DNA from: Alphaproteobacteria bacterium SO-S41
GTDB lineage: Bacteria > Pseudomonadota > Alphaproteobacteria > Micropepsales > Micropepsaceae
NCBI GenBank assembly: GCA_019670725.1
Contig: AP024629.1
Location: 868,001 to 932,000 of the forward strand
Length of the DNA stretch: 64,000 nucleotides
Direction of reading: 5' to 3'
Positions within the stretch are counted from its first letter, which is position 1; each line of letters begins with the position of its first letter. A program made the position numbers and the translations under genes. This document shows, in pieces, positions 1 to 64,000 of the stretch. The notes beneath the pieces are model-generated. The model was not told where the DNA came from. It made no database searches and saw only the letters and a list, made by a program, of their open reading frames with translations.

Positions 1-1
1 G

Positions 2-112
2 CCGTTCCAGACCCTGCCCGGCGGCACCTGGATGGCGGGCGGCCTCTGCGTCGCGGCGATCGCTCTGGCGTGGTGGTGGCTGAGGCGCGGCGGGATCGGC
101 CCCCAAAGGTAA
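2..112 (+). CDS. C-terminal end of an integral membrane protein (partial)
   Basis: The window opens inside a reading frame that ends at a TAA at 110-112. The 36 visible residues contain one hydrophobic helix (AGGLCVAAIALAWWWL) followed by a basic tail (RRGG) and a short polar end. This matches the last transmembrane helix of a multi-pass protein; the pattern of a TWMAGGL turn into the final helix resembles EamA/DMT transporters, but too little is present to be sure. The gene starts outside the window. Confidence 0.55.
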   Translation, partial: PFQTLPGGTWMAGGLCVAAIALAWWWLRRGGIGPQR

Positions 113-184
113 ATTCACCGATCGATGAGCATTACGCTGCGCTGCATCATCTGCTAGCGTGACGCCGTCTCCATTGGGGGTGCG

Positions 185-886
185 ATGAGCAAGAAAATCT
201 ACGCGGACGCCAGGACGGCGCTCGAAGGTCTCACCTTTGACGGCATGGTCGTCATGGCCGGCGGCTTCGGACTTTGCGGCATTCCGGAAAACCTGATTGC
301 GGCGCTGCGCGACAGCGGCGCGCAGAACATCACGGCGATCTCGAACAATGCCGGGGTCGACGGCTTCGGCCTCGGCATGCTGCTCAACACCAAGCAGATC
401 AAGAAGATGATCTCGTCCTATGTCGGCGAGAACAAGGAGTTCGAACGCCAGTATCTCTCCGGCGAACTCCAGCTTGAGTTCAATCCGCAGGGCACGCTCG
501 CCGAGCGCATCCGCGCAGGCGGCGCGGGCATCCCCGCCTTCTTCACTGCGACGGGCTACGGCACGCTGATCGCCGAGGGCAAGGAAACCCGCGAGATCGA
601 CGGCCGCAACTACGTGCTGGAAACCGGGCTCAAGGCTGACCTCTCCATCATCAAGGCGTGGAAGGGCGATCACGAGGGCAATCTCGTCTATCGAAAGACC
701 GCACGGAACTTCAACCCGATGATGGCGACCGCCGGCAAGGTCACGATCGCCGAGGTCGAGGAGATCGTCCCCACCGGCACGCTCGACCCCGACAGCATTC
801 ACACGCCCGGCATCTTCGTGCAGCGCATCTGCCAGGGCACGTTCGAAAAGCGCGTCGAACAACGCACGGTCCGCAAGCAGGCCTAA
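185..886 (+). CDS. scoA: 3-oxoacid CoA-transferase subunit A
   Basis: This 233-residue protein is the alpha subunit of a two-subunit class I CoA-transferase, which moves CoA from succinyl-CoA to acetoacetate or a related 3-oxoacid in ketone-body and PHB catabolism. The N-terminal glycine-rich segment (GGFGLCGIP, residues 27-35) and the later GGAGIPAFFT and ARNFNP motifs are typical of the ScoA/AtoD family, and the length is normal. The start follows a GGGGG purine run at 175-179. Its partner subunit lies at 1593, not directly after it as usual; an unrelated gene and an inverted repeat sit between them. Succinyl-CoA specificity is inferred from similarity to ScoA rather than from a residue seen here. 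Confidence 0.93.
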   Translation: MSKKIYADARTALEGLTFDGMVVMAGGFGLCGIPENLIAALRDSGAQNITAISNNAGVDGFGLGMLLNTKQIKKMISSYVGENKEFERQYLSGELQLEFNPQGTLAERIRAGGAGIPAFFTATGYGTLIAEGKETREIDGRNYVLETGLKADLSIIKAWKGDHEGNLVYRKTARNFNPMMATAGKVTIAEVEEIVPTGTLDPDSIHTPGIFVQRICQGTFEKRVEQRTVRKQA

Positions 887-890
887 CGCC

Positions 891-1469
891 ATGGATCTCA
901 ACGACGCCCGCCTCACCGAGCGCCAGAAGAAATGGTTCGCCTCCGTGCGCGAGGGCCTCGTCCGCGAGACCGGCAAGACGCTTGAGGACTGGGCCAAGAT
1001 CGCCCGCAAGTGCCCAGAGACCAAAACCTCCGCGCGCGTCAAATGGCTGAAGGACACCTACGGTCTCGGCGTCAATCGCGCCGCGACGATCCTCGATGCC
1101 GCCTTCCCCGAAACCATCGGCTGGGACGATCCGGTGGCGATGCTGGACGCGCTCTGGAAGGACCAGGACCTGCGTGCGATCTACGACAAGCTCGCTGCCG
1201 CCGCGATGGCGCTAGGCGGCACGGTCGGCGGCGCGCGGAAGACCTTCAGCGCCTTCTCGCGCAAGGTTCAGTACGCCGCCGCGCGCCCGCACAAAGGCGC
1301 GCTACGCCTCGGTCTCGCCGTGCCGCCATCCGCCGACAAGCGGCTCGAAGCCGCCAAACCCAATGAAGGCTGGTCCGACCGCCTCAAATCCATCGTCACC
1401 CTGACCAAGCCGTCAGACGTCGATGCGGGACTGAAGAAACTCATCAAGCAAGCGTGGGAGGGAGCATGA
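891..1469 (+). CDS. DUF4287/DUF5655 domain protein
   Basis: This soluble 192-residue protein has an N-terminal helical region (about residues 1-75, containing a TGKTLEDWAKIAR segment and a VKWLKDTYGLG segment) that fits DUF4287. A C-terminal part (about 85-190, with SRKVQYAAARP and GWSDRLKS) fits DUF5655. The two domains are often found fused in proteobacteria and their function is unknown to me; the second resembles domains that occur next to nucleic-acid binding modules. It begins 4 bases after scoA and so is probably co-transcribed with it. Its position between the two CoA-transferase subunits is unusual and has no obvious functional explanation. Confidence 0.8.
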   Translation: MDLNDARLTERQKKWFASVREGLVRETGKTLEDWAKIARKCPETKTSARVKWLKDTYGLGVNRAATILDAAFPETIGWDDPVAMLDALWKDQDLRAIYDKLAAAAMALGGTVGGARKTFSAFSRKVQYAAARPHKGALRLGLAVPPSADKRLEAAKPNEGWSDRLKSIVTLTKPSDVDAGLKKLIKQAWEGA

Positions 1470-1486
1470 TAGCCGCCACCCCTCTT

Positions 1487-1567
1487 TGTCATGGTCCGCG
1501 AAGGCGGACCATCCACGACTTGATCGTACCCAGATCCGTAGATGGTCCGCCTTCGCGGACCATGACA
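1487..1567. repeat. Perfect 27-base inverted repeat (REP/BIME-like element)
   Basis: Bases 1487-1513 are the exact reverse complement of 1541-1567, separated by 27 bases. Each arm can also fold by itself into an 8-bp stem (TGGTCCGC/GCGGACCA) with a GAAG loop. The same layout, with related sequence, recurs at 6124, 21016, 47036 and 58388, so this is a member of a dispersed palindromic family. Here it separates the DUF4287 gene from scoB. Confidence 0.9.
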
Positions 1568-1592
1568 CCTATCCCCGTGTTGGAGACCTGAC

Positions 1593-2225
1593 ATGCCCTG
1601 GACACGCGATCAGATGGCGGCGCGCGCCGCGCAGGAATTGCAGGACGGTTTCTACGTCAATCTCGGCATCGGCATCCCGACGCTGGTGGCGAACTACGTG
1701 CCCGAGGGCATGGATGTCACGCTGCAGTCCGAGAACGGCATGCTCGGCCTTGGGCCATTCCCATACGACAACGAGGTCGATCCCGATCTCATCAATGCCG
1801 GCAAGCAGACGATCACCGCGCTCGACAAGACCTCGTATTTCTCGTCCGCCGACAGCTTCGCGATGATCCGCGGCGGCCACATCAATCTCGCCATTCTCGG
1901 CGCGATGGAGGTCGCCGATAACGGCGATATCGCCAACTGGATGATCCCCGGCAAGATGGTGAAGGGCATGGGCGGCGCGATGGATCTCGTCGCCGGCGTG
2001 CAGCGCATCGTCGTGGTGATGGATCACGCCAACAAGGCCGGCGAATCCAAGGTGCTGAAAGCATGCACGCTGCCGCTCACCGGCAAGGGCGTGGTCGACC
2101 GCATCATCACCGATCTCTGCGTGATGGACGTGAAACCCGGCGGCGGCCTCAAACTCGTCGAACTCGCGCCCGGCGTGACGCTGGACGAAGTGCAGGCGAA
2201 GACCGAAGCGGCGCTCGAAGTCTGA
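1593..2225 (+). CDS. scoB: 3-oxoacid CoA-transferase subunit B
   Basis: This 210-residue beta subunit pairs with the subunit encoded at 185. It carries the SENG motif (about residues 46-49), in which the glutamate is the family's covalent CoA-accepting nucleophile, followed by the expected GLGP. Further family landmarks are [11 protein letters not shown] near the N-terminus and [14 protein letters not shown] in the middle. Length is normal for ScoB/AtoA. The gene lies 123 bases after the DUF4287 gene, across a strong palindrome, so its expression relative to scoA may differ. A strong hairpin follows the stop codon. Confidence 0.93.
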
Positions 2226-2248
2226 CGCCGCAGCCATTTAGATACGAA

Positions 2249-2280
2249 AACGCCGGCGCGGGGTGACCCGCGCCGGCGTT
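2249..2280. terminator. Bidirectional hairpin terminator
   Basis: A 14-bp GC-rich stem with AA/TT ends (2249-2262 with 2267-2280) closes a 4-base GTGA loop. It sits between the convergent scoB and outer-membrane protein genes, 23 bases from either stop codon. The T tract is very short on both strands, so termination strength is inferred from the stem. Confidence 0.75.
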
Positions 2281-2302
2281 GCCGTTTCGCCTTGCGGCGA
2301 AG

Positions 2303-3259
2303 TTACATGCCGTCGAAGTGGTAGTTCAGGACCGCACGCACCGAGTGGATCTCGAACTTGTCGTCTTCGCGGATCGTGTCGGTGCCCGCCGCATTCACGA
2401 TGCGGAAGGGGTTGGTGAGCGGCGCGGTGCCGGGTCCGACGCGGACGCCGTACTCGTCATCGTTCAGGCTCGTGAAGATATATTCTGCACCAATGCTCCA
2501 GGCACCGCCCAGCTTGGCTTCGACGCCGCCGCCGATCTGGTAGCCCCACGCGCCGTCATCGGCATTGTCCTCGAACTGCGTGAAGCTGTTCGCGGTATTG
2601 GTCGTCAGGAACTCACGATCGATGCTGCCATAGGCGACGCCGCCGGTGGCATATATCAGGAAGTTGTCGGAGGCGAGGAAACCGGCGCGGAGGCGCGCGG
2701 CGCCAAGGAAGTTCAGCTCGCGCGTGAACTGATAGGCCGCCGGGGTCGTCGAGAAGCCGGTGACGCTGTCTTCCACGTTCACATAGCTGCCCTCGATCAG
2801 CGCGCCATAGACGAAGCTGCCGCTCTGCCAGTCGTAACCGAGCCGCAGACCGCCCTCGAAGCCGCCATCGTCGTCTTCCTCGCAACCGCCGGCCGCCGCG
2901 TTGGACAGCGCCTTGCCGTTACAGAAGCCCGGCGAAAACGCATCGGCGCCTGCGCCGGTACGGACCGTATCGCCATAGGTGCCGTCGAGATTGGTATCGA
3001 ACAGCAGCGTCTCGTCGTCACCGCCCGAAGTGAAGCCATAGCCGAGATGGCCGCCGATATAGAAGCCGCCCCAACCCGTCATCATGGGCTCCTCCATGAC
3101 CGGCGCCGGTTCCGCGGCGGGAACAGGCATCGGCGCGGGCGCTTCGGGCGCGGGTTCGATGGGAGTCCCTTGGCCGTTGGCGAAGGCGTTCGACCCCATT
3201 GCGACGAGGGCGCTGGAAGCCAGCACGGCGCTCAGGAGGAATCGGCCAGATTTCTGCAT
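2303..3259 (-). CDS. Outer-membrane beta-barrel protein (Omp25/OmpA-like)
   Basis: The start chosen (3259) has an AAAGG ribosome site seven bases upstream and gives a 318-residue precursor with a clean signal peptide (MQKSGRFLLSAVLASSALVA, cleavage after about AFA). A longer upstream reading frame lacks this. After the signal comes a proline/alanine/glutamate linker (residues about 31-60), then WGGFYIGGHLGYGF, which is the usual first strand of Omp25/Opa-like barrels in alphaproteobacteria. Alternating strands follow, such as GGLRLGYDWQ, LRAGFLASDNFLIYATGGVAYG, and GGGVEAKLGGAWSIGAEYIF. The last strand (VRAVLNYHF) ends three residues before the C-terminus. It probably acts as a small porin or structural surface protein. 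A GATAAT box lies about 50 bases upstream. Confidence 0.88.
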   Translation of the reverse strand: MQKSGRFLLSAVLASSALVAMGSNAFANGQGTPIEPAPEAPAPMPVPAAEPAPVMEEPMMTGWGGFYIGGHLGYGFTSGGDDETLLFDTNLDGTYGDTVRTGAGADAFSPGFCNGKALSNAAAGGCEEDDDGGFEGGLRLGYDWQSGSFVYGALIEGSYVNVEDSVTGFSTTPAAYQFTRELNFLGAARLRAGFLASDNFLIYATGGVAYGSIDREFLTTNTANSFTQFEDNADDGAWGYQIGGGVEAKLGGAWSIGAEYIFTSLNDDEYGVRVGPGTAPLTNPFRIVNAAGTDTIREDDKFEIHSVRAVLNYHFDGM

Positions 3260-3503
3260 TTTACTACCTTTATGATGAAACACGTGTCGTCCCCCGATTA
3301 TCCCTACGCAGCGTTGGACGCTTTGGATGATCGGTCCGCACTCAACGCGGCGCATGCCGTTTCGGGTGTGCCTTCGCGGCCACAAGACGGTTCCATGGCG
3401 CGCGGAACAAAATGGAGGCGTTGGTCTTTAGCCGTGGTTTGGCGGCGCACCGCTCAGCCGCGCCTTGCCCCGCCGGGGGCCAATCGCGCATAAGGCGCCC
3501 CTC

Positions 3504-5306
3504 ATGGCCGCGCCCCTACTCCAGCTCCGCGATATCCGCCTCACCTTCGGGGGCGCGCCCCTGCTTGAGGGCGCTGAGTTCATCGTGAGCAACGGCGACC
3601 GCCTCGCGCTGGTGGGCCGCAACGGTTCGGGCAAGTCGACGCTGCTGAAAATCGCCGCCGGTCTCGTCGAATCCGACAGCGGCTCGCGTTTCGCCGACCC
3701 CAACGCCACCATCCGCTATCTGCCGCAGGAACCGGACCTCTCAGGCTTCGCGACAGTGCTCGCCTATGTCGAGGCAGGTCTCGCCGAGGGCGACGACCCG
3801 CACCGCGCGCTCTATCTGCTAAACGAGCTCGGCCTCACCGGCGCCGAAGATCCCAAGACCCTGTCAGGTGGCGAGCAGCGCCGCGCGGCGCTTGCCCGCA
3901 CGCTCGCACCCAATCCCGATATCCTGCTGCTGGACGAGCCGACCAACCATCTCGATCTTCCCGCCATCGAATGGCTGGAGCGCGAGCTGAACGCGATGTC
4001 CTCGGCGCTTGTCCTCATCAGCCACGATCGCCGCTTCCTCGAACGCCTGTCGCGCAATGTCGTCTGGCTCGATCGCGGCCGCACGCGGCGCATGGAGCGC
4101 GGCTTCGGTCAGTTCGAAGCCTGGCGCGACGAGGTGCTGGCGCAGGAGGAACTGGAACGCCACAAGCTCGACCGCCAGATCGCGCGCGAGGAGGACTGGC
4201 TGCGCTACGGCGTCACCGCGCGGCGCAAGCGCAACCAGGGCCGCCTCGCCGGGCTCAACGATCTCCGCCAGCAGCGCCGCGACCAGCGCAAAGCCTCCGG
4301 CGCCGCCGTGATGGCCGCGACCGAAGGCGCGATGTCCGGCACGCGTGTCGTCGAAGCCAAGGCCATCGCCAAGTCCTATGGCGACGCCGTCATCGTGAAG
4401 GACTTCTCCACCCGCATCGTGCGCGGCGACCGGGTCGGCATTGTCGGGCCCAACGGCGCGGGCAAGACGACGCTGCTGAAACTCCTCACCGGACAGGTGC
4501 AGCCCGACAGCGGCCATATCGTGCTCGGCGCCAATGTCGAACTCGCCTGGCTCGACCAGCAGCGCGCCGCGCTCGATCCCGAAGCCTCGGTCGCCGATAC
4601 GCTGACCGGCGGCGGGGCCGAGACGCTCGCGGTCGGCGGCGTCACGCGCCATGTCGTCGGCTATCTCAAGGACTTCCTCTTCGCCCCCGAACAGACCCGC
4701 CAGAAGGTGCGCGCGCTCTCCGGCGGCGAACGCGGCCGGCTACTGTTGGCGCGCGCCTTTGCGCGGCCCAGCAACCTCATGGTGCTGGACGAACCGACCA
4801 ACGATCTCGATCTCGAGACCCTCGACGTGCTGCAGGAAGCGCTCGCCGCCTATCCCGGCACCGTTCTCCTGGTCAGCCACGACCGCGACTTCCTCGACCG
4901 TGTCGCGACCTCGATCGTGATGGCGGAAGGGCAGGGCCGCTTCACCGAATATCCCGGCGGCTACAGCGACATGGTCACCCAGCGCGGTGCCGGCGTCGAA
5001 GCCAAGAGCGTCGACGCGCCGGCCCGCACCAAGAGCGCCTCAGCGCCCGCCGCACCCCGCGCCCCGTCGCGCAAGCTCTCCTTCAAGGACAAGCACGCGC
5101 TCGAAACCCTGCCGAAGCGCATCGCCGAACTCGAAGCGGAAATGGCCGCGCTGGAAACCAAGCTCCACGACGGCGGCTTCTACACCCGCGACCCCAAGGG
5201 CTTCGCCGCCTCCACAGCCCGTCTCGACGCCGCCCGCACCGAACGCGACGCCGCCGAGAACCAGTGGCTGGAGCTCGAAATGCTCCGCGAGGAGATCGAG
5301 GCGTAG
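3504..5306 (+). CDS. uup: ABC-F family ATPase, Uup type
   Basis: This 600-residue soluble protein has two ABC ATPase domains and no membrane helices. The first Walker A is GRNGSGKST (residues 38-46) with signature LSGGEQRR and Walker B ILLLDEPTNHLD. The second has GPNGAGKTT, LSGGERGR and LMVLDEPTNDLD. A C-terminal coiled coil (about 515-600) after a basic, alanine/proline-rich linker identifies the Uup branch. Uup proteins bind DNA or ribosomes and influence transposon excision and translation. The start at 3504 fits the family N-terminus (MAAPLLQLRDI); a 13-codon upstream extension is possible but lacks support. It is divergent from the barrel gene and convergent with the SDR gene, leaving only 3 bases between stops. 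Confidence 0.92.
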   Translation: MAAPLLQLRDIRLTFGGAPLLEGAEFIVSNGDRLALVGRNGSGKSTLLKIAAGLVESDSGSRFADPNATIRYLPQEPDLSGFATVLAYVEAGLAEGDDPHRALYLLNELGLTGAEDPKTLSGGEQRRAALARTLAPNPDILLLDEPTNHLDLPAIEWLERELNAMSSALVLISHDRRFLERLSRNVVWLDRGRTRRMERGFGQFEAWRDEVLAQEELERHKLDRQIAREEDWLRYGVTARRKRNQGRLAGLNDLRQQRRDQRKASGAAVMAATEGAMSGTRVVEAKAIAKSYGDAVIVKDFSTRIVRGDRVGIVGPNGAGKTTLLKLLTGQVQPDSGHIVLGANVELAWLDQQRAALDPEASVADTLTGGGAETLAVGGVTRHVVGYLKDFLFAPEQTRQKVRALSGGERGRLLLARAFARPSNLMVLDEPTNDLDLETLDVLQEALAAYPGTVLLVSHDRDFLDRVATSIVMAEGQGRFTEYPGGYSDMVTQRGAGVEAKSVDAPARTKSASAPAAPRAPSRKLSFKDKHALETLPKRIAELEAEMAALETKLHDGGFYTRDPKGFAASTARLDAARTERDAAENQWLELEMLREEIEA

Positions 5307-5309
5307 CGC

Positions 5310-6050
5310 CTACGATCCGCCGTCCACCCGGATGATCGCGCCGCTCGTGAAGCTCGACGCCGGGCTTGCCAGGAACAGCGCGGCCGTCACGATCTCCTCC
5401 GGCCGGCCGGGACGGCCCAGCGCGTTGTTCGCGGTCTCGCGCGCCTCTTCCGTCCACGCCTTGGCGATGTCGGTCAGGAATGGGCCGGGCGAGATCGTGT
5501 TCACCCGCACCTTCGGCCCATATTCGCGCGCGAACGACACGGTCATCGCGTTCAGCGCCGACTTCGCACCGGAATAGGGCACGACCTGCGGCAGCGGATA
5601 GAGCGCGCCCGACGACGAGACATTGATGATGACGCCGCCATCGCCGTCATACATCCGCTTGGCGACCAGCGCGCCCAGGCGGAACGGGCCCTTGAAGTTC
5701 AGGTCCAGCACCTTGTCGAACAGCTCTTCGGTCATCTCGTGGCTGGGCACGCGCGGGCTCATGCCGGCATTGTTGACGAGAATGTCGACCCGGCCCCACT
5801 CGCGATAGACGGTGTTGGTCAGCCGCTCCGCGTCTTCCCAGCGCGACATGTTGACGGAAACCGCCAGCGCCTTGCGGCCCATCGCGCGCACTTCCTCGGC
5901 CGCGGCTTCGCAGGCATCGAGCTTGCGGCTGGCGATGATGATATCCGCGCCGCGTTCCGCGAAGGCGCGCACCATCTGCAGGCCGAGGCCACGGCTGCCG
6001 CCGGTGATCAGCGCGATCTTGCCGGTCAGGTCGAACATCTTGTCGATCAT
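5310..6050 (-). CDS. SDR family NAD(P)-dependent oxidoreductase
   Basis: This is a 246-residue classical short-chain dehydrogenase. It has the TGGSRGLG cofactor motif near the N-terminus, NNAG (structural), a catalytic Ser-Tyr-Lys set (NVSSSGALYPLPQVVPYSGAKSA contains the YxxxK), and the C-terminal SGAIIRVDGG end typical of 3-oxoacyl or sugar/steroid-type SDRs. The chosen start at 6050 has GGGAGAG six bases upstream; upstream in-frame ATGs lack that. The substrate cannot be told from sequence. It is transcribed toward uup. Confidence 0.9.
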   Translation of the reverse strand: MIDKMFDLTGKIALITGGSRGLGLQMVRAFAERGADIIIASRKLDACEAAAEEVRAMGRKALAVSVNMSRWEDAERLTNTVYREWGRVDILVNNAGMSPRVPSHEMTEELFDKVLDLNFKGPFRLGALVAKRMYDGDGGVIINVSSSGALYPLPQVVPYSGAKSALNAMTVSFAREYGPKVRVNTISPGPFLTDIAKAWTEEARETANNALGRPGRPEEIVTAALFLASPASSFTSGAIIRVDGGS

Positions 6051-6123
6051 GGTTTCTCTCCCGAGTATTTTGCCCATTCGTTTTAGAGCGTTTTCCGCCC
6101 GGACTGCATCCTTCCATTTCTTC

Positions 6124-6201
6124 GTCATGGGCGCCCTTGAGGCGGCCATCCATGCCACCGGCGCGGCGGCCGATGGATGGCCGGGTCGAGCCCGGCCATG
6201 A
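6124..6201. repeat. Palindromic intergenic repeat (REP/BIME-like)
   Basis: The left arm begins GTCATGGGCGCCCTTGAGGC and the right arm ends GGCCGGGTCGAGCCCGGCCATGAG. The left half folds as a GCC...GGC hairpin and the right half as CCGGG-TCGAG-CCCGG. It shares both halves with the elements at 21016 and 58388. It lies between the divergent SDR and dienelactone hydrolase genes. Confidence 0.8.
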
Positions 6202-6294
6202 GGACCCTAGGAGCGATTCTCACGTGGCTTGCCGGCGAACGGCGCTCGCCCGAATCGAGCTAGACTTCATCAAAACGAAATCCGGGAGGCCGCC

Positions 6295-7008
6295 ATGCGT
6301 ATCACCGAAATCGCCTACACCGCCGATGGCCGCGACATGCGCGGCACGCTCTATGCGGGCGAGGGCAGCGGCAAGCGCCCGGCCGTTCTCGTCTGCCATG
6401 AAGGCCCCGGCCTCGATGGCCACGCCAGGGGTTACGCTGAGCGTCTCGCCAATCTCGGTTATGTCGCCTTCGCGCTCGACTATCATGGCGGCGGCAAGCC
6501 GCTGACCGACCGCGCCGAGATGATGGCGCGGTTCCAGGCGCTCATGGCCGCGCCGGACCGCATCGTGGCGCTCGGCCAGGCGGGCCTCGACGTCCTCCTA
6601 GCCCAACCAGAAGCCGACAGCGCCCGCACCGCCGCGATCGGCTTCTGCTTCGGCGGCACCATGGCGTTTCATCTCGCGCGCGCCGGAGTGCCGCTCAAGG
6701 CTGCGGTCGGCTTCCATGCCGGCCTCGCGACGACCGCGCCGGCGAAAGAGGGCGCGATCACCGCAAAGGTCCTCGCGCTGATCGGCGTCGACGATCCCAT
6801 CATTCCCGCGGCACAGCGCGATGCCTTCATCGCCGAGATGACCGCCGCCAACGCCGACTGGCAGCTCCACCTTTACGGCGGCGTCCAGCACAGCTTCACC
6901 AATCCCGGCGCGGTGACGGCGCATATTCCCGGCATCGTCTATGACGCCGCGGCGGAAAAGCGCTCCTGGCAGGCCACGCTCAATCTGTTCGACGAGGTTT
7001 TCGCCTGA
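6295..7008 (+). CDS. Dienelactone hydrolase family protein
   Basis: This 237-residue alpha/beta hydrolase has the dienelactone hydrolase nucleophile motif GFCFGG with Cys118, an acid at Asp166/167 in GVDD, and a histidine at 199 in GVQHSF. The CHEGPG segment at 34-39 carries the glutamate that in this family positions the cysteine. The start at 6295 follows a GGGAGG site at 6284-6289. The family cleaves dienelactone and other activated esters; members outside aromatic-degradation clusters, as here, usually have unknown substrates. Confidence 0.9.
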   Translation: MRITEIAYTADGRDMRGTLYAGEGSGKRPAVLVCHEGPGLDGHARGYAERLANLGYVAFALDYHGGGKPLTDRAEMMARFQALMAAPDRIVALGQAGLDVLLAQPEADSARTAAIGFCFGGTMAFHLARAGVPLKAAVGFHAGLATTAPAKEGAITAKVLALIGVDDPIIPAAQRDAFIAEMTAANADWQLHLYGGVQHSFTNPGAVTAHIPGIVYDAAAEKRSWQATLNLFDEVFA

Positions 7009-7113
7009 TTTTGCGGGACGCCTGCCCGGTTCGTTTCGCGTTCAAGTGATGTGTAGGATTTAGCCCGGGCCGATCGTCCTTGGGTCGGCTCAGTTCAACG
7101 GAAGGAGAAGCCC

Positions 7114-7476
7114 ATGCCCTATGTTGATGGTTTCGTGCTCGCGGTGCCCAAGGCCAATATCGAGGCCTACAAGAAGATGGCGACGCTCGGCCGCGACGTG
7201 TGGATGAGCCACGGCGCGCTCTCTTATGTCGAGGCGATCGCTGACGACGTGCCTTATGGCGAACTCACCTCGTTCCCTCGTGCAGTGCAGGCGAAGGACG
7301 ACGAGGTCGTGTTCTTCTCCTGGATCACCTTCAAGGATCGCGAAAGCCGCGACGCGATCAACAAGAAGGTCATGGAAGACCCGCGCATGAGCGGGGGCGA
7401 ATACACCAAGGACAACATGCCCTTCGACGGCAAACGCATGATCTATGGCGGCTTCCAGGCGGTCGTTGAGGGTTAG
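7114..7476 (+). CDS. DUF1428 family protein (YbaA-like)
   Basis: This 120-residue protein begins MPYVDGFVLAVPK and contains SYVEAIADDVP, FFSWITFKDRESRD and the ending MIYGGFQ, which together match the DUF1428/YbaA family. The fold is a dimeric alpha/beta barrel of ferredoxin-like type; function is not established. A strong GGAAGGAG site lies 6-8 bases before the ATG. It stands alone between the hydrolase and the cysteine-rich genes. Confidence 0.9.
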   Translation: MPYVDGFVLAVPKANIEAYKKMATLGRDVWMSHGALSYVEAIADDVPYGELTSFPRAVQAKDDEVVFFSWITFKDRESRDAINKKVMEDPRMSGGEYTKDNMPFDGKRMIYGGFQAVVEG

Positions 7477-7591
7477 GGCGCGTCCGCGCTGCCCCAAAGG
7501 CGGCGATGCGTCGCATCGGGCATCTTGGCGAAGCCATGCGCCGCATCGCGCGTTAGCGTCTCGCCGGATGGGCCGGTGGGAGTGATTGGTG

Positions 7592-7951
7592 ATGAAAGCA
7601 ATGATCTGTGCCGCTCTTTTCGCGGCGACTGTGTTTGGCGCGTCGTCCTTCGCTGCCGACCCGCCACCGGCCGCCCCCGTTGATCCGGTTGCCGCCTGCG
7701 CGGCGGAAGGCGGGGTGATCGAACATGTTCCGCCCTCCGGCATCGAAGTCTGCGTCGTCACCTACAAGGATGGCGGCAAGGCCTGCACCGACGGCGACGA
7801 GTGCGAGGGCGACTGCCTGACCACCGAACAGACGCCGGTCCCGGGTGCTGACGGTCTCGTGCACGGCATGTGCACCGAAAAAGGCGGTCTGTCCGGTTGC
7901 TTCGCTCAGATCACCAAGGGCGTCCCCGGTCCGTTCGTCTGCATGGAATAG
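7592..7951 (+). CDS. Exported eight-cysteine protein, paralogue 1
   Basis: A 119-residue precursor with a signal peptide (MKAMICAALFAATVFGASSF, cleavage near FAA|DPP). The mature part has eight cysteines spaced as CxxxGG, C-x4-Y-x-D-x-GK-x-C, DxCEGxC, GxC, GC and a final C three residues from the end. The same eight cysteines and the DGGK and CEG motifs occur in the next gene, so the two are tandem paralogues. The ATG at 7592 has a GGGAG site nine bases upstream; a TTG at 7586 is possible. No known domain is recognised; four disulphides in the periplasm are inferred. Confidence 0.75.
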   Translation: MKAMICAALFAATVFGASSFAADPPPAAPVDPVAACAAEGGVIEHVPPSGIEVCVVTYKDGGKACTDGDECEGDCLTTEQTPVPGADGLVHGMCTEKGGLSGCFAQITKGVPGPFVCME

Positions 7952-8032
7952 GGCGCGGCGCTGGCACGCCTCGCATTCGTCCACGCACGCGGTCTAGGTT
8001 GGCGGCTTGAACGCGATTAGGAGACCGCCCTC

Positions 8033-8440
8033 GTGAAGCTTCGCCATCGGATCGGTTTCGCCGTGCTCGGCCTCGCCCTTGCCGGCTGCACCGCACCTGC
8101 CAAGACCTCAATCCCGGCGCCGTCCTCGCCGGAAACCTCCAGCGAGGCGCCGGTCGGCCCGCCGCCGCCCACGGCCGCCGAACAGGCCGAATGCGACGAG
8201 CAGGGCGGCGAGGTGAAGCGGGTCGGCTTGATGGGCGCTTATGCCTGCGTCATTCCCTACACGGATGCAGGCAAGGTCTGCGCGAACGATTCCGACTGCG
8301 AAGGCGCATGCTGGATCAGCGGCCACCCCGCCGGCCCCGACCCCAAGGCCCGCGGCACCTGCCAGCCCACCAATATGCCGTTCGGTTGTTACGGCACGCT
8401 CGACAAGGCCGTCGTGACCCCGGAAATGTGCGCGGATTAA
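8033..8440 (+). CDS. Eight-cysteine lipoprotein, paralogue 2
   Basis: A 135-residue precursor starting with GTG, preceded by AGGAGA at 8019-8024. The N-terminus has a lipobox (LALAGC, Cys21), so the mature protein is lipid-anchored, followed by a proline/serine-rich linker to about residue 50. The remainder repeats the eight-cysteine module of the preceding gene (CDEQGG, YxDAGKxC, SDCEGAC, GTC, FGC, final EMC). One copy is thus soluble and exported, the other membrane-tethered. Function unknown. Confidence 0.78.
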   Translation: MKLRHRIGFAVLGLALAGCTAPAKTSIPAPSSPETSSEAPVGPPPPTAAEQAECDEQGGEVKRVGLMGAYACVIPYTDAGKVCANDSDCEGACWISGHPAGPDPKARGTCQPTNMPFGCYGTLDKAVVTPEMCAD

Positions 8441-8455
8441 GATGCCGCAAAGAGA

Positions 8456-8485
8456 AAGGGCCGCCCCATTTCTGGAGCGGCCCTT
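8456..8485. terminator. Hairpin terminator shared by both strands
   Basis: A stem AAGGGCCGC/GCGGCCCTT plus two more pairs after one mismatch closes an inner loop. On the minus strand it is followed by TTTCTCTTT, so it should end the short transcript of the tiny gene at 8534; on the plus strand it follows the lipoprotein gene by 15 bases and is followed by CCCATTG. Confidence 0.75.
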
Positions 8486-8533
8486 CCCATTGCGAATCCG
8501 CGAATCCGGTTGATGGATCGTCGCGGCGCTGTC

Positions 8534-8611
8534 TTAAGCGCGCGAGCCCGCACCGGAGGTAACAGACCAGAGACCCATCACCGACAAACGCGGCTTCATA
8601 GAGTGAGACAC
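8534..8611 (-). CDS. Putative 25-residue small protein
   Basis: A GTG at 8611 opens a 25-codon frame ending in TAA at 8534-8536. The peptide contains MKPRLSVMGLWSV and ends SGAGSRA; it is basic, with one tryptophan, and has no obvious signal or membrane segment. It has its own apparent expression signals: a TATATT box at 8647-8652, a perfect Shine-Dalgarno 7 bases before the GTG, and a terminator 48 bases after the stop. An ATG four codons in (8599) is too far from that site. It diverges from the LysR gene. I do not recognise it; it could be a small protein, a leader peptide, or a modified-peptide precursor. Confidence 0.5.
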   Translation of the reverse strand: MSHSMKPRLSVMGLWSVTSGAGSRA

Positions 8612-8612
8612 T

Positions 8613-8625
8613 GGATCACCTCCTT
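8613..8625 (-). promoter_or_regulatory. Maximal Shine-Dalgarno sequence for the 25-codon gene
   Basis: On the minus strand this reads AAGGAGGTGATCC, which is complementary over 13 bases to the conserved 3' tail of bacterial 16S rRNA. AGGAGG ends seven bases before the GTG, the optimal spacing, and this decides the start. Confidence 0.75.
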
Positions 8626-8646
8626 CCGTTGATTGAACACGACACC

Positions 8647-8652
8647 AATATA
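8647..8652 (-). promoter_or_regulatory. Possible -10 box (TATATT) for the 25-codon gene
   Basis: The minus strand reads TATATT here, about 15 bases before the ribosome site if transcription starts near 8640. No good -35 box is visible 16-18 bases further upstream (TAGCCG), so this is tentative. The LysR gene begins 32 bases away on the other strand and its product could act here. Confidence 0.35.
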
Positions 8653-8684
8653 GGCAGGAAGTTTCGGATCGGCTAGAGGGGGAT

Positions 8685-9641
8685 ATGGCCGCCAACGACG
8701 AGAACGACACGACGGTGCGATTGCCGCCGTTCCATGCCCTCCGCGCCTTCGAGGCGGCAGGGCGGCATTTGAGCTTTGCGCGCGCCGCGGACGAACTGGG
8801 CGTCAGTCCCGCCGCGGTCAGCCAGCATATCCAGCAGATGGAGGAATTCGCGGGCCAGCCGCTGTTCCGCCGCCTCGGCCGCCGCGTCGAGTTGACCGAT
8901 GCCGGCCAGGCCGCGCTTGCCCATGTCGCCGCCGCGATGGCGAGTCTGGGCGATGCCGCCCGCATCATGCGCCTGCCGCTGCGCGGGCACCGGGTTTCGG
9001 TCTCTGTCGCGCCGTCCTTCGCGATCAAGTGGCTGGTGCCGCGGCTCGAGCGCTTCAAGGAGCTCCATCCCGACGTCGAGATCTGGGTCTCCGCCGATAT
9101 GGGCCTCGTCGATTTCGCGGTCGCCGATGTCGATGTCGCGATCCGCTATGGCGCAGGCGGCTATGCCAATGCGCAGGCCCAGATGCTGCTCTCCGAGAGC
9201 GTCGTGCCGATCTGCTCGCCGATGCTGATCGAGGGCGAGAACGGTCTGAAGAAGCCGGAGGATATCTCCCGCTTCGCCCTGCTGCACGACGACAGCCCCG
9301 ACCGCGACCCGTCCTGCCCGACCTGGCCGATGTGGCTGATGGCGCGCGGGCTCGACGCCGAGCATGCGCGCAAGGGCCTTCGCCTCAACCAGTCCAGCCT
9401 CGTCGTCGAAGCCGCCATGGCCGGCAAGGGGATCGGCCTCGCCAAGCGCCAGCTCGCCGCGGCCGATATCGCTGCCGGACGGCTGGTGACGCCGTTCTCG
9501 GATTCCGACACGCCGATTAACTTCGCATATTGGCTGGTCTGGCGGCGGGGGCGTTCGCTCTCGCCGGGCCTGCAGGCCTTCATGAACTGGATCCGCGACG
9601 AAGCCGGCCAGGCCGACGCCGATCCCGGCGCCGGCATCTAG
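8685..9641 (+). CDS. LysR family transcriptional regulator (GcvA-like)
   Basis: This 318-residue regulator has an N-terminal winged helix (about residues 12-72) with the GcvA-type phrases FHALRAFEAAGRHLSF, SPAAVSQHIQ and GQPLFRR. The effector-binding domain follows from about residue 95, opening RVSVSVAPSFA with DVDVAIRYG further on. The start has GGGGG four to nine bases upstream. LysR proteins usually control a divergent neighbour, which here is only the 25-codon gene at 8534; the ferredoxin reductase gene is convergent at the other end with a one-base gap between stops. Confidence 0.9.
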   Translation: MAANDENDTTVRLPPFHALRAFEAAGRHLSFARAADELGVSPAAVSQHIQQMEEFAGQPLFRRLGRRVELTDAGQAALAHVAAAMASLGDAARIMRLPLRGHRVSVSVAPSFAIKWLVPRLERFKELHPDVEIWVSADMGLVDFAVADVDVAIRYGAGGYANAQAQMLLSESVVPICSPMLIEGENGLKKPEDISRFALLHDDSPDRDPSCPTWPMWLMARGLDAEHARKGLRLNQSSLVVEAAMAGKGIGLAKRQLAAADIAAGRLVTPFSDSDTPINFAYWLVWRRGRSLSPGLQAFMNWIRDEAGQADADPGAGI

Positions 9642-9642
9642 C

Positions 9643-10452
9643 TCAGCCGACGAACGCCCGCTCGATCACAAACTGTCCCGGCTCGCTCACCGCGCCTTCG
9701 GTGAGCCCGGCTTTTTCCAGTAAGTGCTTGGTATCGTTGATCATCGGCGTCGAGCCGCAGATCATGGCGCGGTCCACTGCCGGATCAAACGCGGGCACGC
9801 CGAGATCGGCGAACAGCTCGCCGGACTCGATCAGGTTGGTGATCCGCCCGGTTTTCGGACCGGCCTCCTGCGTCACCGTCGTGTAGTGGCGCAATTTGCC
9901 TTCGGTCAGCTCGCCGACCAGCGGATCGGCCCTGACGGCCGCGACCAGCTCGTTCCCATAGGTCAGTTCCGCCGTCTCGCGGCAGGTCTGGGTCAGGATG
10001 ACCTCGTCATAGCGCTCATAGGTCTCGGGATCGCGGATCAGCGAGGCGAACGGCGCGATGCCGGTGCCGGTCGAGAACATGTAGAGCCGCTTGCCCGGCG
10101 TCAGCGCGTCGAGGATCAGCGTCCCCGTGGGCTTCCGCCCCAGCAAAACCGTGTCGCCGGCCCGGATTTCCTGCAGGCGCGAGGTCAGCGGTCCGTCCTG
10201 GACCTTGATCGAATAAAAATCGAGCGCCTCGTCCCAGGACGGGCTGGCGATCGAATAAGCCCGCAAAAGCGGCCGGCCGTTAACCTCAAGCCCGATCATC
10301 ACGAACTCGCCCGAGCGGAAGCGCAAAGCCGGGGGGCGGGTAATGCGGAACGAGAAAAGCCTGTCGGTCCAATGCTTTACGTCCAGAACCGTCTCGACGG
10401 TGGGGCCGTTTGCCTTCGGGGCGGGGGCTTTTATGGCGGTTTGGTCACTCAT
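9643..10452 (-). CDS. fpr: Ferredoxin--NADP reductase
   Basis: This 269-residue FAD enzyme transfers electrons between NADPH and ferredoxin or flavodoxin. It has the FAD-binding RAYSIAS motif (RxYS), the FAD phosphate region GPLTSRL, the NADP-binding FSTGTGIAPF and CGSTPMI, and the bacterial class C-terminus ERAFVG. Length is right for the bacterial Fpr type. It diverges from the sulphite reductase operon, whose hemoprotein lacks a CysJ flavoprotein in this window, so Fpr plus a ferredoxin is a plausible electron source; that link is inferred from position. Confidence 0.93.
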   Translation of the reverse strand: MSDQTAIKAPAPKANGPTVETVLDVKHWTDRLFSFRITRPPALRFRSGEFVMIGLEVNGRPLLRAYSIASPSWDEALDFYSIKVQDGPLTSRLQEIRAGDTVLLGRKPTGTLILDALTPGKRLYMFSTGTGIAPFASLIRDPETYERYDEVILTQTCRETAELTYGNELVAAVRADPLVGELTEGKLRHYTTVTQEAGPKTGRITNLIESGELFADLGVPAFDPAVDRAMICGSTPMINDTKHLLEKAGLTEGAVSEPGQFVIERAFVG

Positions 10453-10569
10453 GCGAGGGGCGATGCCATGTGTTTCGGGGCCGGAACCATCGAGTTTTGC
10501 TTATGTGTCGCTTAAGTAGAACCCGCGCGCGCGAGGGGTTATTTCAGGCGCACTCACAGACGGCAAGAC

Positions 10570-10605
10570 GGGCGGACCCCTCCGCCCGGAGGCCGTGGCT
10601 TTTTT
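10570..10605 (+). promoter_or_regulatory. Possible attenuator-like leader of the cys operon
   Basis: Two mutually exclusive hairpins can form: GGGCGGA/TCCGCCC (10570-10576 with 10581-10587) and CCTCC/GGAGG (10579-10583 with 10588-10592). A six-T tract ends at 10605, 13 bases before the cysI start. Competing stems ahead of a T tract suggest conditional termination, but no stem directly abuts the Ts and no known riboswitch core is recognised. Confidence 0.35.
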
Positions 10606-10618
10606 CATCGCGTGTCCC

Positions 10619-12283
10619 ATGTATCGTTATGACGCCGTAGACCAGCTGATCGTCGAGGAACGGGTCGCCCAGTTCCGGGACCAGACCAAGCGATACTTCG
10701 AAGGGACACTCAGCGAGGAAGAGTTCCTGCCGCTCCGCCTGCAGAACGGGCTCTACGTCCAGCGCCACGCGCCGATGCTGCGGATCGCCATCCCCTACGG
10801 GATGCTGTCGTCGACGCAGCTACGCATGCTGGCCCGCCTGGCGCGCGAATACGACCGCGACTACGGCCACTTCACGACCCGCCAGAACCTCCAGCTCAAC
10901 TGGCCGAAGCTGGAAGACGTGCCGGACATGCTGGCGCTGCTGGCGACGGTCCAGATGCACGGCATCCAGACCAGCGGCAACTGCATCCGCAACACCACGA
11001 CCGACCATCTCGCCGGCGTCGCGTCGGACGAGATCATCGACCCGCGCCCCTATTGCGAGCTGATGCGCCAGTGGTCGACCTTCAATCCGGAATTCGCCTA
11101 CCTCCCCCGCAAGTTCAAGGTCGCCTTCAACGGCGCGACCGAAGACCGCGCGGCGATTGGCGTCCACGATCTCGCCTTCGAACTCAGCCATGACGAGAAC
11201 GGCGACGTCGTGATGGAAGTGCGCGCCGGCGGCGGCCAGGGCCGCACGCCGCGCATCGCGCCGGTCATCAAGCAGGGCCTGCCGTGGCGCGAGATGCTGA
11301 CCTACACCGAGGCCGTGCTCCGCGCCTATAACCGCTGGGGCCGCCGCGACAACAAGTACAAGGCGCGCATCAAGATCCTGGTCGAGGCAATCGGCGCCGA
11401 GCGCTTCGCCGCCGACGTCGAGGAAGAGTGGCAGCACCTCAAGGGCGGCATCGCCCAGATCGCGGACGAGGAATTCGCCCGCATCGCCGCCTGCTTCGAG
11501 CCGCCCGCCTATCTGTCCGACGACGAAGCCTTCGCCGACGTCACGGCGCTGCGCCTTGAGCACAAGCGCTTCGATGCCTGGCTGCGCCGCAATGTCGTCG
11601 CCCACAAGCGCGCCGGCTATGCCGCGGTGACGCTGAGCCTCAAGCGCACCGGCCCCGCGCCGGGCGATGCGACGAGCGCCGAGATGGAGGGCGCGGCCGA
11701 ACTCGCCGACCGCTTCTCGTTCGGCGAGCTGCGCGTCTCGCACCACCAGAACCTCATTCTTTCCGACGTGGCGCGGAAGGATCTCTTCGACCTCTGGCAG
11801 GCGGCGGAGGCGGGCGGTTTCGCCGAGCCGAATATCGGCCTCGTCACCGACATCATCGCCTGCCCCGGCGGCGACTTCTGCGCGCTCGCCAATGCCCGCG
11901 CCATTCCGATCGCGACCGCGATCCAGGAACGCTTCACGCCGGAGCAGCAGGAAGACATCGGCGAGCTGGCGATCAAGATTTCCGGCTGCATCAATTCGTG
12001 CGGCCACCACCATGTCGGCCATATCGGCGTGCTGGGCGTCGATAAGAACGGCGAGGAATGGTACCAGATCCTGGTCGGCGGCCGGTCCGACAAGAAGGTC
12101 GCGCTGGGCGATATCCTGGGCCGCGCGATCAAGTTCGAGGAAGTCCCCGGCTTCGTGAACAAGCTGGTCGATGTCTATCTCGCCCAGCGCGAACCCGGCG
12201 AGCGCTTCATCGACACCGCCGAACGCATCGGCAAGGCGCCGTTCAAGGCCGCTGTTTATCCCGACAAGGCGGTGGCGGCATGA
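10619..12283 (+). CDS. cysI: Sulphite (nitrite/sulphite) reductase hemoprotein
   Basis: This 554-residue enzyme reduces sulphite to sulphide with six electrons. The siroheme/4Fe-4S cysteines are visible as CPGGDFC (Cys415, Cys421) and CINSC (Cys457, Cys461). Two ferredoxin-like half domains and the TTRQNLQLNWPKL segment near residue 90 also match the family. The ATG at 10619 begins the conserved MYRYD; an eight-codon upstream extension is less likely. Nitrite reductases share these motifs, but the sulphate-assimilation operon around it points to sulphite. It overlaps the next gene by four bases (ATGA). Confidence 0.93.
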   Translation: MYRYDAVDQLIVEERVAQFRDQTKRYFEGTLSEEEFLPLRLQNGLYVQRHAPMLRIAIPYGMLSSTQLRMLARLAREYDRDYGHFTTRQNLQLNWPKLEDVPDMLALLATVQMHGIQTSGNCIRNTTTDHLAGVASDEIIDPRPYCELMRQWSTFNPEFAYLPRKFKVAFNGATEDRAAIGVHDLAFELSHDENGDVVMEVRAGGGQGRTPRIAPVIKQGLPWREMLTYTEAVLRAYNRWGRRDNKYKARIKILVEAIGAERFAADVEEEWQHLKGGIAQIADEEFARIAACFEPPAYLSDDEAFADVTALRLEHKRFDAWLRRNVVAHKRAGYAAVTLSLKRTGPAPGDATSAEMEGAAELADRFSFGELRVSHHQNLILSDVARKDLFDLWQAAEAGGFAEPNIGLVTDIIACPGGDFCALANARAIPIATAIQERFTPEQQEDIGELAIKISGCINSCGHHHVGHIGVLGVDKNGEEWYQILVGGRSDKKVALGDILGRAIKFEEVPGFVNKLVDVYLAQREPGERFIDTAERIGKAPFKAAVYPDKAVAA

Positions 12284-13491
12284 CCCGCATCGTCCGCCTC
12301 GCCGACAAGCGCGTCCGCATCGAGGATGACAGCTTCACGGTCGTCGCCGAAGCGGGGGCCGAGCTTCCCGCCGCCGGCGACATCATCGTGCCCACCGCCG
12401 ACTGGCTGGGACGCGCCGATGAAGTGAAGGCCCGCACCGGCCGCACCGGCGTCTGGATCGGCCCGGCCGAAGACCCCGGCGCCCTCGCCGGTCATCTGGA
12501 CGGCGCCGCGCTGATCGCGATCCAGTTCCCGAAGTTCAATGACGGCCGCGGCTATTCGATCGCTTCGCTGCTGCGCCGCCGTTACGGCTGGACGGGCGAG
12601 CTCCGCGCCATTGGCGACGTGCTGCGCGACCAGCTCTACTACATGGCCCGCGCCGGCTTCGACGTCTTCGCCGTCCGCGAGGATCGCGACGCAGAGGTCG
12701 CGGCGACCGGCCTTGGGGATTTCAGCTTCGCCTATCAGGATTCCTCCGACGACCGCGCGCCCGTGCTGCGCAATCGCGCCGCCGCCGTGCGCGAGGCGAA
12801 GATCGTCCGCGCCGAACGCGCGCTGACGGCGATCGCCGCGAAGCATCCGGACGCCGCCTTCGCGACCAGCCTCTCCGCCGAGGACATGGTGGTCACGGAC
12901 TTCATCGCGCGGTTGAAGCTGCCGATCCACATCTTCACGCTCGACACCGGCCGTCTCCATGAAGAGACGCTGGGCATGATCGCCGAGACCAAGACGCGCT
13001 ACGGCATCGACATCGAGGTCATGCATCCCGTCGCCGAAGCGGTCGAGGCTCATGTCGCCGCGCATGGTGCGCACGCCTTCTACGAGAGCCTCGCGCTGCG
13101 CAAGGAGTGCTGCGGCATCCGCAAGGTCGAACCGCTGAACCGCGAACTCGGCGGCCGCAGCGCGTGGCTGACCGGCCAGCGCCGCGAGCAGGGCGCGACC
13201 CGCGTCCACCTACCCGAGGAAGAGCACGACGAAGTGCGGAACATGACCAAGTATAACCCGCTCGCCGACTGGAGCTGGGACGACGTGCTTGCCTATGCCG
13301 CCCGGTTCGACGTGCCGCTGAATCCGCTGCACGCCCGCGGCTATCCCTCGATCGGCTGCGAGCCCTGCACCCGCGCCGTCCGCGCGGGCGAGGACCCGCG
13401 CGCGGGCCGCTGGTGGTGGGAACAATCCGACAGCAAAGAATGCGGCCTGCATGAGTCGGCCGCGACCTCATTGGAAAGCGCCACAGCATGA
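12280..13491 (+). CDS. cysH: DUF934-CysH fusion: adenylyl-sulphate reductase
   Basis: One uninterrupted 403-residue frame joins two proteins that are usually separate. Residues 1 to about 155 are a DUF934 domain (FPKFNDGRGYSIASLLRRR at 83-101 and IGDVLRDQL at 111-119 are its hallmarks). Residues about 165-395 are CysH with the TSLSAEDM nucleotide loop, the cysteine pair 277-278, Cys360 and Cys363, and the catalytic ECGLH (Cys388). The CC plus CxxC set marks the iron-sulphur APS reductase type, which uses APS directly, and fits the absence of an APS kinase here. DUF934 proteins sit beside CysI and CysH in many proteobacteria; their role is not established. Overlaps cysI and cysD by four bases each. 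Confidence 0.93.
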   Translation: MTRIVRLADKRVRIEDDSFTVVAEAGAELPAAGDIIVPTADWLGRADEVKARTGRTGVWIGPAEDPGALAGHLDGAALIAIQFPKFNDGRGYSIASLLRRRYGWTGELRAIGDVLRDQLYYMARAGFDVFAVREDRDAEVAATGLGDFSFAYQDSSDDRAPVLRNRAAAVREAKIVRAERALTAIAAKHPDAAFATSLSAEDMVVTDFIARLKLPIHIFTLDTGRLHEETLGMIAETKTRYGIDIEVMHPVAEAVEAHVAAHGAHAFYESLALRKECCGIRKVEPLNRELGGRSAWLTGQRREQGATRVHLPEEEHDEVRNMTKYNPLADWSWDDVLAYAARFDVPLNPLHARGYPSIGCEPCTRAVRAGEDPRAGRWWWEQSDSKECGLHESAATSLESATA

Positions 13492-14408
13492 GTGCCCTGC
13501 TGAAGTCCCGTCCGCGCCTCAGCCATCTCGACCGGCTGGAATCGGAAGCGATCCACATCATCCGCGAAGCCGCCGGCGAGCGAAGCAATCTCGCGCTGCT
13601 CTTCTCGGGCGGCAAGGATTCGGCCTGCGTGCTGCATCTCGCGATGAAGGCCTTCTGGCCGGAAAAGCTGCCCTTCCCGCTGCTCCACGTCGATACCGGG
13701 CACAATTTCTCCGAGGTGCTGGAGTTCCGCGACGCGGAAGCCCGCCGTCACGGCGAGAAGCTGATCGTTCGCAATGTCGAGGACTCGATCCTGCGCGGCA
13801 CGGTGAAGCTCGCCAAGGCCGAAGCCAGCCGTAACGCCGCGCAGTCCACGACGCTTCTGGAAGCCATCGAGGAGTTCAAGTTCGACGCCCTCATCGGCGG
13901 CGCGCGCCGCGACGAGGAAAAGGCCCGCGCCAAGGAGCGCATCTTCTCGCATCGCGACGAGTTCGGCGCCTGGAACCCCAAGTCGCAGCGGCCGGAACTC
14001 TGGAGCCTCTACAACGCGCGCATCAATGCCGGCGAGCATATGCGGGTGTTCCCGATCTCCAACTGGACCGAGCGGGACGTGTGGACCTATATCGGCCGCG
14101 AGGGGATCGCGCTGCCGTCGATCTATTTCACGCACAAGCGCGATGTCGTGCGCCGCGATGGCCTGCTGATGCCGGCGACCGCGCTGACCCCGCCCAAGGT
14201 CGGCGAGACCGTCGAGCGCCTGTCGGTGCGGTTCCGCACGGTCGGCGACATCACCGGCACCTGCCCGGTGGAATCGACCGCCTCCACCATCGATGAAATC
14301 CTGGCCGAGACGGAGTTGTCCGATCTCAGCGAGCGCGGCGCCACTCGCATGGACGACCGCGTCAACGAGGCCGCCATGGAACGCCGCAAGCGCGAGGGCT
14401 ATTTCTGA
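13488..14408 (+). CDS. cysD: Sulphate adenylyltransferase subunit 2
   Basis: This 306-residue subunit makes APS from ATP and sulphate, driven by the GTPase CysN. It has the PP-loop SGGKDS (40-45), HVDTGHNF, GGARRDEEKARAKER and the C-terminal KREGYF end characteristic of CysD. Length is normal. Start overlaps the cysH stop (ATGA) and its stop overlaps the cysN start by one base. Confidence 0.95.
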   Translation: MSALLKSRPRLSHLDRLESEAIHIIREAAGERSNLALLFSGGKDSACVLHLAMKAFWPEKLPFPLLHVDTGHNFSEVLEFRDAEARRHGEKLIVRNVEDSILRGTVKLAKAEASRNAAQSTTLLEAIEEFKFDALIGGARRDEEKARAKERIFSHRDEFGAWNPKSQRPELWSLYNARINAGEHMRVFPISNWTERDVWTYIGREGIALPSIYFTHKRDVVRRDGLLMPATALTPPKVGETVERLSVRFRTVGDITGTCPVESTASTIDEILAETELSDLSERGATRMDDRVNEAAMERRKREGYF

Positions 14409-15694
14409 TGGCCTTCGATCATATTCCCGACGGGTTCGATGGCGAGCCGGACGTGCTGCGCTTCATCACCGCGGGCAGCGTCGATGACGGCAAGTCGACG
14501 CTGATCGGCCGCCTGCTGTTCGATTCCAAGGGCCTGCTGCGCGACCAGGTCGCGGCGCTCTCCCGCGCGCATGGTGCGCAATCGACGACGCAGGACGGCG
14601 ATATCGACCTTGCGCTGGTCACCGATGGGCTGGAGTCCGAGCGTGAGCAGGGCATCACCATCGATGTCGCCTATCGCTATTTCGCGACGCCGCGCCGCTC
14701 GTTCGTCATCGCCGATGCGCCGGGCCACGAGCAGTACACGCGCAACATGGTGACGGCGGCGAGCAATGCGGAAGTCGCGGTCATCCTGATCGATGCGAGC
14801 CGCCTCGCCGGCAAGGGGCTGAAAGCCCAGACGCGCCGGCATGCGACGATCGCGCGGTTGATGGGCCTGAAGGTCATTGTCGCCATCAACAAGATGGACC
14901 TGACCGGGTGGTCGCGCGCCGTCTATGACGAGATCCGCGAGAATTTCAGCCGCGTCGCCCGCACGCTGGGGATCGTCGATCCCATCTATGTGCCGATGGC
15001 CGCGAAGCACGGCGACAATGTCGCGCGCCGCTCGCCGCACACGCCGTGGTATGAAGGGCCGCCGCTGCTGGAGCTGCTGGAGACCCTCGACGTGACGCGC
15101 AGCGAAACCGAAGCCTTCCGCCTGCCGGTGCAGCGCGTGCTGCGCACCGCGCAGGGCACGCGCGCCTATGCTGGCCGCGTCGAATCCGGCGTGCTGCGCC
15201 CCGGCGATGAAGTGCTGGCGATGCCGTCGGGCCAGAAGGCGGTGGTTGAATCCATCCGCTCCTATGACGGCGCGCATGCACAGGTGAACGAGGGCCAGTC
15301 GGTTTCCATCGTGCTCGACCGTGATCTCGATGTCGGCCGTGGCGACACGCTGACCTCGGCCGACGCGCTGCCGGCGAAGTCGATCACCGCCGATCTCTGC
15401 TGGCTGGACGAGACCGCGTGGGAGAAGGGCCGGCGCTATCTGCTGCGCCAGGGCACCCGCACGACACAGGCGCTGATCGACGGCATCGTCTTCGTGCGCG
15501 AGATGACCGAGCTTGCCGAGGTCAGCGAAGCCTCGGGCCTGAAGCTCAACGACATCGCCTCGGTGCGCATCAAGACGCGCGACCCCATCCTCGCCGATCT
15601 CTACGGCGACAAGCCCGCGACCGGCGCCTTCGTGCTGATCGATCCCGCCTCCAACCAGACGGCCGCGGCCGGCATGATCCGCGAGGCGGCATAA
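14408..15694 (+). CDS. cysN: Sulphate adenylyltransferase subunit 1 (GTPase)
   Basis: This 428-residue GTPase has the G1 loop GSVDDGKS (23-30), DAPGH and NKMD, followed by two beta-barrel domains as in EF-Tu. It stops at the normal CysN length and has no C-terminal APS kinase (CysC) extension, which many proteobacteria carry. This agrees with the APS-type CysH upstream. Confidence 0.95.
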   Translation: MAFDHIPDGFDGEPDVLRFITAGSVDDGKSTLIGRLLFDSKGLLRDQVAALSRAHGAQSTTQDGDIDLALVTDGLESEREQGITIDVAYRYFATPRRSFVIADAPGHEQYTRNMVTAASNAEVAVILIDASRLAGKGLKAQTRRHATIARLMGLKVIVAINKMDLTGWSRAVYDEIRENFSRVARTLGIVDPIYVPMAAKHGDNVARRSPHTPWYEGPPLLELLETLDVTRSETEAFRLPVQRVLRTAQGTRAYAGRVESGVLRPGDEVLAMPSGQKAVVESIRSYDGAHAQVNEGQSVSIVLDRDLDVGRGDTLTSADALPAKSITADLCWLDETAWEKGRRYLLRQGTRTTQALIDGIVFVREMTELAEVSEASGLKLNDIASVRIKTRDPILADLYGDKPATGAFVLIDPASNQTAAAGMIREAA

Positions 15695-16452
15695 TGAGCG
15701 GCAAGGTCTATCTCGTCGGTGCGGGACCGGGGGCGGCAGACCTGCTGACCCTGCGCGCGGCTCGGTTGTTGGCTGCGGCCGATCTGGTGCTGCATGATGC
15801 GCTGGTGACGGATGACATCCTGGCGCTGGCGCCGCAGGCGCGGAAACTGCCCGTGGGCAAACGCGCCAACCGGCCCTCGACCGACCAGGCCGTGATCAAC
15901 CGGTTGCTGGTGCGCGCCGCGCGCCATCATCAGATGATCGTGCGCCTCAAGGGCGGCGATCCCATGCTGTTCGGCCGGGCGCAGGAAGAGATCGACGCGC
16001 TGCGTGCCGCCGGCGTCGCCTACGAGATTGTCCCCGGCATCAGCGCCGGCTTCGCCGCCGCGGCGGAGATCGCGCAATCGCTGACCCATCGCCGCCTGTC
16101 GCGCTCGGTCGCGTTCGTCACCCCCGCCGTTGCGCGCGGCACGGCGACCGACGAGACCTGGGCGGATGCTGCTGCGGCGGCCGATACGGCCGTCATCTAT
16201 ATGGGCAAGGCGGAAGCGGCCCGCGTACGCGATGCGCTCACCGCCCGCGGTGTCCCGGCGCGCCGACCGGCGGTGCTGGTCGAAGGCGCCTCGCGCGGCG
16301 GCGTGATCGCCGGCGGCTCGCTTGCGACGCTGGAAGCGCTCGCGGCGTGCTCGGGCGATGGCCCGGCGCTGCTGCTCATCGGCGAGGCCTTCGCGCGCGC
16401 GGCGGCCGAACACGCACTGCCCGTCGGCGACGACGTGGCTGAGCGGGCGTAA
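15694..16452 (+). CDS. cobA: Uroporphyrinogen-III C-methyltransferase
   Basis: This 252-residue SAM-dependent enzyme converts uroporphyrinogen III to precorrin-2, the first step to siroheme. It shows VGAGPGAADLLTL at 8-20, VRLKGGDPMLFGR, and EIVPGISAG, all typical of SUMT, and the length of the single-domain form (not the CysG fusion). It overlaps the cysN stop by one base, so it supplies the cofactor for CysI within the same operon. The later part (from about residue 150) is more divergent than the N-terminus but retains the YMGKAEA segment. Confidence 0.92.
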   Translation: MSGKVYLVGAGPGAADLLTLRAARLLAAADLVLHDALVTDDILALAPQARKLPVGKRANRPSTDQAVINRLLVRAARHHQMIVRLKGGDPMLFGRAQEEIDALRAAGVAYEIVPGISAGFAAAAEIAQSLTHRRLSRSVAFVTPAVARGTATDETWADAAAAADTAVIYMGKAEAARVRDALTARGVPARRPAVLVEGASRGGVIAGGSLATLEALAACSGDGPALLLIGEAFARAAAEHALPVGDDVAERA

Positions 16453-16456
16453 CGCC

Positions 16457-17011
16457 ATGATCCCCGTCATGCTCGATCCGGCCCGTCTGCGTATCGGTCT
16501 GGTCGGCCATGGCGCGCTCGCGGTGCGGCGGCTGGCGTGGTTCCAGGCGCTGGGCGCGACGCCGGAGATTTTCTCCGACAATCCCTCCCCTGAATTTCTC
16601 GCCGTTGCAGGCGACCAGCTGATTCCGCGTCTGCCGGATGCCGGCGATCTCTCGGCGCTCGACCTCCTCTGGATCGCCGATCTCGGCCCTTGGGCGGCGG
16701 CGGAGCTGACCGTGCTCGCCCGTGCCGCCAAGGTCATCGTCAATGTCGAGGACGATCTCGCCAACTGCGATTTCCACACGCCCGCCGTCGTGACGCGCGG
16801 GCGGCTGGTGCTGGCCGCGGGCACCGGCGGGGCCAGTCCCGCGGTCGCGCAGGCCGTGCGCGCCAAGCTGGAGGAGGCGTTTCCGCCCGGCTGGGGCGAC
16901 GCACTGGAGGACATTGCGTCGGCCCGTGCCCGCCTGCGGGACTCAGGCGCGCCCATGGCCGAGGTTGCCGCCGATGCCCGCGCCCGGCTCGCCGCGGCCA
17001 AGCTGATCTGA
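16457..17011 (+). CDS. Precorrin-2 dehydrogenase (siroheme synthase N-terminal domain)
   Basis: This 184-residue protein corresponds to the N-terminal, NAD-dependent half of CysG/Met8, which oxidises precorrin-2 to sirohydrochlorin and may insert iron. It has the glycine-rich IGLVGHGALAVRR, the VNVEDDLANCDFHTPAVV segment and the GTGGASPAVAQAVRAKLE segment, all diagnostic. The N-terminus is somewhat short and starts MIPVMLDPARLRIG. It follows the methyltransferase gene after four bases, completing siroheme synthesis within the sulphite reductase operon. Confidence 0.9.
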   Translation: MIPVMLDPARLRIGLVGHGALAVRRLAWFQALGATPEIFSDNPSPEFLAVAGDQLIPRLPDAGDLSALDLLWIADLGPWAAAELTVLARAAKVIVNVEDDLANCDFHTPAVVTRGRLVLAAGTGGASPAVAQAVRAKLEEAFPPGWGDALEDIASARARLRDSGAPMAEVAADARARLAAAKLI

Positions 17012-17039
17012 CAGACTGCCGGAAAATCGGAGGATGAAG

Positions 17040-17900
17040 ATGGCCCTTTCCAACCGACTGAAGGTCACGCCGCTGGCCGCCAATATCGGCGGCCTCGTCG
17101 AAGGCGTCGATCTTTCGCAGCAGCTGTCCGACGAAACCATCGCCGACATCCGCGGCGCGCTGCTGGACCGGCAGGTGCTGTTCTTCGAGAACCAGGACAT
17201 CACGCCGCGTCAGCATATCGATTTCGCCGCACGCTTCGGGGCGCTGCACACGCATCCGCTCTATCCGGCGATCGAGGGCATTCCGGAAATGATCGTCCTC
17301 GACAACCACAAGGACAACCCGACCGACAACGACAGCTGGCACACCGATGTGACTTTCATCGACACGCCGCCGCTGGGCTCGATCCTGAAGGCGGAGCTGC
17401 TGCCGCCCTTTGGCGGCGACACGCTGTGGTCGTCGATGACGGCCGCTTACAAGGCGCTCTCGCCGACGATGCAGAAGTTTCTGTCGGGGCTTACCGCCGT
17501 GCACGATTTCACGCGCTCGTTCCCCGAGGAGAGCAAGGTGTCGCAGAATGCGGGCGACAATACCTATGCCGAGGCGCGCAAGAAGCATCCGCCTTTGCTG
17601 CATCCGGTGATCCGCACGCATCCCGAAACCGGCGAGCCGTGCCTTTTCGTCAACAACGGCTACACGACGCGGATCAAGGGCATGCGCGGGCTGGAGAGCA
17701 AGGCGATCATCGATTTCCTGTTCCAGCATATCCAGAAGCCGGAATTCTGCGTGCGCTGGCGCTGGTCGCCGAACGCGATCGCGTTCTGGGACAATCGCTG
17801 CACGCAGCATTATGCGGTGAACGACTACCTGCCCAACCGCCGCGTGATGCACCGCGCGACCATTCTCGGCGACAAGCCGTTCTACCGAGCGGCAGCGTAG
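17040..17900 (+). CDS. TauD/TfdA family dioxygenase
   Basis: This Fe(II)/2-oxoglutarate dioxygenase has 286 residues, with the metal ligands His101 and Asp103 in WHTDVTF and distal His257 in CTQHYAVNDY. The start at 17040 is set by GGAGG at 17029-17033, six bases upstream; the ATG at 17034 directly abuts that site and is unlikely. It follows the siroheme genes by 28 bases, so it is probably part of the sulphur operon and could release sulphite from taurine or another sulphonate for CysI. TfdA-like aryloxyalkanoate activity cannot be excluded. Confidence 0.9.
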   Translation: MALSNRLKVTPLAANIGGLVEGVDLSQQLSDETIADIRGALLDRQVLFFENQDITPRQHIDFAARFGALHTHPLYPAIEGIPEMIVLDNHKDNPTDNDSWHTDVTFIDTPPLGSILKAELLPPFGGDTLWSSMTAAYKALSPTMQKFLSGLTAVHDFTRSFPEESKVSQNAGDNTYAEARKKHPPLLHPVIRTHPETGEPCLFVNNGYTTRIKGMRGLESKAIIDFLFQHIQKPEFCVRWRWSPNAIAFWDNRCTQHYAVNDYLPNRRVMHRATILGDKPFYRAAA

Positions 17901-17918
17901 TCTCAAGAGGTCCGAGCG

Positions 17919-18416
17919 GTGGTGGATCGAATTTTTCGCACACTCTTAGCAGCAGGTGCGGCGTTTGCGGCCTGCGCAGTGCATCCGGCCTCGGCCGCTT
18001 TGATCGACGGGATCGAATTTTGCGGTCGCGTCGAAGCTCTTAGCGGCCGTGAGGCGCTTTACCGCATAGAAAAGCAAACAGCTGGTCCAGACATTCTTTC
18101 CATAGTTCTCTGCAGGGTGGATCATGTCTGCGTTCCGACACTTTCGTTCGACGCAGACACAAACCTCGCCATTCAGTGGACCTCTGAAGACCGTCTCACG
18201 ATCAAGAGCACTACGCCGCCCGTCGCGTATCAACCGGAAGGTTTTCCGCCGCCGAAAACCAACCGGGTAGATCTTCAACTCGTCGATGCGGACACGTTTA
18301 CTGGCGCCGCCATCACAAATGCGTTCGACACGCCAGGCGGGGTTTTCGTCTACGGCCGGTCGGCGTGCCGACGCCCACCACCGCCCATACCGCCACCTGA
18401 CGCGCAGGACGACTGA
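17919..18416 (+). CDS. Exported protein of unknown function, atypical composition
   Basis: A GTG at 17919, eight bases after AGAGG, opens a 165-residue frame. The N-terminus is a signal peptide (FRTLLAAGAAFAACAVHPASA). The mature protein has four cysteines (EFCG, VLCR, HVCV and SACRR) and a proline-rich end (RRPPPPIPPP). No domain is recognised. The DNA is visibly less GC-rich than its neighbours and uses codons such as TTA, ATA and AGA that are rare around it, suggesting recent acquisition or weak selection. It stands between tauD and the MDR gene. Confidence 0.65.
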   Translation: MVDRIFRTLLAAGAAFAACAVHPASAALIDGIEFCGRVEALSGREALYRIEKQTAGPDILSIVLCRVDHVCVPTLSFDADTNLAIQWTSEDRLTIKSTTPPVAYQPEGFPPPKTNRVDLQLVDADTFTGAAITNAFDTPGGVFVYGRSACRRPPPPIPPPDAQDD

Positions 18417-18449
18417 GTAAGGGTCGAGATAAGTGAAAAGGATACGCCC

Positions 18450-19412
18450 ATGAAAGCCGCCGTCTATTACGAGAACGGGTCGCCGGATGTCCTGAAATAC
18501 GAGGACGTGCCGGACCCCGTGATGGGACCGGGCGATGTGCTGGTGCGCGTGGAGGCCGTTTCCATCGAGGGCGGCGATACGCTGAACCGTCTCGGCGGCG
18601 CGTTGGTCACGCGGCCGCATATCGTCGGCTACCAGGCGGGCGGTACGATCATCGACGCGGGCGATCAGGTGAAGGGGCTAAAGCGCGGGCAGCGCGTGGT
18701 GACCGTCAACGCGTTCGGCAGCCATGCGGAACTGCGCGTCGTGAATGCGCGCACGGCGTGGGCGATTCCCGACGGGCTGGATATCCAGGCGGCGTCCGCG
18801 ATCCCGGTGCCGTTCGGGACGGCGCATGAATGCCTGTTCGAGTTCGGCCGGCTGAAGGCGGGCGAGACGGTGCTGGTGCAGGCCGGCGCGAGCGCGGTCG
18901 GGCTGGCGGCCATTCAATTGGCGAAACAGGCGGGCGCGACGGTGATCGCGACGGCGTCAAGCGAGGTGCGGCTGGCGAAGCTGAAGGCCTATGGCCTCGA
19001 TCACGGCATCGACTACGCGAAGCAGGACGTTGCGCAGGAGATCATGAAAATCACCGACAACAAGGGCGTGAACCTCGTCGTCGATCCCGTCGGCGGAGCG
19101 ACGCTGCCCTCGTCGCTGGCCTCGCTCGGCTATCGCGGGCGCATCTCGCTGGTCGGGAATGCCGGGCGCGAGACGCAGAAGGTCGATGTCGGCAGCCTCA
19201 TGCCCGGCAACCGCTCGCTGACCGGCGTGTTCCTGGGTGCGGAAATCGCGACCGACCGGGTGCACGACAACATCCAGCGCCTGATCGGCGAGGTCGCGGC
19301 TGGCCGCCTGACGGCGCTGATCGACAAGACCTTCCCGCTCAGCGAAGCCGCCGCGGCGCATGCCTATATCGAAAGCCGCAAGGCGGTCGGGCGGGTGTTG
19401 CTCATTCCCTAG
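18450..19412 (+). CDS. Quinone oxidoreductase-like MDR protein
   Basis: This 320-residue zinc-independent medium-chain dehydrogenase/reductase has the GroES-like N-terminus (MKAAVYYENGSPDVLKYEDV) and a Rossmann segment with VQAGASAVGLAAIQLAKQAGATV. It has NAGRETQ downstream and the C-terminal GRVLLIP typical of Qor. No structural-zinc cysteines are seen. NADPH:quinone reduction is the family's common activity; the real substrate is not shown. Confidence 0.88.
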   Translation: MKAAVYYENGSPDVLKYEDVPDPVMGPGDVLVRVEAVSIEGGDTLNRLGGALVTRPHIVGYQAGGTIIDAGDQVKGLKRGQRVVTVNAFGSHAELRVVNARTAWAIPDGLDIQAASAIPVPFGTAHECLFEFGRLKAGETVLVQAGASAVGLAAIQLAKQAGATVIATASSEVRLAKLKAYGLDHGIDYAKQDVAQEIMKITDNKGVNLVVDPVGGATLPSSLASLGYRGRISLVGNAGRETQKVDVGSLMPGNRSLTGVFLGAEIATDRVHDNIQRLIGEVAAGRLTALIDKTFPLSEAAAAHAYIESRKAVGRVLLIP

Positions 19413-19453
19413 GATGGTGTCTCATCGCGCCAACAAACGAGTTGGGAAACGCG

Positions 19454-20332
19454 ATGGAAGAAACCCGCTTCGAGATCGAAGGCCGCGATGGCGCGTCCAT
19501 CGCCTGCTATCGCTGGCAGGGCGACGAGCCGCCGCGCGCGGTCGTGCAGGTGGCGCATGGCATGGGCGAACATGCGCTGCGTTACCCCGCGGCGCTGGAG
19601 CCGCTGACCCAGCAGGGCTTCGTGCTCTACGCCAACGACCATCGCGGTCACGGCCGCACCGCGCCCGATGCGGCGGCGCTCGGCGACTACGGGCCGGGCG
19701 GCTACGACATCGTGGTCGACGACATGGCGCGGCTGACCGATCGCGCGGCGGCCGACAATCCCGGCCTCCCCATCTTCTTCCTCGGCCATTCCATGGGTTC
19801 GATGCTGGGGCAGGGCTATCTCATCCACCATGCCGCGAAGCTGGCGGGCGCGGCGCTGTCGGGATCGGCGGCGATCGACCAGCTCGTGCAGATCGCCGCG
19901 CATCCCGAGGGGCTCGGCGCGCTCAATGCGCCGTTCGCGCCGGGACGTACGGGGTTCGAGTGGCTGAGCCGCGACGAGGCGGAGGTCGATCTCTATGTCG
20001 CCGACCCGCTGTGTGGTTTCGGGCTGACACCGGAGTCGATGATGTCGCTGTTCGGCCAGGCGCAACGTCTTGCAGAGCCTGAGACGCTGAAGCGCATTCC
20101 GGCGGGCTTTCCGGTCTACATCTTCGCAGGCGCGGAGGATCCGGTGAACGCCCGGGGCGCGTGGATCGCGCCGCTGATCGAGCGCTACACGGCGGCGGGG
20201 CTGGACGTCACAGCGCGGCTCTACGCCGGCGCGCGGCACGAGGTGCTGAACGAAACCAACCGCGCCGAGGTCGTTGGCGATCTCATCGACTGGCTGGAGA
20301 AAACGCTGTGGCGGGTGGAGGGCGCCCGCTAG
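19454..20332 (+). CDS. Alpha/beta hydrolase, monoacylglycerol-lipase-like
   Basis: This 292-residue hydrolase carries VAHGMGEHALRY, NDHRGHGRT and the nucleophile elbow GHSMGS, which together define the monoacylglycerol lipase/lysophospholipase (Hydrolase_4) family. A late GARHEVLNE supplies the catalytic histidine, and GAEDPVN the acid. The start at 19454 lies 41 bases after the MDR gene. It converges with the Nudix gene, sharing a CTAG in which both stop codons lie. Confidence 0.9.
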   Translation: MEETRFEIEGRDGASIACYRWQGDEPPRAVVQVAHGMGEHALRYPAALEPLTQQGFVLYANDHRGHGRTAPDAAALGDYGPGGYDIVVDDMARLTDRAAADNPGLPIFFLGHSMGSMLGQGYLIHHAAKLAGAALSGSAAIDQLVQIAAHPEGLGALNAPFAPGRTGFEWLSRDEAEVDLYVADPLCGFGLTPESMMSLFGQAQRLAEPETLKRIPAGFPVYIFAGAEDPVNARGAWIAPLIERYTAAGLDVTARLYAGARHEVLNETNRAEVVGDLIDWLEKTLWRVEGAR

Positions 20333-20952
20333 CGCCAGGCGAAGACGGGCTGTTCCAGCTCCGCAACGCGGGTGATGCGGCCGGCGAGGAGCTCGATGAA
20401 CTGGTAGATCAGCGCGGCGGTCGGCGCGTGGATGTTGCGCTCGGCGAAGTGCAGGCGGATCACCGGCCGGTCGCTTTCGGGAATGGTGATGAACTCCACC
20501 GCGCCGGGCTGGGAGAAGAGGCTAAGCGGAATGCGGTGAACGCTGGCGACCTCGTCGGGATTGGGCCGCAGCACCAGGTCCGCGCCGCCCCACACGATGA
20601 CCGGCGCGATCGCATAGCCGGAGCGCGAAGGATAATCGTCGAGCACGCCGAGAATGCGATCCGGCGCCAGCCTCACGCCCACTTCCTCGCCGAGTTCGCG
20701 CAAGGCGGCGATCTCCAGCGTCTCGCCCTCATCGCACCGCCCACCGGGCAACGCCCACTGTCCGGCATGGCCGCGCAAGGTCGCGGCGCGGCGGGTCAGC
20801 AGAAAGCCTGCCTCCACGCCGTCATCGGCAGGCACGACGACGATCGCGACGGCGGCGAGCTTCAGTGCGGAGACTGGTTCGACGTGGCGGGGGAAGTCAG
20901 CGCAGCGCGCGGTTATGTCGGCGCGCAGGGCTTCGGTGAAGGGAATGCTCAT
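20329..20952 (-). CDS. Nudix hydrolase (CoA pyrophosphatase-like)
   Basis: A 207-residue protein with a complete Nudix box at residues 71-93 (G71, E77, R85, E86, E89, E90, G92). The preceding RGHAGQWALPGGR and the later hydrophobic and acidic pattern resemble NudL/CoA-diphosphohydrolase relatives, which cleave the diphosphate in CoA or similar nucleotides. Substrate is inferred by resemblance only. Its stop codon overlaps that of the lipase gene. Confidence 0.88.
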   Translation of the reverse strand: MSIPFTEALRADITARCADFPRHVEPVSALKLAAVAIVVVPADDGVEAGFLLTRRAATLRGHAGQWALPGGRCDEGETLEIAALRELGEEVGVRLAPDRILGVLDDYPSRSGYAIAPVIVWGGADLVLRPNPDEVASVHRIPLSLFSQPGAVEFITIPESDRPVIRLHFAERNIHAPTAALIYQFIELLAGRITRVAELEQPVFAWR

Positions 20953-21015
20953 AGGGGTGGCATACGCCTGCGTATCGGGCAGGCCAAGATCGCAGCCACT
21001 CCGAATGTCCTTCCC

Positions 21016-21093
21016 GTCATGGCCGCCCTTGAGGCGGCCATCCAGGAAGTGACGCGGTGGTGCTGGATGGCCGAGTCAGGCCCGGCCATGACG
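21016..21093. repeat. Palindromic intergenic repeat (REP/BIME-like)
   Basis: The left arm reads GTCATGGCCGCCCTTGAGGC (then GGCCATCCA) and the right arm TGGATGGCCGAGTCAGGCCC (then GGCCATGAC). The left arm is nearly identical to that at 58388. It separates the Nudix gene from the serine hydrolase gene. Confidence 0.85.
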
Positions 21094-21113
21094 ATAGGGG
21101 GGAGTGGAAGAGG

Positions 21114-22199
21114 CTAAGGCCCGCTCGCCAGCGTCGTCGCCAGCGCGTTGACGCCCTTCACGACGGCCTTCATCGCCGGGCCGGGATCGGCGGGGCGGGC
21201 CATGGCGACGAAGACGCCGACATGGGCTTCGGGCACGATGGCGATGTAGCTCATAAAGCCGCCGATATTGCCGGTCTTCTCCAGCAGGCGGACGCCGACC
21301 TCGGTCTCCGGATCGGGCAGCAGCTCGATCCAGGCGAGGCCGATCGCGTTCGCCTTGCCGGCATGGTCGAGCCCGTCGACAGGGTTCAGCGCGTCGCGCG
21401 GGAAATAGATGCGGTGGCCGATCTGGCGCCGCGGATCGGCGGCATCGCCTGCGCGCAACTGGAACTGCATCCACCGCGCCATGTCGACAGCGGTCGAATA
21501 GACGCCGCCGGCGCCCGCCATGTCGGCCTGATCGGCGCAGGGTCGCGCGGGCACGCCGCCGCGGATCATGCGGCGGCATTGTTCGGTGTTCGGGCTGGCC
21601 GTCGTGTCAGACATTGCCAGCGGCGTTGTCGTGTAGCGCGCCAGCAGATCGGGATAGGGCGCGCCGCCCGCCGCGGCCAGCGCATCGCCGAGCAGATCGA
21701 AGGCGACATTGGAATAGGCGGCCGACAGGCCCGGCGCCTTCAGCTTCTTCTGCTTCTCCAGCCAGTCCCAACGCGGCCCCGACGCCTCGCGACCGAGCCC
21801 GCTGGTATGGGTCGCGAGATTGAGCAGGGTGATGGCCGTGCCCGATTTCGCAGTCGGGACAATCCGGTCCGGCGGCGCATGATCCTGCAGCGCATCCGCC
21901 AGCGTCACCTCGCCGTCGGCGGTCATCGCGGCCAGCACATCGGCGGTCAGGAGCTTCGACAGCGAGGCGAGCCGCACAAGCGAATGCTCGTTCGGCACCA
22001 CACCGCTGCCCGGTGCGGTCTCGCCATAGCCGGCGAGGAAAACCTCATTTCCTCTGACCACCGCGACAACCATGCCGGGCGGCTTGCCCGCCGCGAACAT
22101 CGCTTCGGTCGCCGTGCGGGCGGTGCCGGTGAGGTCGGCGGCGTTTGCCGTGAAGAAAGCGCCGACGAAGGCGCAGAGAAACGTGAATCGCGCTGTCAT
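21114..22199 (-). CDS. Exported serine hydrolase, class C beta-lactamase family
   Basis: A 361-residue precursor with a signal peptide (MTARFTFLCAFVGAFFTANA) supports the start at 22199; upstream frame extension runs through a repeat and is rejected. The penicillin-binding fold motifs are present: SxxK at Ser79-Lys82, YSN at 162-164 and KTG at 308-310. Family members include AmpC, AmpH, esterases and D-aminopeptidases; the overall sequence looks like the EstB/AmpH group rather than a clear AmpC. It probably acts in the periplasm on cell-wall peptides or esters. No AmpR-like gene is adjacent. Confidence 0.88.
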   Translation of the reverse strand: MTARFTFLCAFVGAFFTANAADLTGTARTATEAMFAAGKPPGMVVAVVRGNEVFLAGYGETAPGSGVVPNEHSLVRLASLSKLLTADVLAAMTADGEVTLADALQDHAPPDRIVPTAKSGTAITLLNLATHTSGLGREASGPRWDWLEKQKKLKAPGLSAAYSNVAFDLLGDALAAAGGAPYPDLLARYTTTPLAMSDTTASPNTEQCRRMIRGGVPARPCADQADMAGAGGVYSTAVDMARWMQFQLRAGDAADPRRQIGHRIYFPRDALNPVDGLDHAGKANAIGLAWIELLPDPETEVGVRLLEKTGNIGGFMSYIAIVPEAHVGVFVAMARPADPGPAMKAVVKGVNALATTLASGP

Positions 22200-22243
22200 G
22201 GACCGCGCGATTAGCACATTGCGGCGTGGACTCTCTATCCTTG

Positions 22244-22389
22244 CTCCCGCCCGCTTGCGGGGGAGACGGCCATTCCGATCGCGGAGCGAACGGGATGGCA
22301 GAGGGGGGCATGAAAGAGGGAGAGGCCGGTGCGCTGCATCCGTCCCCTCCACCGCTTCGCGGTCCTCCTCCCCCGTAAACGGGGGAGGA
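22244..22389. repeat. Intergenic palindromic repeat of a second family
   Basis: The left part CTCCCGCCCGCTTGCGGGGGAG and the right part CCTCCCCCGTAAACGGGGGAGG are each hairpins (CCCGC-TT-GCGGG and CTCCCCCGT-AA-ACGGGGGAG). Between them lies CACCGCTTCGCGGT. The sequence is unlike the GTCATGG family elsewhere in the window. It lies between the serine hydrolase and the 60-residue membrane protein genes. Confidence 0.6.
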
Positions 22390-22419
22390 TGAAAATATCA
22401 GCGCGCCGTGCGCCGGACG

Positions 22420-22602
22420 TCAGCCGCCCGTCTTGGTGATGCCCGGCTTGGTCGGATCGGCCGTGCCCGCCGCCAGCTTCTTTTTATTATTGCTGCGTAC
22501 GATGGCGGTGAGGACGAACAACACGGCAAAGAGCACGATCGCCGCGATGCCGGCATAGAGCGATATCTGCGTGAGAAGGTCGACGATGTCATCGAACGTC
22601 AT
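22420..22602 (-). CDS. Small single-pass membrane protein
   Basis: A 60-residue protein with one transmembrane helix (about residues 15-36, ISLYAGIAAIVLFAVLFVLT), an acidic N-terminus and a lysine-rich cytoplasmic-type tail (NNKKKL). An AAGGA site lies eight bases before the ATG. No family is recognised. It stands alone between a repeat element and the DEAD-box gene terminator, and could be a small envelope or stress protein. Confidence 0.65.
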   Translation of the reverse strand: MTFDDIVDLLTQISLYAGIAAIVLFAVLFVLTAIVRSNNKKKLAAGTADPTKPGITKTGG

Positions 22603-22708
22603 GAAAAGGTCCTTGTGACGAGGCTGGTAGCGATAGGCGTGGATACCGGCTTTGACCGCGGGCGGACTACTCTTTTCCGAACGAAGAATTCACGGCTGTC
22701 GCAAGAAA

Positions 22709-22738
22709 CAGCCCGCCACGCGGGTGCGTGACGGGCTG
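22709..22738 (-). terminator. Rho-independent terminator of the DEAD-box gene
   Basis: On the minus strand CAGCCCGTCACGC pairs with GCGTGGCGGGCTG (one G-T pair) around a four-base loop and is followed by TTTCTT. It lies 23 bases after the helicase stop codon. Confidence 0.8.
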
Positions 22739-22761
22739 GACCGTTCAAAATGTGACGTGCC

Positions 22762-24288
22762 TTATTCGGGCAGACGCACCGGGCGCATCATGGGCATGGC
22801 GTTGAGGTCGCCATTGGCGCGCGCGGCGCCGGCCGGGCGGTAGGGTTCGGTCGGCATCTGCGGACGATTACCGGCCGGGGCCTGGCCCGCGCGGTGGGGC
22901 TGACCGCCGCGACGATCGTCGTGACGGGCGCCCTGCGGCTTGCCGTGACCGTTACCGCCGGGTTTGCCCGACTTGGCGTGGGCGGGACGTCCGCCGCCGG
23001 GGCCTTTGCCCTGGGCGGGACGGTCGCCGTTCCCCTGCGGGCGCTGGCCGTTGCCGTGGCGCTGGCCGTTGCCGCCGCGTCCCGGCTGCTGGCGGCGCAT
23101 CTCGTGCGGCTTCAGCGTGACGCTTTCCGGCGCGACGAGATTGGCTGAATTGGCGACGATCTGCCCGCGGCGGTCGACGGCGTCGATCTTGATGCGGATC
23201 AGCCGTTCGATGTCGCGCAGATAGGCGCGCTCCTCGTTATCGCAGAACGAAATCGCGACGCCCGAAGCGCCGGCGCGCGCGGTGCGGCCGATGCGGTGGA
23301 CATAGGATTCCGGAATGTTCGGCAGGTGGTAGTTCACGACATGGCTGACGGCGTCGATGTCGATGCCGCGCGCCGCGATGTCGGTGGCGACCAGAACCTT
23401 GATCGCGCCCTTCTTGAATTCGGCGAGCGCGCGTTCGCGGTTCGACTGGCTCTTGTTGCCGTGAATGGCGGCCGAGGGAATGCCGTTCTGCTCAAGATAG
23501 CGCACGACCTTGTCCGCGCCGTGCTTGGTGCGGCTGAAGACGAGGCTGCGCGTCATTTCCGGGCTGCGCAGCGCTTCGACGAGCGCGGCATTCTTTTCGG
23601 CCGGGTTCATGAACTCGACGCGCTGGCGGATCAGTTCGACCGTCGTCGCGACGGGTGTCACCTGGACGCGCGTTGGATCGGTCAGCAATTCGCCGGCGAG
23701 CTTGCCGATTTCGGTCGGCATGGTGGCCGAGAAGAACAGGCTCTGACGCTTGCGCGGCAGGCGCGGAACGATCTTCCGGATGTCGGTGATGAAGCCCATG
23801 TCGAGCATCTGGTCGGCTTCGTCGAGCACGAAGATTTCCGTGTGGTCGAACTTCACATTGCCTTCGCGCAGATGGTCGAGCAGGCGGCCGGGCGTGGCGA
23901 CGAGAATGTCGACGCCGGCGCGCAGCGCCTTCATCTGCGGCTGGTGGCCGACGCCGCCGAAGACGACGGTGACGGAGAGATTCAGGTTCTTGCCATAGGT
24001 GCGGAAGCTCTCGGCGATCTGGGTCGCGAGTTCGCGCGTCGGCGAAAGGATCAGCGCGCGGCAGGTCATCGGCTTGCGGTTCGGAATGTTCGCGGCCAGG
24101 CGCTGCAGCATGGGCAGCGCGAAGGCGGCGGTCTTGCCGGTACCGGTCTGCGCGATGCCGAGCAGGTCCTTGCCGGCGAGCACATGCGGGATCGCCTGCG
24201 CCTGGATGGGGGTGGGGGTGGTGTAGCCTTCAGCGGCGAGCGCATCCAGCAAGGGGGCGCTGAGCTGAAGATCGGTAAAAGTCGTCAC
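22762..24288 (-). CDS. DEAD-box RNA helicase, RhlE type
   Basis: A 508-residue helicase with Q-motif ([11 protein letters not shown]), motif I AQTGTGKT (46-53), PTRELA, DEAD, SAT, and motif [12 protein letters not shown]. The last 130 residues are glycine-, arginine-, histidine- and proline-rich (many GNG and GKP repeats), as in RhlE and related RNA-annealing helicases. The GTG at 24288 is chosen because it begins the conserved [14 protein letters not shown] segment, with only a weak GAAAG purine tract ahead; an upstream 40-codon extension looks non-family. Likely roles are ribosome assembly or RNA decay. Confidence 0.93.
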
Positions 24289-24547
24289 GTGGGCACTTTC
24301 ATATGCGTGCCGGCGCGCCCAAGCGAAAGCGCTGGGCGGAGCGGCGGGGGTGGCGAACGCCCCGCGTAAACTTGGGAGTTCAGGTGTTGGGATGGGCTGC
24401 CTCGGCACCGGCGCCAGTGCTCAAAACTTGAGCTAGGCGGCCTTTACGCGAGCATCGAGGCGCGAGGCCGGAATACCCGGCCATGCCGTCATATACGCCT
24501 TCGCAACTGCGAAAGCAAGGCGGTGCGGACATCTTTCCCAATTCCGG

Positions 24548-26851
24548 TCAGGGCGGGTTCGCCACCGTGAGCGGAACGCTGGCGCGCAGGATGGATTCGT
24601 CCTCGTTGTAGAAGGCGCGGATTTCATAGGCTCCGGGCTTGGTCGGCGCCTTCAGTTCGGCCCGGCCGCTCTTGGCGCCCTTGGTGTAGACATAGGACAC
24701 GTAGGACGAATAGCGCGCGCCGACCTCGGCAACGGCGACATAGTCGACATTCGAGCCGGACATGTTGTCGAACGTAATGCCGATGGTTTCGCCGGGCGCA
24801 TAGACCTGCTTCTCGAGGGCGAGCGTCGCGAGCGGCACGCCTTCCGGCGCGGTGACGGTGATCGGCACGGTCGCCCGCACGACGCTCTCGTCTTCGTTGA
24901 AGAAGGCGCGCAGTTCGTAGGCGCCCGGTTCGGCGGGGGCCTTGAGGGTGAGCGTGCCCGCGACGCTGCCGCCGGTGCGCTGGTAGACGATGTATTCCGT
25001 GTTCGCGCTGCCGGGCTTGGCCAGCGAGATATAGTCGTTGGGCGAACCCGAGAAGTTCGCGAACTTGATCTCGATGACGGCATTGGTGGGGAAGCTCGTC
25101 GCGGTCAGCGTCAGCGCGGCGGGACCGGTCGCCGCAGTGGGCGCGGGCGGGGCTTCGGGGTTGGCAGGCGCCGGCGTGGCGGCCGGTGCCGCGGCGCCGC
25201 CGACGGTGATCTTGACGCGCGCGCGGACCTTGCGCTCCTCGCGGTAATAGGCGCGCACCTCGTACTCGCCGGGCGTCGACGGGGCCTGCAGGGTCAACGA
25301 TCCCGTCGCTGTGCCGTTGGTATAGAGCCAGGGCGAACCGTAATCGTTGTCGGTCGCACCGGCCTTGGCGATGGAGATGAAGTCGCGTTTGTCGCCGGCC
25401 ATGTCGGCATAGATGATCTCGATGGGTGCGCCCGGTGCGAAGCTCGTCGCCGTCAGGGTCAGCGTCGCCTCGGCGAGTGCGATGCGCACCTGCGTTTCGG
25501 CGACAACGACGCCGTCGCGATCGACGGCGCGCACCGAATAGACGCCGGGATCGAGTGGGTAGCTGCTGGTCAGCGTCGCATCGCCCGCGGCCTTGTCGAT
25601 GATCGGGGTTTCCGAGGCGCGGGTATCAAAGAAGCTCGGCTGACCGTCGGTATTGGCGTCGAGCCGGATGGCGATCTCGCGGTCGGCGGGCATGTTGCGC
25701 CAGGCGATCGCGATGGGCTGGGTCTCGGCATAGACATCGGCGGAGGCGTCCAGCACCGGCGCGGTCGTCATCGCCTCGGCCTCGGCGCGATAGGCGCCAG
25801 CGGGGAATTTCGCGAGATAGTCTTGTGCTGCCTCGGGCGTCGCCTCAAAGACGACCTCGCGCCAGGCGTCGACATCGTCCGCGGCGGCTTCGGCCTTCGG
25901 CGTAAAGACGCCGGCGGAGAACCACTCCTTGCCGTCGTCGGGCGCGGTCAGCTCGGGTTTCGCAACCGGCGGCGTGGGCGGGGCCGGGAAGGGGGCGCCG
26001 GGGAGGCGCAGCAGGGCGAAGCCGGTCTTGCCGAGGGCGTAGTCTTCGAAGACGAGGGCGATCAGCACGGGGGCGTCGCGAGTCGGCGTCGCCTGGTCCT
26101 TCAGGACGATCGCCTGGATCGCGCCTTCGGTTTCGTTCTGCGCCTGCCACTCGCGCAGCAGGTCGGCATGGTCGCCGCCGAAGCGCGCGGTGATGTCGCC
26201 GAGACCCATCGCCTTGGCGCCTGCCTGCGTTTCGAACAGCGCGACGGTGCTCGCCACGTCCTGTGACGTCGTGAAGGTGTAGGTGCCGCTGCTTCTGCGA
26301 TCGCGGAAGAAGAGATAGCGCGGCTCCTTCGGCCAGGTGACGCCGACCGTCGCGGGATCGAACGGCAGCGGGTTGTGCACATAGCTGGAGCCGGATGGCA
26401 TGTAGTCAGGATTGGGCGCGCCGCGGGCGAACAGCACCTGCGCCTGCGGGTCGGCGAGACCCTTCAATGCACCGAGCGCGGCGCGGCGAAGAGCGGGCAC
26501 GTCGCTCAGCAGCGCCTCGCGGATGACCGGCAGATCCTCGTGCCGGGCGCCGAGACGGGCGAGGGCGTAGATCGCGGCGGTGGCGACCTGCGGCACGGGA
26601 TAACTCGCGAAGTCGCGCAGCAGCGCCGCGTGCTTATCGTAGCTGCCGTTATAGCCGATCATCGACAGCGCCTCGACAGTCGAGGGCAGCACGGACATCT
26701 GGTTGACGCGGCACTCGGAGCCGTTGGGATCGGCGCTGCAGGCGGCGATCGTCGCGTCGACGCGTTCCTTGTAGTCGTTCAACGAGAAGCGTTCATCCTC
26801 GGCAAAAGCGAGGCCTGCGAGCAGGGTCGCGGCGATCAGCATGCGCAGCAT
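24548..26851 (-). CDS. Large exported HEAT/Ig-repeat protein, copy A
   Basis: A 767-residue precursor. The signal peptide is residues 1-17 (cut near AFA|ED). Residues 53-140 look like HEAT-type helical repeats, with AIYALARLG and RRAALGALKGL. Residues 165-290 form an unrecognised domain containing VFEDYALGKTGFALLRLPG. A segment at 328-361 (YLAKFPAGAYRAEAEA) resembles a helical linker often found near periplasmic or caspase-like repeats. Four immunoglobulin-like repeats follow at about 366-456, 462-550, 578-666 and 673-763. Repeats 2-4 show a DxxSxxK/V core and a PGxYExRA end, and repeats 2 and 3 are separated by an Ala/Pro linker. It follows small protein A by 3 bases. It is a paralogue of the gene at 27727. 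Likely a periplasmic or surface scaffold; function unknown. Confidence 0.8.
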   Translation of the reverse strand: MLRMLIAATLLAGLAFAEDERFSLNDYKERVDATIAACSADPNGSECRVNQMSVLPSTVEALSMIGYNGSYDKHAALLRDFASYPVPQVATAAIYALARLGARHEDLPVIREALLSDVPALRRAALGALKGLADPQAQVLFARGAPNPDYMPSGSSYVHNPLPFDPATVGVTWPKEPRYLFFRDRRSSGTYTFTTSQDVASTVALFETQAGAKAMGLGDITARFGGDHADLLREWQAQNETEGAIQAIVLKDQATPTRDAPVLIALVFEDYALGKTGFALLRLPGAPFPAPPTPPVAKPELTAPDDGKEWFSAGVFTPKAEAAADDVDAWREVVFEATPEAAQDYLAKFPAGAYRAEAEAMTTAPVLDASADVYAETQPIAIAWRNMPADREIAIRLDANTDGQPSFFDTRASETPIIDKAAGDATLTSSYPLDPGVYSVRAVDRDGVVVAETQVRIALAEATLTLTATSFAPGAPIEIIYADMAGDKRDFISIAKAGATDNDYGSPWLYTNGTATGSLTLQAPSTPGEYEVRAYYREERKVRARVKITVGGAAAPAATPAPANPEAPPAPTAATGPAALTLTATSFPTNAVIEIKFANFSGSPNDYISLAKPGSANTEYIVYQRTGGSVAGTLTLKAPAEPGAYELRAFFNEDESVVRATVPITVTAPEGVPLATLALEKQVYAPGETIGITFDNMSGSNVDYVAVAEVGARYSSYVSYVYTKGAKSGRAELKAPTKPGAYEIRAFYNEDESILRASVPLTVANPP

Positions 26852-26854
26852 CGC

Positions 26855-27649
26855 TCAGCCCCCGCCGCTGAAAACGCCGCCGCCGCCAGTATTATAATAG
26901 GTCGGCGGGATGGGGCGCATGGCGTCGTACAACTGGCTGAGCGCGATCGAGATGAAGTCGGGGTCGAGGCAGATGTCCTTGTTGACCTCGTCGCCGTCCG
27001 AATTGGTCGTCGTCGCGGTGCACCAGCGCTTGATGTCGCGGATCGAGACGCCGCAGATCTGCAGGTTCTCGCCCTTGTCGAGGACGTGGACGCCGCCGAC
27101 ATGCATTTCGTCGACGACCTCGCGATAGACGTCGAGCGCCTCCTGCATGTCCTGCTTGTTGTCGAGCCGGCACTTCATGGACTTGAGGCACTTCTCCAAC
27201 GGGGCGCGGAAATATTCCGCCCAGCGCCGCATCTCGTTCAGCAGCGCGCCGTCGGTCGGATAGCGCCCGCGCAGGACCCAGGCGCGCTCTACCGACTGCT
27301 TATGGTTGGCGACCAGCGCCTTGCAGCTCGCATAGGAGCGCTGGGCAGATTCCTTGGCCTTGTCGCGCTCGCGGCATTCGACAATCCCATCGCGCAGATT
27401 GAGCGCGCGCTCGCGCTCCATATCGCCGTCCGCCTCGACGCCGGCGGCCATCGCGAGGTTGGTGTAGTAGCGATAGGCGGCGCGGTATTCGCGGTCGGTG
27501 AACTGCCGGTTGGGCGATTCCTCGAAGCCGCAGACGCCGAAGATCTGGTCGGCGGTCAGATAGCCGGTTTTCGGGCCGGCCGCGGCGATTCCACCGACAA
27601 AAGCGAACAACAAGGCGGCGCAGCAGAACAATCGGGCGAAGTGCGTCAT
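26855..27649 (-). CDS. Small exported eight-cysteine protein, copy A
   Basis: A 264-residue precursor with a signal peptide (FARLFCCAALLFAFVGGIAAA). It shares with copies B and C eight cysteine positions (VCGF, ECRE, SCKA, EKC, MKC, QIC, WC and a later C), plus the PLEKCLKSMKC segment and a YREVVDEM helix. Unlike B and C it lacks the IRIRTFP tail and instead ends in a glycine-rich stretch (GGGGVFSGGG). The body is mostly charged helices. It is immediately followed by large protein A, the same pairing as copy B with large B. I do not recognise the family; it may bind the large protein or form a disulphide-stabilised helical bundle. Confidence 0.78.
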   Translation of the reverse strand: MTHFARLFCCAALLFAFVGGIAAAGPKTGYLTADQIFGVCGFEESPNRQFTDREYRAAYRYYTNLAMAAGVEADGDMERERALNLRDGIVECRERDKAKESAQRSYASCKALVANHKQSVERAWVLRGRYPTDGALLNEMRRWAEYFRAPLEKCLKSMKCRLDNKQDMQEALDVYREVVDEMHVGGVHVLDKGENLQICGVSIRDIKRWCTATTTNSDGDEVNKDICLDPDFISIALSQLYDAMRPIPPTYYNTGGGGVFSGGG

Positions 27650-27677
27650 GACGCCAATCTAGCGTCATGATCCCCAA

Positions 27678-27710
27678 GGGTCAGGCGACAGAGTGTCGCC
27701 GCCCTGACCC
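27678..27710. terminator. Hairpin between large B and small A
   Basis: GGGTCAGGCGACA (27678-27690) can pair with TGTCGC plus CTGACCC (27694-27710) with a short GCC bulge. It lies in the 77-base gap between the two cassettes. No T tract follows on the minus strand, so it may attenuate or protect RNA ends rather than terminate. Confidence 0.5.
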
Positions 27711-27726
27711 GCTCAGATTGCAGGCG

Positions 27727-29967
27727 CTAGGGCGCTGCTACCGTGATCACGACGCTGCCCCGCAAAATCGTCGCGTCTTCCTTGAAGAAGGCGCGGATTT
27801 CATAGGTGCCCGGCTTGGCCGGTGCCTTCAACTCCGCCCGGCCCTCGATCGCGCCCTTGGTGTAGACATAGGACTCATACTGGCCGTAACGCGCGCCTGT
27901 CGCGGCGACGGCGACATAGTCGTTGCGCGCCCCCGACATGCCCGCGAAGTCGATGGGGATCGTCTCGCCTGGCGCGAAGCTGGTCTTCGCGAGGGTCAGC
28001 GTCGCCTGCGCCGCGCCTTCCGCGACCTTGATCGTGAGGAGCTGGGTGAAGGCGACGGCGCCGCCGACAAACGCGCGCATCTCGTAAGCGCCGGGTTCGG
28101 GCGGCAGTTTCATTTCAACAAGACCGGAGCCCGTCCTGGTGTCGGCATAGGCGACATAGGCGCCGGGCGCGGCGCCGGCCGCGGCGAGATAGATCGAGCC
28201 GCCATTCGCGGGATAGCCGGCAAAGCGCACGGCGATCGTCTCGTTCGCCGTGAAGCTCTCGGCCGCCATGGCGAGCGTCGGCGTCGCGGCGTCGTTGATC
28301 TGCGGCGGTTCGTCCGGGCCGCGTACGGTGAAGGCGATACGGGCGCGCAGGCGCGGATCGCGCTCGAACCAGGCGCGCAGCTCGTACTCCCCCGGTTCTT
28401 TCGGCGCGGTCAGCGTGACCTTGCCCTCGGCGCCGCCGCCGGTTTCGACACGCACCGCACCGGTCTCGTCCAGCGGCGTGCCCTTCTTCGCGATGGTGAT
28501 GAGATCGCGCGGCTTGCCGCCCATGGCGCTGAACGCGACGGCGATGTCCTCGCCGGGCTTGAAGCTGTCGCGCTCGATAGTCAGCAGCGCGGCGGCGAGG
28601 CCGATACGGATCTGCGTGGTGGCGATCGCCTCGTTCGCGCTGTCGATGAGGCGCAGGTCGTACACACCGGGTTCGATCACCGAGTAATAGGCAAGCTCTG
28701 CCGTGCCTTCCGCCGTCGTGACGTCGGGCTTCTCGGTCGCCTGCGTGTCCGACAGTCGCTCATCGCCCGCGCGGCCGAGTGTCAACTGCCCTTGCACATC
28801 GGCAGGCAGGCCACGCCAGGTGACCTTGATCGTGTCGGTCTCGGCATAGACGTCCTGGTCGGTGGTGATGGTCGGCCCGTTCACCAACGCTTCCGCTTCG
28901 GCGCGATACGCGCCGTTCGGGAAGGCGGCGAGATAGTCGGCCGCACCGGCGCCATCAGCGTCCAGCACCGCACGCCACGCGGCGACATCGTCTGCGGCCG
29001 CGCCCTCCTTGGGCGTGAACTTGCCCTTGCCCCACCAGATCGCGGCGTCGCCGGTCGGTGCGGGCGGCGGCGCTTCCGCGACGCGTGGCGGGCGCGACAG
29101 TTCCTCGCCGGGCAGGCGCACGAGCGCAAAGCCCGTCGCGCCCAGCGCGTAGTCTTCATAGACGAGCGCCAGCGTGACCGGCTCGCGTTCGCTGGGCGTG
29201 GCGACGTCTTTCAGGACAACCGCCTGCACCGCGCCCAGCGTCGCATTGCGCTCGACCCACGGCTTCAGCAGATCGCCATAGGCAGCGCCGAAGCGCGCCT
29301 CGATCTCGCCCATCCCTACGGCCTTTGAGCCCGCCTGCGCCTCGAACGACGCCAGCACCGCCGCCGCATCGGGCGAGGCGATGAAGACGTAAGTGCCTTT
29401 GCGGAACAGCGGTTGGAAGTGGAGGAAGCGCGCGCCCTCGGGCCACGCCACGACGCCGGCCTCAGCGGGATCGAAGGGCAGGGTGTCGGCTTCGAAATTG
29501 GAGCCTGAGGGCATGGTGACGGCGCGCGCGACGATCTCCTGCGCGGCGGCATCGGGCAGCAGCTTCAGCGCACCCAGCGCGGCGCGGCGCACGCCGGGGA
29601 TGTCGCTCAGCACAGCGTCGCGGAAAACGCCGAAATCCTCGGCCGTCGCGCCGAGGCGGGCGAGGGCATAGATCGCGGCGGCCTGGATATACGGTTCGGG
29701 AAACGCCGCGAACTCGCGCAGGAACGCGCCCGAGTCCGCATAGCTCGTCTCGTAGCCGAGAAAACTCAGCGCATCGACCGTGCTGGGCAGTACCGAGCGC
29801 AGATGCGCCTGGCAGACGCCGCCTTCAGGCGCCGCCTCGCAGGCCTCGATCGCCGCCTTCATACGGTCGGGATAGTCGTTGAGCGTAAAGCGTTCACTCT
29901 CCTCGGCGAAGGCAGGCTGGAGCGCGAAGAGCGACAGGGCCGCGGCGGCAACGAAACGTGTGGTCAT
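27727..29967 (-). CDS. Large exported HEAT/Ig-repeat protein, copy B
   Basis: A 746-residue precursor with a signal peptide (MTTRFVAAAALSLFALQPAF, cleavage near AFA|EE). The architecture matches copy A throughout: ERFTLNDY after the signal, HEAT-like helices with AIYALARLG and RRAALGALK, a middle domain with YEDYALGATGFALVRLPGE, a YLAAFPNGAYRAEAEA linker, and four immunoglobulin-like repeats ending with VVITV. Three clustered ATGs exist (29976, 29973, 29967). The last is preferred because CAGGG lies about nine bases upstream; the first would overlap the small B stop as ATGA. Translational coupling to small B is likely. Function unknown; see copy A. Confidence 0.8.
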   Translation of the reverse strand: MTTRFVAAAALSLFALQPAFAEESERFTLNDYPDRMKAAIEACEAAPEGGVCQAHLRSVLPSTVDALSFLGYETSYADSGAFLREFAAFPEPYIQAAAIYALARLGATAEDFGVFRDAVLSDIPGVRRAALGALKLLPDAAAQEIVARAVTMPSGSNFEADTLPFDPAEAGVVAWPEGARFLHFQPLFRKGTYVFIASPDAAAVLASFEAQAGSKAVGMGEIEARFGAAYGDLLKPWVERNATLGAVQAVVLKDVATPSEREPVTLALVYEDYALGATGFALVRLPGEELSRPPRVAEAPPPAPTGDAAIWWGKGKFTPKEGAAADDVAAWRAVLDADGAGAADYLAAFPNGAYRAEAEALVNGPTITTDQDVYAETDTIKVTWRGLPADVQGQLTLGRAGDERLSDTQATEKPDVTTAEGTAELAYYSVIEPGVYDLRLIDSANEAIATTQIRIGLAAALLTIERDSFKPGEDIAVAFSAMGGKPRDLITIAKKGTPLDETGAVRVETGGGAEGKVTLTAPKEPGEYELRAWFERDPRLRARIAFTVRGPDEPPQINDAATPTLAMAAESFTANETIAVRFAGYPANGGSIYLAAAGAAPGAYVAYADTRTGSGLVEMKLPPEPGAYEMRAFVGGAVAFTQLLTIKVAEGAAQATLTLAKTSFAPGETIPIDFAGMSGARNDYVAVAATGARYGQYESYVYTKGAIEGRAELKAPAKPGTYEIRAFFKEDATILRGSVVITVAAP

Positions 29968-29972
29968 GATCA

Positions 29973-30755
29973 TCATCCCTGAACCGTGCCGCCGGGCGGC
30001 GTGCTGGGAAAAGTCCGGATGCGGATCTGCTGAAACCAGCGGATCACGTTCATCAGTTCGGCGCCGTTGGTGCACCAGTCCTCGGGGTTGGACTGGCCTT
30101 CCTTGCCGGCCGCTTCCCGCGTCGTGCACCAGTCGCGGACATCGCGGAGGGTGGAGCCGCAAATCTTCATGTTGCGGATGCCTTTGACGGCCAGCAGCCA
30201 TGTCTCCATCTCGTCGACGATCTGACGATAGACGGCGACCGTTTCATCCATGTCCTGCTGGTTGCCGAGGCGGCACTTCATCGACGCCAGGCACTTCTCC
30301 AGCGGCGCGCGGTAACGCTCGCCCCACAGGGTGGCCAGCACCTGCGCGACATCGCCGCTTTCGACGGCCCGCCAGGCGCTCTCGGTCGCCGCCCGGTGCT
30401 CGCGCACGAGATCCTTGCAGCTCCGCATCGCACGCTTGGCGAAGCGCTTCTGGCGATCATCTTCGCGGCAATATTTGAGGAAGCTGCGCGTGTGGTCGAG
30501 CGCCTCTGCCTCGTCCGATCTAAGGTCCAGTCTGGAAATCCGGCCGGAAACCTCGGCGATGGCGCGCGCGTATTCGCTGTCGAGGAAATAGGGCTCGCTG
30601 CTTTTGTCCTCGTCGCAGATCTCGACCATCATTTCGGGCGTCAATCGTCCGACGCTGGGCGAACTGCGCCCGCCCCCTGTTGCGGATTGCGCCAGCGCAT
30701 GGCCGGCCGTTGCAGCGGCGAGGGCTGCAATGAGGAACGTCGATATGAAGCGCAC
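29973..30755 (-). CDS. Small exported eight-cysteine protein, copy B
   Basis: A 260-residue precursor with a signal peptide (MRFISTFLIAALAAATAGHA). It has EICDEDKSSEPYFLDSEYARA after a short linker, then RAMRSCKDLVREH, PLEKCLASMKC, MKICGSTLRDVRDWC and the tail IRIRTFPSTPPGG. These are shared closely with copy C. All eight cysteines of the family are present (an extra pair of tryptophan-cysteine occurs near the end). It is directly coupled to large protein B. Confidence 0.8.
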   Translation of the reverse strand: MRFISTFLIAALAAATAGHALAQSATGGGRSSPSVGRLTPEMMVEICDEDKSSEPYFLDSEYARAIAEVSGRISRLDLRSDEAEALDHTRSFLKYCREDDRQKRFAKRAMRSCKDLVREHRAATESAWRAVESGDVAQVLATLWGERYRAPLEKCLASMKCRLGNQQDMDETVAVYRQIVDEMETWLLAVKGIRNMKICGSTLRDVRDWCTTREAAGKEGQSNPEDWCTNGAELMNVIRWFQQIRIRTFPSTPPGGTVQG

Positions 30756-30924
30756 GAAGTCACGACCGTTGTTGAATGGCAGAGCCGTCCGAGGCTAGAC
30801 GCCCCGGTGGCGGCTTTGTGACTACGGTTTGTCATCGGTGAGGCGCGCAAGGCTAAGGTCATCCGTCACACCCATCGGCGTTGTGAGGCGGGATCACGGG
30901 CAGTTGAGGAAGGCGCGGGCATCG

Positions 30925-31719
30925 TCAGGGCGCTGCAACCGGAACAGCGCCGCCGGGCGGTGCCGTCGGGAAGGTCCGTATACGGATATTCTGCAGCAGC
31001 TTGATGGTCAGCATCAGGCTGCGACCGTCCTTGCAGTCGTCGCGGGTCTTCACGATGTTGTTTTCGTCCGGGCGGTCCTTGACCTCGCACCAGTTGCGGA
31101 CGTCGCGAATGGTCGAGCCGCAGATCTTCATCTTCTCGGCGCCCTTCACGTCCTGGAACCAGCCGGTCATCTCGTCGACGACCTCGCGATAGACGGAGAG
31201 GGTTTCCTCCAGATCCTTCTTGTTCTCGGTGCGGCACTTCATCGATTTCAGGCACTTGTCGAGCGGCGCGCGGAACCGCTCGCCCCAAGACATCACCTCC
31301 CCGCGCGGGGTGTAGCCGTATTCGATGATCGCCTCGGCGCGTTCGGACGCCGCCTTGTGCTCGCGCACCAGATCCTTGCAGCTCCGCATCGCACGCTTGG
31401 CGGCGCGCTTGTTGAGATCGTTCTCGCGGCATTCCGCGAGGCCGTCGCGGAGGCCGTTGATGCGATCATGCTGAGCTTGCGGGATATCCAGGCGGCCGAG
31501 CTGCGAGTCGTACTCTGCAAGCGCGCGGCGATATTCGCTGTCGAGGAAGAACGGCTCGTCCTGGTTTTCGAAGCCGCAGATCTCGAATATCTGGTCGGGC
31601 GTGATCTGCTGAACCCGGTGGGAGCGCCGGGCTTCCAGCGTCGGCACGGTGAACGATGCGGCAGAGGCGATTCCCACGGCCACGACGGCCACGAGGAGCA
31701 TCAGTGAACAGCGCAGCAT
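30925..31719 (-). CDS. Small exported eight-cysteine protein, copy C
   Basis: A 264-residue precursor with a signal peptide (CSLMLLVAVVAVGIASA). It has the same landmarks as copy B: FEICGF, DSEYRRAL, CREND, RAMRSCKDLVREHKAA, PLDKCLKSMKC, MKICGSTIRDVRNWC and IRIRTFPTAPPGG. Copy C is the most upstream gene of the array and has no large partner of its own; 169 bases separate it from copy B. It ends in a short Ala/Val/Pro tail. Confidence 0.8.
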   Translation of the reverse strand: MLRCSLMLLVAVVAVGIASAASFTVPTLEARRSHRVQQITPDQIFEICGFENQDEPFFLDSEYRRALAEYDSQLGRLDIPQAQHDRINGLRDGLAECRENDLNKRAAKRAMRSCKDLVREHKAASERAEAIIEYGYTPRGEVMSWGERFRAPLDKCLKSMKCRTENKKDLEETLSVYREVVDEMTGWFQDVKGAEKMKICGSTIRDVRNWCEVKDRPDENNIVKTRDDCKDGRSLMLTIKLLQNIRIRTFPTAPPGGAVPVAAP

Positions 31720-31845
31720 GGCAGGCGACCGCAGCTAAGTGAGACGAGCAAGACTAGACAGCGCGGAGGCCGCCGGAGAGATGGCAGAATGTCGCCTGTC
31801 GCGGCGGCGCGCATCGACGGTCGTCACACGCGCGCGGGTTGGCGG

Positions 31846-33222
31846 CTAGCGCGCGTTGGCGAGAATGGCCTGCACGAGGCCGAGCGCCTTCGCGCCCTGC
31901 TCGTCGAGCGGATCGAGGTCGCAGCCGCGGCGCAGCGCCGCTTCCGCTTCCGCATAGCGACCCTCGTTGAAGAGCGCATAGCCAAGCATGATCCAGGGCC
32001 GGCCATAGTCCGGCGCCTTGTCCGCGGCGTCGCGCCACAGCGCGACCTCATCGGCGAAGAGCGCATTGCGCGCGACGGTGTGACTACCGAGCAGCACGGT
32101 TCCGAACAGCGCGACTGTCGCGAGAAAGCTGAGCGCCGCGCGGCTGTTGCCCGCCAGTCGCAGCAGGAGCATCGACGCCGCGAGGGTGAGGCCGAGCCCG
32201 CCGAGATAAAGCGGTTTCAGCGCAACGGGATCGGCGCGCCACAGCAGCGTGTTGGAGGGCGCGAGCGCGAGAAGCGCCAGGCCGATGCCGAGCGCGAAGA
32301 CCGGCGCCCGCCGCCGCAGCGCAAGCGCGGCGAGCGCGAGGCCCGCGAAGAGCGCGAGCTTGGCGAGCGTGCGCGCATCGCTCCACCCCCAGGCGAGTGG
32401 TGTCGGCGGATCGATGGTGACGCGCCACGGCGTCACCCAATAGCTGAGTATGTCCGTCGCCGCGTGGAGATTGCCGAGCAACGCGTCCGGCGGTGCGCGT
32501 CGTGCAAGGCTGTCGCCGATCAGCGCGGTGTGGCGCGGCAGCGCGAGGATGACGATCGCGGCGATAGCCGCGCCGATCAGCACCGGCGTGAAACGGCGCA
32601 GCGAGATGGCCAGACTTTCGCTGGGCTGCACCGTTAACTGCCACCAGAGCAGCATGACGGGTGCGATCAGCGCCGTCTCGCGCGCCAGCGGCGCCAGGAC
32701 CGCGCAGGCGACGGCGATGAGGCGATTGCCCGTCGTCCGCTCGCCCGTCGCGGCGAGCAGCATGCCGAGCACGAAGCAGGACGAGACCCCCATGGAGCGC
32801 CCGCTGACATAGGTGACGGTCTCGGTCAGCGCGGGATGAACCGCCCACAGTGCGGTGACGGCGAAGGCGACTGTCGTGGCCGCACTGCCGCTGCTGCCGG
32901 CAAAGCGCAGCGCGCGGCGCAGCAGACCGAACGCCATCACCGTCGCCACGGCGTGCAGCGCGACGTTGACGGCATGATAGCCGGCCGCCCACGGCCCGTG
33001 GACCAGGTCCTGTAGTGCATAGCTCGCTTTGGTCAGCGGCCGGTTCATCACGCCGAGCCGCGCGAAGAACGTCTCGGCTTTGGCGGAGGGATTGGCGGTG
33101 ATGTCGCCGATATCGTCGAAGACGAAGATGCCGTTCGCCGCATTGGCGAAGACCACGAGGACGAGGCCCGCGATGACGAAGGGCGCAGCGCGTTCGAAGC
33201 GCCGCGCCGGTTCGTCAGGCAT
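31846..33222 (-). CDS. Polytopic membrane protein with C-terminal TPRs (TMTC-like)
   Basis: A 458-residue protein with about ten transmembrane helices and a first periplasmic loop containing FVFDDIGDITANP, followed by RPLTKASYALQ and GYHAVNVALHAVATV. This is the pattern of the TMTC (DUF1736) group, whose eukaryotic members O-mannosylate proteins; the loop aspartates would be the catalytic acids. The C-terminal ~60 residues resemble tetratricopeptide repeats (GYALFNEGRYAEAEAALRRG). It overlaps the nitronate monooxygenase gene by 8 bases. A glycosyltransferase role is inferred. Confidence 0.75.
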   Translation of the reverse strand: MPDEPARRFERAAPFVIAGLVLVVFANAANGIFVFDDIGDITANPSAKAETFFARLGVMNRPLTKASYALQDLVHGPWAAGYHAVNVALHAVATVMAFGLLRRALRFAGSSGSAATTVAFAVTALWAVHPALTETVTYVSGRSMGVSSCFVLGMLLAATGERTTGNRLIAVACAVLAPLARETALIAPVMLLWWQLTVQPSESLAISLRRFTPVLIGAAIAAIVILALPRHTALIGDSLARRAPPDALLGNLHAATDILSYWVTPWRVTIDPPTPLAWGWSDARTLAKLALFAGLALAALALRRRAPVFALGIGLALLALAPSNTLLWRADPVALKPLYLGGLGLTLAASMLLLRLAGNSRAALSFLATVALFGTVLLGSHTVARNALFADEVALWRDAADKAPDYGRPWIMLGYALFNEGRYAEAEAALRRGCDLDPLDEQGAKALGLVQAILANAR

Positions 33223-34171
33223 GGGCGGCCATCCGGCCGAGCCCGGCGGCGATCTCGGCGAACTCGGCGACGGTCTCGCCGATGATCTGCTTCACCGGCT
33301 TAACGCTGTCGATGCGGCCCGCGACCTGGCCGGAGAGCGCGATCGAGGCTTCCATGTCGCCGCCGAAATAGAGGTCCTTGGCATGGCCGAACTCGGTCAT
33401 GACCGGCGGACCCTTATAGTCGGGCGTCAGCTCGCGCTCGAGCCGCGTCGTCTTTTCAGTGCGCAGCGCGCGCAGCGCCGGGCTGCCGAAACGGTTGAGG
33501 AAGACCGTGCCGGTCTCCTCGGCGTTGATGATCGCATCCTTCCAGTTCTGGTGCACCGGCGATTCCGCCGCGGAGACCATGCGCGTTCCCATCTGCACGC
33601 CCTCCGCGCCGAGCGCGAAGGCCGCCGCCATGGTGCGCCCGTCGGTGATGCCGCCGGCGGCAATGATCGGCACGCCGGTCTTCTCGCGCACCAGCGGCAG
33701 CAGAACCATGGTCGCGACATCCTTGGGGTTCTTGAACCCGCCACCCTCGGCGCCTTCGACGACGAGACCGTCAACGCCGGCTTCCACCGCCTTCAGCGCA
33801 GCCTTCAGTGTGGGCACGACGTGGAAGACGGTGAGGCCAGCTCCCTTCAGCGCCTCGGTATAGCGCGTGGGATCGCCGGCCGAGGTAGTGACGAACTTGA
33901 TGCCCTGATCGACCACGAACTTGACGATATCGGGATCGCGCACGAAGGCCTGGGCGATGTTCACGCCGAACGGCTTGGTGGTCAGCGTCCGCATCTTCAG
34001 GATTTCGGCGCGCACCTCATCCAGCGCACCGGACGAGGTCTCGATGATCCCCATGCCGCCGGCATTGGAAACGGCGGAGGCAAGCTGCGCCCGCGCTATC
34101 CAGCCCATCGGCGCCTGGACGATGGGATATTCGACGCCCAGCAGCCGCGTGATGCGGTTGTCGAACTTCAC
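33215..34171 (-). CDS. Nitronate monooxygenase family FMN protein
   Basis: This 318-residue TIM-barrel flavoprotein begins with GTG (34171) and shows IVQAPMGWIARAQLASAVSNAGGMG, GLVVEGAEGGGF, and PIIAAGGITDGRTMAAAFALGAEGVQMGTR. These are the nitronate monooxygenase/FabK-like phosphate-binding and substrate-channel segments. It overlaps the acyl-CoA synthetase stop by four bases (GTGA), so the two form an operon. The association with an acyl-CoA ligase suggests a role in oxidising a small nitro or enoyl substrate, but this is not shown. Confidence 0.88.
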   Translation of the reverse strand: MKFDNRITRLLGVEYPIVQAPMGWIARAQLASAVSNAGGMGIIETSSGALDEVRAEILKMRTLTTKPFGVNIAQAFVRDPDIVKFVVDQGIKFVTTSAGDPTRYTEALKGAGLTVFHVVPTLKAALKAVEAGVDGLVVEGAEGGGFKNPKDVATMVLLPLVREKTGVPIIAAGGITDGRTMAAAFALGAEGVQMGTRMVSAAESPVHQNWKDAIINAEETGTVFLNRFGSPALRALRTEKTTRLERELTPDYKGPPVMTEFGHAKDLYFGGDMEASIALSGQVAGRIDSVKPVKQIIGETVAEFAEIAAGLGRMAAHA

Positions 34172-35928
34172 GCCGCATCCTCCACGAACAGCGCCTTCAG
34201 ATCCTTCTTCATGATCTTGCCGTTGGCGTTGCGCGGCAAATTGTCGGGCAGGAAGATGATCTTCACGGGCACCTTGAAGGCGGCCAGTTTCTTGCCGACG
34301 AAGCCGCGCAGTTCGGCCTCGGTCGCGGACGCGCCGGGCTTCAAGTGCACGGCGGCGACAGGTTCCTCGCCCAGCGTGCGGTGCGGGCGGCCGACGACGG
34401 CGGCATCCATCACCGCCTCGTGGTCGTAGAGCGCGTTCTCGACCTCGATGCAGTAGATGTTCTCGCCGCCGCGGATCAGCATGTCCTTGGCGCGGTCGAC
34501 GATATAGATGAAGCCCTCGTCGTCGATCCGAGCGAGATCGCCGGTATGGACCCAGCCATCGGTGAAGGTTTCGGCGGTGGCTTCGGGCTTGCCCCAATAG
34601 CCGCGCACGACGGTCGGCCCCTTGTACCAAAGCTCCCCGATTTCGCCGAGCGGCAGCGCCTTGCCGTCCAGCGACATGATCTTGGCTTCACCCGTCGGCG
34701 TGACGAGGCCGCAGCTCGCGGGTTTGCGGATATAGTCCTCGGCCGTGTTGGTGGTCGCGGTCGCCGAGGTTTCCGTCATGCCCCAGCCCTGGCCGGGTTG
34801 CGATTTGGGGAAGCGCTCCTTGATGCGGCGCACGAGCTCGGGCGCCGAGGGGGCGCCGCCATAGGAAATGCCTTCCAGTGAGGAGAGGTCGAACTCGTCG
34901 AACCGGGGATGCTCGACGATCTGCCAGGCGATGGTCGGCACGCCGCCGGCATTGGTGATCTTCTCCCGCTCGATCAGCGCCAGCGCCTGGTCGGCGTCCC
35001 AGCGGCGCTGCAGCACGAGCTTGCCGCCCGTCGCCATGGACGGGATCATCACCGCGAAGCAGCCGGTGGCATGGAAGAATGGCACCGACAGCAGCACCGC
35101 GCGGCGCGGCAGTGCCGGATCGGGCGCAGGCGGAACCTCGCCGCGGCGGAGGAACGCGCGCGCCTGGGCGGCGGCGGCGTTGACGAAGTTCGAGACGATG
35201 TTGCGGTGGCTGATGACCGCGCCCTTGGGCTTACCGGTCGTGCCCGAGGTGTAGAAGATCGTGACGTCGTCATCGCCGTCGAGCGCGACGCCGGGCAGGG
35301 CGCCGTCGGGCAGCTTCGCCCAGTCATTGGGGACGCCGATGATCTCTTCGAGGCGGACGATGCGGGGATCGGGCGTCGCCGACGCGGCGCGGCAGAGATA
35401 GACGTGCTCCAGCGCGGGGCAATTGGCGGCATGGGGGGCGATGCGCTCCCAGCGCTCGCCGTCGGCGATCACCACCTTGGCGCCGGAATCCTGCAGGCCG
35501 TATTCCAGCTCCGCGCCGGTCCACCAGGCATTCAGCGGCGTCACGATCGCGCCGACCAGTACGCCGGCCCAGAAGGCGGCCGACCATTCGGGGAGGTTAC
35601 GCGCGACGATGGCGACGCGGTCGCCCTTCTTCACGCCATCGGCGATCAGCCGGGCGGCGAGCGCGGCGACCGCCTTGCGGTGGTTACGGAAGGTGACGCG
35701 GTCTTCGTCGAGCACGATATAGTCGTGATCGGGCCACTGCATGCACGCCTCGAAAATCTCGCCCAGCGTCTTGGGGACATTCTTCCAGGTCTTGTAGGTG
35801 ACGCCGCGGATGACGATGTCTTCCATCTCCAGCGCCCCGCCGGGCACGCCCGTCATGAAGGCGTTGCAGTCGGCGATGGAGAGCGCCGGAAAGCCGGCGG
35901 GCAACAGATCGGACAGGTCGTCGGACAT
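34168..35928 (-). CDS. AMP-dependent acyl-CoA synthetase
   Basis: A 586-residue adenylate-forming enzyme with the P-loop TIFYTSGTTGKPKGAV, the GYWGKPEATAE and WVHTGDLARID motifs and the C-terminal PRNANGKIMKKDL with the catalytic lysine. The start at 35928 has GAGGAAACG just ahead; an upstream ATG would add 16 residues without a ribosome site. It activates a carboxylic acid, probably a medium- or long-chain fatty acid, to its CoA ester. It is the first gene of a three-gene operon with nitronate monooxygenase and the TMTC-like protein. Confidence 0.92.
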   Translation of the reverse strand: MSDDLSDLLPAGFPALSIADCNAFMTGVPGGALEMEDIVIRGVTYKTWKNVPKTLGEIFEACMQWPDHDYIVLDEDRVTFRNHRKAVAALAARLIADGVKKGDRVAIVARNLPEWSAAFWAGVLVGAIVTPLNAWWTGAELEYGLQDSGAKVVIADGERWERIAPHAANCPALEHVYLCRAASATPDPRIVRLEEIIGVPNDWAKLPDGALPGVALDGDDDVTIFYTSGTTGKPKGAVISHRNIVSNFVNAAAAQARAFLRRGEVPPAPDPALPRRAVLLSVPFFHATGCFAVMIPSMATGGKLVLQRRWDADQALALIEREKITNAGGVPTIAWQIVEHPRFDEFDLSSLEGISYGGAPSAPELVRRIKERFPKSQPGQGWGMTETSATATTNTAEDYIRKPASCGLVTPTGEAKIMSLDGKALPLGEIGELWYKGPTVVRGYWGKPEATAETFTDGWVHTGDLARIDDEGFIYIVDRAKDMLIRGGENIYCIEVENALYDHEAVMDAAVVGRPHRTLGEEPVAAVHLKPGASATEAELRGFVGKKLAAFKVPVKIIFLPDNLPRNANGKIMKKDLKALFVEDAA

Positions 35929-35963
35929 CGTTTCCTCGGGGTAAGCGGCGGTTTTGCTTGTTA

Positions 35964-35978
35964 TTTTGACTGACAAAA
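35964..35978. promoter_or_regulatory. Candidate operator TTTTG-N5-CAAAA
   Basis: A 15-base inverted repeat in the AT-rich gap between the divergent acyl-CoA synthetase and the orphan gene at 36092. It lies 36 bases before the synthetase start, where a TetR-type fatty-acid regulator might bind. No regulator is encoded next to it. Confidence 0.3.
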
Positions 35979-36091
35979 CCTCAGACCCCGCCCCGCTGGC
36001 AAGCGCAATCGGCGGGCGGCAGGCGATTGCTGCGGCCTAGTGACGGGAGCGGTTGCAAGACGCCGCCAAGTCAGGCGTGATCCCGCCGCAT

Positions 36092-38209
36092 ATGGCCGAA
36101 TCTCACACATCCCCCGGTTTTGCCGGTTTCGTCGACCGCCTCAGCGACGTGCTGGAGGCCCGCTCGGTCGATGCCCGCGATCTCAACGTCGTGTTCGATC
36201 CAGCGCGGCGCGGCGGCGCGGCGGCGCACGAGGTCTATGTCGGGATCGGCGCCTGGCTCGATCGCGGCGAGCCGGTCGGTCACGAGGGCGCCTGTCTCAA
36301 CAACAAATCGGCCGGCGCCCGCTTCGGCTGGAAGCGCGATCCCGTCACCGTCGCCAGCTTCGTGCGCGATGCGCCCGAGGCACAGATCGCGGCCTGGCGC
36401 GCGCTGTTTTCCGATGATCCCGAAACCGCGCTCGATCGCGCGACGCTCGTGGTCGAGGATGCGAGCCCGGACTCGGTGCTCTCGGTCATCTTCTGGCTCG
36501 CGCGCCTCCATGGCGTGCCGGCCGCCGAGCTGCCGCAGCGCTGGATCACCGCGCTCACCTCGTGGGAACGCGACGGCGTCGCACCCTCGGTGACGCAGAG
36601 CTGGACGGCCTTGATGTCGGCGCTGGCGCATTCGCATTTCGGCGGCGAAGGCATCGCGGCAGCCTGGGGCGACGCGCTCCGCTTCACCGCGTCGCTGCTG
36701 AGATATGGCGTCGATCCCGATGCGGTGTCGCCCGAGGCCAGCCCGCAGATCCTTGCGGAGGCCGCCTATGGCCGCGCCATCGCCTTCGCGATGAACGAAC
36801 GGCAGGACTATCTCCAGTCGCTCGCCCGCGCGGTCCGCCTGGAACTGCTGGTGCCGATGGCGGACTCGCACGGCCGCCTGCTGCTGGTCGATGCCTATTT
36901 CGCGGTCGAATCCAACGCGCCCTCGGGCGTCAAGAAAATCTATATTCGCACGGATACCGAGAACACCTCGCTCGGCAACGGCTTCTCGCTGATGGGGCTC
37001 TACCGTCCCGGTCTTGTCGGCACCGGCAACGACATGACCGTCTCGGTCGATCCGCGCTCGGGCATTGCGCTGAAGGACCTTTGGACCGCGCTGGAGGCGA
37101 TGGAGATCGAGCGCTGGGGCGGCGAGCGTCCCGATGGCGCGCCGCGGCGCATTACCAGCTATCCCACCGGCGGCTACGACCAGCCCTGGTGGGACGATCA
37201 CGGCCGCTACACCCTGCTCGGCGCGCCCAAGCAGATCGGCAACGGCGTGCCGGGCTCGCGCCTCACCTGGAGCGATGTGCTGGAGGCGGTCTGGCGTTGC
37301 TACAACCAGCTTCGCGTGCTCGCCGTGTTCGATCTCGGCGAGGAGGGCGGCAAGCCCCGACCCAAGCCCATCGAGGCGTGCGCGGCGCGCCGGGTCGCGA
37401 GCGGCTCGGGCGAGGCGGAAGCGGTCAAATATCTCATCGCCGCGAAATGGGACCGCAGCGAGGGCCATTCCCAGACGCTGCAGTTCACCGGCACGGTGAA
37501 GCGCCATCTCGCGGCGCTGATCGAGGGCGCCGCCGCCGGCCGCACCGGGCATGTTCGCCTTGCCGATCTCGCGGAGCCCGAAGACTTCGACTATCTCGAA
37601 ATCGCCGGCGGCACGGCGGTGGTGAACCGCGACGGCGCCTTCCTGCTCGACGACTGGCGCGACAAGGACCTCGCCATCCAGGCGCTCAGCGCGGATTTCG
37701 CCCAGGCCGTGGCGCTGCTCTCCTCCTGCAAGACCTTCGATGCCGAGGTCGACGACCTCTATGCCGGGTCGAACGCGAAAGAGGGGCTTTTCAGCTCCAA
37801 TACCGGCGAGATCCTGCGCCGCATCACGCTGCTGCGCGGCCGGATCGCCGCGACCTTCCAGCGCGCCGACCTCGCTGAAGCCGCCCCCGAGCGCCGGGCG
37901 ATCCGCGCTGCGCTCGAACACCGCTGGGGACTCGAGGGCAAGGAAGCCGCGCTGACCAGCCGTCTGAAGGACCTCCAGGAGATTCTCGAAACCAAGGCGA
38001 CGCTCGACACCCAGGGCATGGCGACCCTGATCGGCTTCGTCTCCATCCCCTCCTTCATCGGCACCGTGCTGCAGCTCTACGGCTCGGTCGTCGCCGACCA
38101 GACCGACGGCGCCGGACCCAACTACGCGATCTGGATCGGCGCGCTCCTCATCGTCCTCTCGCTGGTCTTCCTGGTCGTCGCCTTCCTGATCACCCGCCGG
38201 CGCAATTAA
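36092..38209 (+). CDS. Orphan protein with two C-terminal membrane helices
   Basis: A 705-residue protein without recognised domains and no signal peptide. The N-terminal 500 residues are soluble, with hydrophobic strands, a TASYPTGGYDQPWWDDHGR-like aromatic patch (about residue 370) and a cysteine-poor composition. A helical region (about 585-640) precedes two transmembrane helices (LIGFVSIPSFIGTVLQLYGSV and IWIGALLIVLSLVFLVVAFL) and a short RRRN end, so the large domain is probably cytoplasmic and anchored at the C-terminus, a layout loosely like CorA transporters. The ATG at 36092 has no obvious ribosome site; a TTG at 36053 would add 13 residues. Adjacent genes give no functional clue. 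Confidence 0.7.
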   Translation: MAESHTSPGFAGFVDRLSDVLEARSVDARDLNVVFDPARRGGAAAHEVYVGIGAWLDRGEPVGHEGACLNNKSAGARFGWKRDPVTVASFVRDAPEAQIAAWRALFSDDPETALDRATLVVEDASPDSVLSVIFWLARLHGVPAAELPQRWITALTSWERDGVAPSVTQSWTALMSALAHSHFGGEGIAAAWGDALRFTASLLRYGVDPDAVSPEASPQILAEAAYGRAIAFAMNERQDYLQSLARAVRLELLVPMADSHGRLLLVDAYFAVESNAPSGVKKIYIRTDTENTSLGNGFSLMGLYRPGLVGTGNDMTVSVDPRSGIALKDLWTALEAMEIERWGGERPDGAPRRITSYPTGGYDQPWWDDHGRYTLLGAPKQIGNGVPGSRLTWSDVLEAVWRCYNQLRVLAVFDLGEEGGKPRPKPIEACAARRVASGSGEAEAVKYLIAAKWDRSEGHSQTLQFTGTVKRHLAALIEGAAAGRTGHVRLADLAEPEDFDYLEIAGGTAVVNRDGAFLLDDWRDKDLAIQALSADFAQAVALLSSCKTFDAEVDDLYAGSNAKEGLFSSNTGEILRRITLLRGRIAATFQRADLAEAAPERRAIRAALEHRWGLEGKEAALTSRLKDLQEILETKATLDTQGMATLIGFVSIPSFIGTVLQLYGSVVADQTDGAGPNYAIWIGALLIVLSLVFLVVAFLITRRRN

Positions 38210-38305
38210 GCATTTGCAGACAGCGGCTTATGGTCGCGCTGGCGGCGGCGCGCCGGGCGGCTAAGGTTCGGCGTTGTCGAAGTTTAGAGCGCTGTCTGGA
38301 CCCTT

Positions 38306-40639
38306 ATGCCCGCACCGAAGTGGATCGGCGTTGCCGCCGGAGTTTGCCTGCCGATCGTTCTGTCGTTTTCGGGGGCCTTCGGTGAGGGCGAAGGGGACCA
38401 CGCCACGGAAGTAACCCGGGTCGCCGGCGTCTATGCGGCCTCGGCCGATGCGCTCGACCAGATGCGGGCGCAGTTGAAGGTCGAGGATTTCGACGTCGCC
38501 GCGCTCGCCAAGCTACTCGCCGGCAAGAGCCCACAGGAAATCGCCGACTGGGTCGGCGGCCATGTCGCTCTGGTACCCTATCGCGGCGTGCTGAAGGGCG
38601 CGCAGGGCGCCCTGGAAGACCAGCGCGGCAACAGCCTCGACCGTGCCTTACTGCTTCAGGCCTTGCTCGCGGCCAATGGCGTCGAGGCGCGGTTGGCGCA
38701 CGCCACACTCGACGATGCGACCGCCGACAAGCTGCTGGCCGCGGTCGACGGCACGCCCCCGCCCGCCGCGGCACCGGTCGCCGACGATCAACCGATCCTG
38801 GACAAGCTCTATGCCGATCCGCGGGTCGACGGGGCCAAGATGAAAACCCGCAACGAGCGCGAGCGCGCCGACGCGGCCACGCAATATCAGGAAGCTAACC
38901 AGCAGATCGACAAGATCGCGGCCGCCCTGAAGCAGCAGACCGAAGCCCTGCTCGCCGCCAAGGCGGCCGATGCCGCCGCCGAACGCCGTGCGGCGCTCGC
39001 CGATCACTGGTGGGTGCAGACCGGTGCCGGCGGTGTCTGGACGGATCTCGACCCCGCCGCCATCAAGGTCGGGACGCTGACGGCGAGCGACACGTTCGCG
39101 CCCGACCAGCTGCCCGAGGATCTCCGCCGCACCGTCACGGTCCGGGTGGTCGCCGAATTCAGCCGCGAAGGTAAGCTCGGCCGCGACATTTTGCTCAGCC
39201 ACGACTTCGACCCATCGGTGATCTCGGGCCGGGTGCTGATCCTGCGCCACCGCGCGCTCGACCTAAAGCCGATGGATGCGATCTTCGCCGAAGGGGGGGA
39301 TTTCAACGCCAATGTCGTCAAGGCGGTGACGGCGAGCTCGGCCTGGGCGCCGGCGCTCGCCATGGGCGACGACATCTTCACCGACCGCCTCGTCGCCACC
39401 AACGGCGACGTGTCCGAAGCGACCGAAGCCAATATGGCCCTGCATGGCGGCCAGGGCGGCGAAGGGGTCGCCGGCATGGGCGGCGCGATCGGCGGGGGGA
39501 TCGCCGGGCTCGGTGACGAACTGAGCGGCGAAGGCCCCTATGACGAAAACACCGGCCCTGCGAAATTCACCGCCGAGTTCATCGAAATCGAGACCCGCAA
39601 TCCCGGCGAGACGCCCCGCATCGAACGGCGCGCTTTGTTCGATGCCATCGGCCCGGCGGCCCGCGGCAAGCGCGACGGCTCGGTCGCGATCAGCGATGCC
39701 GCCAAGACGGCGCGCGGCTTCGCGCTGCTCGACAATGTCGAGATCATCGTGACGACCGGGCGCCTGTCGCCGGCCCGCGCGGCGGGCCGCGTCCAGGAGA
39801 GCTACGCCCTCGCGTTCCGCGCCACCGCGGCGTGGCTAGCGGCCAATGACGGGTCGTCCAAACCTAGCATGCCCGACGGGTTCCGGCATGTGAACCTGCC
39901 GCTCAATGCCTTCGCGGCGGGGCGCATGACCTACGGTCCCGACCCGGATACGCGCGCGCAGATCGAGGCAAACGCCGCGATGACCCGTCAGGGTCTGCGT
40001 CCGGCCAGCGACGGCCACGGGCTTTCGGATGTCATCACCTTCGACATCGTGACCAACCGGGTCAGGACCCGAAGCGCGGCCGGCGGGGTCGATGCCGGCG
40101 TCGCCGACACCGTTGCCGAGCGCGTCGCGATCGGCGCACCCAACACCTCGCGCAGCACGGCCGTCCGCTACGCGACGGCCCTCGAAAAGGGCGAGGTGTG
40201 GACGCTGATCGAGGCGGGCAACACCGCCGCCCTGGAAGCGCTCGATCTCGATGCCGATTCCGAGGCGCTGGTCGCCGAGGATCTCGGCCGCGGCTACGCC
40301 GTCGTGGTGCCGCAGCAGATCGCCAGCCTGGATGACGCCGTGTGGTGGCGGATCGACCCTGCGACGGGCGAAACGCTCGGCATGAACGCCCTCGGCGGCG
40401 CCGAAATGACCGAGTACACGATCAATCTCATGATCTCGCTCGGGAACGCCGCCTCCTGCATGTACAAGATGAGCCAGGCAGGCTCGAACCCCAGCGTCGG
40501 CAAGCAGATTGGCATCGCGACCTGCCTCATCGGCGCGGTGGCCGGGTTCAGCGGCGCGCTCGCAGGCAAGCTGGCCGCCTGGCAGCTCGGCGCGATCGCC
40601 GGCGCGAACGGCGTCATCGGCAACTTCGCCGACCCATAA
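38306..40639 (+). CDS. Exported transglutaminase-like protein with hydrophobic C-tail
   Basis: A 777-residue precursor with a signal peptide (residues 1 to about 26). Residues about 85-135 resemble a transglutaminase-like core, with GAQGALEDQRGNSLDRALLL and LLAANGVEARLA; the usual cysteine is replaced by Ser in GNSLDRA. After a coiled-coil insert (about 185-235) come HWWVQTGAGGVWTDLDP, matching the histidine and aspartate segment of the fold. A glycine-rich linker (GGQGGEGVAGMGGAIGGG) lies near residue 385. The last 60 residues are hydrophobic and glycine-rich with two cysteines (CLIGAVAGFSGALAG). It may be a catalytically altered or structural member; function unknown. Confidence 0.72.
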   Translation: MPAPKWIGVAAGVCLPIVLSFSGAFGEGEGDHATEVTRVAGVYAASADALDQMRAQLKVEDFDVAALAKLLAGKSPQEIADWVGGHVALVPYRGVLKGAQGALEDQRGNSLDRALLLQALLAANGVEARLAHATLDDATADKLLAAVDGTPPPAAAPVADDQPILDKLYADPRVDGAKMKTRNERERADAATQYQEANQQIDKIAAALKQQTEALLAAKAADAAAERRAALADHWWVQTGAGGVWTDLDPAAIKVGTLTASDTFAPDQLPEDLRRTVTVRVVAEFSREGKLGRDILLSHDFDPSVISGRVLILRHRALDLKPMDAIFAEGGDFNANVVKAVTASSAWAPALAMGDDIFTDRLVATNGDVSEATEANMALHGGQGGEGVAGMGGAIGGGIAGLGDELSGEGPYDENTGPAKFTAEFIEIETRNPGETPRIERRALFDAIGPAARGKRDGSVAISDAAKTARGFALLDNVEIIVTTGRLSPARAAGRVQESYALAFRATAAWLAANDGSSKPSMPDGFRHVNLPLNAFAAGRMTYGPDPDTRAQIEANAAMTRQGLRPASDGHGLSDVITFDIVTNRVRTRSAAGGVDAGVADTVAERVAIGAPNTSRSTAVRYATALEKGEVWTLIEAGNTAALEALDLDADSEALVAEDLGRGYAVVVPQQIASLDDAVWWRIDPATGETLGMNALGGAEMTEYTINLMISLGNAASCMYKMSQAGSNPSVGKQIGIATCLIGAVAGFSGALAGKLAAWQLGAIAGANGVIGNFADP

Positions 40640-40788
40640 CGAAACGGTGATCACCCCCGGTGGCGGATAGCGCCTCTGGAGTGAAGCGCTCGTCACACGT
40701 CACGGCGATGTGAGCCGCGGCGTTATTGGCTGACTCATCCTCCCGGCGCATCGTCCCGCCAACGAGAAGCGCCTGGGGGGCGGGCCGG

Positions 40789-43700
40789 ATGAATCTTACC
40801 TCGCTTTGCATGAAGAACCCGGTCGCCGCTATCGGCGCGACGGCGTTCATCTTCCTGCTCGGGCTCTACGCCGCGATCGCGATGCCGACGCAGCTCTTCC
40901 CCGACATCGACCGTCCGACGCTTTCGATCTTCACGCCGTGGCGCGCCGCCGCGCCGGCGCAGGTCGAATCCGAGATCACCCAGCAGGTCGAGGACGTGCT
41001 GAAGGGCCTGCCCGCCGTCACCGATATGCGTTCGTTTTCCAATCAGGGCGGCTCGTTCGTCGCGCTGGAGTTCGAGGTCGGCACCGACATGAACGCGATC
41101 GCGCTCGACGTGATCTCGCGCCTCAACCGCATCCAGGGCCTGCCCGAGGAAGCCGACCGTCCCGTCCTGCAGTTCAGCGGCGACCAGGATTCCAATTCCT
41201 CGCTCGTCTATCTCTTCCTCCAGGCGCTGCCCGGCAACGACAAGGACATCCTGGAATACCGCCGCTACGTCGAGGACGTCATCGTCCCGAAGATCCAGTC
41301 GATCCCCGGCGTCGCCGGCGTCAACCAGGAAGGCGGCTTCGGCGCGCCGGACGAGCTGCGCATCACCTTCGATCCCTACAAGGCCGCCGAGCTCGGCATC
41401 ACCATTCCCGACATCGCCGGCGCCGTGCGCGCGACGGCCGACTCCAGCGCCGGCAGCGTCGATATCGGCCGCCGCTCCTATTCGGTGCGCTATGAGGGCC
41501 GCGTCGATATCGAGGCGCTGAAGGAACTGACCCTCGCCTGGCGCGACGGCCACCCCGTGAAGCTGCGCGATGTCGCGACGATCGAGGAAACCCGCGCCGA
41601 CCGCACCGAATACTCCGTCCAGAACGGCAATCCCGCGCTCGGCATCCGCGTGATGCGCGAGAACGGCGCCAACGTGCTGGAGGTGCTTTCCAAGGTGAAG
41701 GCCGTCGTCGCCGAGATGAATGACGGACCGCTGAAGGCGATGAACCTGAAGCTGGAAAAATCCTTCGACCCCTCGGTCTTCATCAACCGCGCCATCGCCT
41801 TCGTGGTCGGCGACCTCGCGCTCGGCGTGTTCCTGGCTTTGGTCGTGCTGTGGTTCTTCCTGCGCGACCTCCGCGCCGTCGCGATCTTCGCGGTCGCGAT
41901 TCCGGTTTGCCTCGTCGCGACCATTCTCGTCCTGATGGTGGCGGGGCGGACGATCAACGTCATCTCGCTCGCCGGCCTCGCCTTCGGCGTCGGCCATGTG
42001 CTCGACGCCTGTATCGTGGTCGTGGAAAACATCCTGCGCCTGCGCACGGCCGGCGTGCCCGAACCCGAGGCCTCGACCCGCGGCGCCAGCGAAGTGTGGA
42101 AGGCACTCTTCGCCTCCTCGCTCACCTCGGTCGTCATCTTCGTGCCGATCATCTTCGTGAAGGATGTCGAGGGCCAGCTCTTCGCCGACCTCGCGCTCAC
42201 CATCTCGATCTCGGTCTGCATCTCGCTGATCACCGCGATGACCGTGGTGCCGCTGGCGGTGTCCTATTTCCTGCCCGTCGAACGCGACAACGTCCACGGC
42301 AGCGACGCGATCCGCAGCGCGGCCCTCATCACGCGCTGGACCGACAATCCCACCCGTCGCTTCGGCCTCATCTTCGGCCTCATCGCCTTCTCCGCAGTCG
42401 GCACCTGGCTGCTGCTGCCCGACCTGCATTATCTCCCGGCCGTGCGCCGCGATGCGATCGACAGCTTTGTCGGCCTGCCGCAGGGCACCTCGATCGAAGT
42501 CGCGAACGAGGAGGTGGCGAAGCCCATCATCGCGCGCCTGCAGCCTTACATGAAGGGCGAGAAGCAGCCGCAGCTCCTCAACTACTACGTCTTCACCAAT
42601 TCCGGCGGCATCGGCATCGGCGTCCGCGTGCAGGACGAAAGCCGCCTGCAGGAAATGGGCGACATCATCAAGAATGAGATCCTGGTCGGCTTCCCCGACA
42701 CCTTCGTCTTCTCGCAGCAGGGCCTGCTCTTCGGCGGCTTCGGCGGCAGCGGCGGCTTGCAGCTGACGCTCCAGGCGCCCGATCCCGAACAGCTCGTGCC
42801 CGCCGTGCAGAAGGCGATGGAGCTGATCCCGCAGAAACTGCCCGGTGCCTTCGGCAATCCGCAGCCCGATCTCTCGGTCCGCCAGCCCGAAATCATCGCC
42901 GCGCCCAACGATCAGCGCCTGCTCGAAACCGGCATGACCCGCCGCGACGCCGCGCAGATCCTGCAGGCCTTCGTCTCGGGCCTCTATGCTGGCGAGTTCT
43001 TCGACGGCGAGAAGCGCGTCGATGTCCTCGTGCGCTCGCAGAAATGGCCGGATATGGCGGCGCTGGGCGGCCAGCCGGTCGCGACCCGCACCGGCGGCAC
43101 GGTCAGCTTCGGCGATCTCGTGAAATTGCGCGAAGGCACCGGCACGCCCGCCATCTTCCGCTTCGACGGCCGCCGCTCGGTCCAGCTCATCATTAACACG
43201 CCCGACGGCATGTCGCTGGAGGACGCGCTCACCGTGCTGCGCAGCGAGATCGTCCCGGCGATCGAGCCGCTGCTGCCGGCCGGCGGCAACATCATGTTCT
43301 CGGGCAGCGCCGACAGTCTCGACAAGGCTGTGGGTACGATGCTGGGCAATTTCGCCCTCGCGCTCGGCCTGTTGCTCCTCCTGATGGCCCTGCTCTTCCG
43401 ATCGCTGAAAGACAGCTTCTACTGCGTCATCGCGCTGCCGCTCGCCACGGTCGGCGGCATGGCGGCGCTGCAGATCATCAATCTCTTCGCCTTCACCCCG
43501 CTCGACCTCCTCGCGATGATCGGCTTCATCATCCTGACCGGCCTGGTGGTGAACAACGCCATCCTGCTGGTCGACCAGACCCGCGTCGCCCAGCGCCAGG
43601 GCGTCCCGGTCCGCGAGGCGGTGGCGCAGGCCATCCGCTACCGCACCCGGCCCATCCTTTCGGGCACGCTAACCAATTTCGTCGGGATGCTGCCGCTGAT

Positions 43701-43896
43701 GCTCTCGCCGGGCGAGGGCGGGGAAATATATCGCGGTCTTGCGACGGCCATCGCAGGCGGGATGGCGGTTTCGACCCTATTCACTCTTGTCCTGCTGCCC
43801 GCGCTGCTGCGCCTGGGCGAGCATGGCGAGCTGAAACAATTCGTGCCGGCCCTCGCGAAGCGCTTCCTTCGCCCTCAGCCGGCCCCCGCGGAGTGA
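40789..43896 (+). CDS. RND family efflux transporter permease
   Basis: A 1035-residue inner-membrane permease with 12 helices and two large periplasmic loops, in the AcrB/MdtB-CusA superfamily. The start at 40789 follows a long GGGGGG site and gives MNLTSLCMKNP, the usual short first helix approach. The TM4 proton-relay region reads FGVGHVLDACIVVVEN, so only one of the usual two adjacent aspartates is kept. TM10 has VVNNAILLVDQ where AcrB has lysine-asparagine. It works with the adaptor encoded 7 bases downstream; no outer-membrane factor is adjacent. Substrate unknown. Confidence 0.92.
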   Translation: MNLTSLCMKNPVAAIGATAFIFLLGLYAAIAMPTQLFPDIDRPTLSIFTPWRAAAPAQVESEITQQVEDVLKGLPAVTDMRSFSNQGGSFVALEFEVGTDMNAIALDVISRLNRIQGLPEEADRPVLQFSGDQDSNSSLVYLFLQALPGNDKDILEYRRYVEDVIVPKIQSIPGVAGVNQEGGFGAPDELRITFDPYKAAELGITIPDIAGAVRATADSSAGSVDIGRRSYSVRYEGRVDIEALKELTLAWRDGHPVKLRDVATIEETRADRTEYSVQNGNPALGIRVMRENGANVLEVLSKVKAVVAEMNDGPLKAMNLKLEKSFDPSVFINRAIAFVVGDLALGVFLALVVLWFFLRDLRAVAIFAVAIPVCLVATILVLMVAGRTINVISLAGLAFGVGHVLDACIVVVENILRLRTAGVPEPEASTRGASEVWKALFASSLTSVVIFVPIIFVKDVEGQLFADLALTISISVCISLITAMTVVPLAVSYFLPVERDNVHGSDAIRSAALITRWTDNPTRRFGLIFGLIAFSAVGTWLLLPDLHYLPAVRRDAIDSFVGLPQGTSIEVANEEVAKPIIARLQPYMKGEKQPQLLNYYVFTNSGGIGIGVRVQDESRLQEMGDIIKNEILVGFPDTFVFSQQGLLFGGFGGSGGLQLTLQAPDPEQLVPAVQKAMELIPQKLPGAFGNPQPDLSVRQPEIIAAPNDQRLLETGMTRRDAAQILQAFVSGLYAGEFFDGEKRVDVLVRSQKWPDMAALGGQPVATRTGGTVSFGDLVKLREGTGTPAIFRFDGRRSVQLIINTPDGMSLEDALTVLRSEIVPAIEPLLPAGGNIMFSGSADSLDKAVGTMLGNFALALGLLLLLMALLFRSLKDSFYCVIALPLATVGGMAALQIINLFAFTPLDLLAMIGFIILTGLVVNNAILLVDQTRVAQRQGVPVREAVAQAIRYRTRPILSGTLTNFVGMLPLMLSPGEGGEIYRGLATAIAGGMAVSTLFTLVLLPALLRLGEHGELKQFVPALAKRFLRPQPAPAE

Positions 43897-43903
43897 GACG
43901 ATC

Positions 43904-45007
43904 ATGCGCCTGACCCTCGCCGCCCTTGCCTCCGCCGCCGGACTTTCGGCGCTTTTCCTGGCCGTCCCCTCGGCGCCCGCTCAGGACGCCCCGTCCGAGC
44001 CGCCGCCGCCCGTCGTCGTGGTCGCCGCCGTCACCACCGAGCGCATGGCCGAAACCGTCACCGTGCCCGGCTCGGTCGTCAGCCGAAACGATTCCAAGAT
44101 CGCCGCCGAAGTCGCCGGCCGGGTCGAGTGGGTCGCCGAAGTCGGCGCGGTCATTGAGGCCGGCGGTCCGGTCGCCCGCATCGACAGCGCGCTCCTGAAA
44201 CTCCAGGCCCGCAGCGCCGAGGCCTCGCTCAAGCGGCTGGAGGCGCAGCTCGTCTTTCTCAATGCCGAGGTCGCTCGGCTTGAGGAACTCATCGGCAAAG
44301 GCTCCGCCACCCGCCAGCGGCTCGACGAGGCCCGCTCGCAGCGCGACATGGCCCGCCAGGAGCTGGCCGAAGCCCAGGTCCAGCTCGAGCGCGCCAACTA
44401 CGACCTGGAGCATTCCGAGGTGAAGTCGCCCTTCCCGGGCCGCGTCGTCAAACGGTTGATCGAGCCCGGCGAATATATCGAGCGCGGCGCCGCGACAGCC
44501 CGCGTGGTCGACACCACGGCGCTCGAAGTCAGCGCCCAGATCCCGATCGCCTCGGTCGCCCAGCTCAAGGAAGGCGACAAGGTCACCATCGAAGGCCCCG
44601 GCGCGACCGCCGCGGCGGTGGTCCGCGCGCTCGTGCCTGTCGGCGACGAGGTTTCGCGCTCCGCCGAGATGCGCGCGACGCTGGACGGCGCGCAGTGGCT
44701 GATCGGCACCGCCGTCAAGGTCGCGACTCCCAACGCCCCCGCCGCCGAGGTCGTGGCCGTGCCGCGCGATGCGGTGCTGCTGAAGACCGACGGGTCGGCC
44801 GTCTTCCGCATCGGTGAAGGCGAGATCGCCGAACTGGTCCCGGTCCAAGTCGGTCTCTCCGCCGGCGACCGGGTCGCGGTCATCGGCGGCCTGCACCCCG
44901 GCGACCGCGTCGTGGTGCGCGGCGGCGAGACCCTGCAGGCGGGCCAGAAGGTCCAGGTCCAGGCCGAGAACGGTCCCAATGCCTCGATGCCCTCGCGTCC
45001 GGGCTAG
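43904..45007 (+). CDS. RND efflux periplasmic adaptor (membrane fusion protein)
   Basis: A 367-residue exported adaptor with signal peptide (LAALASAAGLSALFLAVPSA), a lipoyl half-motif (GRVEWVAEVGAVIEAGGPVARID), a long coiled-coil hairpin (about residues 100-160), the second lipoyl half (VKSPFPGRVVKRLIEPGEYI) and a beta-barrel with GDRVVVRGGETLQAGQKV. It follows the permease gene by 7 bases; in most RND operons the adaptor comes first. Confidence 0.9.
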   Translation: MRLTLAALASAAGLSALFLAVPSAPAQDAPSEPPPPVVVVAAVTTERMAETVTVPGSVVSRNDSKIAAEVAGRVEWVAEVGAVIEAGGPVARIDSALLKLQARSAEASLKRLEAQLVFLNAEVARLEELIGKGSATRQRLDEARSQRDMARQELAEAQVQLERANYDLEHSEVKSPFPGRVVKRLIEPGEYIERGAATARVVDTTALEVSAQIPIASVAQLKEGDKVTIEGPGATAAAVVRALVPVGDEVSRSAEMRATLDGAQWLIGTAVKVATPNAPAAEVVAVPRDAVLLKTDGSAVFRIGEGEIAELVPVQVGLSAGDRVAVIGGLHPGDRVVVRGGETLQAGQKVQVQAENGPNASMPSRPG

Positions 45008-45023
45008 GCGGCGCTTTCGCCGG

Positions 45024-45052
45024 TTGACCGTCCTGCCGGACAGGACTAAGCC
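45024..45052 (+). promoter_or_regulatory. Candidate promoter with internal inverted repeat
   Basis: TTGACC (45024-45029) and a weak TAAGCC (45047-45052) are 17 bases apart. The spacer is GTCCTG-CCGGA-CAGGAC, a perfect 6-bp inverted repeat positioned as an operator, upstream of the CorA gene. The -10 box is poor, so this is tentative. Confidence 0.3.
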
Positions 45053-45085
45053 GCCCCATCTTTCCCCCCAGGGTGCGGGCCGCTC

Positions 45086-46072
45086 ATGCTGCGTGTTTTC
45101 GAGATTGCGGACGCCTGCCTGAAACGCCGCCAGCTCGATCTGGCGGCGGCGTCCACAATTCCCGACAGCGCGCTCTGGGTCGATCTCTACGCCCCGACCG
45201 GCGAGGAGATCCGCAAGGCGGAAGCCTTTCTCGGCGTGACCCTGCCGACCAAGGACGAGATGGAGGAAATCGAGGCCTCGAGCCGCGTCTATATCGAGGA
45301 CGAGGGTCTCTTCATGACGACCTCGATCGTCTCGAAGACCGAGACCGAATATCCCGAGTCCGCCGCCGTCACCTTCGTGCTGGCGAAGAGCCGCCTGCTG
45401 ACCATCCGCTATTCCGAGCCGATGCCGTTCAACACCTTTCCCGCGCGCGCCGAGCGCCAGCCGGGCATGTGGGGCACCGCCGAATACCTGCTCGTCGGCA
45501 TTCTCGAAGCCATCGTCGACCGCACGGCGGATATTCTGGAACGCGTCGGCGCCGACGTGGACAGCCTGTCGCGCGAAAGCTTCGACAAGCCGCGCCACAA
45601 CCAGGCGCTCGACACCAAGGATTTCCAGAGCCTGCTCTCGCGCCTCGGTCGCCAGAACGACCTCATCGGCAAGGTCCGCGAAAGCCTTATCGGCTTCTCG
45701 CGCATCCTGACCTTCCTGACCCAGACCTTCGAGGGCAAGCCCGGCGGCAAGGAACTGCGCAGCTACAACAAGACGATCACCCGCGACGTCGCCTCGCTCG
45801 CCGACCACACCAACTTCCTCTCCAACAAGATCACCTTCCTGCTCGACGCGATCCTGGGCATGATCAACCTGGAGCAGAACCGGATCATCAAGATCATCTC
45901 GGTCGCGACGGCCGTCTTCCTGCCGCCGACCCTGTTCGCAAGCATCTGGGGCATGAACTTCACCCATATGCCCGAACTCCAGGAGCCCTGGGCCTATCCC
46001 GTCGCGCTGATGGTGATCGTGCTCTCGGCCGTCTTCCCCGCCGTCTTCTTCAAATGGCGCGGTTGGCTGTAG
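45086..46072 (+). CDS. CorA family divalent cation transporter
   Basis: A 328-residue protein with a large cytoplasmic N-terminal domain and two C-terminal helices. The signature GMN lies in SIWGMNFTHMPEL near residue 290, followed by the last helix ending FKWRGWL. This is the complete CorA layout; substrate (Mg2+, Co2+ or Zn2+) is not resolvable from sequence. It is followed after 10 bases by the EamA gene. Confidence 0.92.
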   Translation: MLRVFEIADACLKRRQLDLAAASTIPDSALWVDLYAPTGEEIRKAEAFLGVTLPTKDEMEEIEASSRVYIEDEGLFMTTSIVSKTETEYPESAAVTFVLAKSRLLTIRYSEPMPFNTFPARAERQPGMWGTAEYLLVGILEAIVDRTADILERVGADVDSLSRESFDKPRHNQALDTKDFQSLLSRLGRQNDLIGKVRESLIGFSRILTFLTQTFEGKPGGKELRSYNKTITRDVASLADHTNFLSNKITFLLDAILGMINLEQNRIIKIISVATAVFLPPTLFASIWGMNFTHMPELQEPWAYPVALMVIVLSAVFPAVFFKWRGWL

Positions 46073-46082
46073 GCGGCATGGG

Positions 46083-46997
46083 ATGACCGCGCCGCTGCCG
46101 ACGCCGCGCGTCGATGCGCCCTTCGCCGCCATCGCCTACAAGATCGGCGCGACGCTGGGCTTTGCGGGCATGGCCGCCTCGATCAAGCTGCTGGGCGAGG
46201 GCTATCCGGTCGGCGAGGTCGTCTTCTTCCGCTGCGCTTTCTCGCTGCCGGTCGTGCTGGTCTGGGCGGCGCTGGCCGGTCAGCTCGGCGATGCCTGGAA
46301 GACCAACAATGTCTGGTTCCACATCTCGCGCTCGATCGTGGGCATGGCAGGCATGTTCCTCTCCTTCGTCGCGCTCGCCGACCTGCCGCTGGCGGACTGG
46401 ACGGTCATCGGCTTCGCCATGCCGATCTTCGCGACGATCCTGGCGGCGGTGCTGCTGAACGAGGCGATCGGGCCGTGGCGCGGCGCGGCGGTCATCGCCG
46501 GTTTCCTCGGCGTCCTCGTCATTGTCGGGCCGAAGCTCAGCTTCGAACACGGCGTCCCCGCGCTCATCATGCTGGTCTCCACGCTCTGCGCCGGTATGGT
46601 CATCGTCATCATCCGGCGCATCTCGGCGACGGAGAAGGGCATCGCGATCGTCTTCTACTTCATGTTCGCCTGCACGGTGGTGAGCGCCGCGTCGCTGCCC
46701 TTCGCGTGGCGCACGCCGGAGTTCTGGCCGGCGGTGCTGCTCATCTCGTCCGGCCTCTTCGGCGGGCTCGGCCAGGTCTGCAACACCTTCGCCTATGCCC
46801 GCGCGCAGCCCTCGCTGCTGGGGCCCTTCGACTATCTCGGCATCATCTGGGCAGTGGCGCTGGGCGCCGCTCTGTTCGACCAGTGGCCCGACATCACCGT
46901 CTGGATCGGCGGCACGATCATCGTCGTGTCCGGCGTGGTGATCGCCGTCCGCGAACGCCAGCTCGGCCTGCAGAAGGCGCGGATCACGAGCGTTTAG
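46083..46997 (+). CDS. EamA/DMT superfamily transporter
   Basis: A 304-residue protein with ten predicted helices in two EamA repeats. Characteristic segments include EVVFFRCAFSLPVVL, GMFLSFVALADLPLADWTVIGFAMPIF and the second-half YARAQPSLLGPFDYLGIIWAVALG. It resembles RarD/RhaT-type drug/metabolite exporters. It starts 10 bases after corA, probably in the same transcript. Confidence 0.9.
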   Translation: MTAPLPTPRVDAPFAAIAYKIGATLGFAGMAASIKLLGEGYPVGEVVFFRCAFSLPVVLVWAALAGQLGDAWKTNNVWFHISRSIVGMAGMFLSFVALADLPLADWTVIGFAMPIFATILAAVLLNEAIGPWRGAAVIAGFLGVLVIVGPKLSFEHGVPALIMLVSTLCAGMVIVIIRRISATEKGIAIVFYFMFACTVVSAASLPFAWRTPEFWPAVLLISSGLFGGLGQVCNTFAYARAQPSLLGPFDYLGIIWAVALGAALFDQWPDITVWIGGTIIVVSGVVIAVRERQLGLQKARITSV

Positions 46998-47035
46998 CGT
47001 TCCGTTTCAGCGGGAGCGCGCCGACACTTCCCATC

Positions 47036-47116
47036 TGTCATGGTCTGCGGAGGCAGACCATCCACGACTTTACGCTGCCTGAAGCCGTGGATGGTCCGCC
47101 TGAAGCGGACCATGAC
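47036..47116. repeat. Palindromic intergenic repeat (REP/BIME-like)
   Basis: The left arm TGTCATGGTCTGCGGAGGCAG...ACCATCCACGAC and the right arm CCGTGGATGGTCCGCC...GCGGACCATGAC have the same plan as the element at 1487, with several substitutions in the inner stems. It lies between the convergent EamA and CurA-type genes. Confidence 0.85.
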
Positions 47117-47136
47117 GATAGGGGGAAACGCTCCAG

Positions 47137-48144
47137 CTAGACCGTATCGGTATCGCGCACCGCCACGACCTGGCTGCCGAAATTGGCGCCCGACAGCACG
47201 CGGACGAGCGCGTTCGGCGCTTCCTCGATGCCGCGGAGGATCTCCTCGTTCACCTTCAGCGCGCCCGAGGAGACCAGGGGCCGCAGGCGCGCGCGCGTCT
47301 CTTCCATGCGCGCGGCGTAGTGCATGATGTGGAAGCCGCGCATCTCGGCCTGCTTCGGCACCATCGAGAAATAGTTGGACGGACCCTGCCACTGGGCCTG
47401 GCCGTCATATTGCGAGGTCGCGCCGCACAGCACGACGCGCGCGCCGGGGCGCAGCCGGTCGATCGCCGCTTCCAGCGTCTTGCCGCCGACATTGTCGAAA
47501 TAGACGTCGATACCCCCGGGGCAGAGCGCGTCGAGGCGCGCGGGCACGTCCTCGGCCTTGTAGTCGATGGCATGGTCGATCCCGACCGTCTCCTTCAGCC
47601 AAGCGCATTTCTGCGCCGAGCCGGCGATGCCGATGACGGTGCAGCCGGCACGCTTGGCAAGCTGGCAGACGATCGAGCCAACCGACCCCGCTGCGGCGGA
47701 AACCAGCACCGTATCGCCCACGCGGGGGCGCCCCATGTCGAACAGCGCGATATAGGCCGTGACGCCGGTTGCCCCCAGCACGTGCAGGCGCGACGTGATC
47801 TTCTCGCCGGCGGGGGCGTTCAGCTTCTCGACCGGCGTCTTCTTCGCACCGTCCGAAATCAGATACTCGGTCCAGCCGAGCGGACCCTGGACGAGATCGC
47901 CGTCCTTGAAGCCGGCATGGCGCGAGTTCTTCACCCGGCCGATCGCCGTGCCGCGCATGACGTCGCCGGGATTGGCCGAGTTCAGCCACACGACCGAAGC
48001 GGGGCTGACGGCGATGCAGAGATTCTCGATGCCGAATTCGCCTTCGGCGGGCTCGGGGACCTCGATCTCCTTCAGCGCGAAGTTCGAAAGCGCGGCCTGG
48101 CCTTCCGGCCGCGATGTGACGATCCAGCTCTTGGCGACGACCAT
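47137..48144 (-). CDS. NADP-dependent oxidoreductase, CurA/PTGR type
   Basis: A 335-residue medium-chain reductase lacking zinc ligands. It has SAAAGSVGSIVCQLAKRAG (nucleotide-binding turn), DVYFDNVGG, and YAARMEETR, consistent with the prostaglandin reductase/CurA group that reduces alpha,beta-unsaturated carbonyls. The ATG has AGGG eight bases upstream. Confidence 0.9.
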   Translation of the reverse strand: MVVAKSWIVTSRPEGQAALSNFALKEIEVPEPAEGEFGIENLCIAVSPASVVWLNSANPGDVMRGTAIGRVKNSRHAGFKDGDLVQGPLGWTEYLISDGAKKTPVEKLNAPAGEKITSRLHVLGATGVTAYIALFDMGRPRVGDTVLVSAAAGSVGSIVCQLAKRAGCTVIGIAGSAQKCAWLKETVGIDHAIDYKAEDVPARLDALCPGGIDVYFDNVGGKTLEAAIDRLRPGARVVLCGATSQYDGQAQWQGPSNYFSMVPKQAEMRGFHIMHYAARMEETRARLRPLVSSGALKVNEEILRGIEEAPNALVRVLSGANFGSQVVAVRDTDTV

Positions 48145-48186
48145 GGCATATCCCTGTCCCGGCGCGGCCCGACTGCCGCGCTCCAG

Positions 48187-48216
48187 ATATGCTTAGATAC
48201 TAAACCTATTTGACAA
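48187..48216 (-). promoter_or_regulatory. AT-rich candidate promoter with TTAG-N3-CTAA palindrome
   Basis: On the minus strand a TTGTCA box (48216-48211) lies upstream of the MDR gene, and TTAG-TAT-CTAA (48193-48203) forms a perfect short inverted repeat near the expected -10 region. It is the only AT-rich patch between the KamA operon end and this gene, so a separate regulated promoter is plausible. Confidence 0.35.
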
Positions 48217-48245
48217 AAAACTAGCCCAAAACGCCCGGCGTGGCG

Positions 48246-48869
48246 CTACGCCGCGACCTTCACCTTGGCCAGTTCGGCGTCGCGGATGGCGTCGAGTTCG
48301 GCGACCAGCTCGGCGCCCCAATAGTGCAGGATCTCGCTCCGCTGGGCGTCGTAGCAGCTCGGCCCGTTGCCTTGGCAGATCAGCGAACCCTCATAGAGCT
48401 CCTCGCCCAGGCACATCAGGCCGTCGCCGAAGGTGATGGGGAAGAGGCTGGAGATCAGCGGCTTGATGACGTGATAGTCGAAGCCCTTGTCCAGCGCGAA
48501 GGAGTGCAGCTTGCACGCGCCGTTCTCGCGGTTCTGGAAGACGCAGGAGCCGTTGACCACCTTGGTGCGGGTCGCCTTGCCGCCGGGATAGTCAGGCGTG
48601 ATTTCCCATTCGCCGGTGAACCAGTCGTCCCACTTGGTGCCGAGATAGGCTTCCAGCTCGTCCTTGCGGGCGCGGATGCGTTCGACATTCTCGACGTCGA
48701 TATCGACGCCCCAGTTGCAGCAGCTATGGCCGCAGAAGGTGCAGGACAGGCACGCGCTGAAATAGGACATGCGGAAGATATTGAGATCGACGCTGTCGAT
48801 CGTCGGCGTGCCTTCGATGGAGGTGTAGCTCTTGGAGAGCTTGAACGCCTCGTAACTGAACTCCGCCAT
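48246..48869 (-). CDS. Cysteine-rich DUF3109/YkgJ-like protein
   Basis: A 207-residue soluble protein with a CxxCxxCGxxCC cluster (ACLSCTFCGHSCC, about residues 39-51) and later CVFQ, CKLHSFALDKGFDYHVIKPLISSLFPITF and further cysteines. The second block matches the DUF3109 family and relates to the YkgJ zinc- or iron-chelating proteins. It is the last gene of the KamA operon, 2 bases after the acetyltransferase. It may be a metal-cluster enzyme or metal donor in the pathway; function unproven. Confidence 0.82.
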   Translation of the reverse strand: MAEFSYEAFKLSKSYTSIEGTPTIDSVDLNIFRMSYFSACLSCTFCGHSCCNWGVDIDVENVERIRARKDELEAYLGTKWDDWFTGEWEITPDYPGGKATRTKVVNGSCVFQNRENGACKLHSFALDKGFDYHVIKPLISSLFPITFGDGLMCLGEELYEGSLICQGNGPSCYDAQRSEILHYWGAELVAELDAIRDAELAKVKVAA

Positions 48870-48871
48870 GC

Positions 48872-49366
48872 CTAACCCCCGCTGAGCGGCCCGCCATAGA
48901 TCGCCTTGCCGCTGCCCTCGCGATAATAGTCAGGCACGGTGGCGATCAAGGGAAATCCGCAGGCCTCGTAAAGATGGTGGGCCGGTGTGTAGTCCTTGCC
49001 CGTCTCGGTCTCGATGAAGAGGTGCGTCGCGCCCTCCGCGGCCGCGCGGCGTGCGCTTTCGGTGAGCAGTAGACGCCCCGCGCCGCAGCCTTGCGCGCGC
49101 GGATCAGTCGCAATCCAGTAGAGATCGTAGCGGTGGTCGGTCGCGGGGATCGGGCCGTAGATCGCAAAGCCCGCCGCACCCTGATCGTCCTCGGCCACCA
49201 GCAGGCGATAGCCGGACTTGGCCTCGCCCTCGGCTGCGAGCTGCGCAAGGATTTCCGGCACGAAGGCGATCTCGTCCTCCGCGAAGTTGCCGCAGGCCCG
49301 CGCAATCGCGGCCAGCACCATGACGTCCTCCGCCTGCACCCGGTCGCGCAGACGGAACGCGCTCAT
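48872..49366 (-). CDS. GNAT family N-acetyltransferase
   Basis: A 164-residue acetyltransferase with the acetyl-CoA loop QGCGAGRLL (Q/RxxGxG/A) after DLYWIATDPRA, and the C-terminal HHLYEACGF helix. Because it is co-transcribed (4-base overlap with the preceding ligase gene) with a lysine 2,3-aminomutase homologue, acetylation of a beta-amino-acid or peptide intermediate is a reasonable guess, as in the AblB/AblA osmolyte pathway. It is not an obvious AblB sequence. Confidence 0.85.
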   Translation of the reverse strand: MSAFRLRDRVQAEDVMVLAAIARACGNFAEDEIAFVPEILAQLAAEGEAKSGYRLLVAEDDQGAAGFAIYGPIPATDHRYDLYWIATDPRAQGCGAGRLLLTESARRAAAEGATHLFIETETGKDYTPAHHLYEACGFPLIATVPDYYREGSGKAIYGGPLSGG

Positions 49367-50352
49367 GTCAGCGCTCGCTTGAGGCCGGCCTGGACGATGC
49401 CGTCGATGAGCTGGGGATAGGAAATGCCCGCACGTGCCGCCGCGGCGGCGAGGCCGGCGTCATGGGAGATGTCGGGATTGACGTTGATGTCGATGACCAG
49501 CGGCGTGCCGTTGGCGGCGATGCGGAAATCGACCCGCGCCCAGCCGCCGAGATCGAACATGCGCCAGACCTCCAGCGCGATCTCCCGCAGCCGAGCGGTC
49601 AGCGGGGCCTCGGCGGCCTCGTCGATGAAGCGGCGATTGGTGTGGAGATATTCGAAGCTCTCCTCCTTCCACTTCGCGGCATAGTCGATGATGCGCGGCT
49701 TGCCGTCGGGAAAACCCGTAAAGTCCATTTCGGCCAGCGGCAGGACGCGTGCGCCCTCGGCCGTCTCGATCATCGCGACGTTGAACTCGCGCCCCTCGAT
49801 ATATTCCTCGGCGAAGACGCGGGCCTTGTGTTGCGCCTCATAGGCGGCGGCCCGCGCCTCGACCGCGGCGCGGCCGGTGACGACCGCGCCGGCATCGAGG
49901 CCGAGCGAGGCATGTTCGGCGATCGCCTTCACGATGTAGCGGCGGCTTTCATCCAGCCCGCTCCAGTTCGGCGCTTCGGCATAGAGCGGTGTCGGGATGC
50001 CCGCGCCGCGCAGCAGGCGCTTGGCGATGATCTTGTCGGTGCCCGCCATCAGCCCGAACGTGCCGGATCCCGCGAAGGGCACGCGCGCCGTCTCGTAGAT
50101 CGCCGTCCCCATGAAGGCGAGGCGGTCGGTCGCGAGGAAGCCCTCGACGATATTGAAGATGAAGCTCGGCGGATCGCGGCGCAGTTCGTCGAGGATCGGC
50201 TGCAGGTCGCCGACGAATTTGCGGTGCTCGGCCTGCCAGCCGAGGCCGTTCATCACATCGGCGACGGCGAGGCCGATCACGTCGGTCGCATTGGCGGGGT
50301 CTTCGTCCTCGCCGGGCACGACGGCGGTATAGACGATGCAGCGCCCGGTCAT
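49363..50352 (-). CDS. ATP-grasp ligase 1 (D-Ala-D-Ala ligase-like)
   Basis: A 329-residue ATP-grasp enzyme. It contains FNIVEGF (N-terminal), KRLLRGAGIPTPLY, EEYIEGREFNVAMI and the metal-binding VDFRIAANGTPLVIDINVNPDIS, where the last glutamate/asparagine set binds magnesium. It is a paralogue of the next gene and overlaps it by four bases. Such enzymes form amide bonds between a carboxylate and an amine; real Ddl lies in cell-wall clusters and is usually single-copy, so a dedicated small-molecule role is more likely here. Confidence 0.88.
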   Translation of the reverse strand: MTGRCIVYTAVVPGEDEDPANATDVIGLAVADVMNGLGWQAEHRKFVGDLQPILDELRRDPPSFIFNIVEGFLATDRLAFMGTAIYETARVPFAGSGTFGLMAGTDKIIAKRLLRGAGIPTPLYAEAPNWSGLDESRRYIVKAIAEHASLGLDAGAVVTGRAAVEARAAAYEAQHKARVFAEEYIEGREFNVAMIETAEGARVLPLAEMDFTGFPDGKPRIIDYAAKWKEESFEYLHTNRRFIDEAAEAPLTARLREIALEVWRMFDLGGWARVDFRIAANGTPLVIDINVNPDISHDAGLAAAAARAGISYPQLIDGIVQAGLKRALT

Positions 50353-51356
50353 GGCGCTTTGTGCCGCGCGGCGAGGGCGGGGTGGCGCGCGAGGAACGCA
50401 GCGGTGATCTCGCCGATCAGGTCGCGATAGGTGAGGCCCGCGAAATTCGCGAGGAAGACGAGATCGGAATAGTCGGGGTGCAGACCGGCCAACGGGTTCA
50501 CCTCGATGAAGTGCGGTTTGCCCGACGCGTCGGACTTGATGTCCGCCCGCCCACCGTCGCGGCAGCGCAAGCTCCGCCAGCCTGCCACGGCGACCGCGGC
50601 CGCTTCGCGCGCCTCGGCGTCGTCGACGAGTTCGTAACCGATCTGGCCTTCCCAGTTCTGCTTGTTGTCGTAGCCGTAGCCGCCTTCGGTGACCTTGTCG
50701 TCGGCGAGCACTTCCATGACGCCGAGCGCACGGGCGCTCGCGCCTTCACCGACAATGCCGACGGTGAACTCGCGGCCGGGGAGGTAGGTCTCGACGATCA
50801 CCGGCTGGTTGAACTGCGCGATCAGCGCCGCCGTCACCGCCTCCAGATCGGCCGGCGTCTTCGCCAGCGAGGCGGGGCCAACGCCCTTGCCGGATCCTTC
50901 GGCGACCGGCTTGGCGAAGACCGGGAAGGGCAGGGTCACCGAAGCCGCGTCCTTCGCATCGGTCAGCAGCGCGAAGGCGGCGGTCGGCACCCCGTCATGC
51001 AGCAGCACCTTCTTCGCCATCGCTTTGTCGAGCGTCAGCGTATTGGTCAGCGGGTCGGAGAAGACATAGGGGATGTCGTAGGCCTCCAGCAGGCACGGCA
51101 CCTGCGCCTCGCGGCCGAGCCCCGCGACGCCCTCGCAGATATTGAAGACGAAGTCCCAGCGGTCGCCCGCGACCAGCCGCGCCGCCAGCGCCTTCACATG
51201 GCCGACGCGCTCGACCGCGAAGCCGAGATCGGTCAGCGTCTCTTCCAGACCGTCAATGGTGCGGGGGCTGTCGAACTCGGCGGTGGCTTCGGCATCGAAC
51301 CCCATCGCCAGATAGTCTTGGCGCAGGTCATAGGTGAGGCCGCAGCGCAGCATCAC
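50349..51356 (-). CDS. ATP-grasp ligase 2 (D-Ala-D-Ala ligase-like)
   Basis: A 335-residue ATP-grasp enzyme with FNICEGVAG, KAMAKKVLLHDGVPTAAF, PVFAKPVAEGSGKGVG (the ATP loop, better preserved than in ligase 1), YLPGREFTVGI and RADIKSDASGKPHFIEVNPLAGL. It overlaps the KamA stop and the ligase 1 start. The two ligases probably act in sequence, or as a heterodimer, on one product. Confidence 0.9.
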   Translation of the reverse strand: MMLRCGLTYDLRQDYLAMGFDAEATAEFDSPRTIDGLEETLTDLGFAVERVGHVKALAARLVAGDRWDFVFNICEGVAGLGREAQVPCLLEAYDIPYVFSDPLTNTLTLDKAMAKKVLLHDGVPTAAFALLTDAKDAASVTLPFPVFAKPVAEGSGKGVGPASLAKTPADLEAVTAALIAQFNQPVIVETYLPGREFTVGIVGEGASARALGVMEVLADDKVTEGGYGYDNKQNWEGQIGYELVDDAEAREAAAVAVAGWRSLRCRDGGRADIKSDASGKPHFIEVNPLAGLHPDYSDLVFLANFAGLTYRDLIGEITAAFLARHPALAARHKAP

Positions 51357-52714
51357 TCCGCGGCGTCGGGCAGGCTCATCGTGCGGCCGCTGCCGAGCTG
51401 CCCTTCCGGGTCGATGTAACGATAGCGGCCGCCCTCATAGTTGGTGAGGACGAGACTCTCGCCGTCGCGCCCGACGATATAGTCGGGATTCACGGGGATC
51501 TTGCCGCCGCCGCCGGGCGCATCGACCACGAAGGTCGGCACGGCATAGCCGGTGGTGTGGCCGCGGAGCGCACGGATGATCTCGACGCCCTTGTCGACCG
51601 AAGTGCGGAAGTGGGCCGAGCCGCTGATCGGATCGCACTGGTAGAGATAGTAAGGCCGCACCCGGCGCTGCAGCAGGCCGTGCATCAGCGTCTTCATGAC
51701 GCCGGCATCGTCGTTGACGTCCTTCAGCAGCACGGTCTGCGACCCCAGGGGGATGCCGGCATCGGCAAGACGGGCGGTCGCTTCGGTGACTTCGGGCGAG
51801 AACTCGGCGGGATGGGTGAAGTGCAGGCTCATCCACAGGGGATGGTGCTTCTTCAGCATCTTCACGAGATCGCGGGTGACGCGCTGGGGCAGCACGACGG
51901 GGATCTTGGTGCCGATGCGGACGAACTCGACATGCTTGATGCGGCGCAGGCGCCCCAGCAGGTAGTCCAGCTTGTCGTCGCCGATCGAGAGCGGATCGCC
52001 GCCCGAGAGCAGCACGTCGCGGATTTCAGTATGCGCCTCGATATATTGCAGCGCTTTTTCCCACTCGGCGGTGGAGAAGTGGTATTCGCCACCGGCATTG
52101 CCGACCATGCGGCTGCGCGTGCAGTACCGGCAATAGGTGGCGCAGAAGCCGGTCGTCAGGAACAGCACGCGGTCGGGATAGCGATGCACCAGGCCAGGCG
52201 TCGCCATGTCGTGGTCTTCGCCGAGCGGGTCGTCTTCCTCGCCCGGCATCTTCAGGAATTCCTGGCCGACCATGATGTGGGTCCGCCGCAGCGGCTCCAT
52301 CGGATCGGTCAGGCCCATACGCGAGGCGTAATAGGGCGTGATCCCGACCGGCAGCGATCCCGTGTGCTTCGAGGCCGCTTCGCGCTCGTCGTCCGACAGC
52401 ACGAAGATGCGCTCCAGCTCGGCGAGCGTGCGGATGCGATGGCGCGACTGCCAGCGCCAGTCGTTCCAGTCGTCGATGCTCGCTTCGGGATAGAAGCGCT
52501 CCTTGAAGGCGCGCGCCTCGGCGCCGATCGGAAAGCGATTGGGGCGGCGGAGCAGCGAGGTCGGCGAGGCCGTGCTGATCGCGGCGGGCATCGGGCCCAG
52601 AAGCGCAGCCGAGCCGCGTGTCTTCTTCGCGCTGCCGCCGTCGACCTGTTCAGTGGAGGGAGAGGAGCGATCCTGCTTGCGCCGGGAGGCGTCGAAGATC
52701 GTGTGAGCCGTCAT
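51353..52714 (-). CDS. Lysine 2,3-aminomutase-type radical SAM enzyme
   Basis: A 453-residue KamA-family protein. CATYCRYC binds the 4Fe-4S cluster with SAM, GGDP follows, and PGGGGKIPVNP carries the PLP lysine. CDP (in YQCDPISGS) and DAP (VDAPGG) keep the two aspartates that bind the side-chain amine of lysine in characterised aminomutases, which supports L-lysine to beta-lysine chemistry. The first ~60 residues are low-complexity and may start later. It is the first gene of a five-gene operon (48246-52714) linked by overlaps. EpmB-like function is unlikely given the context. Confidence 0.9.
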   Translation of the reverse strand: MTAHTIFDASRRKQDRSSPSTEQVDGGSAKKTRGSAALLGPMPAAISTASPTSLLRRPNRFPIGAEARAFKERFYPEASIDDWNDWRWQSRHRIRTLAELERIFVLSDDEREAASKHTGSLPVGITPYYASRMGLTDPMEPLRRTHIMVGQEFLKMPGEEDDPLGEDHDMATPGLVHRYPDRVLFLTTGFCATYCRYCTRSRMVGNAGGEYHFSTAEWEKALQYIEAHTEIRDVLLSGGDPLSIGDDKLDYLLGRLRRIKHVEFVRIGTKIPVVLPQRVTRDLVKMLKKHHPLWMSLHFTHPAEFSPEVTEATARLADAGIPLGSQTVLLKDVNDDAGVMKTLMHGLLQRRVRPYYLYQCDPISGSAHFRTSVDKGVEIIRALRGHTTGYAVPTFVVDAPGGGGKIPVNPDYIVGRDGESLVLTNYEGGRYRYIDPEGQLGSGRTMSLPDAAE

Positions 52715-52798
52715 GAGCGACCAGAGTGTGTTTCCACTTGTCTCGTGCGCGACGCCAGTTCGACGTCTTATCCCCTCACACGAATCCGAAGCGATTCG

Positions 52799-52826
52799 AC
52801 ACTACGCGAAGTTTTTGCTTCGTCAA
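52799..52826 (-). promoter_or_regulatory. Candidate promoter of the KamA operon with spacer palindrome
   Basis: On the minus strand TTGACG (52826-52821) and TAGTGT (52804-52799) are 16 bases apart. The inverted repeat CGAAG-CAAAAA-CTTCG (52807-52822) occupies the spacer and overlaps the -35 box, where a repressor could sit. The surrounding ~120 bases are AT-richer than the genes. The start codon is 85 bases downstream. Confidence 0.4.
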
Positions 52827-52889
52827 CAAAATGACTCGGAAAACCGGGTTCGTTTTGAAGCGTACCGGTCGAACTTATTCAGCGCGCAT

Positions 52890-54371
52890 TCACTCCGCTT
52901 TAAGACCGCTCAATTCGATCAGATGGAAGACGCGCTTGCGGTCCTTGCCGATGATCGCGGAGAGGATTTCGATCTCCTCGGCGCGTGCGAAGCGCGCGGT
53001 GACATCGCTCGAATCCTCGCGCCGGGTTACGAAAAGGACATGTTCGGGCTCGCCCGCATAAGCCCGCGTCATCTGGAAGTGATCCATGGGATGCGCGGGT
53101 TCGGGCGTCCACATCAGGATCGGCACGCCGCTGTCGCGCGTGTAGTAGAGCATCGACGCCATGTCCTCGCGGTCCTCGGCGAGGATCGCCTGGAAGCCGC
53201 CTTCATGCGCGGCGCGTGCGATCGCCGGTCCCTGAGTGTTCCATCCGCGCAACAGTTTCGCCGCATTGGTGATGCCGAGCCATTCGACGACACGCGGCGA
53301 GACGGCGCCGGCGGAGAACACGGCGACGACAACGAGCGCGAGCAGGGTCGAGAGCTGCAGCACGCGCAAGCCGCCGCGCAGCAGCCAGGCGACCACGACG
53401 AGGCTGAGGCCGACATAGGCCGCGGCCGCCCAGTTGGCGTTGGCCTTGGAGTAGAAGGCGATGCCGAGGCCGGCGACGAGCACGGGAAGGCTGATCAGGA
53501 TCAAGACGACGTCGTTGCTCTCGGTCCGCGGCCAGCTTCTGCGGCGGAGGCCGAGCGCGAGGCCGGCGATGATCACCGCGAAGAGCAGCGGCCCGAACAC
53601 GCCGAACTGGGCGCCGAAGAAATCGCCGAGATGGGCGAGATTGAAGTGCTCGGCATTCTGGACGCCGGCGTTATAGGCGGTGTGCGCGACGGTCGCGAAG
53701 CCGTGCTGGGCATTCCACCAGGCGTTCGGCGCGGCGCAGATCAGGAAGACGCCGAGGATGATCGCCCCGTTGAGCCCGAGGACATGGCCCCGCACCCGCC
53801 GGTCGAACAGCGCGGCGAGCGCGAGACCCATCAGGAAATAGGCGCCGGCATATTTGGCGAGGAAGGCGAGCCCGATGGCGAGCCCGAGCAGTGCCGCGAG
53901 GCCGCGCGCCTCGGCCGGGGCGCGCGGTAGCATCAGGCCGAGCACGAAGATCGCCACCGACCAGAACATCAGCAGCGGCACGTCGGTGGTGATGAGGAGG
54001 CTGGAGAGGGTGATCCCGGGCAAGGTCAGGAAGACGAGCGCCGCCCAGAACCCGGCGCGCGCGCTGTAGAGCACCCGGCCCGCCTCGAACATGAAGATCG
54101 CGGCGATGGCGTAGAGCAGCGGCGAGGCGGCGCGGACGCAGCCCTCGCCGTCGCCGCAGACGCTGGTCGTGCCGGCGATGATCCAGGCGATCATCGGCGG
54201 CTTGGAGAAGTAGCCGAAGGCCGGCTCCTTCGACCATGCCCAGTACTGCGCCTCGTCGGGCCCGAGATTGAGGTCGGTCAGGAAGACGACGACGAGCCGC
54301 AGCACCGTCAGCGCGACGATGATCGCGAGCGCGCGCAGCCACAGGCGGCGGTCGTCGGCGGCGGCGCTCAT
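52890..54371 (-). CDS. ArnT-like membrane glycosyltransferase (GT-C fold)
   Basis: A 493-residue protein with about ten helices and the loop-1 motif LGPDEAQYWAW, whose acidic residue is catalytic in the ArnT/PMT family, plus FSKPPMIAW. It uses polyprenyl-phosphate sugars to modify lipid A or another envelope acceptor. A ~130-residue periplasmic C-terminal part follows the helices. It overlaps the next (upstream) GT-C gene by 4 bases. Confidence 0.85.
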   Translation of the reverse strand: MSAAADDRRLWLRALAIIVALTVLRLVVVFLTDLNLGPDEAQYWAWSKEPAFGYFSKPPMIAWIIAGTTSVCGDGEGCVRAASPLLYAIAAIFMFEAGRVLYSARAGFWAALVFLTLPGITLSSLLITTDVPLLMFWSVAIFVLGLMLPRAPAEARGLAALLGLAIGLAFLAKYAGAYFLMGLALAALFDRRVRGHVLGLNGAIILGVFLICAAPNAWWNAQHGFATVAHTAYNAGVQNAEHFNLAHLGDFFGAQFGVFGPLLFAVIIAGLALGLRRRSWPRTESNDVVLILISLPVLVAGLGIAFYSKANANWAAAAYVGLSLVVVAWLLRGGLRVLQLSTLLALVVVAVFSAGAVSPRVVEWLGITNAAKLLRGWNTQGPAIARAAHEGGFQAILAEDREDMASMLYYTRDSGVPILMWTPEPAHPMDHFQMTRAYAGEPEHVLFVTRREDSSDVTARFARAEEIEILSAIIGKDRKRVFHLIELSGLKAE

Positions 54372-56023
54372 CGGGCGGGACGCAGGCGATAGAGGCCGAT
54401 ATCGACCTTCTGGCCGCGCGAATAGTTGAAGCCCTCGATCTCCGACACCTTGTCGACGCGGATGCCGGTCGCAGCGACCCCGCTCTCGAAGCTCTGGAAC
54501 TCGCGGCCTTCGACGATCGCCAGGCCCGCGGGGTTGGCCTTCAGGAACGAGGCTGCCGCCGCGCCGTCGTCGACGAGGCGAAGATCGGTCGCGGTCAGGA
54601 AGACGAGGCTCGGCTCGTGATAGCCGGACGCCGCGATCGGTTCGCCCGGCGTCCAGCCGGCCGCCCGCGCGGCCTCGGCAAGGCGCGGGCTGACGCCCAG
54701 ATCCTGTGCCCCGCCCAACGTGTTGGCGAAGATGCCGACCAGCGCGATGGCGCTCAGCACCACGGCGCCCGGCAAGAAGAGCCGCCAGGTGTCGCTGAGC
54801 ACGATCGCCATAAGGATCGTCGCTGCCGCGATCACCACAAGGGCGAAGGCGATGTCGGTGAAGCCGATCCCGCCGCTATAGAGGTGCGGGATGTAGAACA
54901 TCACGGCCGCGATCACGACGACCATCAGGCCCCAGAGCACGCGGCCCGTCACCCGCGCCGCCAGCGGTGTCGCATCCGGCTCGCGGGCGAAACGCGCGCC
55001 GACATAGGCGCCGATCGCGAGCGCCAGCGCCGGATAGACCGGCAGCACATAGTGCGGCAGCTTGGTCGGCAGGATTTCGAAGACCAGCCAGGTCGGCACC
55101 GCCCAGGCGATCAGGAACATCGCCCAAGGCGCCTTGCGCTGCTGCACCGCGCGCCACGCGGCGGGGATCAGCAGCAGCGAACCGGGGAACAGCGTCAGCG
55201 TGACGAGCAGCAGGTAATAGCCGGGGAAGCCGCTATGCTTTTCCTGCGCGCCCGCGACCTTGGACAGCATGTCGCCCCAGATCGCGTCGTACCAGAACGA
55301 CCATCCCGTCTGCAGCGTGATCGCCACCGCCCAGGGCAGTACGATCAGCAGCGCCAGCGGCGCCCAGAGCAGCGGGCGCGTCCGCTTCACCCAGCCGAGC
55401 CCGCCGCCCATCAGCCACAGTGCGACGATCGCGAGCCCGCCGACCATCAACCCGACCGGCCCCTTGATGAGGGCGCTGACGCCGAGCCCCGCACCGATCA
55501 GCAGCGTGTCGCTCCACCGCCCCGCCGCGCCGGGTTCGGTGCGCTGGCGCATGAAGGCGCGCGCGAAGCCGGCCATCATCGCCGTGATGGCCGCGGTCTG
55601 CATCGCATCGGTCTTGCCGATATGGCCTTCGGCGACCATCAGGACCGAGATGCCGAACAGCACCGCGCCGATCGCCGCCGCCCGCCGATCCAGCAGGGCG
55701 GCGCCCGCCAGATAGGTGAAGAAGATCGCCAGCACCGCGCCGATGGCGGAGGGGATGCGATAGGCCCAGATCGGGGCCTCGGCCGGGCCGCCCAGCGCCG
55801 CGGCGCTCGCCGCCTGCATCCAGTAGATGCCGACCGGCTTCTTGTTGCGAGCGGTGTCCTGGAAGCGGATTTCCACGGGATCGCCGGTCTCCAGCATCTG
55901 CTTGGTCGCCTGGGCGAAGCGCGACTCGTCGCGGTCCAGCGGCGGCATCGAGAAGAAGCCGGGGGTCAGGAAAACCAGCACATAGAGAAGGAAAAGGACG
56001 GCGGCGGAGACGCGGGAGGGCAT
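54368..56023 (-). CDS. ArnT-like membrane glycosyltransferase (GT-C fold)
   Basis: A 551-residue relative of ArnT with the loop-1 motif PPLDRDESRFAQATKQM and KKPVGIYWMQ. These match glycosyltransferase family 39/83 enzymes well. About twelve helices precede a periplasmic C-terminal domain. It is co-transcribed with the shorter GT-C gene and diverges from the GT2 gene, which could provide the polyprenyl-linked sugar. The acceptor is unknown. Confidence 0.88.
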   Translation of the reverse strand: MPSRVSAAVLFLLYVLVFLTPGFFSMPPLDRDESRFAQATKQMLETGDPVEIRFQDTARNKKPVGIYWMQAASAAALGGPAEAPIWAYRIPSAIGAVLAIFFTYLAGAALLDRRAAAIGAVLFGISVLMVAEGHIGKTDAMQTAAITAMMAGFARAFMRQRTEPGAAGRWSDTLLIGAGLGVSALIKGPVGLMVGGLAIVALWLMGGGLGWVKRTRPLLWAPLALLIVLPWAVAITLQTGWSFWYDAIWGDMLSKVAGAQEKHSGFPGYYLLLVTLTLFPGSLLLIPAAWRAVQQRKAPWAMFLIAWAVPTWLVFEILPTKLPHYVLPVYPALALAIGAYVGARFAREPDATPLAARVTGRVLWGLMVVVIAAVMFYIPHLYSGGIGFTDIAFALVVIAAATILMAIVLSDTWRLFLPGAVVLSAIALVGIFANTLGGAQDLGVSPRLAEAARAAGWTPGEPIAASGYHEPSLVFLTATDLRLVDDGAAAASFLKANPAGLAIVEGREFQSFESGVAATGIRVDKVSEIEGFNYSRGQKVDIGLYRLRPAR

Positions 56024-56132
56024 GGAGGCTCTGCTTCGCTTCGGCCAAAGGCCGCCTTCGGGGTCGCCGGGGCGTTTGCACCCCGGCGGGGCCGCCGCCT
56101 ATAACGCGCGGCGGCGGTAAGAGTCGCTCCTA

Positions 56133-56138
56133 TATAAT
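56133..56138 (+). promoter_or_regulatory. TATAAT -10 box close to the GT2 start
   Basis: A perfect -10 hexamer lies only seven bases before the ATG at 56146, so transcription from it would start at or within a base or two of the start codon, giving a leaderless mRNA. No good -35 is visible (GGCGGC at 17 bases). Confidence 0.4.
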
Positions 56139-56145
56139 AGGCGAT

Positions 56146-56901
56146 ATGACAAGCGAAAGCGCTGGCCCGGCCCCCGAACTCTCGGTCGTCGTCCCCGTGA
56201 AGGACGAGGCGGAGAATGTCCGCCCCCTGATCGATGAAATCACCACGGCGCTGCGCGGCGTCGTGCCGTTCGAAATCGTCTATGTCGACGACGGCAGTTC
56301 CGACGGCACGCCAGCGGCCCTGAAGACGGCGCAGGCCGAGGTGCCGGAGCTGCGGGTCGTCCGCCATGACAAGAATTCGGGCCAGAGCGCGGGCGTCCGC
56401 ACCGGCGTCAAGTTCGCCCGGGCGCCGCTGGTCGCGACGCTGGACGGCGACGGCCAGAACGATCCGGCGGATATCCCCAAGCTCCTCGCCGCCTATCGCG
56501 AGGCTCCCGCCTCCCACAAGGTGCGCCTCGTCGGAGGCCAGCGTCTCAACCGTCAGGACACGGCGGCCAAGAAATGGGCCTCGCGCTGGGCGAACCGTCT
56601 GCGCGGCTGGCTGCTGCAGGACGACACCCGCGACACCGGCTGCGGCCTGAAACTCTTTGACCGCGCGGCTTTTCTCGAACTGCCCTATTTCGACCACCTG
56701 CACCGCTATCTGCCGGCGCTGATCAAGCGCGACGGCTATGGCATCCGCATGGTCGACGTCTCGCACCGCGCCCGCACGCGCGGCGCCTCGAAATACGGCG
56801 TGCTCGACCGCGCGCTCGTCTCGATCCGCGACCTCATGGGCGTCATGTGGCTGATGGCCCGCCGCCGCCTGCCCGGCGACGTGAAGGAATTGGAGCGCTA
56901 G
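56146..56901 (+). CDS. GT2 family glycosyltransferase (polyprenyl-phosphate sugar synthase-like)
   Basis: A 251-residue glycosyltransferase with VVVPVKDEAENV, YVDDGSSDGT and a TLDGDGQNDP (DxD-like) motif, then RDTGCGLKLFDR. The pattern is that of dolichol/undecaprenyl-phosphate mannosyl or glucosyl transferases (DPM1, ArnC-like). It lacks ArnC's C-terminal membrane helices. It is divergent from the GT-C pair, for which it could make the donor. Confidence 0.87.
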   Translation: MTSESAGPAPELSVVVPVKDEAENVRPLIDEITTALRGVVPFEIVYVDDGSSDGTPAALKTAQAEVPELRVVRHDKNSGQSAGVRTGVKFARAPLVATLDGDGQNDPADIPKLLAAYREAPASHKVRLVGGQRLNRQDTAAKKWASRWANRLRGWLLQDDTRDTGCGLKLFDRAAFLELPYFDHLHRYLPALIKRDGYGIRMVDVSHRARTRGASKYGVLDRALVSIRDLMGVMWLMARRRLPGDVKELER

Positions 56902-56928
56902 ACGCCTCCGGTTCCCGTCCTCTTAGTT

Positions 56929-57040
56929 GTCATCCCGGCCGTAGCGAAGCGAAGAGCCGGGACCCAGGTGACTGGACACGGTGACTAGTGCCCCTGGGTC
57001 CCGGGTCTCGGACGGCTACGCCGGCCTCGCCCGGGATGAC
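56929..57040. repeat. Long imperfect palindrome (third repeat family)
   Basis: GTCATCCCGG at 56929-56938 is complementary to CCGGGATGAC at 57031-57040, and GGGACCCAGG pairs with CCTGGGTCCC inside, forming a long imperfect hairpin. It lies after the GT2 gene and before the VTT gene (convergent). It resembles repeats seen in many alphaproteobacterial intergenic regions. Confidence 0.7.
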
Positions 57041-57063
57041 GATGAGGGAGAACAATCGTTCCC

Positions 57064-57759
57064 TCAGTCCGCCTTATCCTGGGGGAAGAACTTCTGCACC
57101 GCCTTCGGCAGCAGCCAGGCGACGAAGATCAGCCCCAGCCCCCACGCCGCCATCAGCGCATAGGTCGAGACGTTCGAGCTGTTCTCGGCAATCGACCGGC
57201 CGCTGGCGCCGAGATTGGCGTAGACGACCGAGGTCGGCACCATGCCCAGCGCCGAGCCCAGCAGATAGCCGCGGGTCGATACCCGCGACAGGCCGAAGAC
57301 GTAATTGACGAGGCTGTGCGGCAGGACCGGGATCAGCCGGACGATGAAGACCAGCCGCCAGCCCTGGGTCTCCGCCCGCTCCAGCCATTTGCCGATGGCT
57401 GGCGCCTCGCGCAGGCGCACCGAATCCGCATTGACGAAGCGGACGAGGACGAAGCCGGTGAAGGACGAGAGCGTGCCCCCGATCAGCGACAGCACGCTGC
57501 CCCAGATCGGGCCGAACAGGATGCCGGCCGCCAGTCCCATGATCAGGCGCGGCACGAAGACGAGCCCGGCCAGCATGTGGACGAAGAGGAACTCCAGCGC
57601 CGTCGCCCACCACGACTGGTTGCGCGCCCAGGCGACGATGCCCTGCACGTCGATCGCATTGCGGAAGATCAGGACCGCCGCGAATCCCGCCACCAAGGTC
57701 GCCACGATGGCGATGCGGAGCGCGATGTTCTTCTTCGGGGCTGAGGCGAAATCGGACAT
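57064..57759 (-). CDS. VTT domain (TVP38/TMEM64, DedA-like) membrane protein
   Basis: A 231-residue protein with five or six helices. The VTT core is visible as FVPRLIMGLAAGILFGPIWGSVLSLIGGTLSS, then FIVRLIPVLPHSLVNYVFGLSRVSTRGYLLGSALGMVP. This family includes lipid scramblase-like and DedA proteins; a role in lipid or membrane homeostasis is likely. No ribosome site is obvious at 57759. Confidence 0.9.
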   Translation of the reverse strand: MSDFASAPKKNIALRIAIVATLVAGFAAVLIFRNAIDVQGIVAWARNQSWWATALEFLFVHMLAGLVFVPRLIMGLAAGILFGPIWGSVLSLIGGTLSSFTGFVLVRFVNADSVRLREAPAIGKWLERAETQGWRLVFIVRLIPVLPHSLVNYVFGLSRVSTRGYLLGSALGMVPTSVVYANLGASGRSIAENSSNVSTYALMAAWGLGLIFVAWLLPKAVQKFFPQDKAD

Positions 57760-57908
57760 GAAACCGCGTCATAGCATCGCGTCTGCCCCTGCGTCGATCA
57801 TCGGGCGTGCGCTTCGTCACAGGCCGGACTTTCAGCCCATGTGCGCCGCGCCGCGCTCATAGTATAAGGAGCCGTCCGGCGCACCCTTGCGCCTTCGGGG
57901 AGGTCTCG

Positions 57909-58343
57909 ATGTTGGTTCAGGTGTTTCCGCTGCTGGCGCTCAGCGTCATCGTCTACAACATCCTCGTCCTGATCGTCGGCGATGCGAGCATGGTCGATGC
58001 CGGCATGACGGCGTTCCTGAACAAAGGCATCGAGATCGGCCTGTTCTCGGGCGGCCAGTGGAAGTTCACCATCGGCGACCTCCTGATCGTGGTCTCGCTG
58101 GTCCTGCTCTTCGTCGAGATCCTGAAATCGACCGTCACGACCGCGAACTCGATCGCCAATCACGCGCTCAGCCTGCTGGTCGGCGTCGTCGCGCTGATCG
58201 AGTTCCTGATGTTCAAGGGCTACGGCACCTCGCCCTTCTTCATCATCATCTGCATGACCGTCATCGACGTGATCGCCGGCTTCTCGATCACCATCGTCGC
58301 CTCCAAGCGCGACCTCGGCGTCGCACCGCCCATGGTGGGGTAG
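57909..58343 (+). CDS. Small four-helix inner-membrane protein
   Basis: A 144-residue protein with four hydrophobic helices (VFPLLALSVIVYNILVLIV, LLIVVSLVLLFVEIL, ALSLLVGVVALIEFLMF and FFIIICMTVIDVIAGFSITIV). GGGGAGG five bases before the ATG supports the start at 57909 over a longer upstream frame. No function known to me. It lies alone between the VTT and phosphoribosyltransferase genes. Confidence 0.82.
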   Translation: MLVQVFPLLALSVIVYNILVLIVGDASMVDAGMTAFLNKGIEIGLFSGGQWKFTIGDLLIVVSLVLLFVEILKSTVTTANSIANHALSLLVGVVALIEFLMFKGYGTSPFFIIICMTVIDVIAGFSITIVASKRDLGVAPPMVG

Positions 58344-58387
58344 GGCGCGTCGCGCGCTCCTAACCCAGTCCGTAACTCACCCTATTC

Positions 58388-58470
58388 GTCATGGCCGCCC
58401 TTGAGGCGGCCATCCAGCGGCTCGCGCCATTGCCACAAGGTGGATGGCCGGGTCAGGCCCGGCCATGACG
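58388..58470. repeat. Palindromic intergenic repeat (REP/BIME-like)
   Basis: The left arm GTCATGGCCGCCCTTGAGGC...GGCCATCCA matches that at 21016, and the right arm TGGATGGCCGGGTCAGGCCC...GGCCATGACG matches both 6124 and 21016. It separates two convergent genes. Confidence 0.85.
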
Positions 58471-58501
58471 ACTACCGGTGAAATGGCTAAGCGGCTGTCT
58501 G

Positions 58502-59029
58502 CTACCGGACCACGCCGACGTAAGGCAGATGCCGCAGCGCGCCTGCGGCATCCATGCCGTAGCCGACGACGAACAGATCGTCGCAGGAAAAGCCGACATA
58601 GTCCGGCCGCGCCGGGCCCTTGCGCCTCACCGGCTTGTCGATCACCACGACGCTGGCGATGCGGGCCGCGCCCTGGCCCTTCAGATGCTCGGTCGCGGCG
58701 ACCAGCGTCGCCCCGACATCGCAGACCCCGTCGATCAGCAGCGCCGTCTTGCCTTCCAGCCGTGCATCTAGCCCCATGGTCAGCACCGGCGGCGCCTCGG
58801 CGCTCTTGTTGGCGCCATAGCTTTTCAGCCGCATCGGCATGATCTCGACCGCGACGCCGCGATGCCACAGCGCCCGCACGAGATCGGCGGCGAAGACCAT
58901 CGCCCCCGTCAAAATCGGCACGGCGACGAGTTCGGTGCCGAGATCCGCGGCGATCGCCTCGGCCATCTCGTCGACTCGCGCTGCGATTTCGGCGGCGCTG
59001 TAGAGGACGTCAGGCGCCGGCGTCGTCAC
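58502..59029 (-). CDS. Purine-type phosphoribosyltransferase (HPRT-like)
   Basis: A 175-residue type I phosphoribosyltransferase. VPILTGAMVFAADLVRAL and MRLKSYG match the N-terminal region, LLIDGVCDVGATL is the PRPP loop (with a cysteine and valine where most HPRTs have isoleucine and threonine), and YVGFSCDDLFVVGYGMD the base-binding end. Hypoxanthine/guanine salvage is likely. It overlaps the upstream zinc-ribbon gene by 4 bases. Confidence 0.85.
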   Translation of the reverse strand: MTTPAPDVLYSAAEIAARVDEMAEAIAADLGTELVAVPILTGAMVFAADLVRALWHRGVAVEIMPMRLKSYGANKSAEAPPVLTMGLDARLEGKTALLIDGVCDVGATLVAATEHLKGQGAARIASVVVIDKPVRRKGPARPDYVGFSCDDLFVVGYGMDAAGALRHLPYVGVVR

Positions 59030-59739
59030 TCGGACGCGTCCGCGAAATGGGCATAGACCTGATAGGTCTCGGTCGGCGGCTGGGCGAGAACCTGGCGGAA
59101 GTCGTGGCTCTCGCCCGGCTTCAGCGAGGCGATCCCGGCATCGAAGGTCCAGGAGTGAAGTTCCTTCTGGTCCTTGTCGAACAGCGTCGCGCGGATGCGC
59201 GGCACCGGGCGTTCCTCGGTCGTGACATTGGCGATCGATCCGGTCACGACCAGCGTCGAGGCGCCGTCATGGGCGGTGTCGTTCATCGCATGGGCCTCGA
59301 TCTTCAGATCGAGCCCGACGGTATCGACGGGCAGGCCGACCGCGGCATAGGCCGGGCCGGTCATCGGCAGGAAGGCGACGACGCTCTGGCGGAACTGGAC
59401 GAGGCAGAAGGCGGTCACCGTCAGCACGGCGGCGACGATGCCGAGTGTCGCCATGCGCGAGCGGCGCTGCGGCAGTTCGGCATTCGCCCACACCATCTCG
59501 GGCGGGATGTCGGCCGCGACGGCGGGCTTGTCGTGATGGATGGCCGCGACCGGGGCGACGATCGCCGCGACGGGCTCGACCTCGGCCACCGGCCCGGCGA
59601 CCGGCGCCTCGCCGCCGGGCTCGCCCTTGGCATGCCAGATATGGGCGCAGCGCGCGCACTTGACCTTGCGCCCCGCAGCCGGAAACACCGCGGCATTCAC
59701 CTCGAACCGGGTCTTACAGGATGGGCAGGCGATGATCAT
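59026..59739 (-). CDS. MJ0042-type zinc-ribbon membrane protein
   Basis: A 237-residue protein. The start at 59739 gives MIIACPSCKTRFEV with a CxxC...CxxC zinc ribbon (CPSC and CARC, with WHA after), typical MJ0042. An Ala/Pro/Val-rich linker follows, then one transmembrane helix (ATLGIVAAVLTVTAFCLVQF, about 115-134), then a DUF3426-like periplasmic domain. It diverges from ftsE, an arrangement common in alphaproteobacteria. Role unknown. Confidence 0.88.
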   Translation of the reverse strand: MIIACPSCKTRFEVNAAVFPAAGRKVKCARCAHIWHAKGEPGGEAPVAGPVAEVEPVAAIVAPVAAIHHDKPAVAADIPPEMVWANAELPQRRSRMATLGIVAAVLTVTAFCLVQFRQSVVAFLPMTGPAYAAVGLPVDTVGLDLKIEAHAMNDTAHDGASTLVVTGSIANVTTEERPVPRIRATLFDKDQKELHSWTFDAGIASLKPGESHDFRQVLAQPPTETYQVYAHFADASE

Positions 59740-59840
59740 GAAAGGCGCGGTTCTCGCGTATGATGGAGGTGTGACATAGGCTACGATTCGTGACAAGGCG
59801 CGGCCCTGTCAGCGCCTTTATCGGGCAGTATCGAACGACG

Positions 59841-60515
59841 ATGATCCGCTTTGAAAACGTCGGCATGCGCTATGGCGGCGGGCCCGAAATCCTGCGCGAT
59901 GTCAGCTTCGAGCTGGAACCGGGCAGCCTGACCTTCCTGACCGGCCCCTCGGGCGCGGGCAAGACGACGCTGCTGAAGCTCGTCTTCCTCGCCGAACGCC
60001 CCTCGCGCGGCGCGATCTCGATGTTCGGCAAGGACGTGGCGGCGCTCAGGCGCACGGAACTGCCCGCGCTCAGGCGCCGGATCGGCGTCGTGTTTCAGGA
60101 TTTCCGCCTGCTCGATCACCTGACAGCCTATGAAAACGTCGCGCTGCCGCTGCGCATCGCGGGCCGCGCCGAACAGAGCTATCGCGAGGATGTTGAAGAA
60201 ATCCTCAACTGGGTCGGCCTCGGCGAGCGCCTCCACGCCCGGCCCGCGACCCTGTCCGGCGGCGAGAAGCAGCGCATCGCGATCGCCCGCGCCGTTGTCG
60301 CCCGCCCGCCAGTCCTCGTCGCCGACGAGCCGACCGGCAGCATCGATCCCGAAATGGGCGCGCGGCTGATGCGGCTCTTCGTCGAGCTGAACAAGCTCGG
60401 GACCTCCGTCCTTATCGCGACCCACGATCGCGGCCTCGTCGAGACCCATGGCGCGCGCGAACTGCGCCTCTTTGCCGGGCGCATCAACCAGACCGGCGGC
60501 ACGCGATGGAGCTGA
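59841..60515 (+). CDS. ftsE: Cell-division ATP-binding protein FtsE
   Basis: A 224-residue ABC ATPase with Walker A GPSGAGKTT, signature LSGGEKQR and Walker B LVADEPTGSIDPE. The start (59841) is the conserved MIRFENVGMRYG. With FtsX it forms a complex that activates peptidoglycan hydrolases at the septum. It overlaps ftsX by 10 bases. Confidence 0.93.
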   Translation: MIRFENVGMRYGGGPEILRDVSFELEPGSLTFLTGPSGAGKTTLLKLVFLAERPSRGAISMFGKDVAALRRTELPALRRRIGVVFQDFRLLDHLTAYENVALPLRIAGRAEQSYREDVEEILNWVGLGERLHARPATLSGGEKQRIAIARAVVARPPVLVADEPTGSIDPEMGARLMRLFVELNKLGTSVLIATHDRGLVETHGARELRLFAGRINQTGGTRWS

Positions 60516-61390
60516 CCGAGGATATCAGCCCGGCGCGCCCGACCCCGCTCTTCCCCCGCGGCGGCGGCGGCGAGAGCGCGCTGTTCGGCGTGATGGCGAT
60601 CATGAGCTTCCTTGCCTGTCTCACGCTCGGTCTCGCGCTCGGCGCGGCGCGGCTCGCCCATGCCTGGGAGCGCGGGCTCTCGGGCCAGGCGACCGTGCAG
60701 ATCGTCGATGCGCCGAATGTCGCCATGGAGGCCCAGCTCGCCGGCGCGATCGCCGTGCTGGAGGCGACGCCGGGCATCGCGACCGTGCGTCCCATGAGCG
60801 CGGAGGAAAGCGCCGCGCTCCTCAAACCCTGGCTCGGCGACGCCGATCTCGCCGCCGTGCCGGTCCCGATGCTGATCGCGGTGACACTCGATCCCGCCGT
60901 GACGCTCGATGCCGAAACCTTGCGGGCGCGGCTGAAGGAGGCCGCCCCCGGCGCGACCTTCGACGATCACAGCCGCTGGAATGCCGGGCTGACCGCGGCC
61001 TCCGCCACGATCGCCTGGGGCGCCTATGGCGTGCTCGCGCTCATCGCGCTCGCCGCCGCCGCCTCGGTCGTCTTCGCGGCACGGGCGGCGCTGCAGGCGC
61101 ACCGGGATGTCGTCGATGTCCTCCATCTCACCGGCGCCAAGGCCGGCTTCATCGCCCGCGAGGTCCAGGCGCGCTTCTTCGCGCTGGGCGGCGGCGCGGG
61201 GCTCGCGGGGGTTGCCGGGGCCGCCATTGTCGCCGTCGCGGTGGCGCTCTGGGCGGGGACCGAAATGCCCGGCCTCGCGGTCGACTGGCGCGATGCGCTC
61301 TGGTTTGCCGCGGTTCCCGTGGTCGCCGCCCTCATCGCCATGGCGACCGCGCGATTTACCGTCAGCCGCTTCCTCGCGCGGGCCGCTTGA
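60506..61390 (+). CDS. ftsX: Cell-division protein FtsX
   Basis: A 294-residue permease with four helices: one near residues 27-50, a large periplasmic loop (about 55-170), and three further helices with LHLTGAKAGFIAREVQARFFALG between them, which is the FtsX cytoplasmic segment. Start overlaps ftsE by 10 bases. It connects FtsE to periplasmic amidase activators. Confidence 0.92.
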   Translation: MELTEDISPARPTPLFPRGGGGESALFGVMAIMSFLACLTLGLALGAARLAHAWERGLSGQATVQIVDAPNVAMEAQLAGAIAVLEATPGIATVRPMSAEESAALLKPWLGDADLAAVPVPMLIAVTLDPAVTLDAETLRARLKEAAPGATFDDHSRWNAGLTAASATIAWGAYGVLALIALAAAASVVFAARAALQAHRDVVDVLHLTGAKAGFIAREVQARFFALGGGAGLAGVAGAAIVAVAVALWAGTEMPGLAVDWRDALWFAAVPVVAALIAMATARFTVSRFLARAA

Positions 61391-61404
61391 GCGATACTGC
61401 CGTC

Positions 61405-62070
61405 ATGGACCCGTCATCCGCCCCCGGACCAGGACCGCAGCGCCGCCCCTCGCGCGCGCGCCGGATCGTGCGCCGGCTCGGCCGGGGCGCCGCGAAACTG
61501 GCGCTGGTCGGCGTCGCGGCCTTCGCCGGCGGCTTCGCGGCCTTCGTGATGACGCTGCCCGCGCTGCCCCAAAGCGAGCCGATGGCCGAGGGCATCGTCG
61601 TCCTCACCGGCGGCGACGACCGGATCGACGCGGCGCTCCGCCTGCTCGCCGACAAGCATGCCGGCCGCCTCCTCATTTCCGGCCTCCATTCCGCGACCGG
61701 CCGCGCCGCGCTGAAGGCGCAGCATCCCGCGGGGGCCGAGGCCTTTGCCTGCTGCGTCGATCTCGGCTGGGCCGCCCGCGACACGCCGGGCAACGCGACC
61801 GAGATCGCCCGCTGGACCCGCGCCCACGGCTATCGCTCGCTGATCGTCGTCACCGCCAGCTACCACATGCCCCGCGCGCTGCTGGAACTCGACGCCCAGC
61901 TCGGCGACGTGACGCTGATCCCCTATCCCGTGACGCCCGAAGTCCTCGCCCGGCCCGATGCCTGGCGCGACCCGGAAACCGTCAAGCTCTTCGCCGGCGA
62001 GTACATGAAGTATGTCGCGGCGCAGGCCCGGATCGGCGGCGACAAGCTGCTGCGCATGGCCGGGCTCTGA
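61405..62070 (+). CDS. YdcF family (DUF218) membrane-anchored protein
   Basis: A 221-residue protein with a basic N-terminus (RRPSRARRIVRR), one helix (about 33-54), and the DUF218 motifs IVVLTGGDDRIDAAL, TPGNATEIARW and VVTASYHMPRALLEL. The family (YdcF, SanA, ElyC) is linked to envelope carbohydrate metabolism. The ATG at 61405 is preferred; a TTG at 61387 would overlap the ftsX stop (TTGA). Confidence 0.85.
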   Translation: MDPSSAPGPGPQRRPSRARRIVRRLGRGAAKLALVGVAAFAGGFAAFVMTLPALPQSEPMAEGIVVLTGGDDRIDAALRLLADKHAGRLLISGLHSATGRAALKAQHPAGAEAFACCVDLGWAARDTPGNATEIARWTRAHGYRSLIVVTASYHMPRALLELDAQLGDVTLIPYPVTPEVLARPDAWRDPETVKLFAGEYMKYVAAQARIGGDKLLRMAGL

Positions 62071-62080
62071 CGCCTCGCCC

Positions 62081-62794
62081 ATGACCGTTTTCCGCTCGAT
62101 CGTCTTCCAGCTCTATTTCGCGCTCATGTCGGTGGTGATGAACATCGCCTGGCTGCCGGCGCTGCTCGGCCCGCCGCGCTGGACCCAGCGCGGCGTCGAG
62201 CTCTGGGGCCGCCTCACCCTCTGGGGCCTTCGGGTCATTTGCGGCCTCACCTATGAAGTGCGCGGCCGCGAGCATCTCTCCGCGACGCCCGCGCTCTATG
62301 CCGGCAAGCACCTGGCGATGTGGGACACGGTCGTCGTGCCGGTCCTGCTCCGCGATGTCGCGCTGGTGCTGAAGCGCCAGCTTCTCTTCATCCCCTTCTA
62401 TGGCTGGTATGCGTCGAAGAGCGGCATGATCGCGGTCGATCGCGGTGCTCATGCCAAGGCCCTGCGCAGCCTGATCGCGCAGGGCAAGGACCGCCTCGCC
62501 AAGGGCCGCTCCATCGCGATCTTCCCGGAAGGCACGCGCAAAAAGCTCGGCGCCGAGCTCGACTACAAGCCCGGTGTCGCGGCGCTCTATACCCAGCTTG
62601 GCGTCGCCTGCATTCCCTTCGCGCTCAATTCCGGCGTCTTCTGGACCGGGCCGCTGCGCAAACCCGGCACCATCGTCATCGAGTTTCTCGCCCCCATCCC
62701 GCCGGGATTGAAGCGCCCCGCCTTCATGACGGAACTGACCACGCGCGTCGAAACCGCGACGGCGCGGCTTGTCGCCGAAGCGGGCACGCGATGA
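62081..62794 (+). CDS. plsC: 1-acyl-sn-glycerol-3-phosphate acyltransferase
   Basis: A 237-residue acyltransferase with HLAMWD (His77, Asp82; the HX4D motif), FPEGTR (149-154) and an N-terminal hydrophobic anchor. The NHxxxxD motif's asparagine is replaced by lysine (GKHLAMWD). It makes phosphatidic acid. It starts 10 bases after ydcF and overlaps the next gene by four bases. Confidence 0.88.
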   Translation: MTVFRSIVFQLYFALMSVVMNIAWLPALLGPPRWTQRGVELWGRLTLWGLRVICGLTYEVRGREHLSATPALYAGKHLAMWDTVVVPVLLRDVALVLKRQLLFIPFYGWYASKSGMIAVDRGAHAKALRSLIAQGKDRLAKGRSIAIFPEGTRKKLGAELDYKPGVAALYTQLGVACIPFALNSGVFWTGPLRKPGTIVIEFLAPIPPGLKRPAFMTELTTRVETATARLVAEAGTR

Positions 62795-63966
62795 CCAAGG
62801 CGCCGCTGGAGCTCGTCAACGCCGACGCGCGGCGCATCTTCCTGCACACGCATGGCCTCGACCAGCCGCCCGAAGCCCATAACGGCGACACGCTGAAGGC
62901 GATCCACGGGCTCGGCTTCGTCCAGGTGGATTCGATCCAGACCGTCGCGCGCGCCCATCACCACATCCTGCACAGCCGCATCGGCGGTTACGCCCCGGCG
63001 CATCTCGCGCGCCTCCATGCCGACGACAAGACCATCTTCGAACACTGGACGCATGACGCCTCGGTCATTCCGATGGCGTTCTACCCCCACTGGAAAATGC
63101 GCTTCGCCCGCGCTCGCGCGAAGGTGAAGACGGGCGAATGGTGGGCCTCACGTCTCGGCTCGAAACGCATCCTGAAACGGGTGCGCGACCGCATCGCCGT
63201 CGAAGGCCCGCTCTCGGCCCGCGCCTTCGACGATCCCGGCACGACGGGGGAGATGTGGGGCTGGAGCCGCTCCAAGACCGCGCTCGAAGTGCTCTGGCAC
63301 ACAGGCGAACTCGCCATCGCCCGGCGCGACGGCTTCGCCAAGGTCTATGACCTCGCCGAGCGCGTGATCCCCGGCGAATTCCGCGACGCCAAGCCCTCCA
63401 AGGCCGAGACCGTGGACTGGGCCTGCACCTATGCGCTGGAACGGCTCGGCTTCGCCACGCCGCGCGAGATCGCCAATTTCTGGGCGCTCATCCCGTTCGA
63501 GGATGTCGAGCGCTGGGTCGAGCGCAACAAGAAGCGCCTCGTTCGCGTCCGCATCGGAGGCACCGACGGCAAACACACCGAAGCGCTGGCGCTGCCGGGC
63601 ATCGAAGCGCTGCGCGATGCCGCGCCGCCGCCGCCCGCGCTGATGCGCGCGCTCAACCCGTTTGATCCCGCGATCCGCGACCGCAAGCGGCTGAAGCGCT
63701 TGTTCGGCTTCGACTACACGATCGAGATCTTCGTGCCCGAGGCGAAGCGCAAGTTCGGCTATTACGTCTATCCGCTGCTCGACGGTGACCGGCTTGTCGG
63801 CCGGGTCGATGCCAAGGCCGACCGTGCCGATAATGTCCTCGCCGTCCGCAAGCTCTGGACCGAGCCTGGCGTTACGGCCGATGCCGGTTTCAAGGACCGG
63901 CGCAGCGCGGCGCTCGCCGATCTCGCCCGCATCGGCGGCGTTCCCAAAGTGAGGCTGACCAAGTGA
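62791..63966 (+). CDS. YcaQ/AlkZ-like winged-helix DNA glycosylase
   Basis: A 391-residue protein of the HTH_42 (DUF1006) family, which excises bulky or crosslinked adducts from DNA. QVD at residues 45-47 (GFVQVDSIQ) matches the QxD motif of the YcaQ group, as opposed to the QxQ of AlkZ. Winged-helix segments appear near residues 130-175 and 215-250, and C-terminal beta strands from about 280. It overlaps plsC by 4 bases and the next gene by 4 (GTGA). Confidence 0.87.
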   Translation: MTKAPLELVNADARRIFLHTHGLDQPPEAHNGDTLKAIHGLGFVQVDSIQTVARAHHHILHSRIGGYAPAHLARLHADDKTIFEHWTHDASVIPMAFYPHWKMRFARARAKVKTGEWWASRLGSKRILKRVRDRIAVEGPLSARAFDDPGTTGEMWGWSRSKTALEVLWHTGELAIARRDGFAKVYDLAERVIPGEFRDAKPSKAETVDWACTYALERLGFATPREIANFWALIPFEDVERWVERNKKRLVRVRIGGTDGKHTEALALPGIEALRDAAPPPPALMRALNPFDPAIRDRKRLKRLFGFDYTIEIFVPEAKRKFGYYVYPLLDGDRLVGRVDAKADRADNVLAVRKLWTEPGVTADAGFKDRRSAALADLARIGGVPKVRLTK

Positions 63967-64000
63967 AGGGCCACAAGCGCTATATCGCCGTTCTCTTCCT
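63963..64000 (+). CDS. N-terminus of a further gene (partial)
   Basis: A GTG at 63963 overlaps the stop of the preceding gene (GTGA) and opens a frame reading VKGHKRYIAVLFL to the window edge. The basic then hydrophobic residues fit a signal peptide or membrane helix. Too little is visible to name it. Confidence 0.45.
   Translation, partial: MKGHKRYIAVLF

Follow-up and report, generated by a model that had tools for sequence, protein, structure and literature searches.

Five consecutive minus-strand genes in the stretch of DNA analyzed here (64,000 nucleotides of contig AP024629.1 from Alphaproteobacteria bacterium SO-S41; hereafter, the window) encode exported proteins belonging to only two families, small and large, in the order smallC, smallB–largeB, smallA–largeA (Table 1). 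The genes were found exactly where the preliminary description had placed them, and the five-gene, two-family exported system is confirmed. The pairing of small with large is well supported: in all six small–large pairs, found in four genomes, the two genes overlap by at most 4 bases or are at most 3 bases apart, and because the same coupling recurs in all six, it exceeds what chance would produce. The preliminary description was of a two-family system, and both families and their coupled pairs stand; however, the unit also includes a third member, TPRmem, which is present at all five loci. Because this third gene belongs to the unit and diverged loci show the same pairing, the observation is now stronger than the original sequence-only reading. 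As a tentative explanation, in which our confidence is rather less than even, we propose that small and large form an obligate exported pair that would be glycosylated by the co-encoded TPRmem.

Table 1. Features of the small–large region and its flanks (window positions; residue numbers for protein repeats).
Feature	Position	Strand	Properties
Nitronate monooxygenase-like gene	33215..34180	(-)	Overlaps TPRmem by 8 bases
TPRmem	31846..33222	(-)	Multi-TM, one C-terminal TPR, TMTC/GT-C-like motifs; just upstream of smallC
smallC	30925..31719	(-)	264 aa; exported-type helical protein; 8 Cys in mature part
smallB	29973..30755	(-)	260 aa; GTG start; 8 Cys in mature part; 4-base overlap with largeB
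largeB	27727..29976	(-)	749 aa; signal peptide; Cys pair 46/55; HEAT about residues 74-137; uncharacterized middle
largeB Ig-like repeats (n=4)	residues 369-458, 465-551, 567-638, 659-746		
smallA	26855..27649	(-)	264 aa; most diverged of the three smalls; 8 Cys in mature part
largeA	24548..26851	(-)	767 aa; signal peptide; Cys pair 38/47; HEAT 60-129; Ala/Pro/Thr-rich linker
largeA Ig-like repeats (n=4)	residues 369-457, 463-550, 580-667, 676-763		
DEAD-box helicase	22762..24408	(-)	Downstream flank of type-1 locus; outside cassette

The codon-position GC of the five reading frames was of the coding type, and the frames were kept in orthologs from two other genomes. The start of largeB was set at position 29976, where a signal peptide is found; the mechanically called ORF begins further upstream. 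Signal peptides had been claimed for all five proteins, and an N-terminal hydrophobic stretch ending in an AxA-like site was read by eye in each of them. A crude hydropathy scan agreed for the three window smalls and largeB, with the leader of largeA falling below the threshold, and detected no further TM segments in the smalls or larges. The tight junctions described earlier (overlap or gap of at most 5 bases) were measured as a 4-base overlap (ATGA) at smallB/largeB and a 3-base gap at smallA/largeA. Paralogy of the two pairs was likewise borne out by identities of 37–47% among the smalls (smallC shared 47% and 37% with the other two) and 51% between largeA and largeB.

Our sample of the genus comprised five genomes, G000 (that of the window) to G004. 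The order TPRmem–small–large was observed at all five loci, one each in G000, G003 and G004 and two in G002. Single-copy type-1 loci occupy the window-equivalent site in G002 (C248) and G003 (C1), where the order is nitronate monooxygenase, TPRmem, small, large and DEAD helicase. At the type-2 loci (G002:C281 and G004:C171) TPRmem, small and large are located elsewhere, behind a LuxR-type response regulator gene, and identity to the window copies is 22% for small and about 30% for large. Conservation of small–large adjacency, which the preliminary description had left to be checked, was found in every pair, contrary to the possibility that the two families never co-occur. All three genes were absent from G001. 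At the empty site of G004, the helicase and AMP-ligase genes adjoin with about 0.2 kb between them; G004 therefore lacks the whole type-1 block at this position, the monooxygenase included. The nitronate monooxygenase-like gene thus accompanies the type-1 cassette and is lost with it at this site; its product would be a soluble oxidase, yet it accompanies exported proteins. Just past the helicase, at 21114-22352 of the window, is a gene for a Beta-lactamase-family (PF00144) serine hydrolase, which is also found near the helicase in G001.

Full-length TPRmem matches (over 700 bits, 120 relatives) were confined to genomes that also have small and large. Across 385 class genomes, profiles of small and of the N-terminal half of large gave nothing convincing, the matches being due to chance, to HEAT or to a “YLxxFPxGAY” type; matches of the last type were rejected as family members, those checked falling in caspase-domain proteins. 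A scan of genome contigs recovered only two loci, both in MAGs of the same genus, and no full member of the trio was found outside the genus among the 120 relatives and 385 class genomes. Because the TPRmem, profile and contig searches found members in the genus only, the TPRmem–small–large unit is, as far as sampled, genus-restricted, and the distribution of the cassette on this evidence is narrow.

The small family had been described as matching nothing that could be named, and comparisons with Pfam, NCBIfam and PADLOC indeed gave no credible match. Eight Cys occupy matching positions in the mature part of all five type-1 smalls (three in the window and one each in G002 and G003), and the diverged type-2 smalls keep six of them, which suggests that four disulfides in type-1 and three in type-2 proteins would form after export. 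A search of the PDB with the small-family profile returned designed TPR proteins only, over a short helical stretch and with no stretch passing alone; these matches were put down to composition bias and rejected. The AlphaFold model of smallC (pLDDT 63.5) consisted mostly of helices, with residues 60-160 modeled at moderate confidence, and a Foldseek search of the PDB with it gave no match at E <= 0.001. The family was absent from the plasmids and from the viral contigs searched. Judged from these comparisons, small is an unnamed exported family that appears restricted to the genus and is paired with large at every locus found.

The larges consist of a HEAT region, an unassigned middle and C-terminal Ig-like repeats, of which there are four in type-1 and two clear ones in type-2 proteins. 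The earlier HEAT/Ig assignment is thereby supported, with HEAT matches (E 1.1e-5 and 4.1e-6) just short of the Pfam cut-off and MG2/Ig-like matches (E 1.4e-5 and 3.7e-4) also short of it. Every large carries one Cys pair, with constant spacing, near the mature N-terminus. Linkers rich in Thr and Pro, which would suit O-glycans, occur in largeA and in the type-2 larges, but none is clear in largeB. TIR-domain proteins encoded in these genomes carry the Ig-like repeat as well, as do VWA proteins from other Alphaproteobacteria; in a plasmid search with large, the Ig part alone matched, again in VWA proteins. These TIR-TM-Ig and VWA-Ig proteins share the repeat of the C-terminal half of large, whereas their N-terminal domains are TIR or VWA, and no adjacent small gene was recognized. 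Since the repeat is a shared module, small and the N-terminal half of large are the sole distinctive parts. The MG2 matches could also be taken to mean that large is a reduced alpha-2-macroglobulin-like inhibitor, and bacterial alpha-2-macroglobulins do share this Ig fold match. Large, however, is half their usual length and has an incomplete domain set, its MG2-like stretch is the general Ig repeat of the TIR and VWA proteins, and it has no CxEQ thioester, because its two Cys are both N-terminal. With only the MG2-like part detected by Pfam, and with neither the thioester nor a TED domain found, we rejected this identity, which we regard as scarcely credible. Three TIR proteins of the type mentioned above (L038:6012-7805, at about 184 kb of G000:C1, L039 and L040) have one apparent TM region, three large-type Ig repeats and weak PADLOC TIR matches; L041 and L042, in G004 and G002, are related to them, and their TIR part looks shortened by eye. 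No PADLOC anti-phage defense model matched the five window proteins or TPRmem.

TPRmem contains the motifs D36-D37, N60-R-P-L-T, N86/H90, H129-P, R142, R181-E-T and Y339, and D36, D37, N86, H90, H129, P130, R142, R303 and Y339 were invariant across 16 diverse family members. Of 299 genomes sampled across the phylum, 30 contained the family to which its membrane part belongs, and the best match outside the genus had E 2e-38. TMTC1-4 are eukaryotic O-mannosyltransferases of cadherins, with the ligand motifs M1 DD, M2 SHKSYRP, M3 RxD, M4 KE(T/Q)xxT, M5 DW, M6 PxxP and M7 ERxxY (PMC7801869). The DD motif of their first lumenal loop is represented in TPRmem by the invariant D36-D37, and further invariant residues correspond to the R of M3 and the Y of M7. 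Placed by eye, the other motifs are kept only in part: RP of M2, R of M3, R-E-T in place of M4, D and P in place of M5, and K..Y in place of M7. TPRmem resembles TMTC1-4 in having a multi-TM N-terminal part and a C-terminal TPR, with DD following the first TM helix, an RP motif, a conserved Arg, (K/R)ET and a conserved Tyr close to where the membrane part ends; the Ig-like repeats of large, as the candidate acceptor, recall the beta-sandwiches of cadherins. In contrast to TMTC1-4, TPRmem is bacterial and shorter; it lacks the Asp of RxD, has Lys in place of the Arg of ERxxY, and has a single TPR (E about 1e-5 to 1e-6), fewer than the TMTCs. TMTC_DUF1736 (PF08409) had no match in TPRmem or its relatives and was dropped as a link between TPRmem and the TMTCs. 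TPRmem may at most be called TMTC-like by motif and layout, and we do not class it as a TMTC.

Bacterial GT-C enzymes of the PMT_2/ArnT type (PF13231) share with TPRmem an acidic pair in the first loop and many TM helices; TPRmem differs in having no Pfam match to them and a weak profile–profile match only (hhalign, 18% probability). Its sequence matched no GT-C structure in the PDB, and its AlphaFold model (pLDDT 46) was too poor for use. Two adjacent PMT_2-type GT-C membrane glycosyltransferases are encoded elsewhere in the window, at about 52890-56023 (G000:C1:921715-923843). With regard to genomic context, a GT2 gene begins 5 bases past large at the G004 type-2 locus and is followed by two more GT-like genes; immediate glycosyltransferase neighbors were found at this one of the five cassette loci. 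A TPRmem relative in another class adjoins GT2 and GT1-type genes, so that the context lends some support to a glycosyltransferase reading of TPRmem. Another relative (L121:7064-16000) has genes for secretin, T2SSE and T2SSF as neighbors, which points to a cluster of the pilus type. The closest relative outside the genus (L117:6597-9973) follows genes for a DUF3617 exported protein and an apparent D-Ala-D-Ala carboxypeptidase-like protein, and neither small nor large was found near it.

In the mechanism that we favor, the basic unit would be TPRmem–small–large, and the window would represent an expanded copy of this genus-restricted exported cassette. The disulfide-rich, helical small and the large, a HEAT and Ig-like rod, would be exported together and act as partners, either in the periplasm or on the surface. 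TPRmem would be a GT-C-type glycosyltransferase using a polyprenyl-phosphate sugar and acting like the eukaryotic TMTC proteins, its C-terminal TPR end recruiting the small–large pair, which would be O-glycosylated after export. The two pairs and the lone small of the window would provide alternative pairings, with one TPRmem serving all. The co-encoding, the coupling, the export-type leaders, the co-occurrence and the conservation of Cys were shown directly; small–large complex formation, the disulfides, the glycosyltransfer and the identity of the acceptor are inferred. In favor of this explanation we counted the constant gene order, coupled junctions, co-occurrence, conserved Cys, invariant TPRmem residues and glycosyltransferase neighbors; against it, the failure to find PF08409, the weak PMT_2 match, the lack of a GT-C structure matched by sequence, the low pLDDT of the model, the neighbors being limited to one of five loci, and largeB without a clear Thr/Pro-rich linker. 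The more specific proposal of a bacterial TMTC-like glycosylation operon, in which a membrane TPR glycosyltransferase would be encoded with its dedicated, exported Ig-repeat acceptor and with a small disulfide-rich protein, from a new family, as the obligate partner, several pairs being served by one enzyme in this strain, is in our judgment unlikely.

The coupling in six of six pairs would also fit the view of the preliminary description that small and large make up a complex, here an exported one with a structural or adhesive role; TPRmem would then be no glycosyltransferase but an anchor in the membrane, an assembly factor or a partner in secretion. This is a possible, if somewhat doubtful, alternative; it agrees with the weak or failed GT-C profile tests and with Ig and HEAT modules being typical of binding scaffolds, but it leaves aside that DD, HP..R and (K/R)E of TPRmem are largely kept over 16 diverse homologs, as expected of an enzyme, and that TPRmem relatives adjoin glycosyltransferases. 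Those same neighbors, namely the GT2 and two GT-like genes after the G004 type-2 locus and the GT2/GT1 genes beside one relative, would fit a TPRmem whose glycosyltransferase activity serves a polysaccharide or lipid of the cell surface, small and large then being exported accessories or binding proteins of that pathway rather than acceptors. Such a pathway seems improbable to us, in that the type-1 loci are flanked by helicase, nitronate monooxygenase and AMP-ligase genes and by no polysaccharide cluster. Tandem duplication of one ancestral locus could yield all the window copies even if small and large were functionally unrelated and adjacent merely through duplication of a chromosomal stretch. 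We consider this very improbable: the order and coupled junction are kept at a second, non-syntenic and strongly diverged locus type, and small and large are missing together from the empty site in G004.

If the glycosylation mechanism is true, the cassette would genetically link a TMTC-like enzyme to its Ig-type acceptor in a compact bacterial system, making the donor, the acceptor and the role of the TPR accessible to tests in a simple host. Should glycosylation not hold, small would still be an unnamed exported family, restricted to the genus and paired with large at every locus found.

The preliminary description had also proposed that the pair was duplicated and an extra small copy added. 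Duplication with an extra small was supported, but not as a simple recent event in this genome, since a clade of the three window smalls was rejected (AU p = 0.002), and with it a recent duplication of all three within this genome. Clades of largeA with largeB and of smallA with smallB were not clearly rejected (p about 0.07 for both). LargeB grouped with the single-copy larges and largeA branched outside them (tree support 94/98), and smallC was the window small closest to the single-copy smalls of two other genomes (57%). The simplest reading would be an older expansion with losses elsewhere, the long branches making the branching order uncertain, and smallC would then most simply be a small that lost, or never had, a neighboring large.
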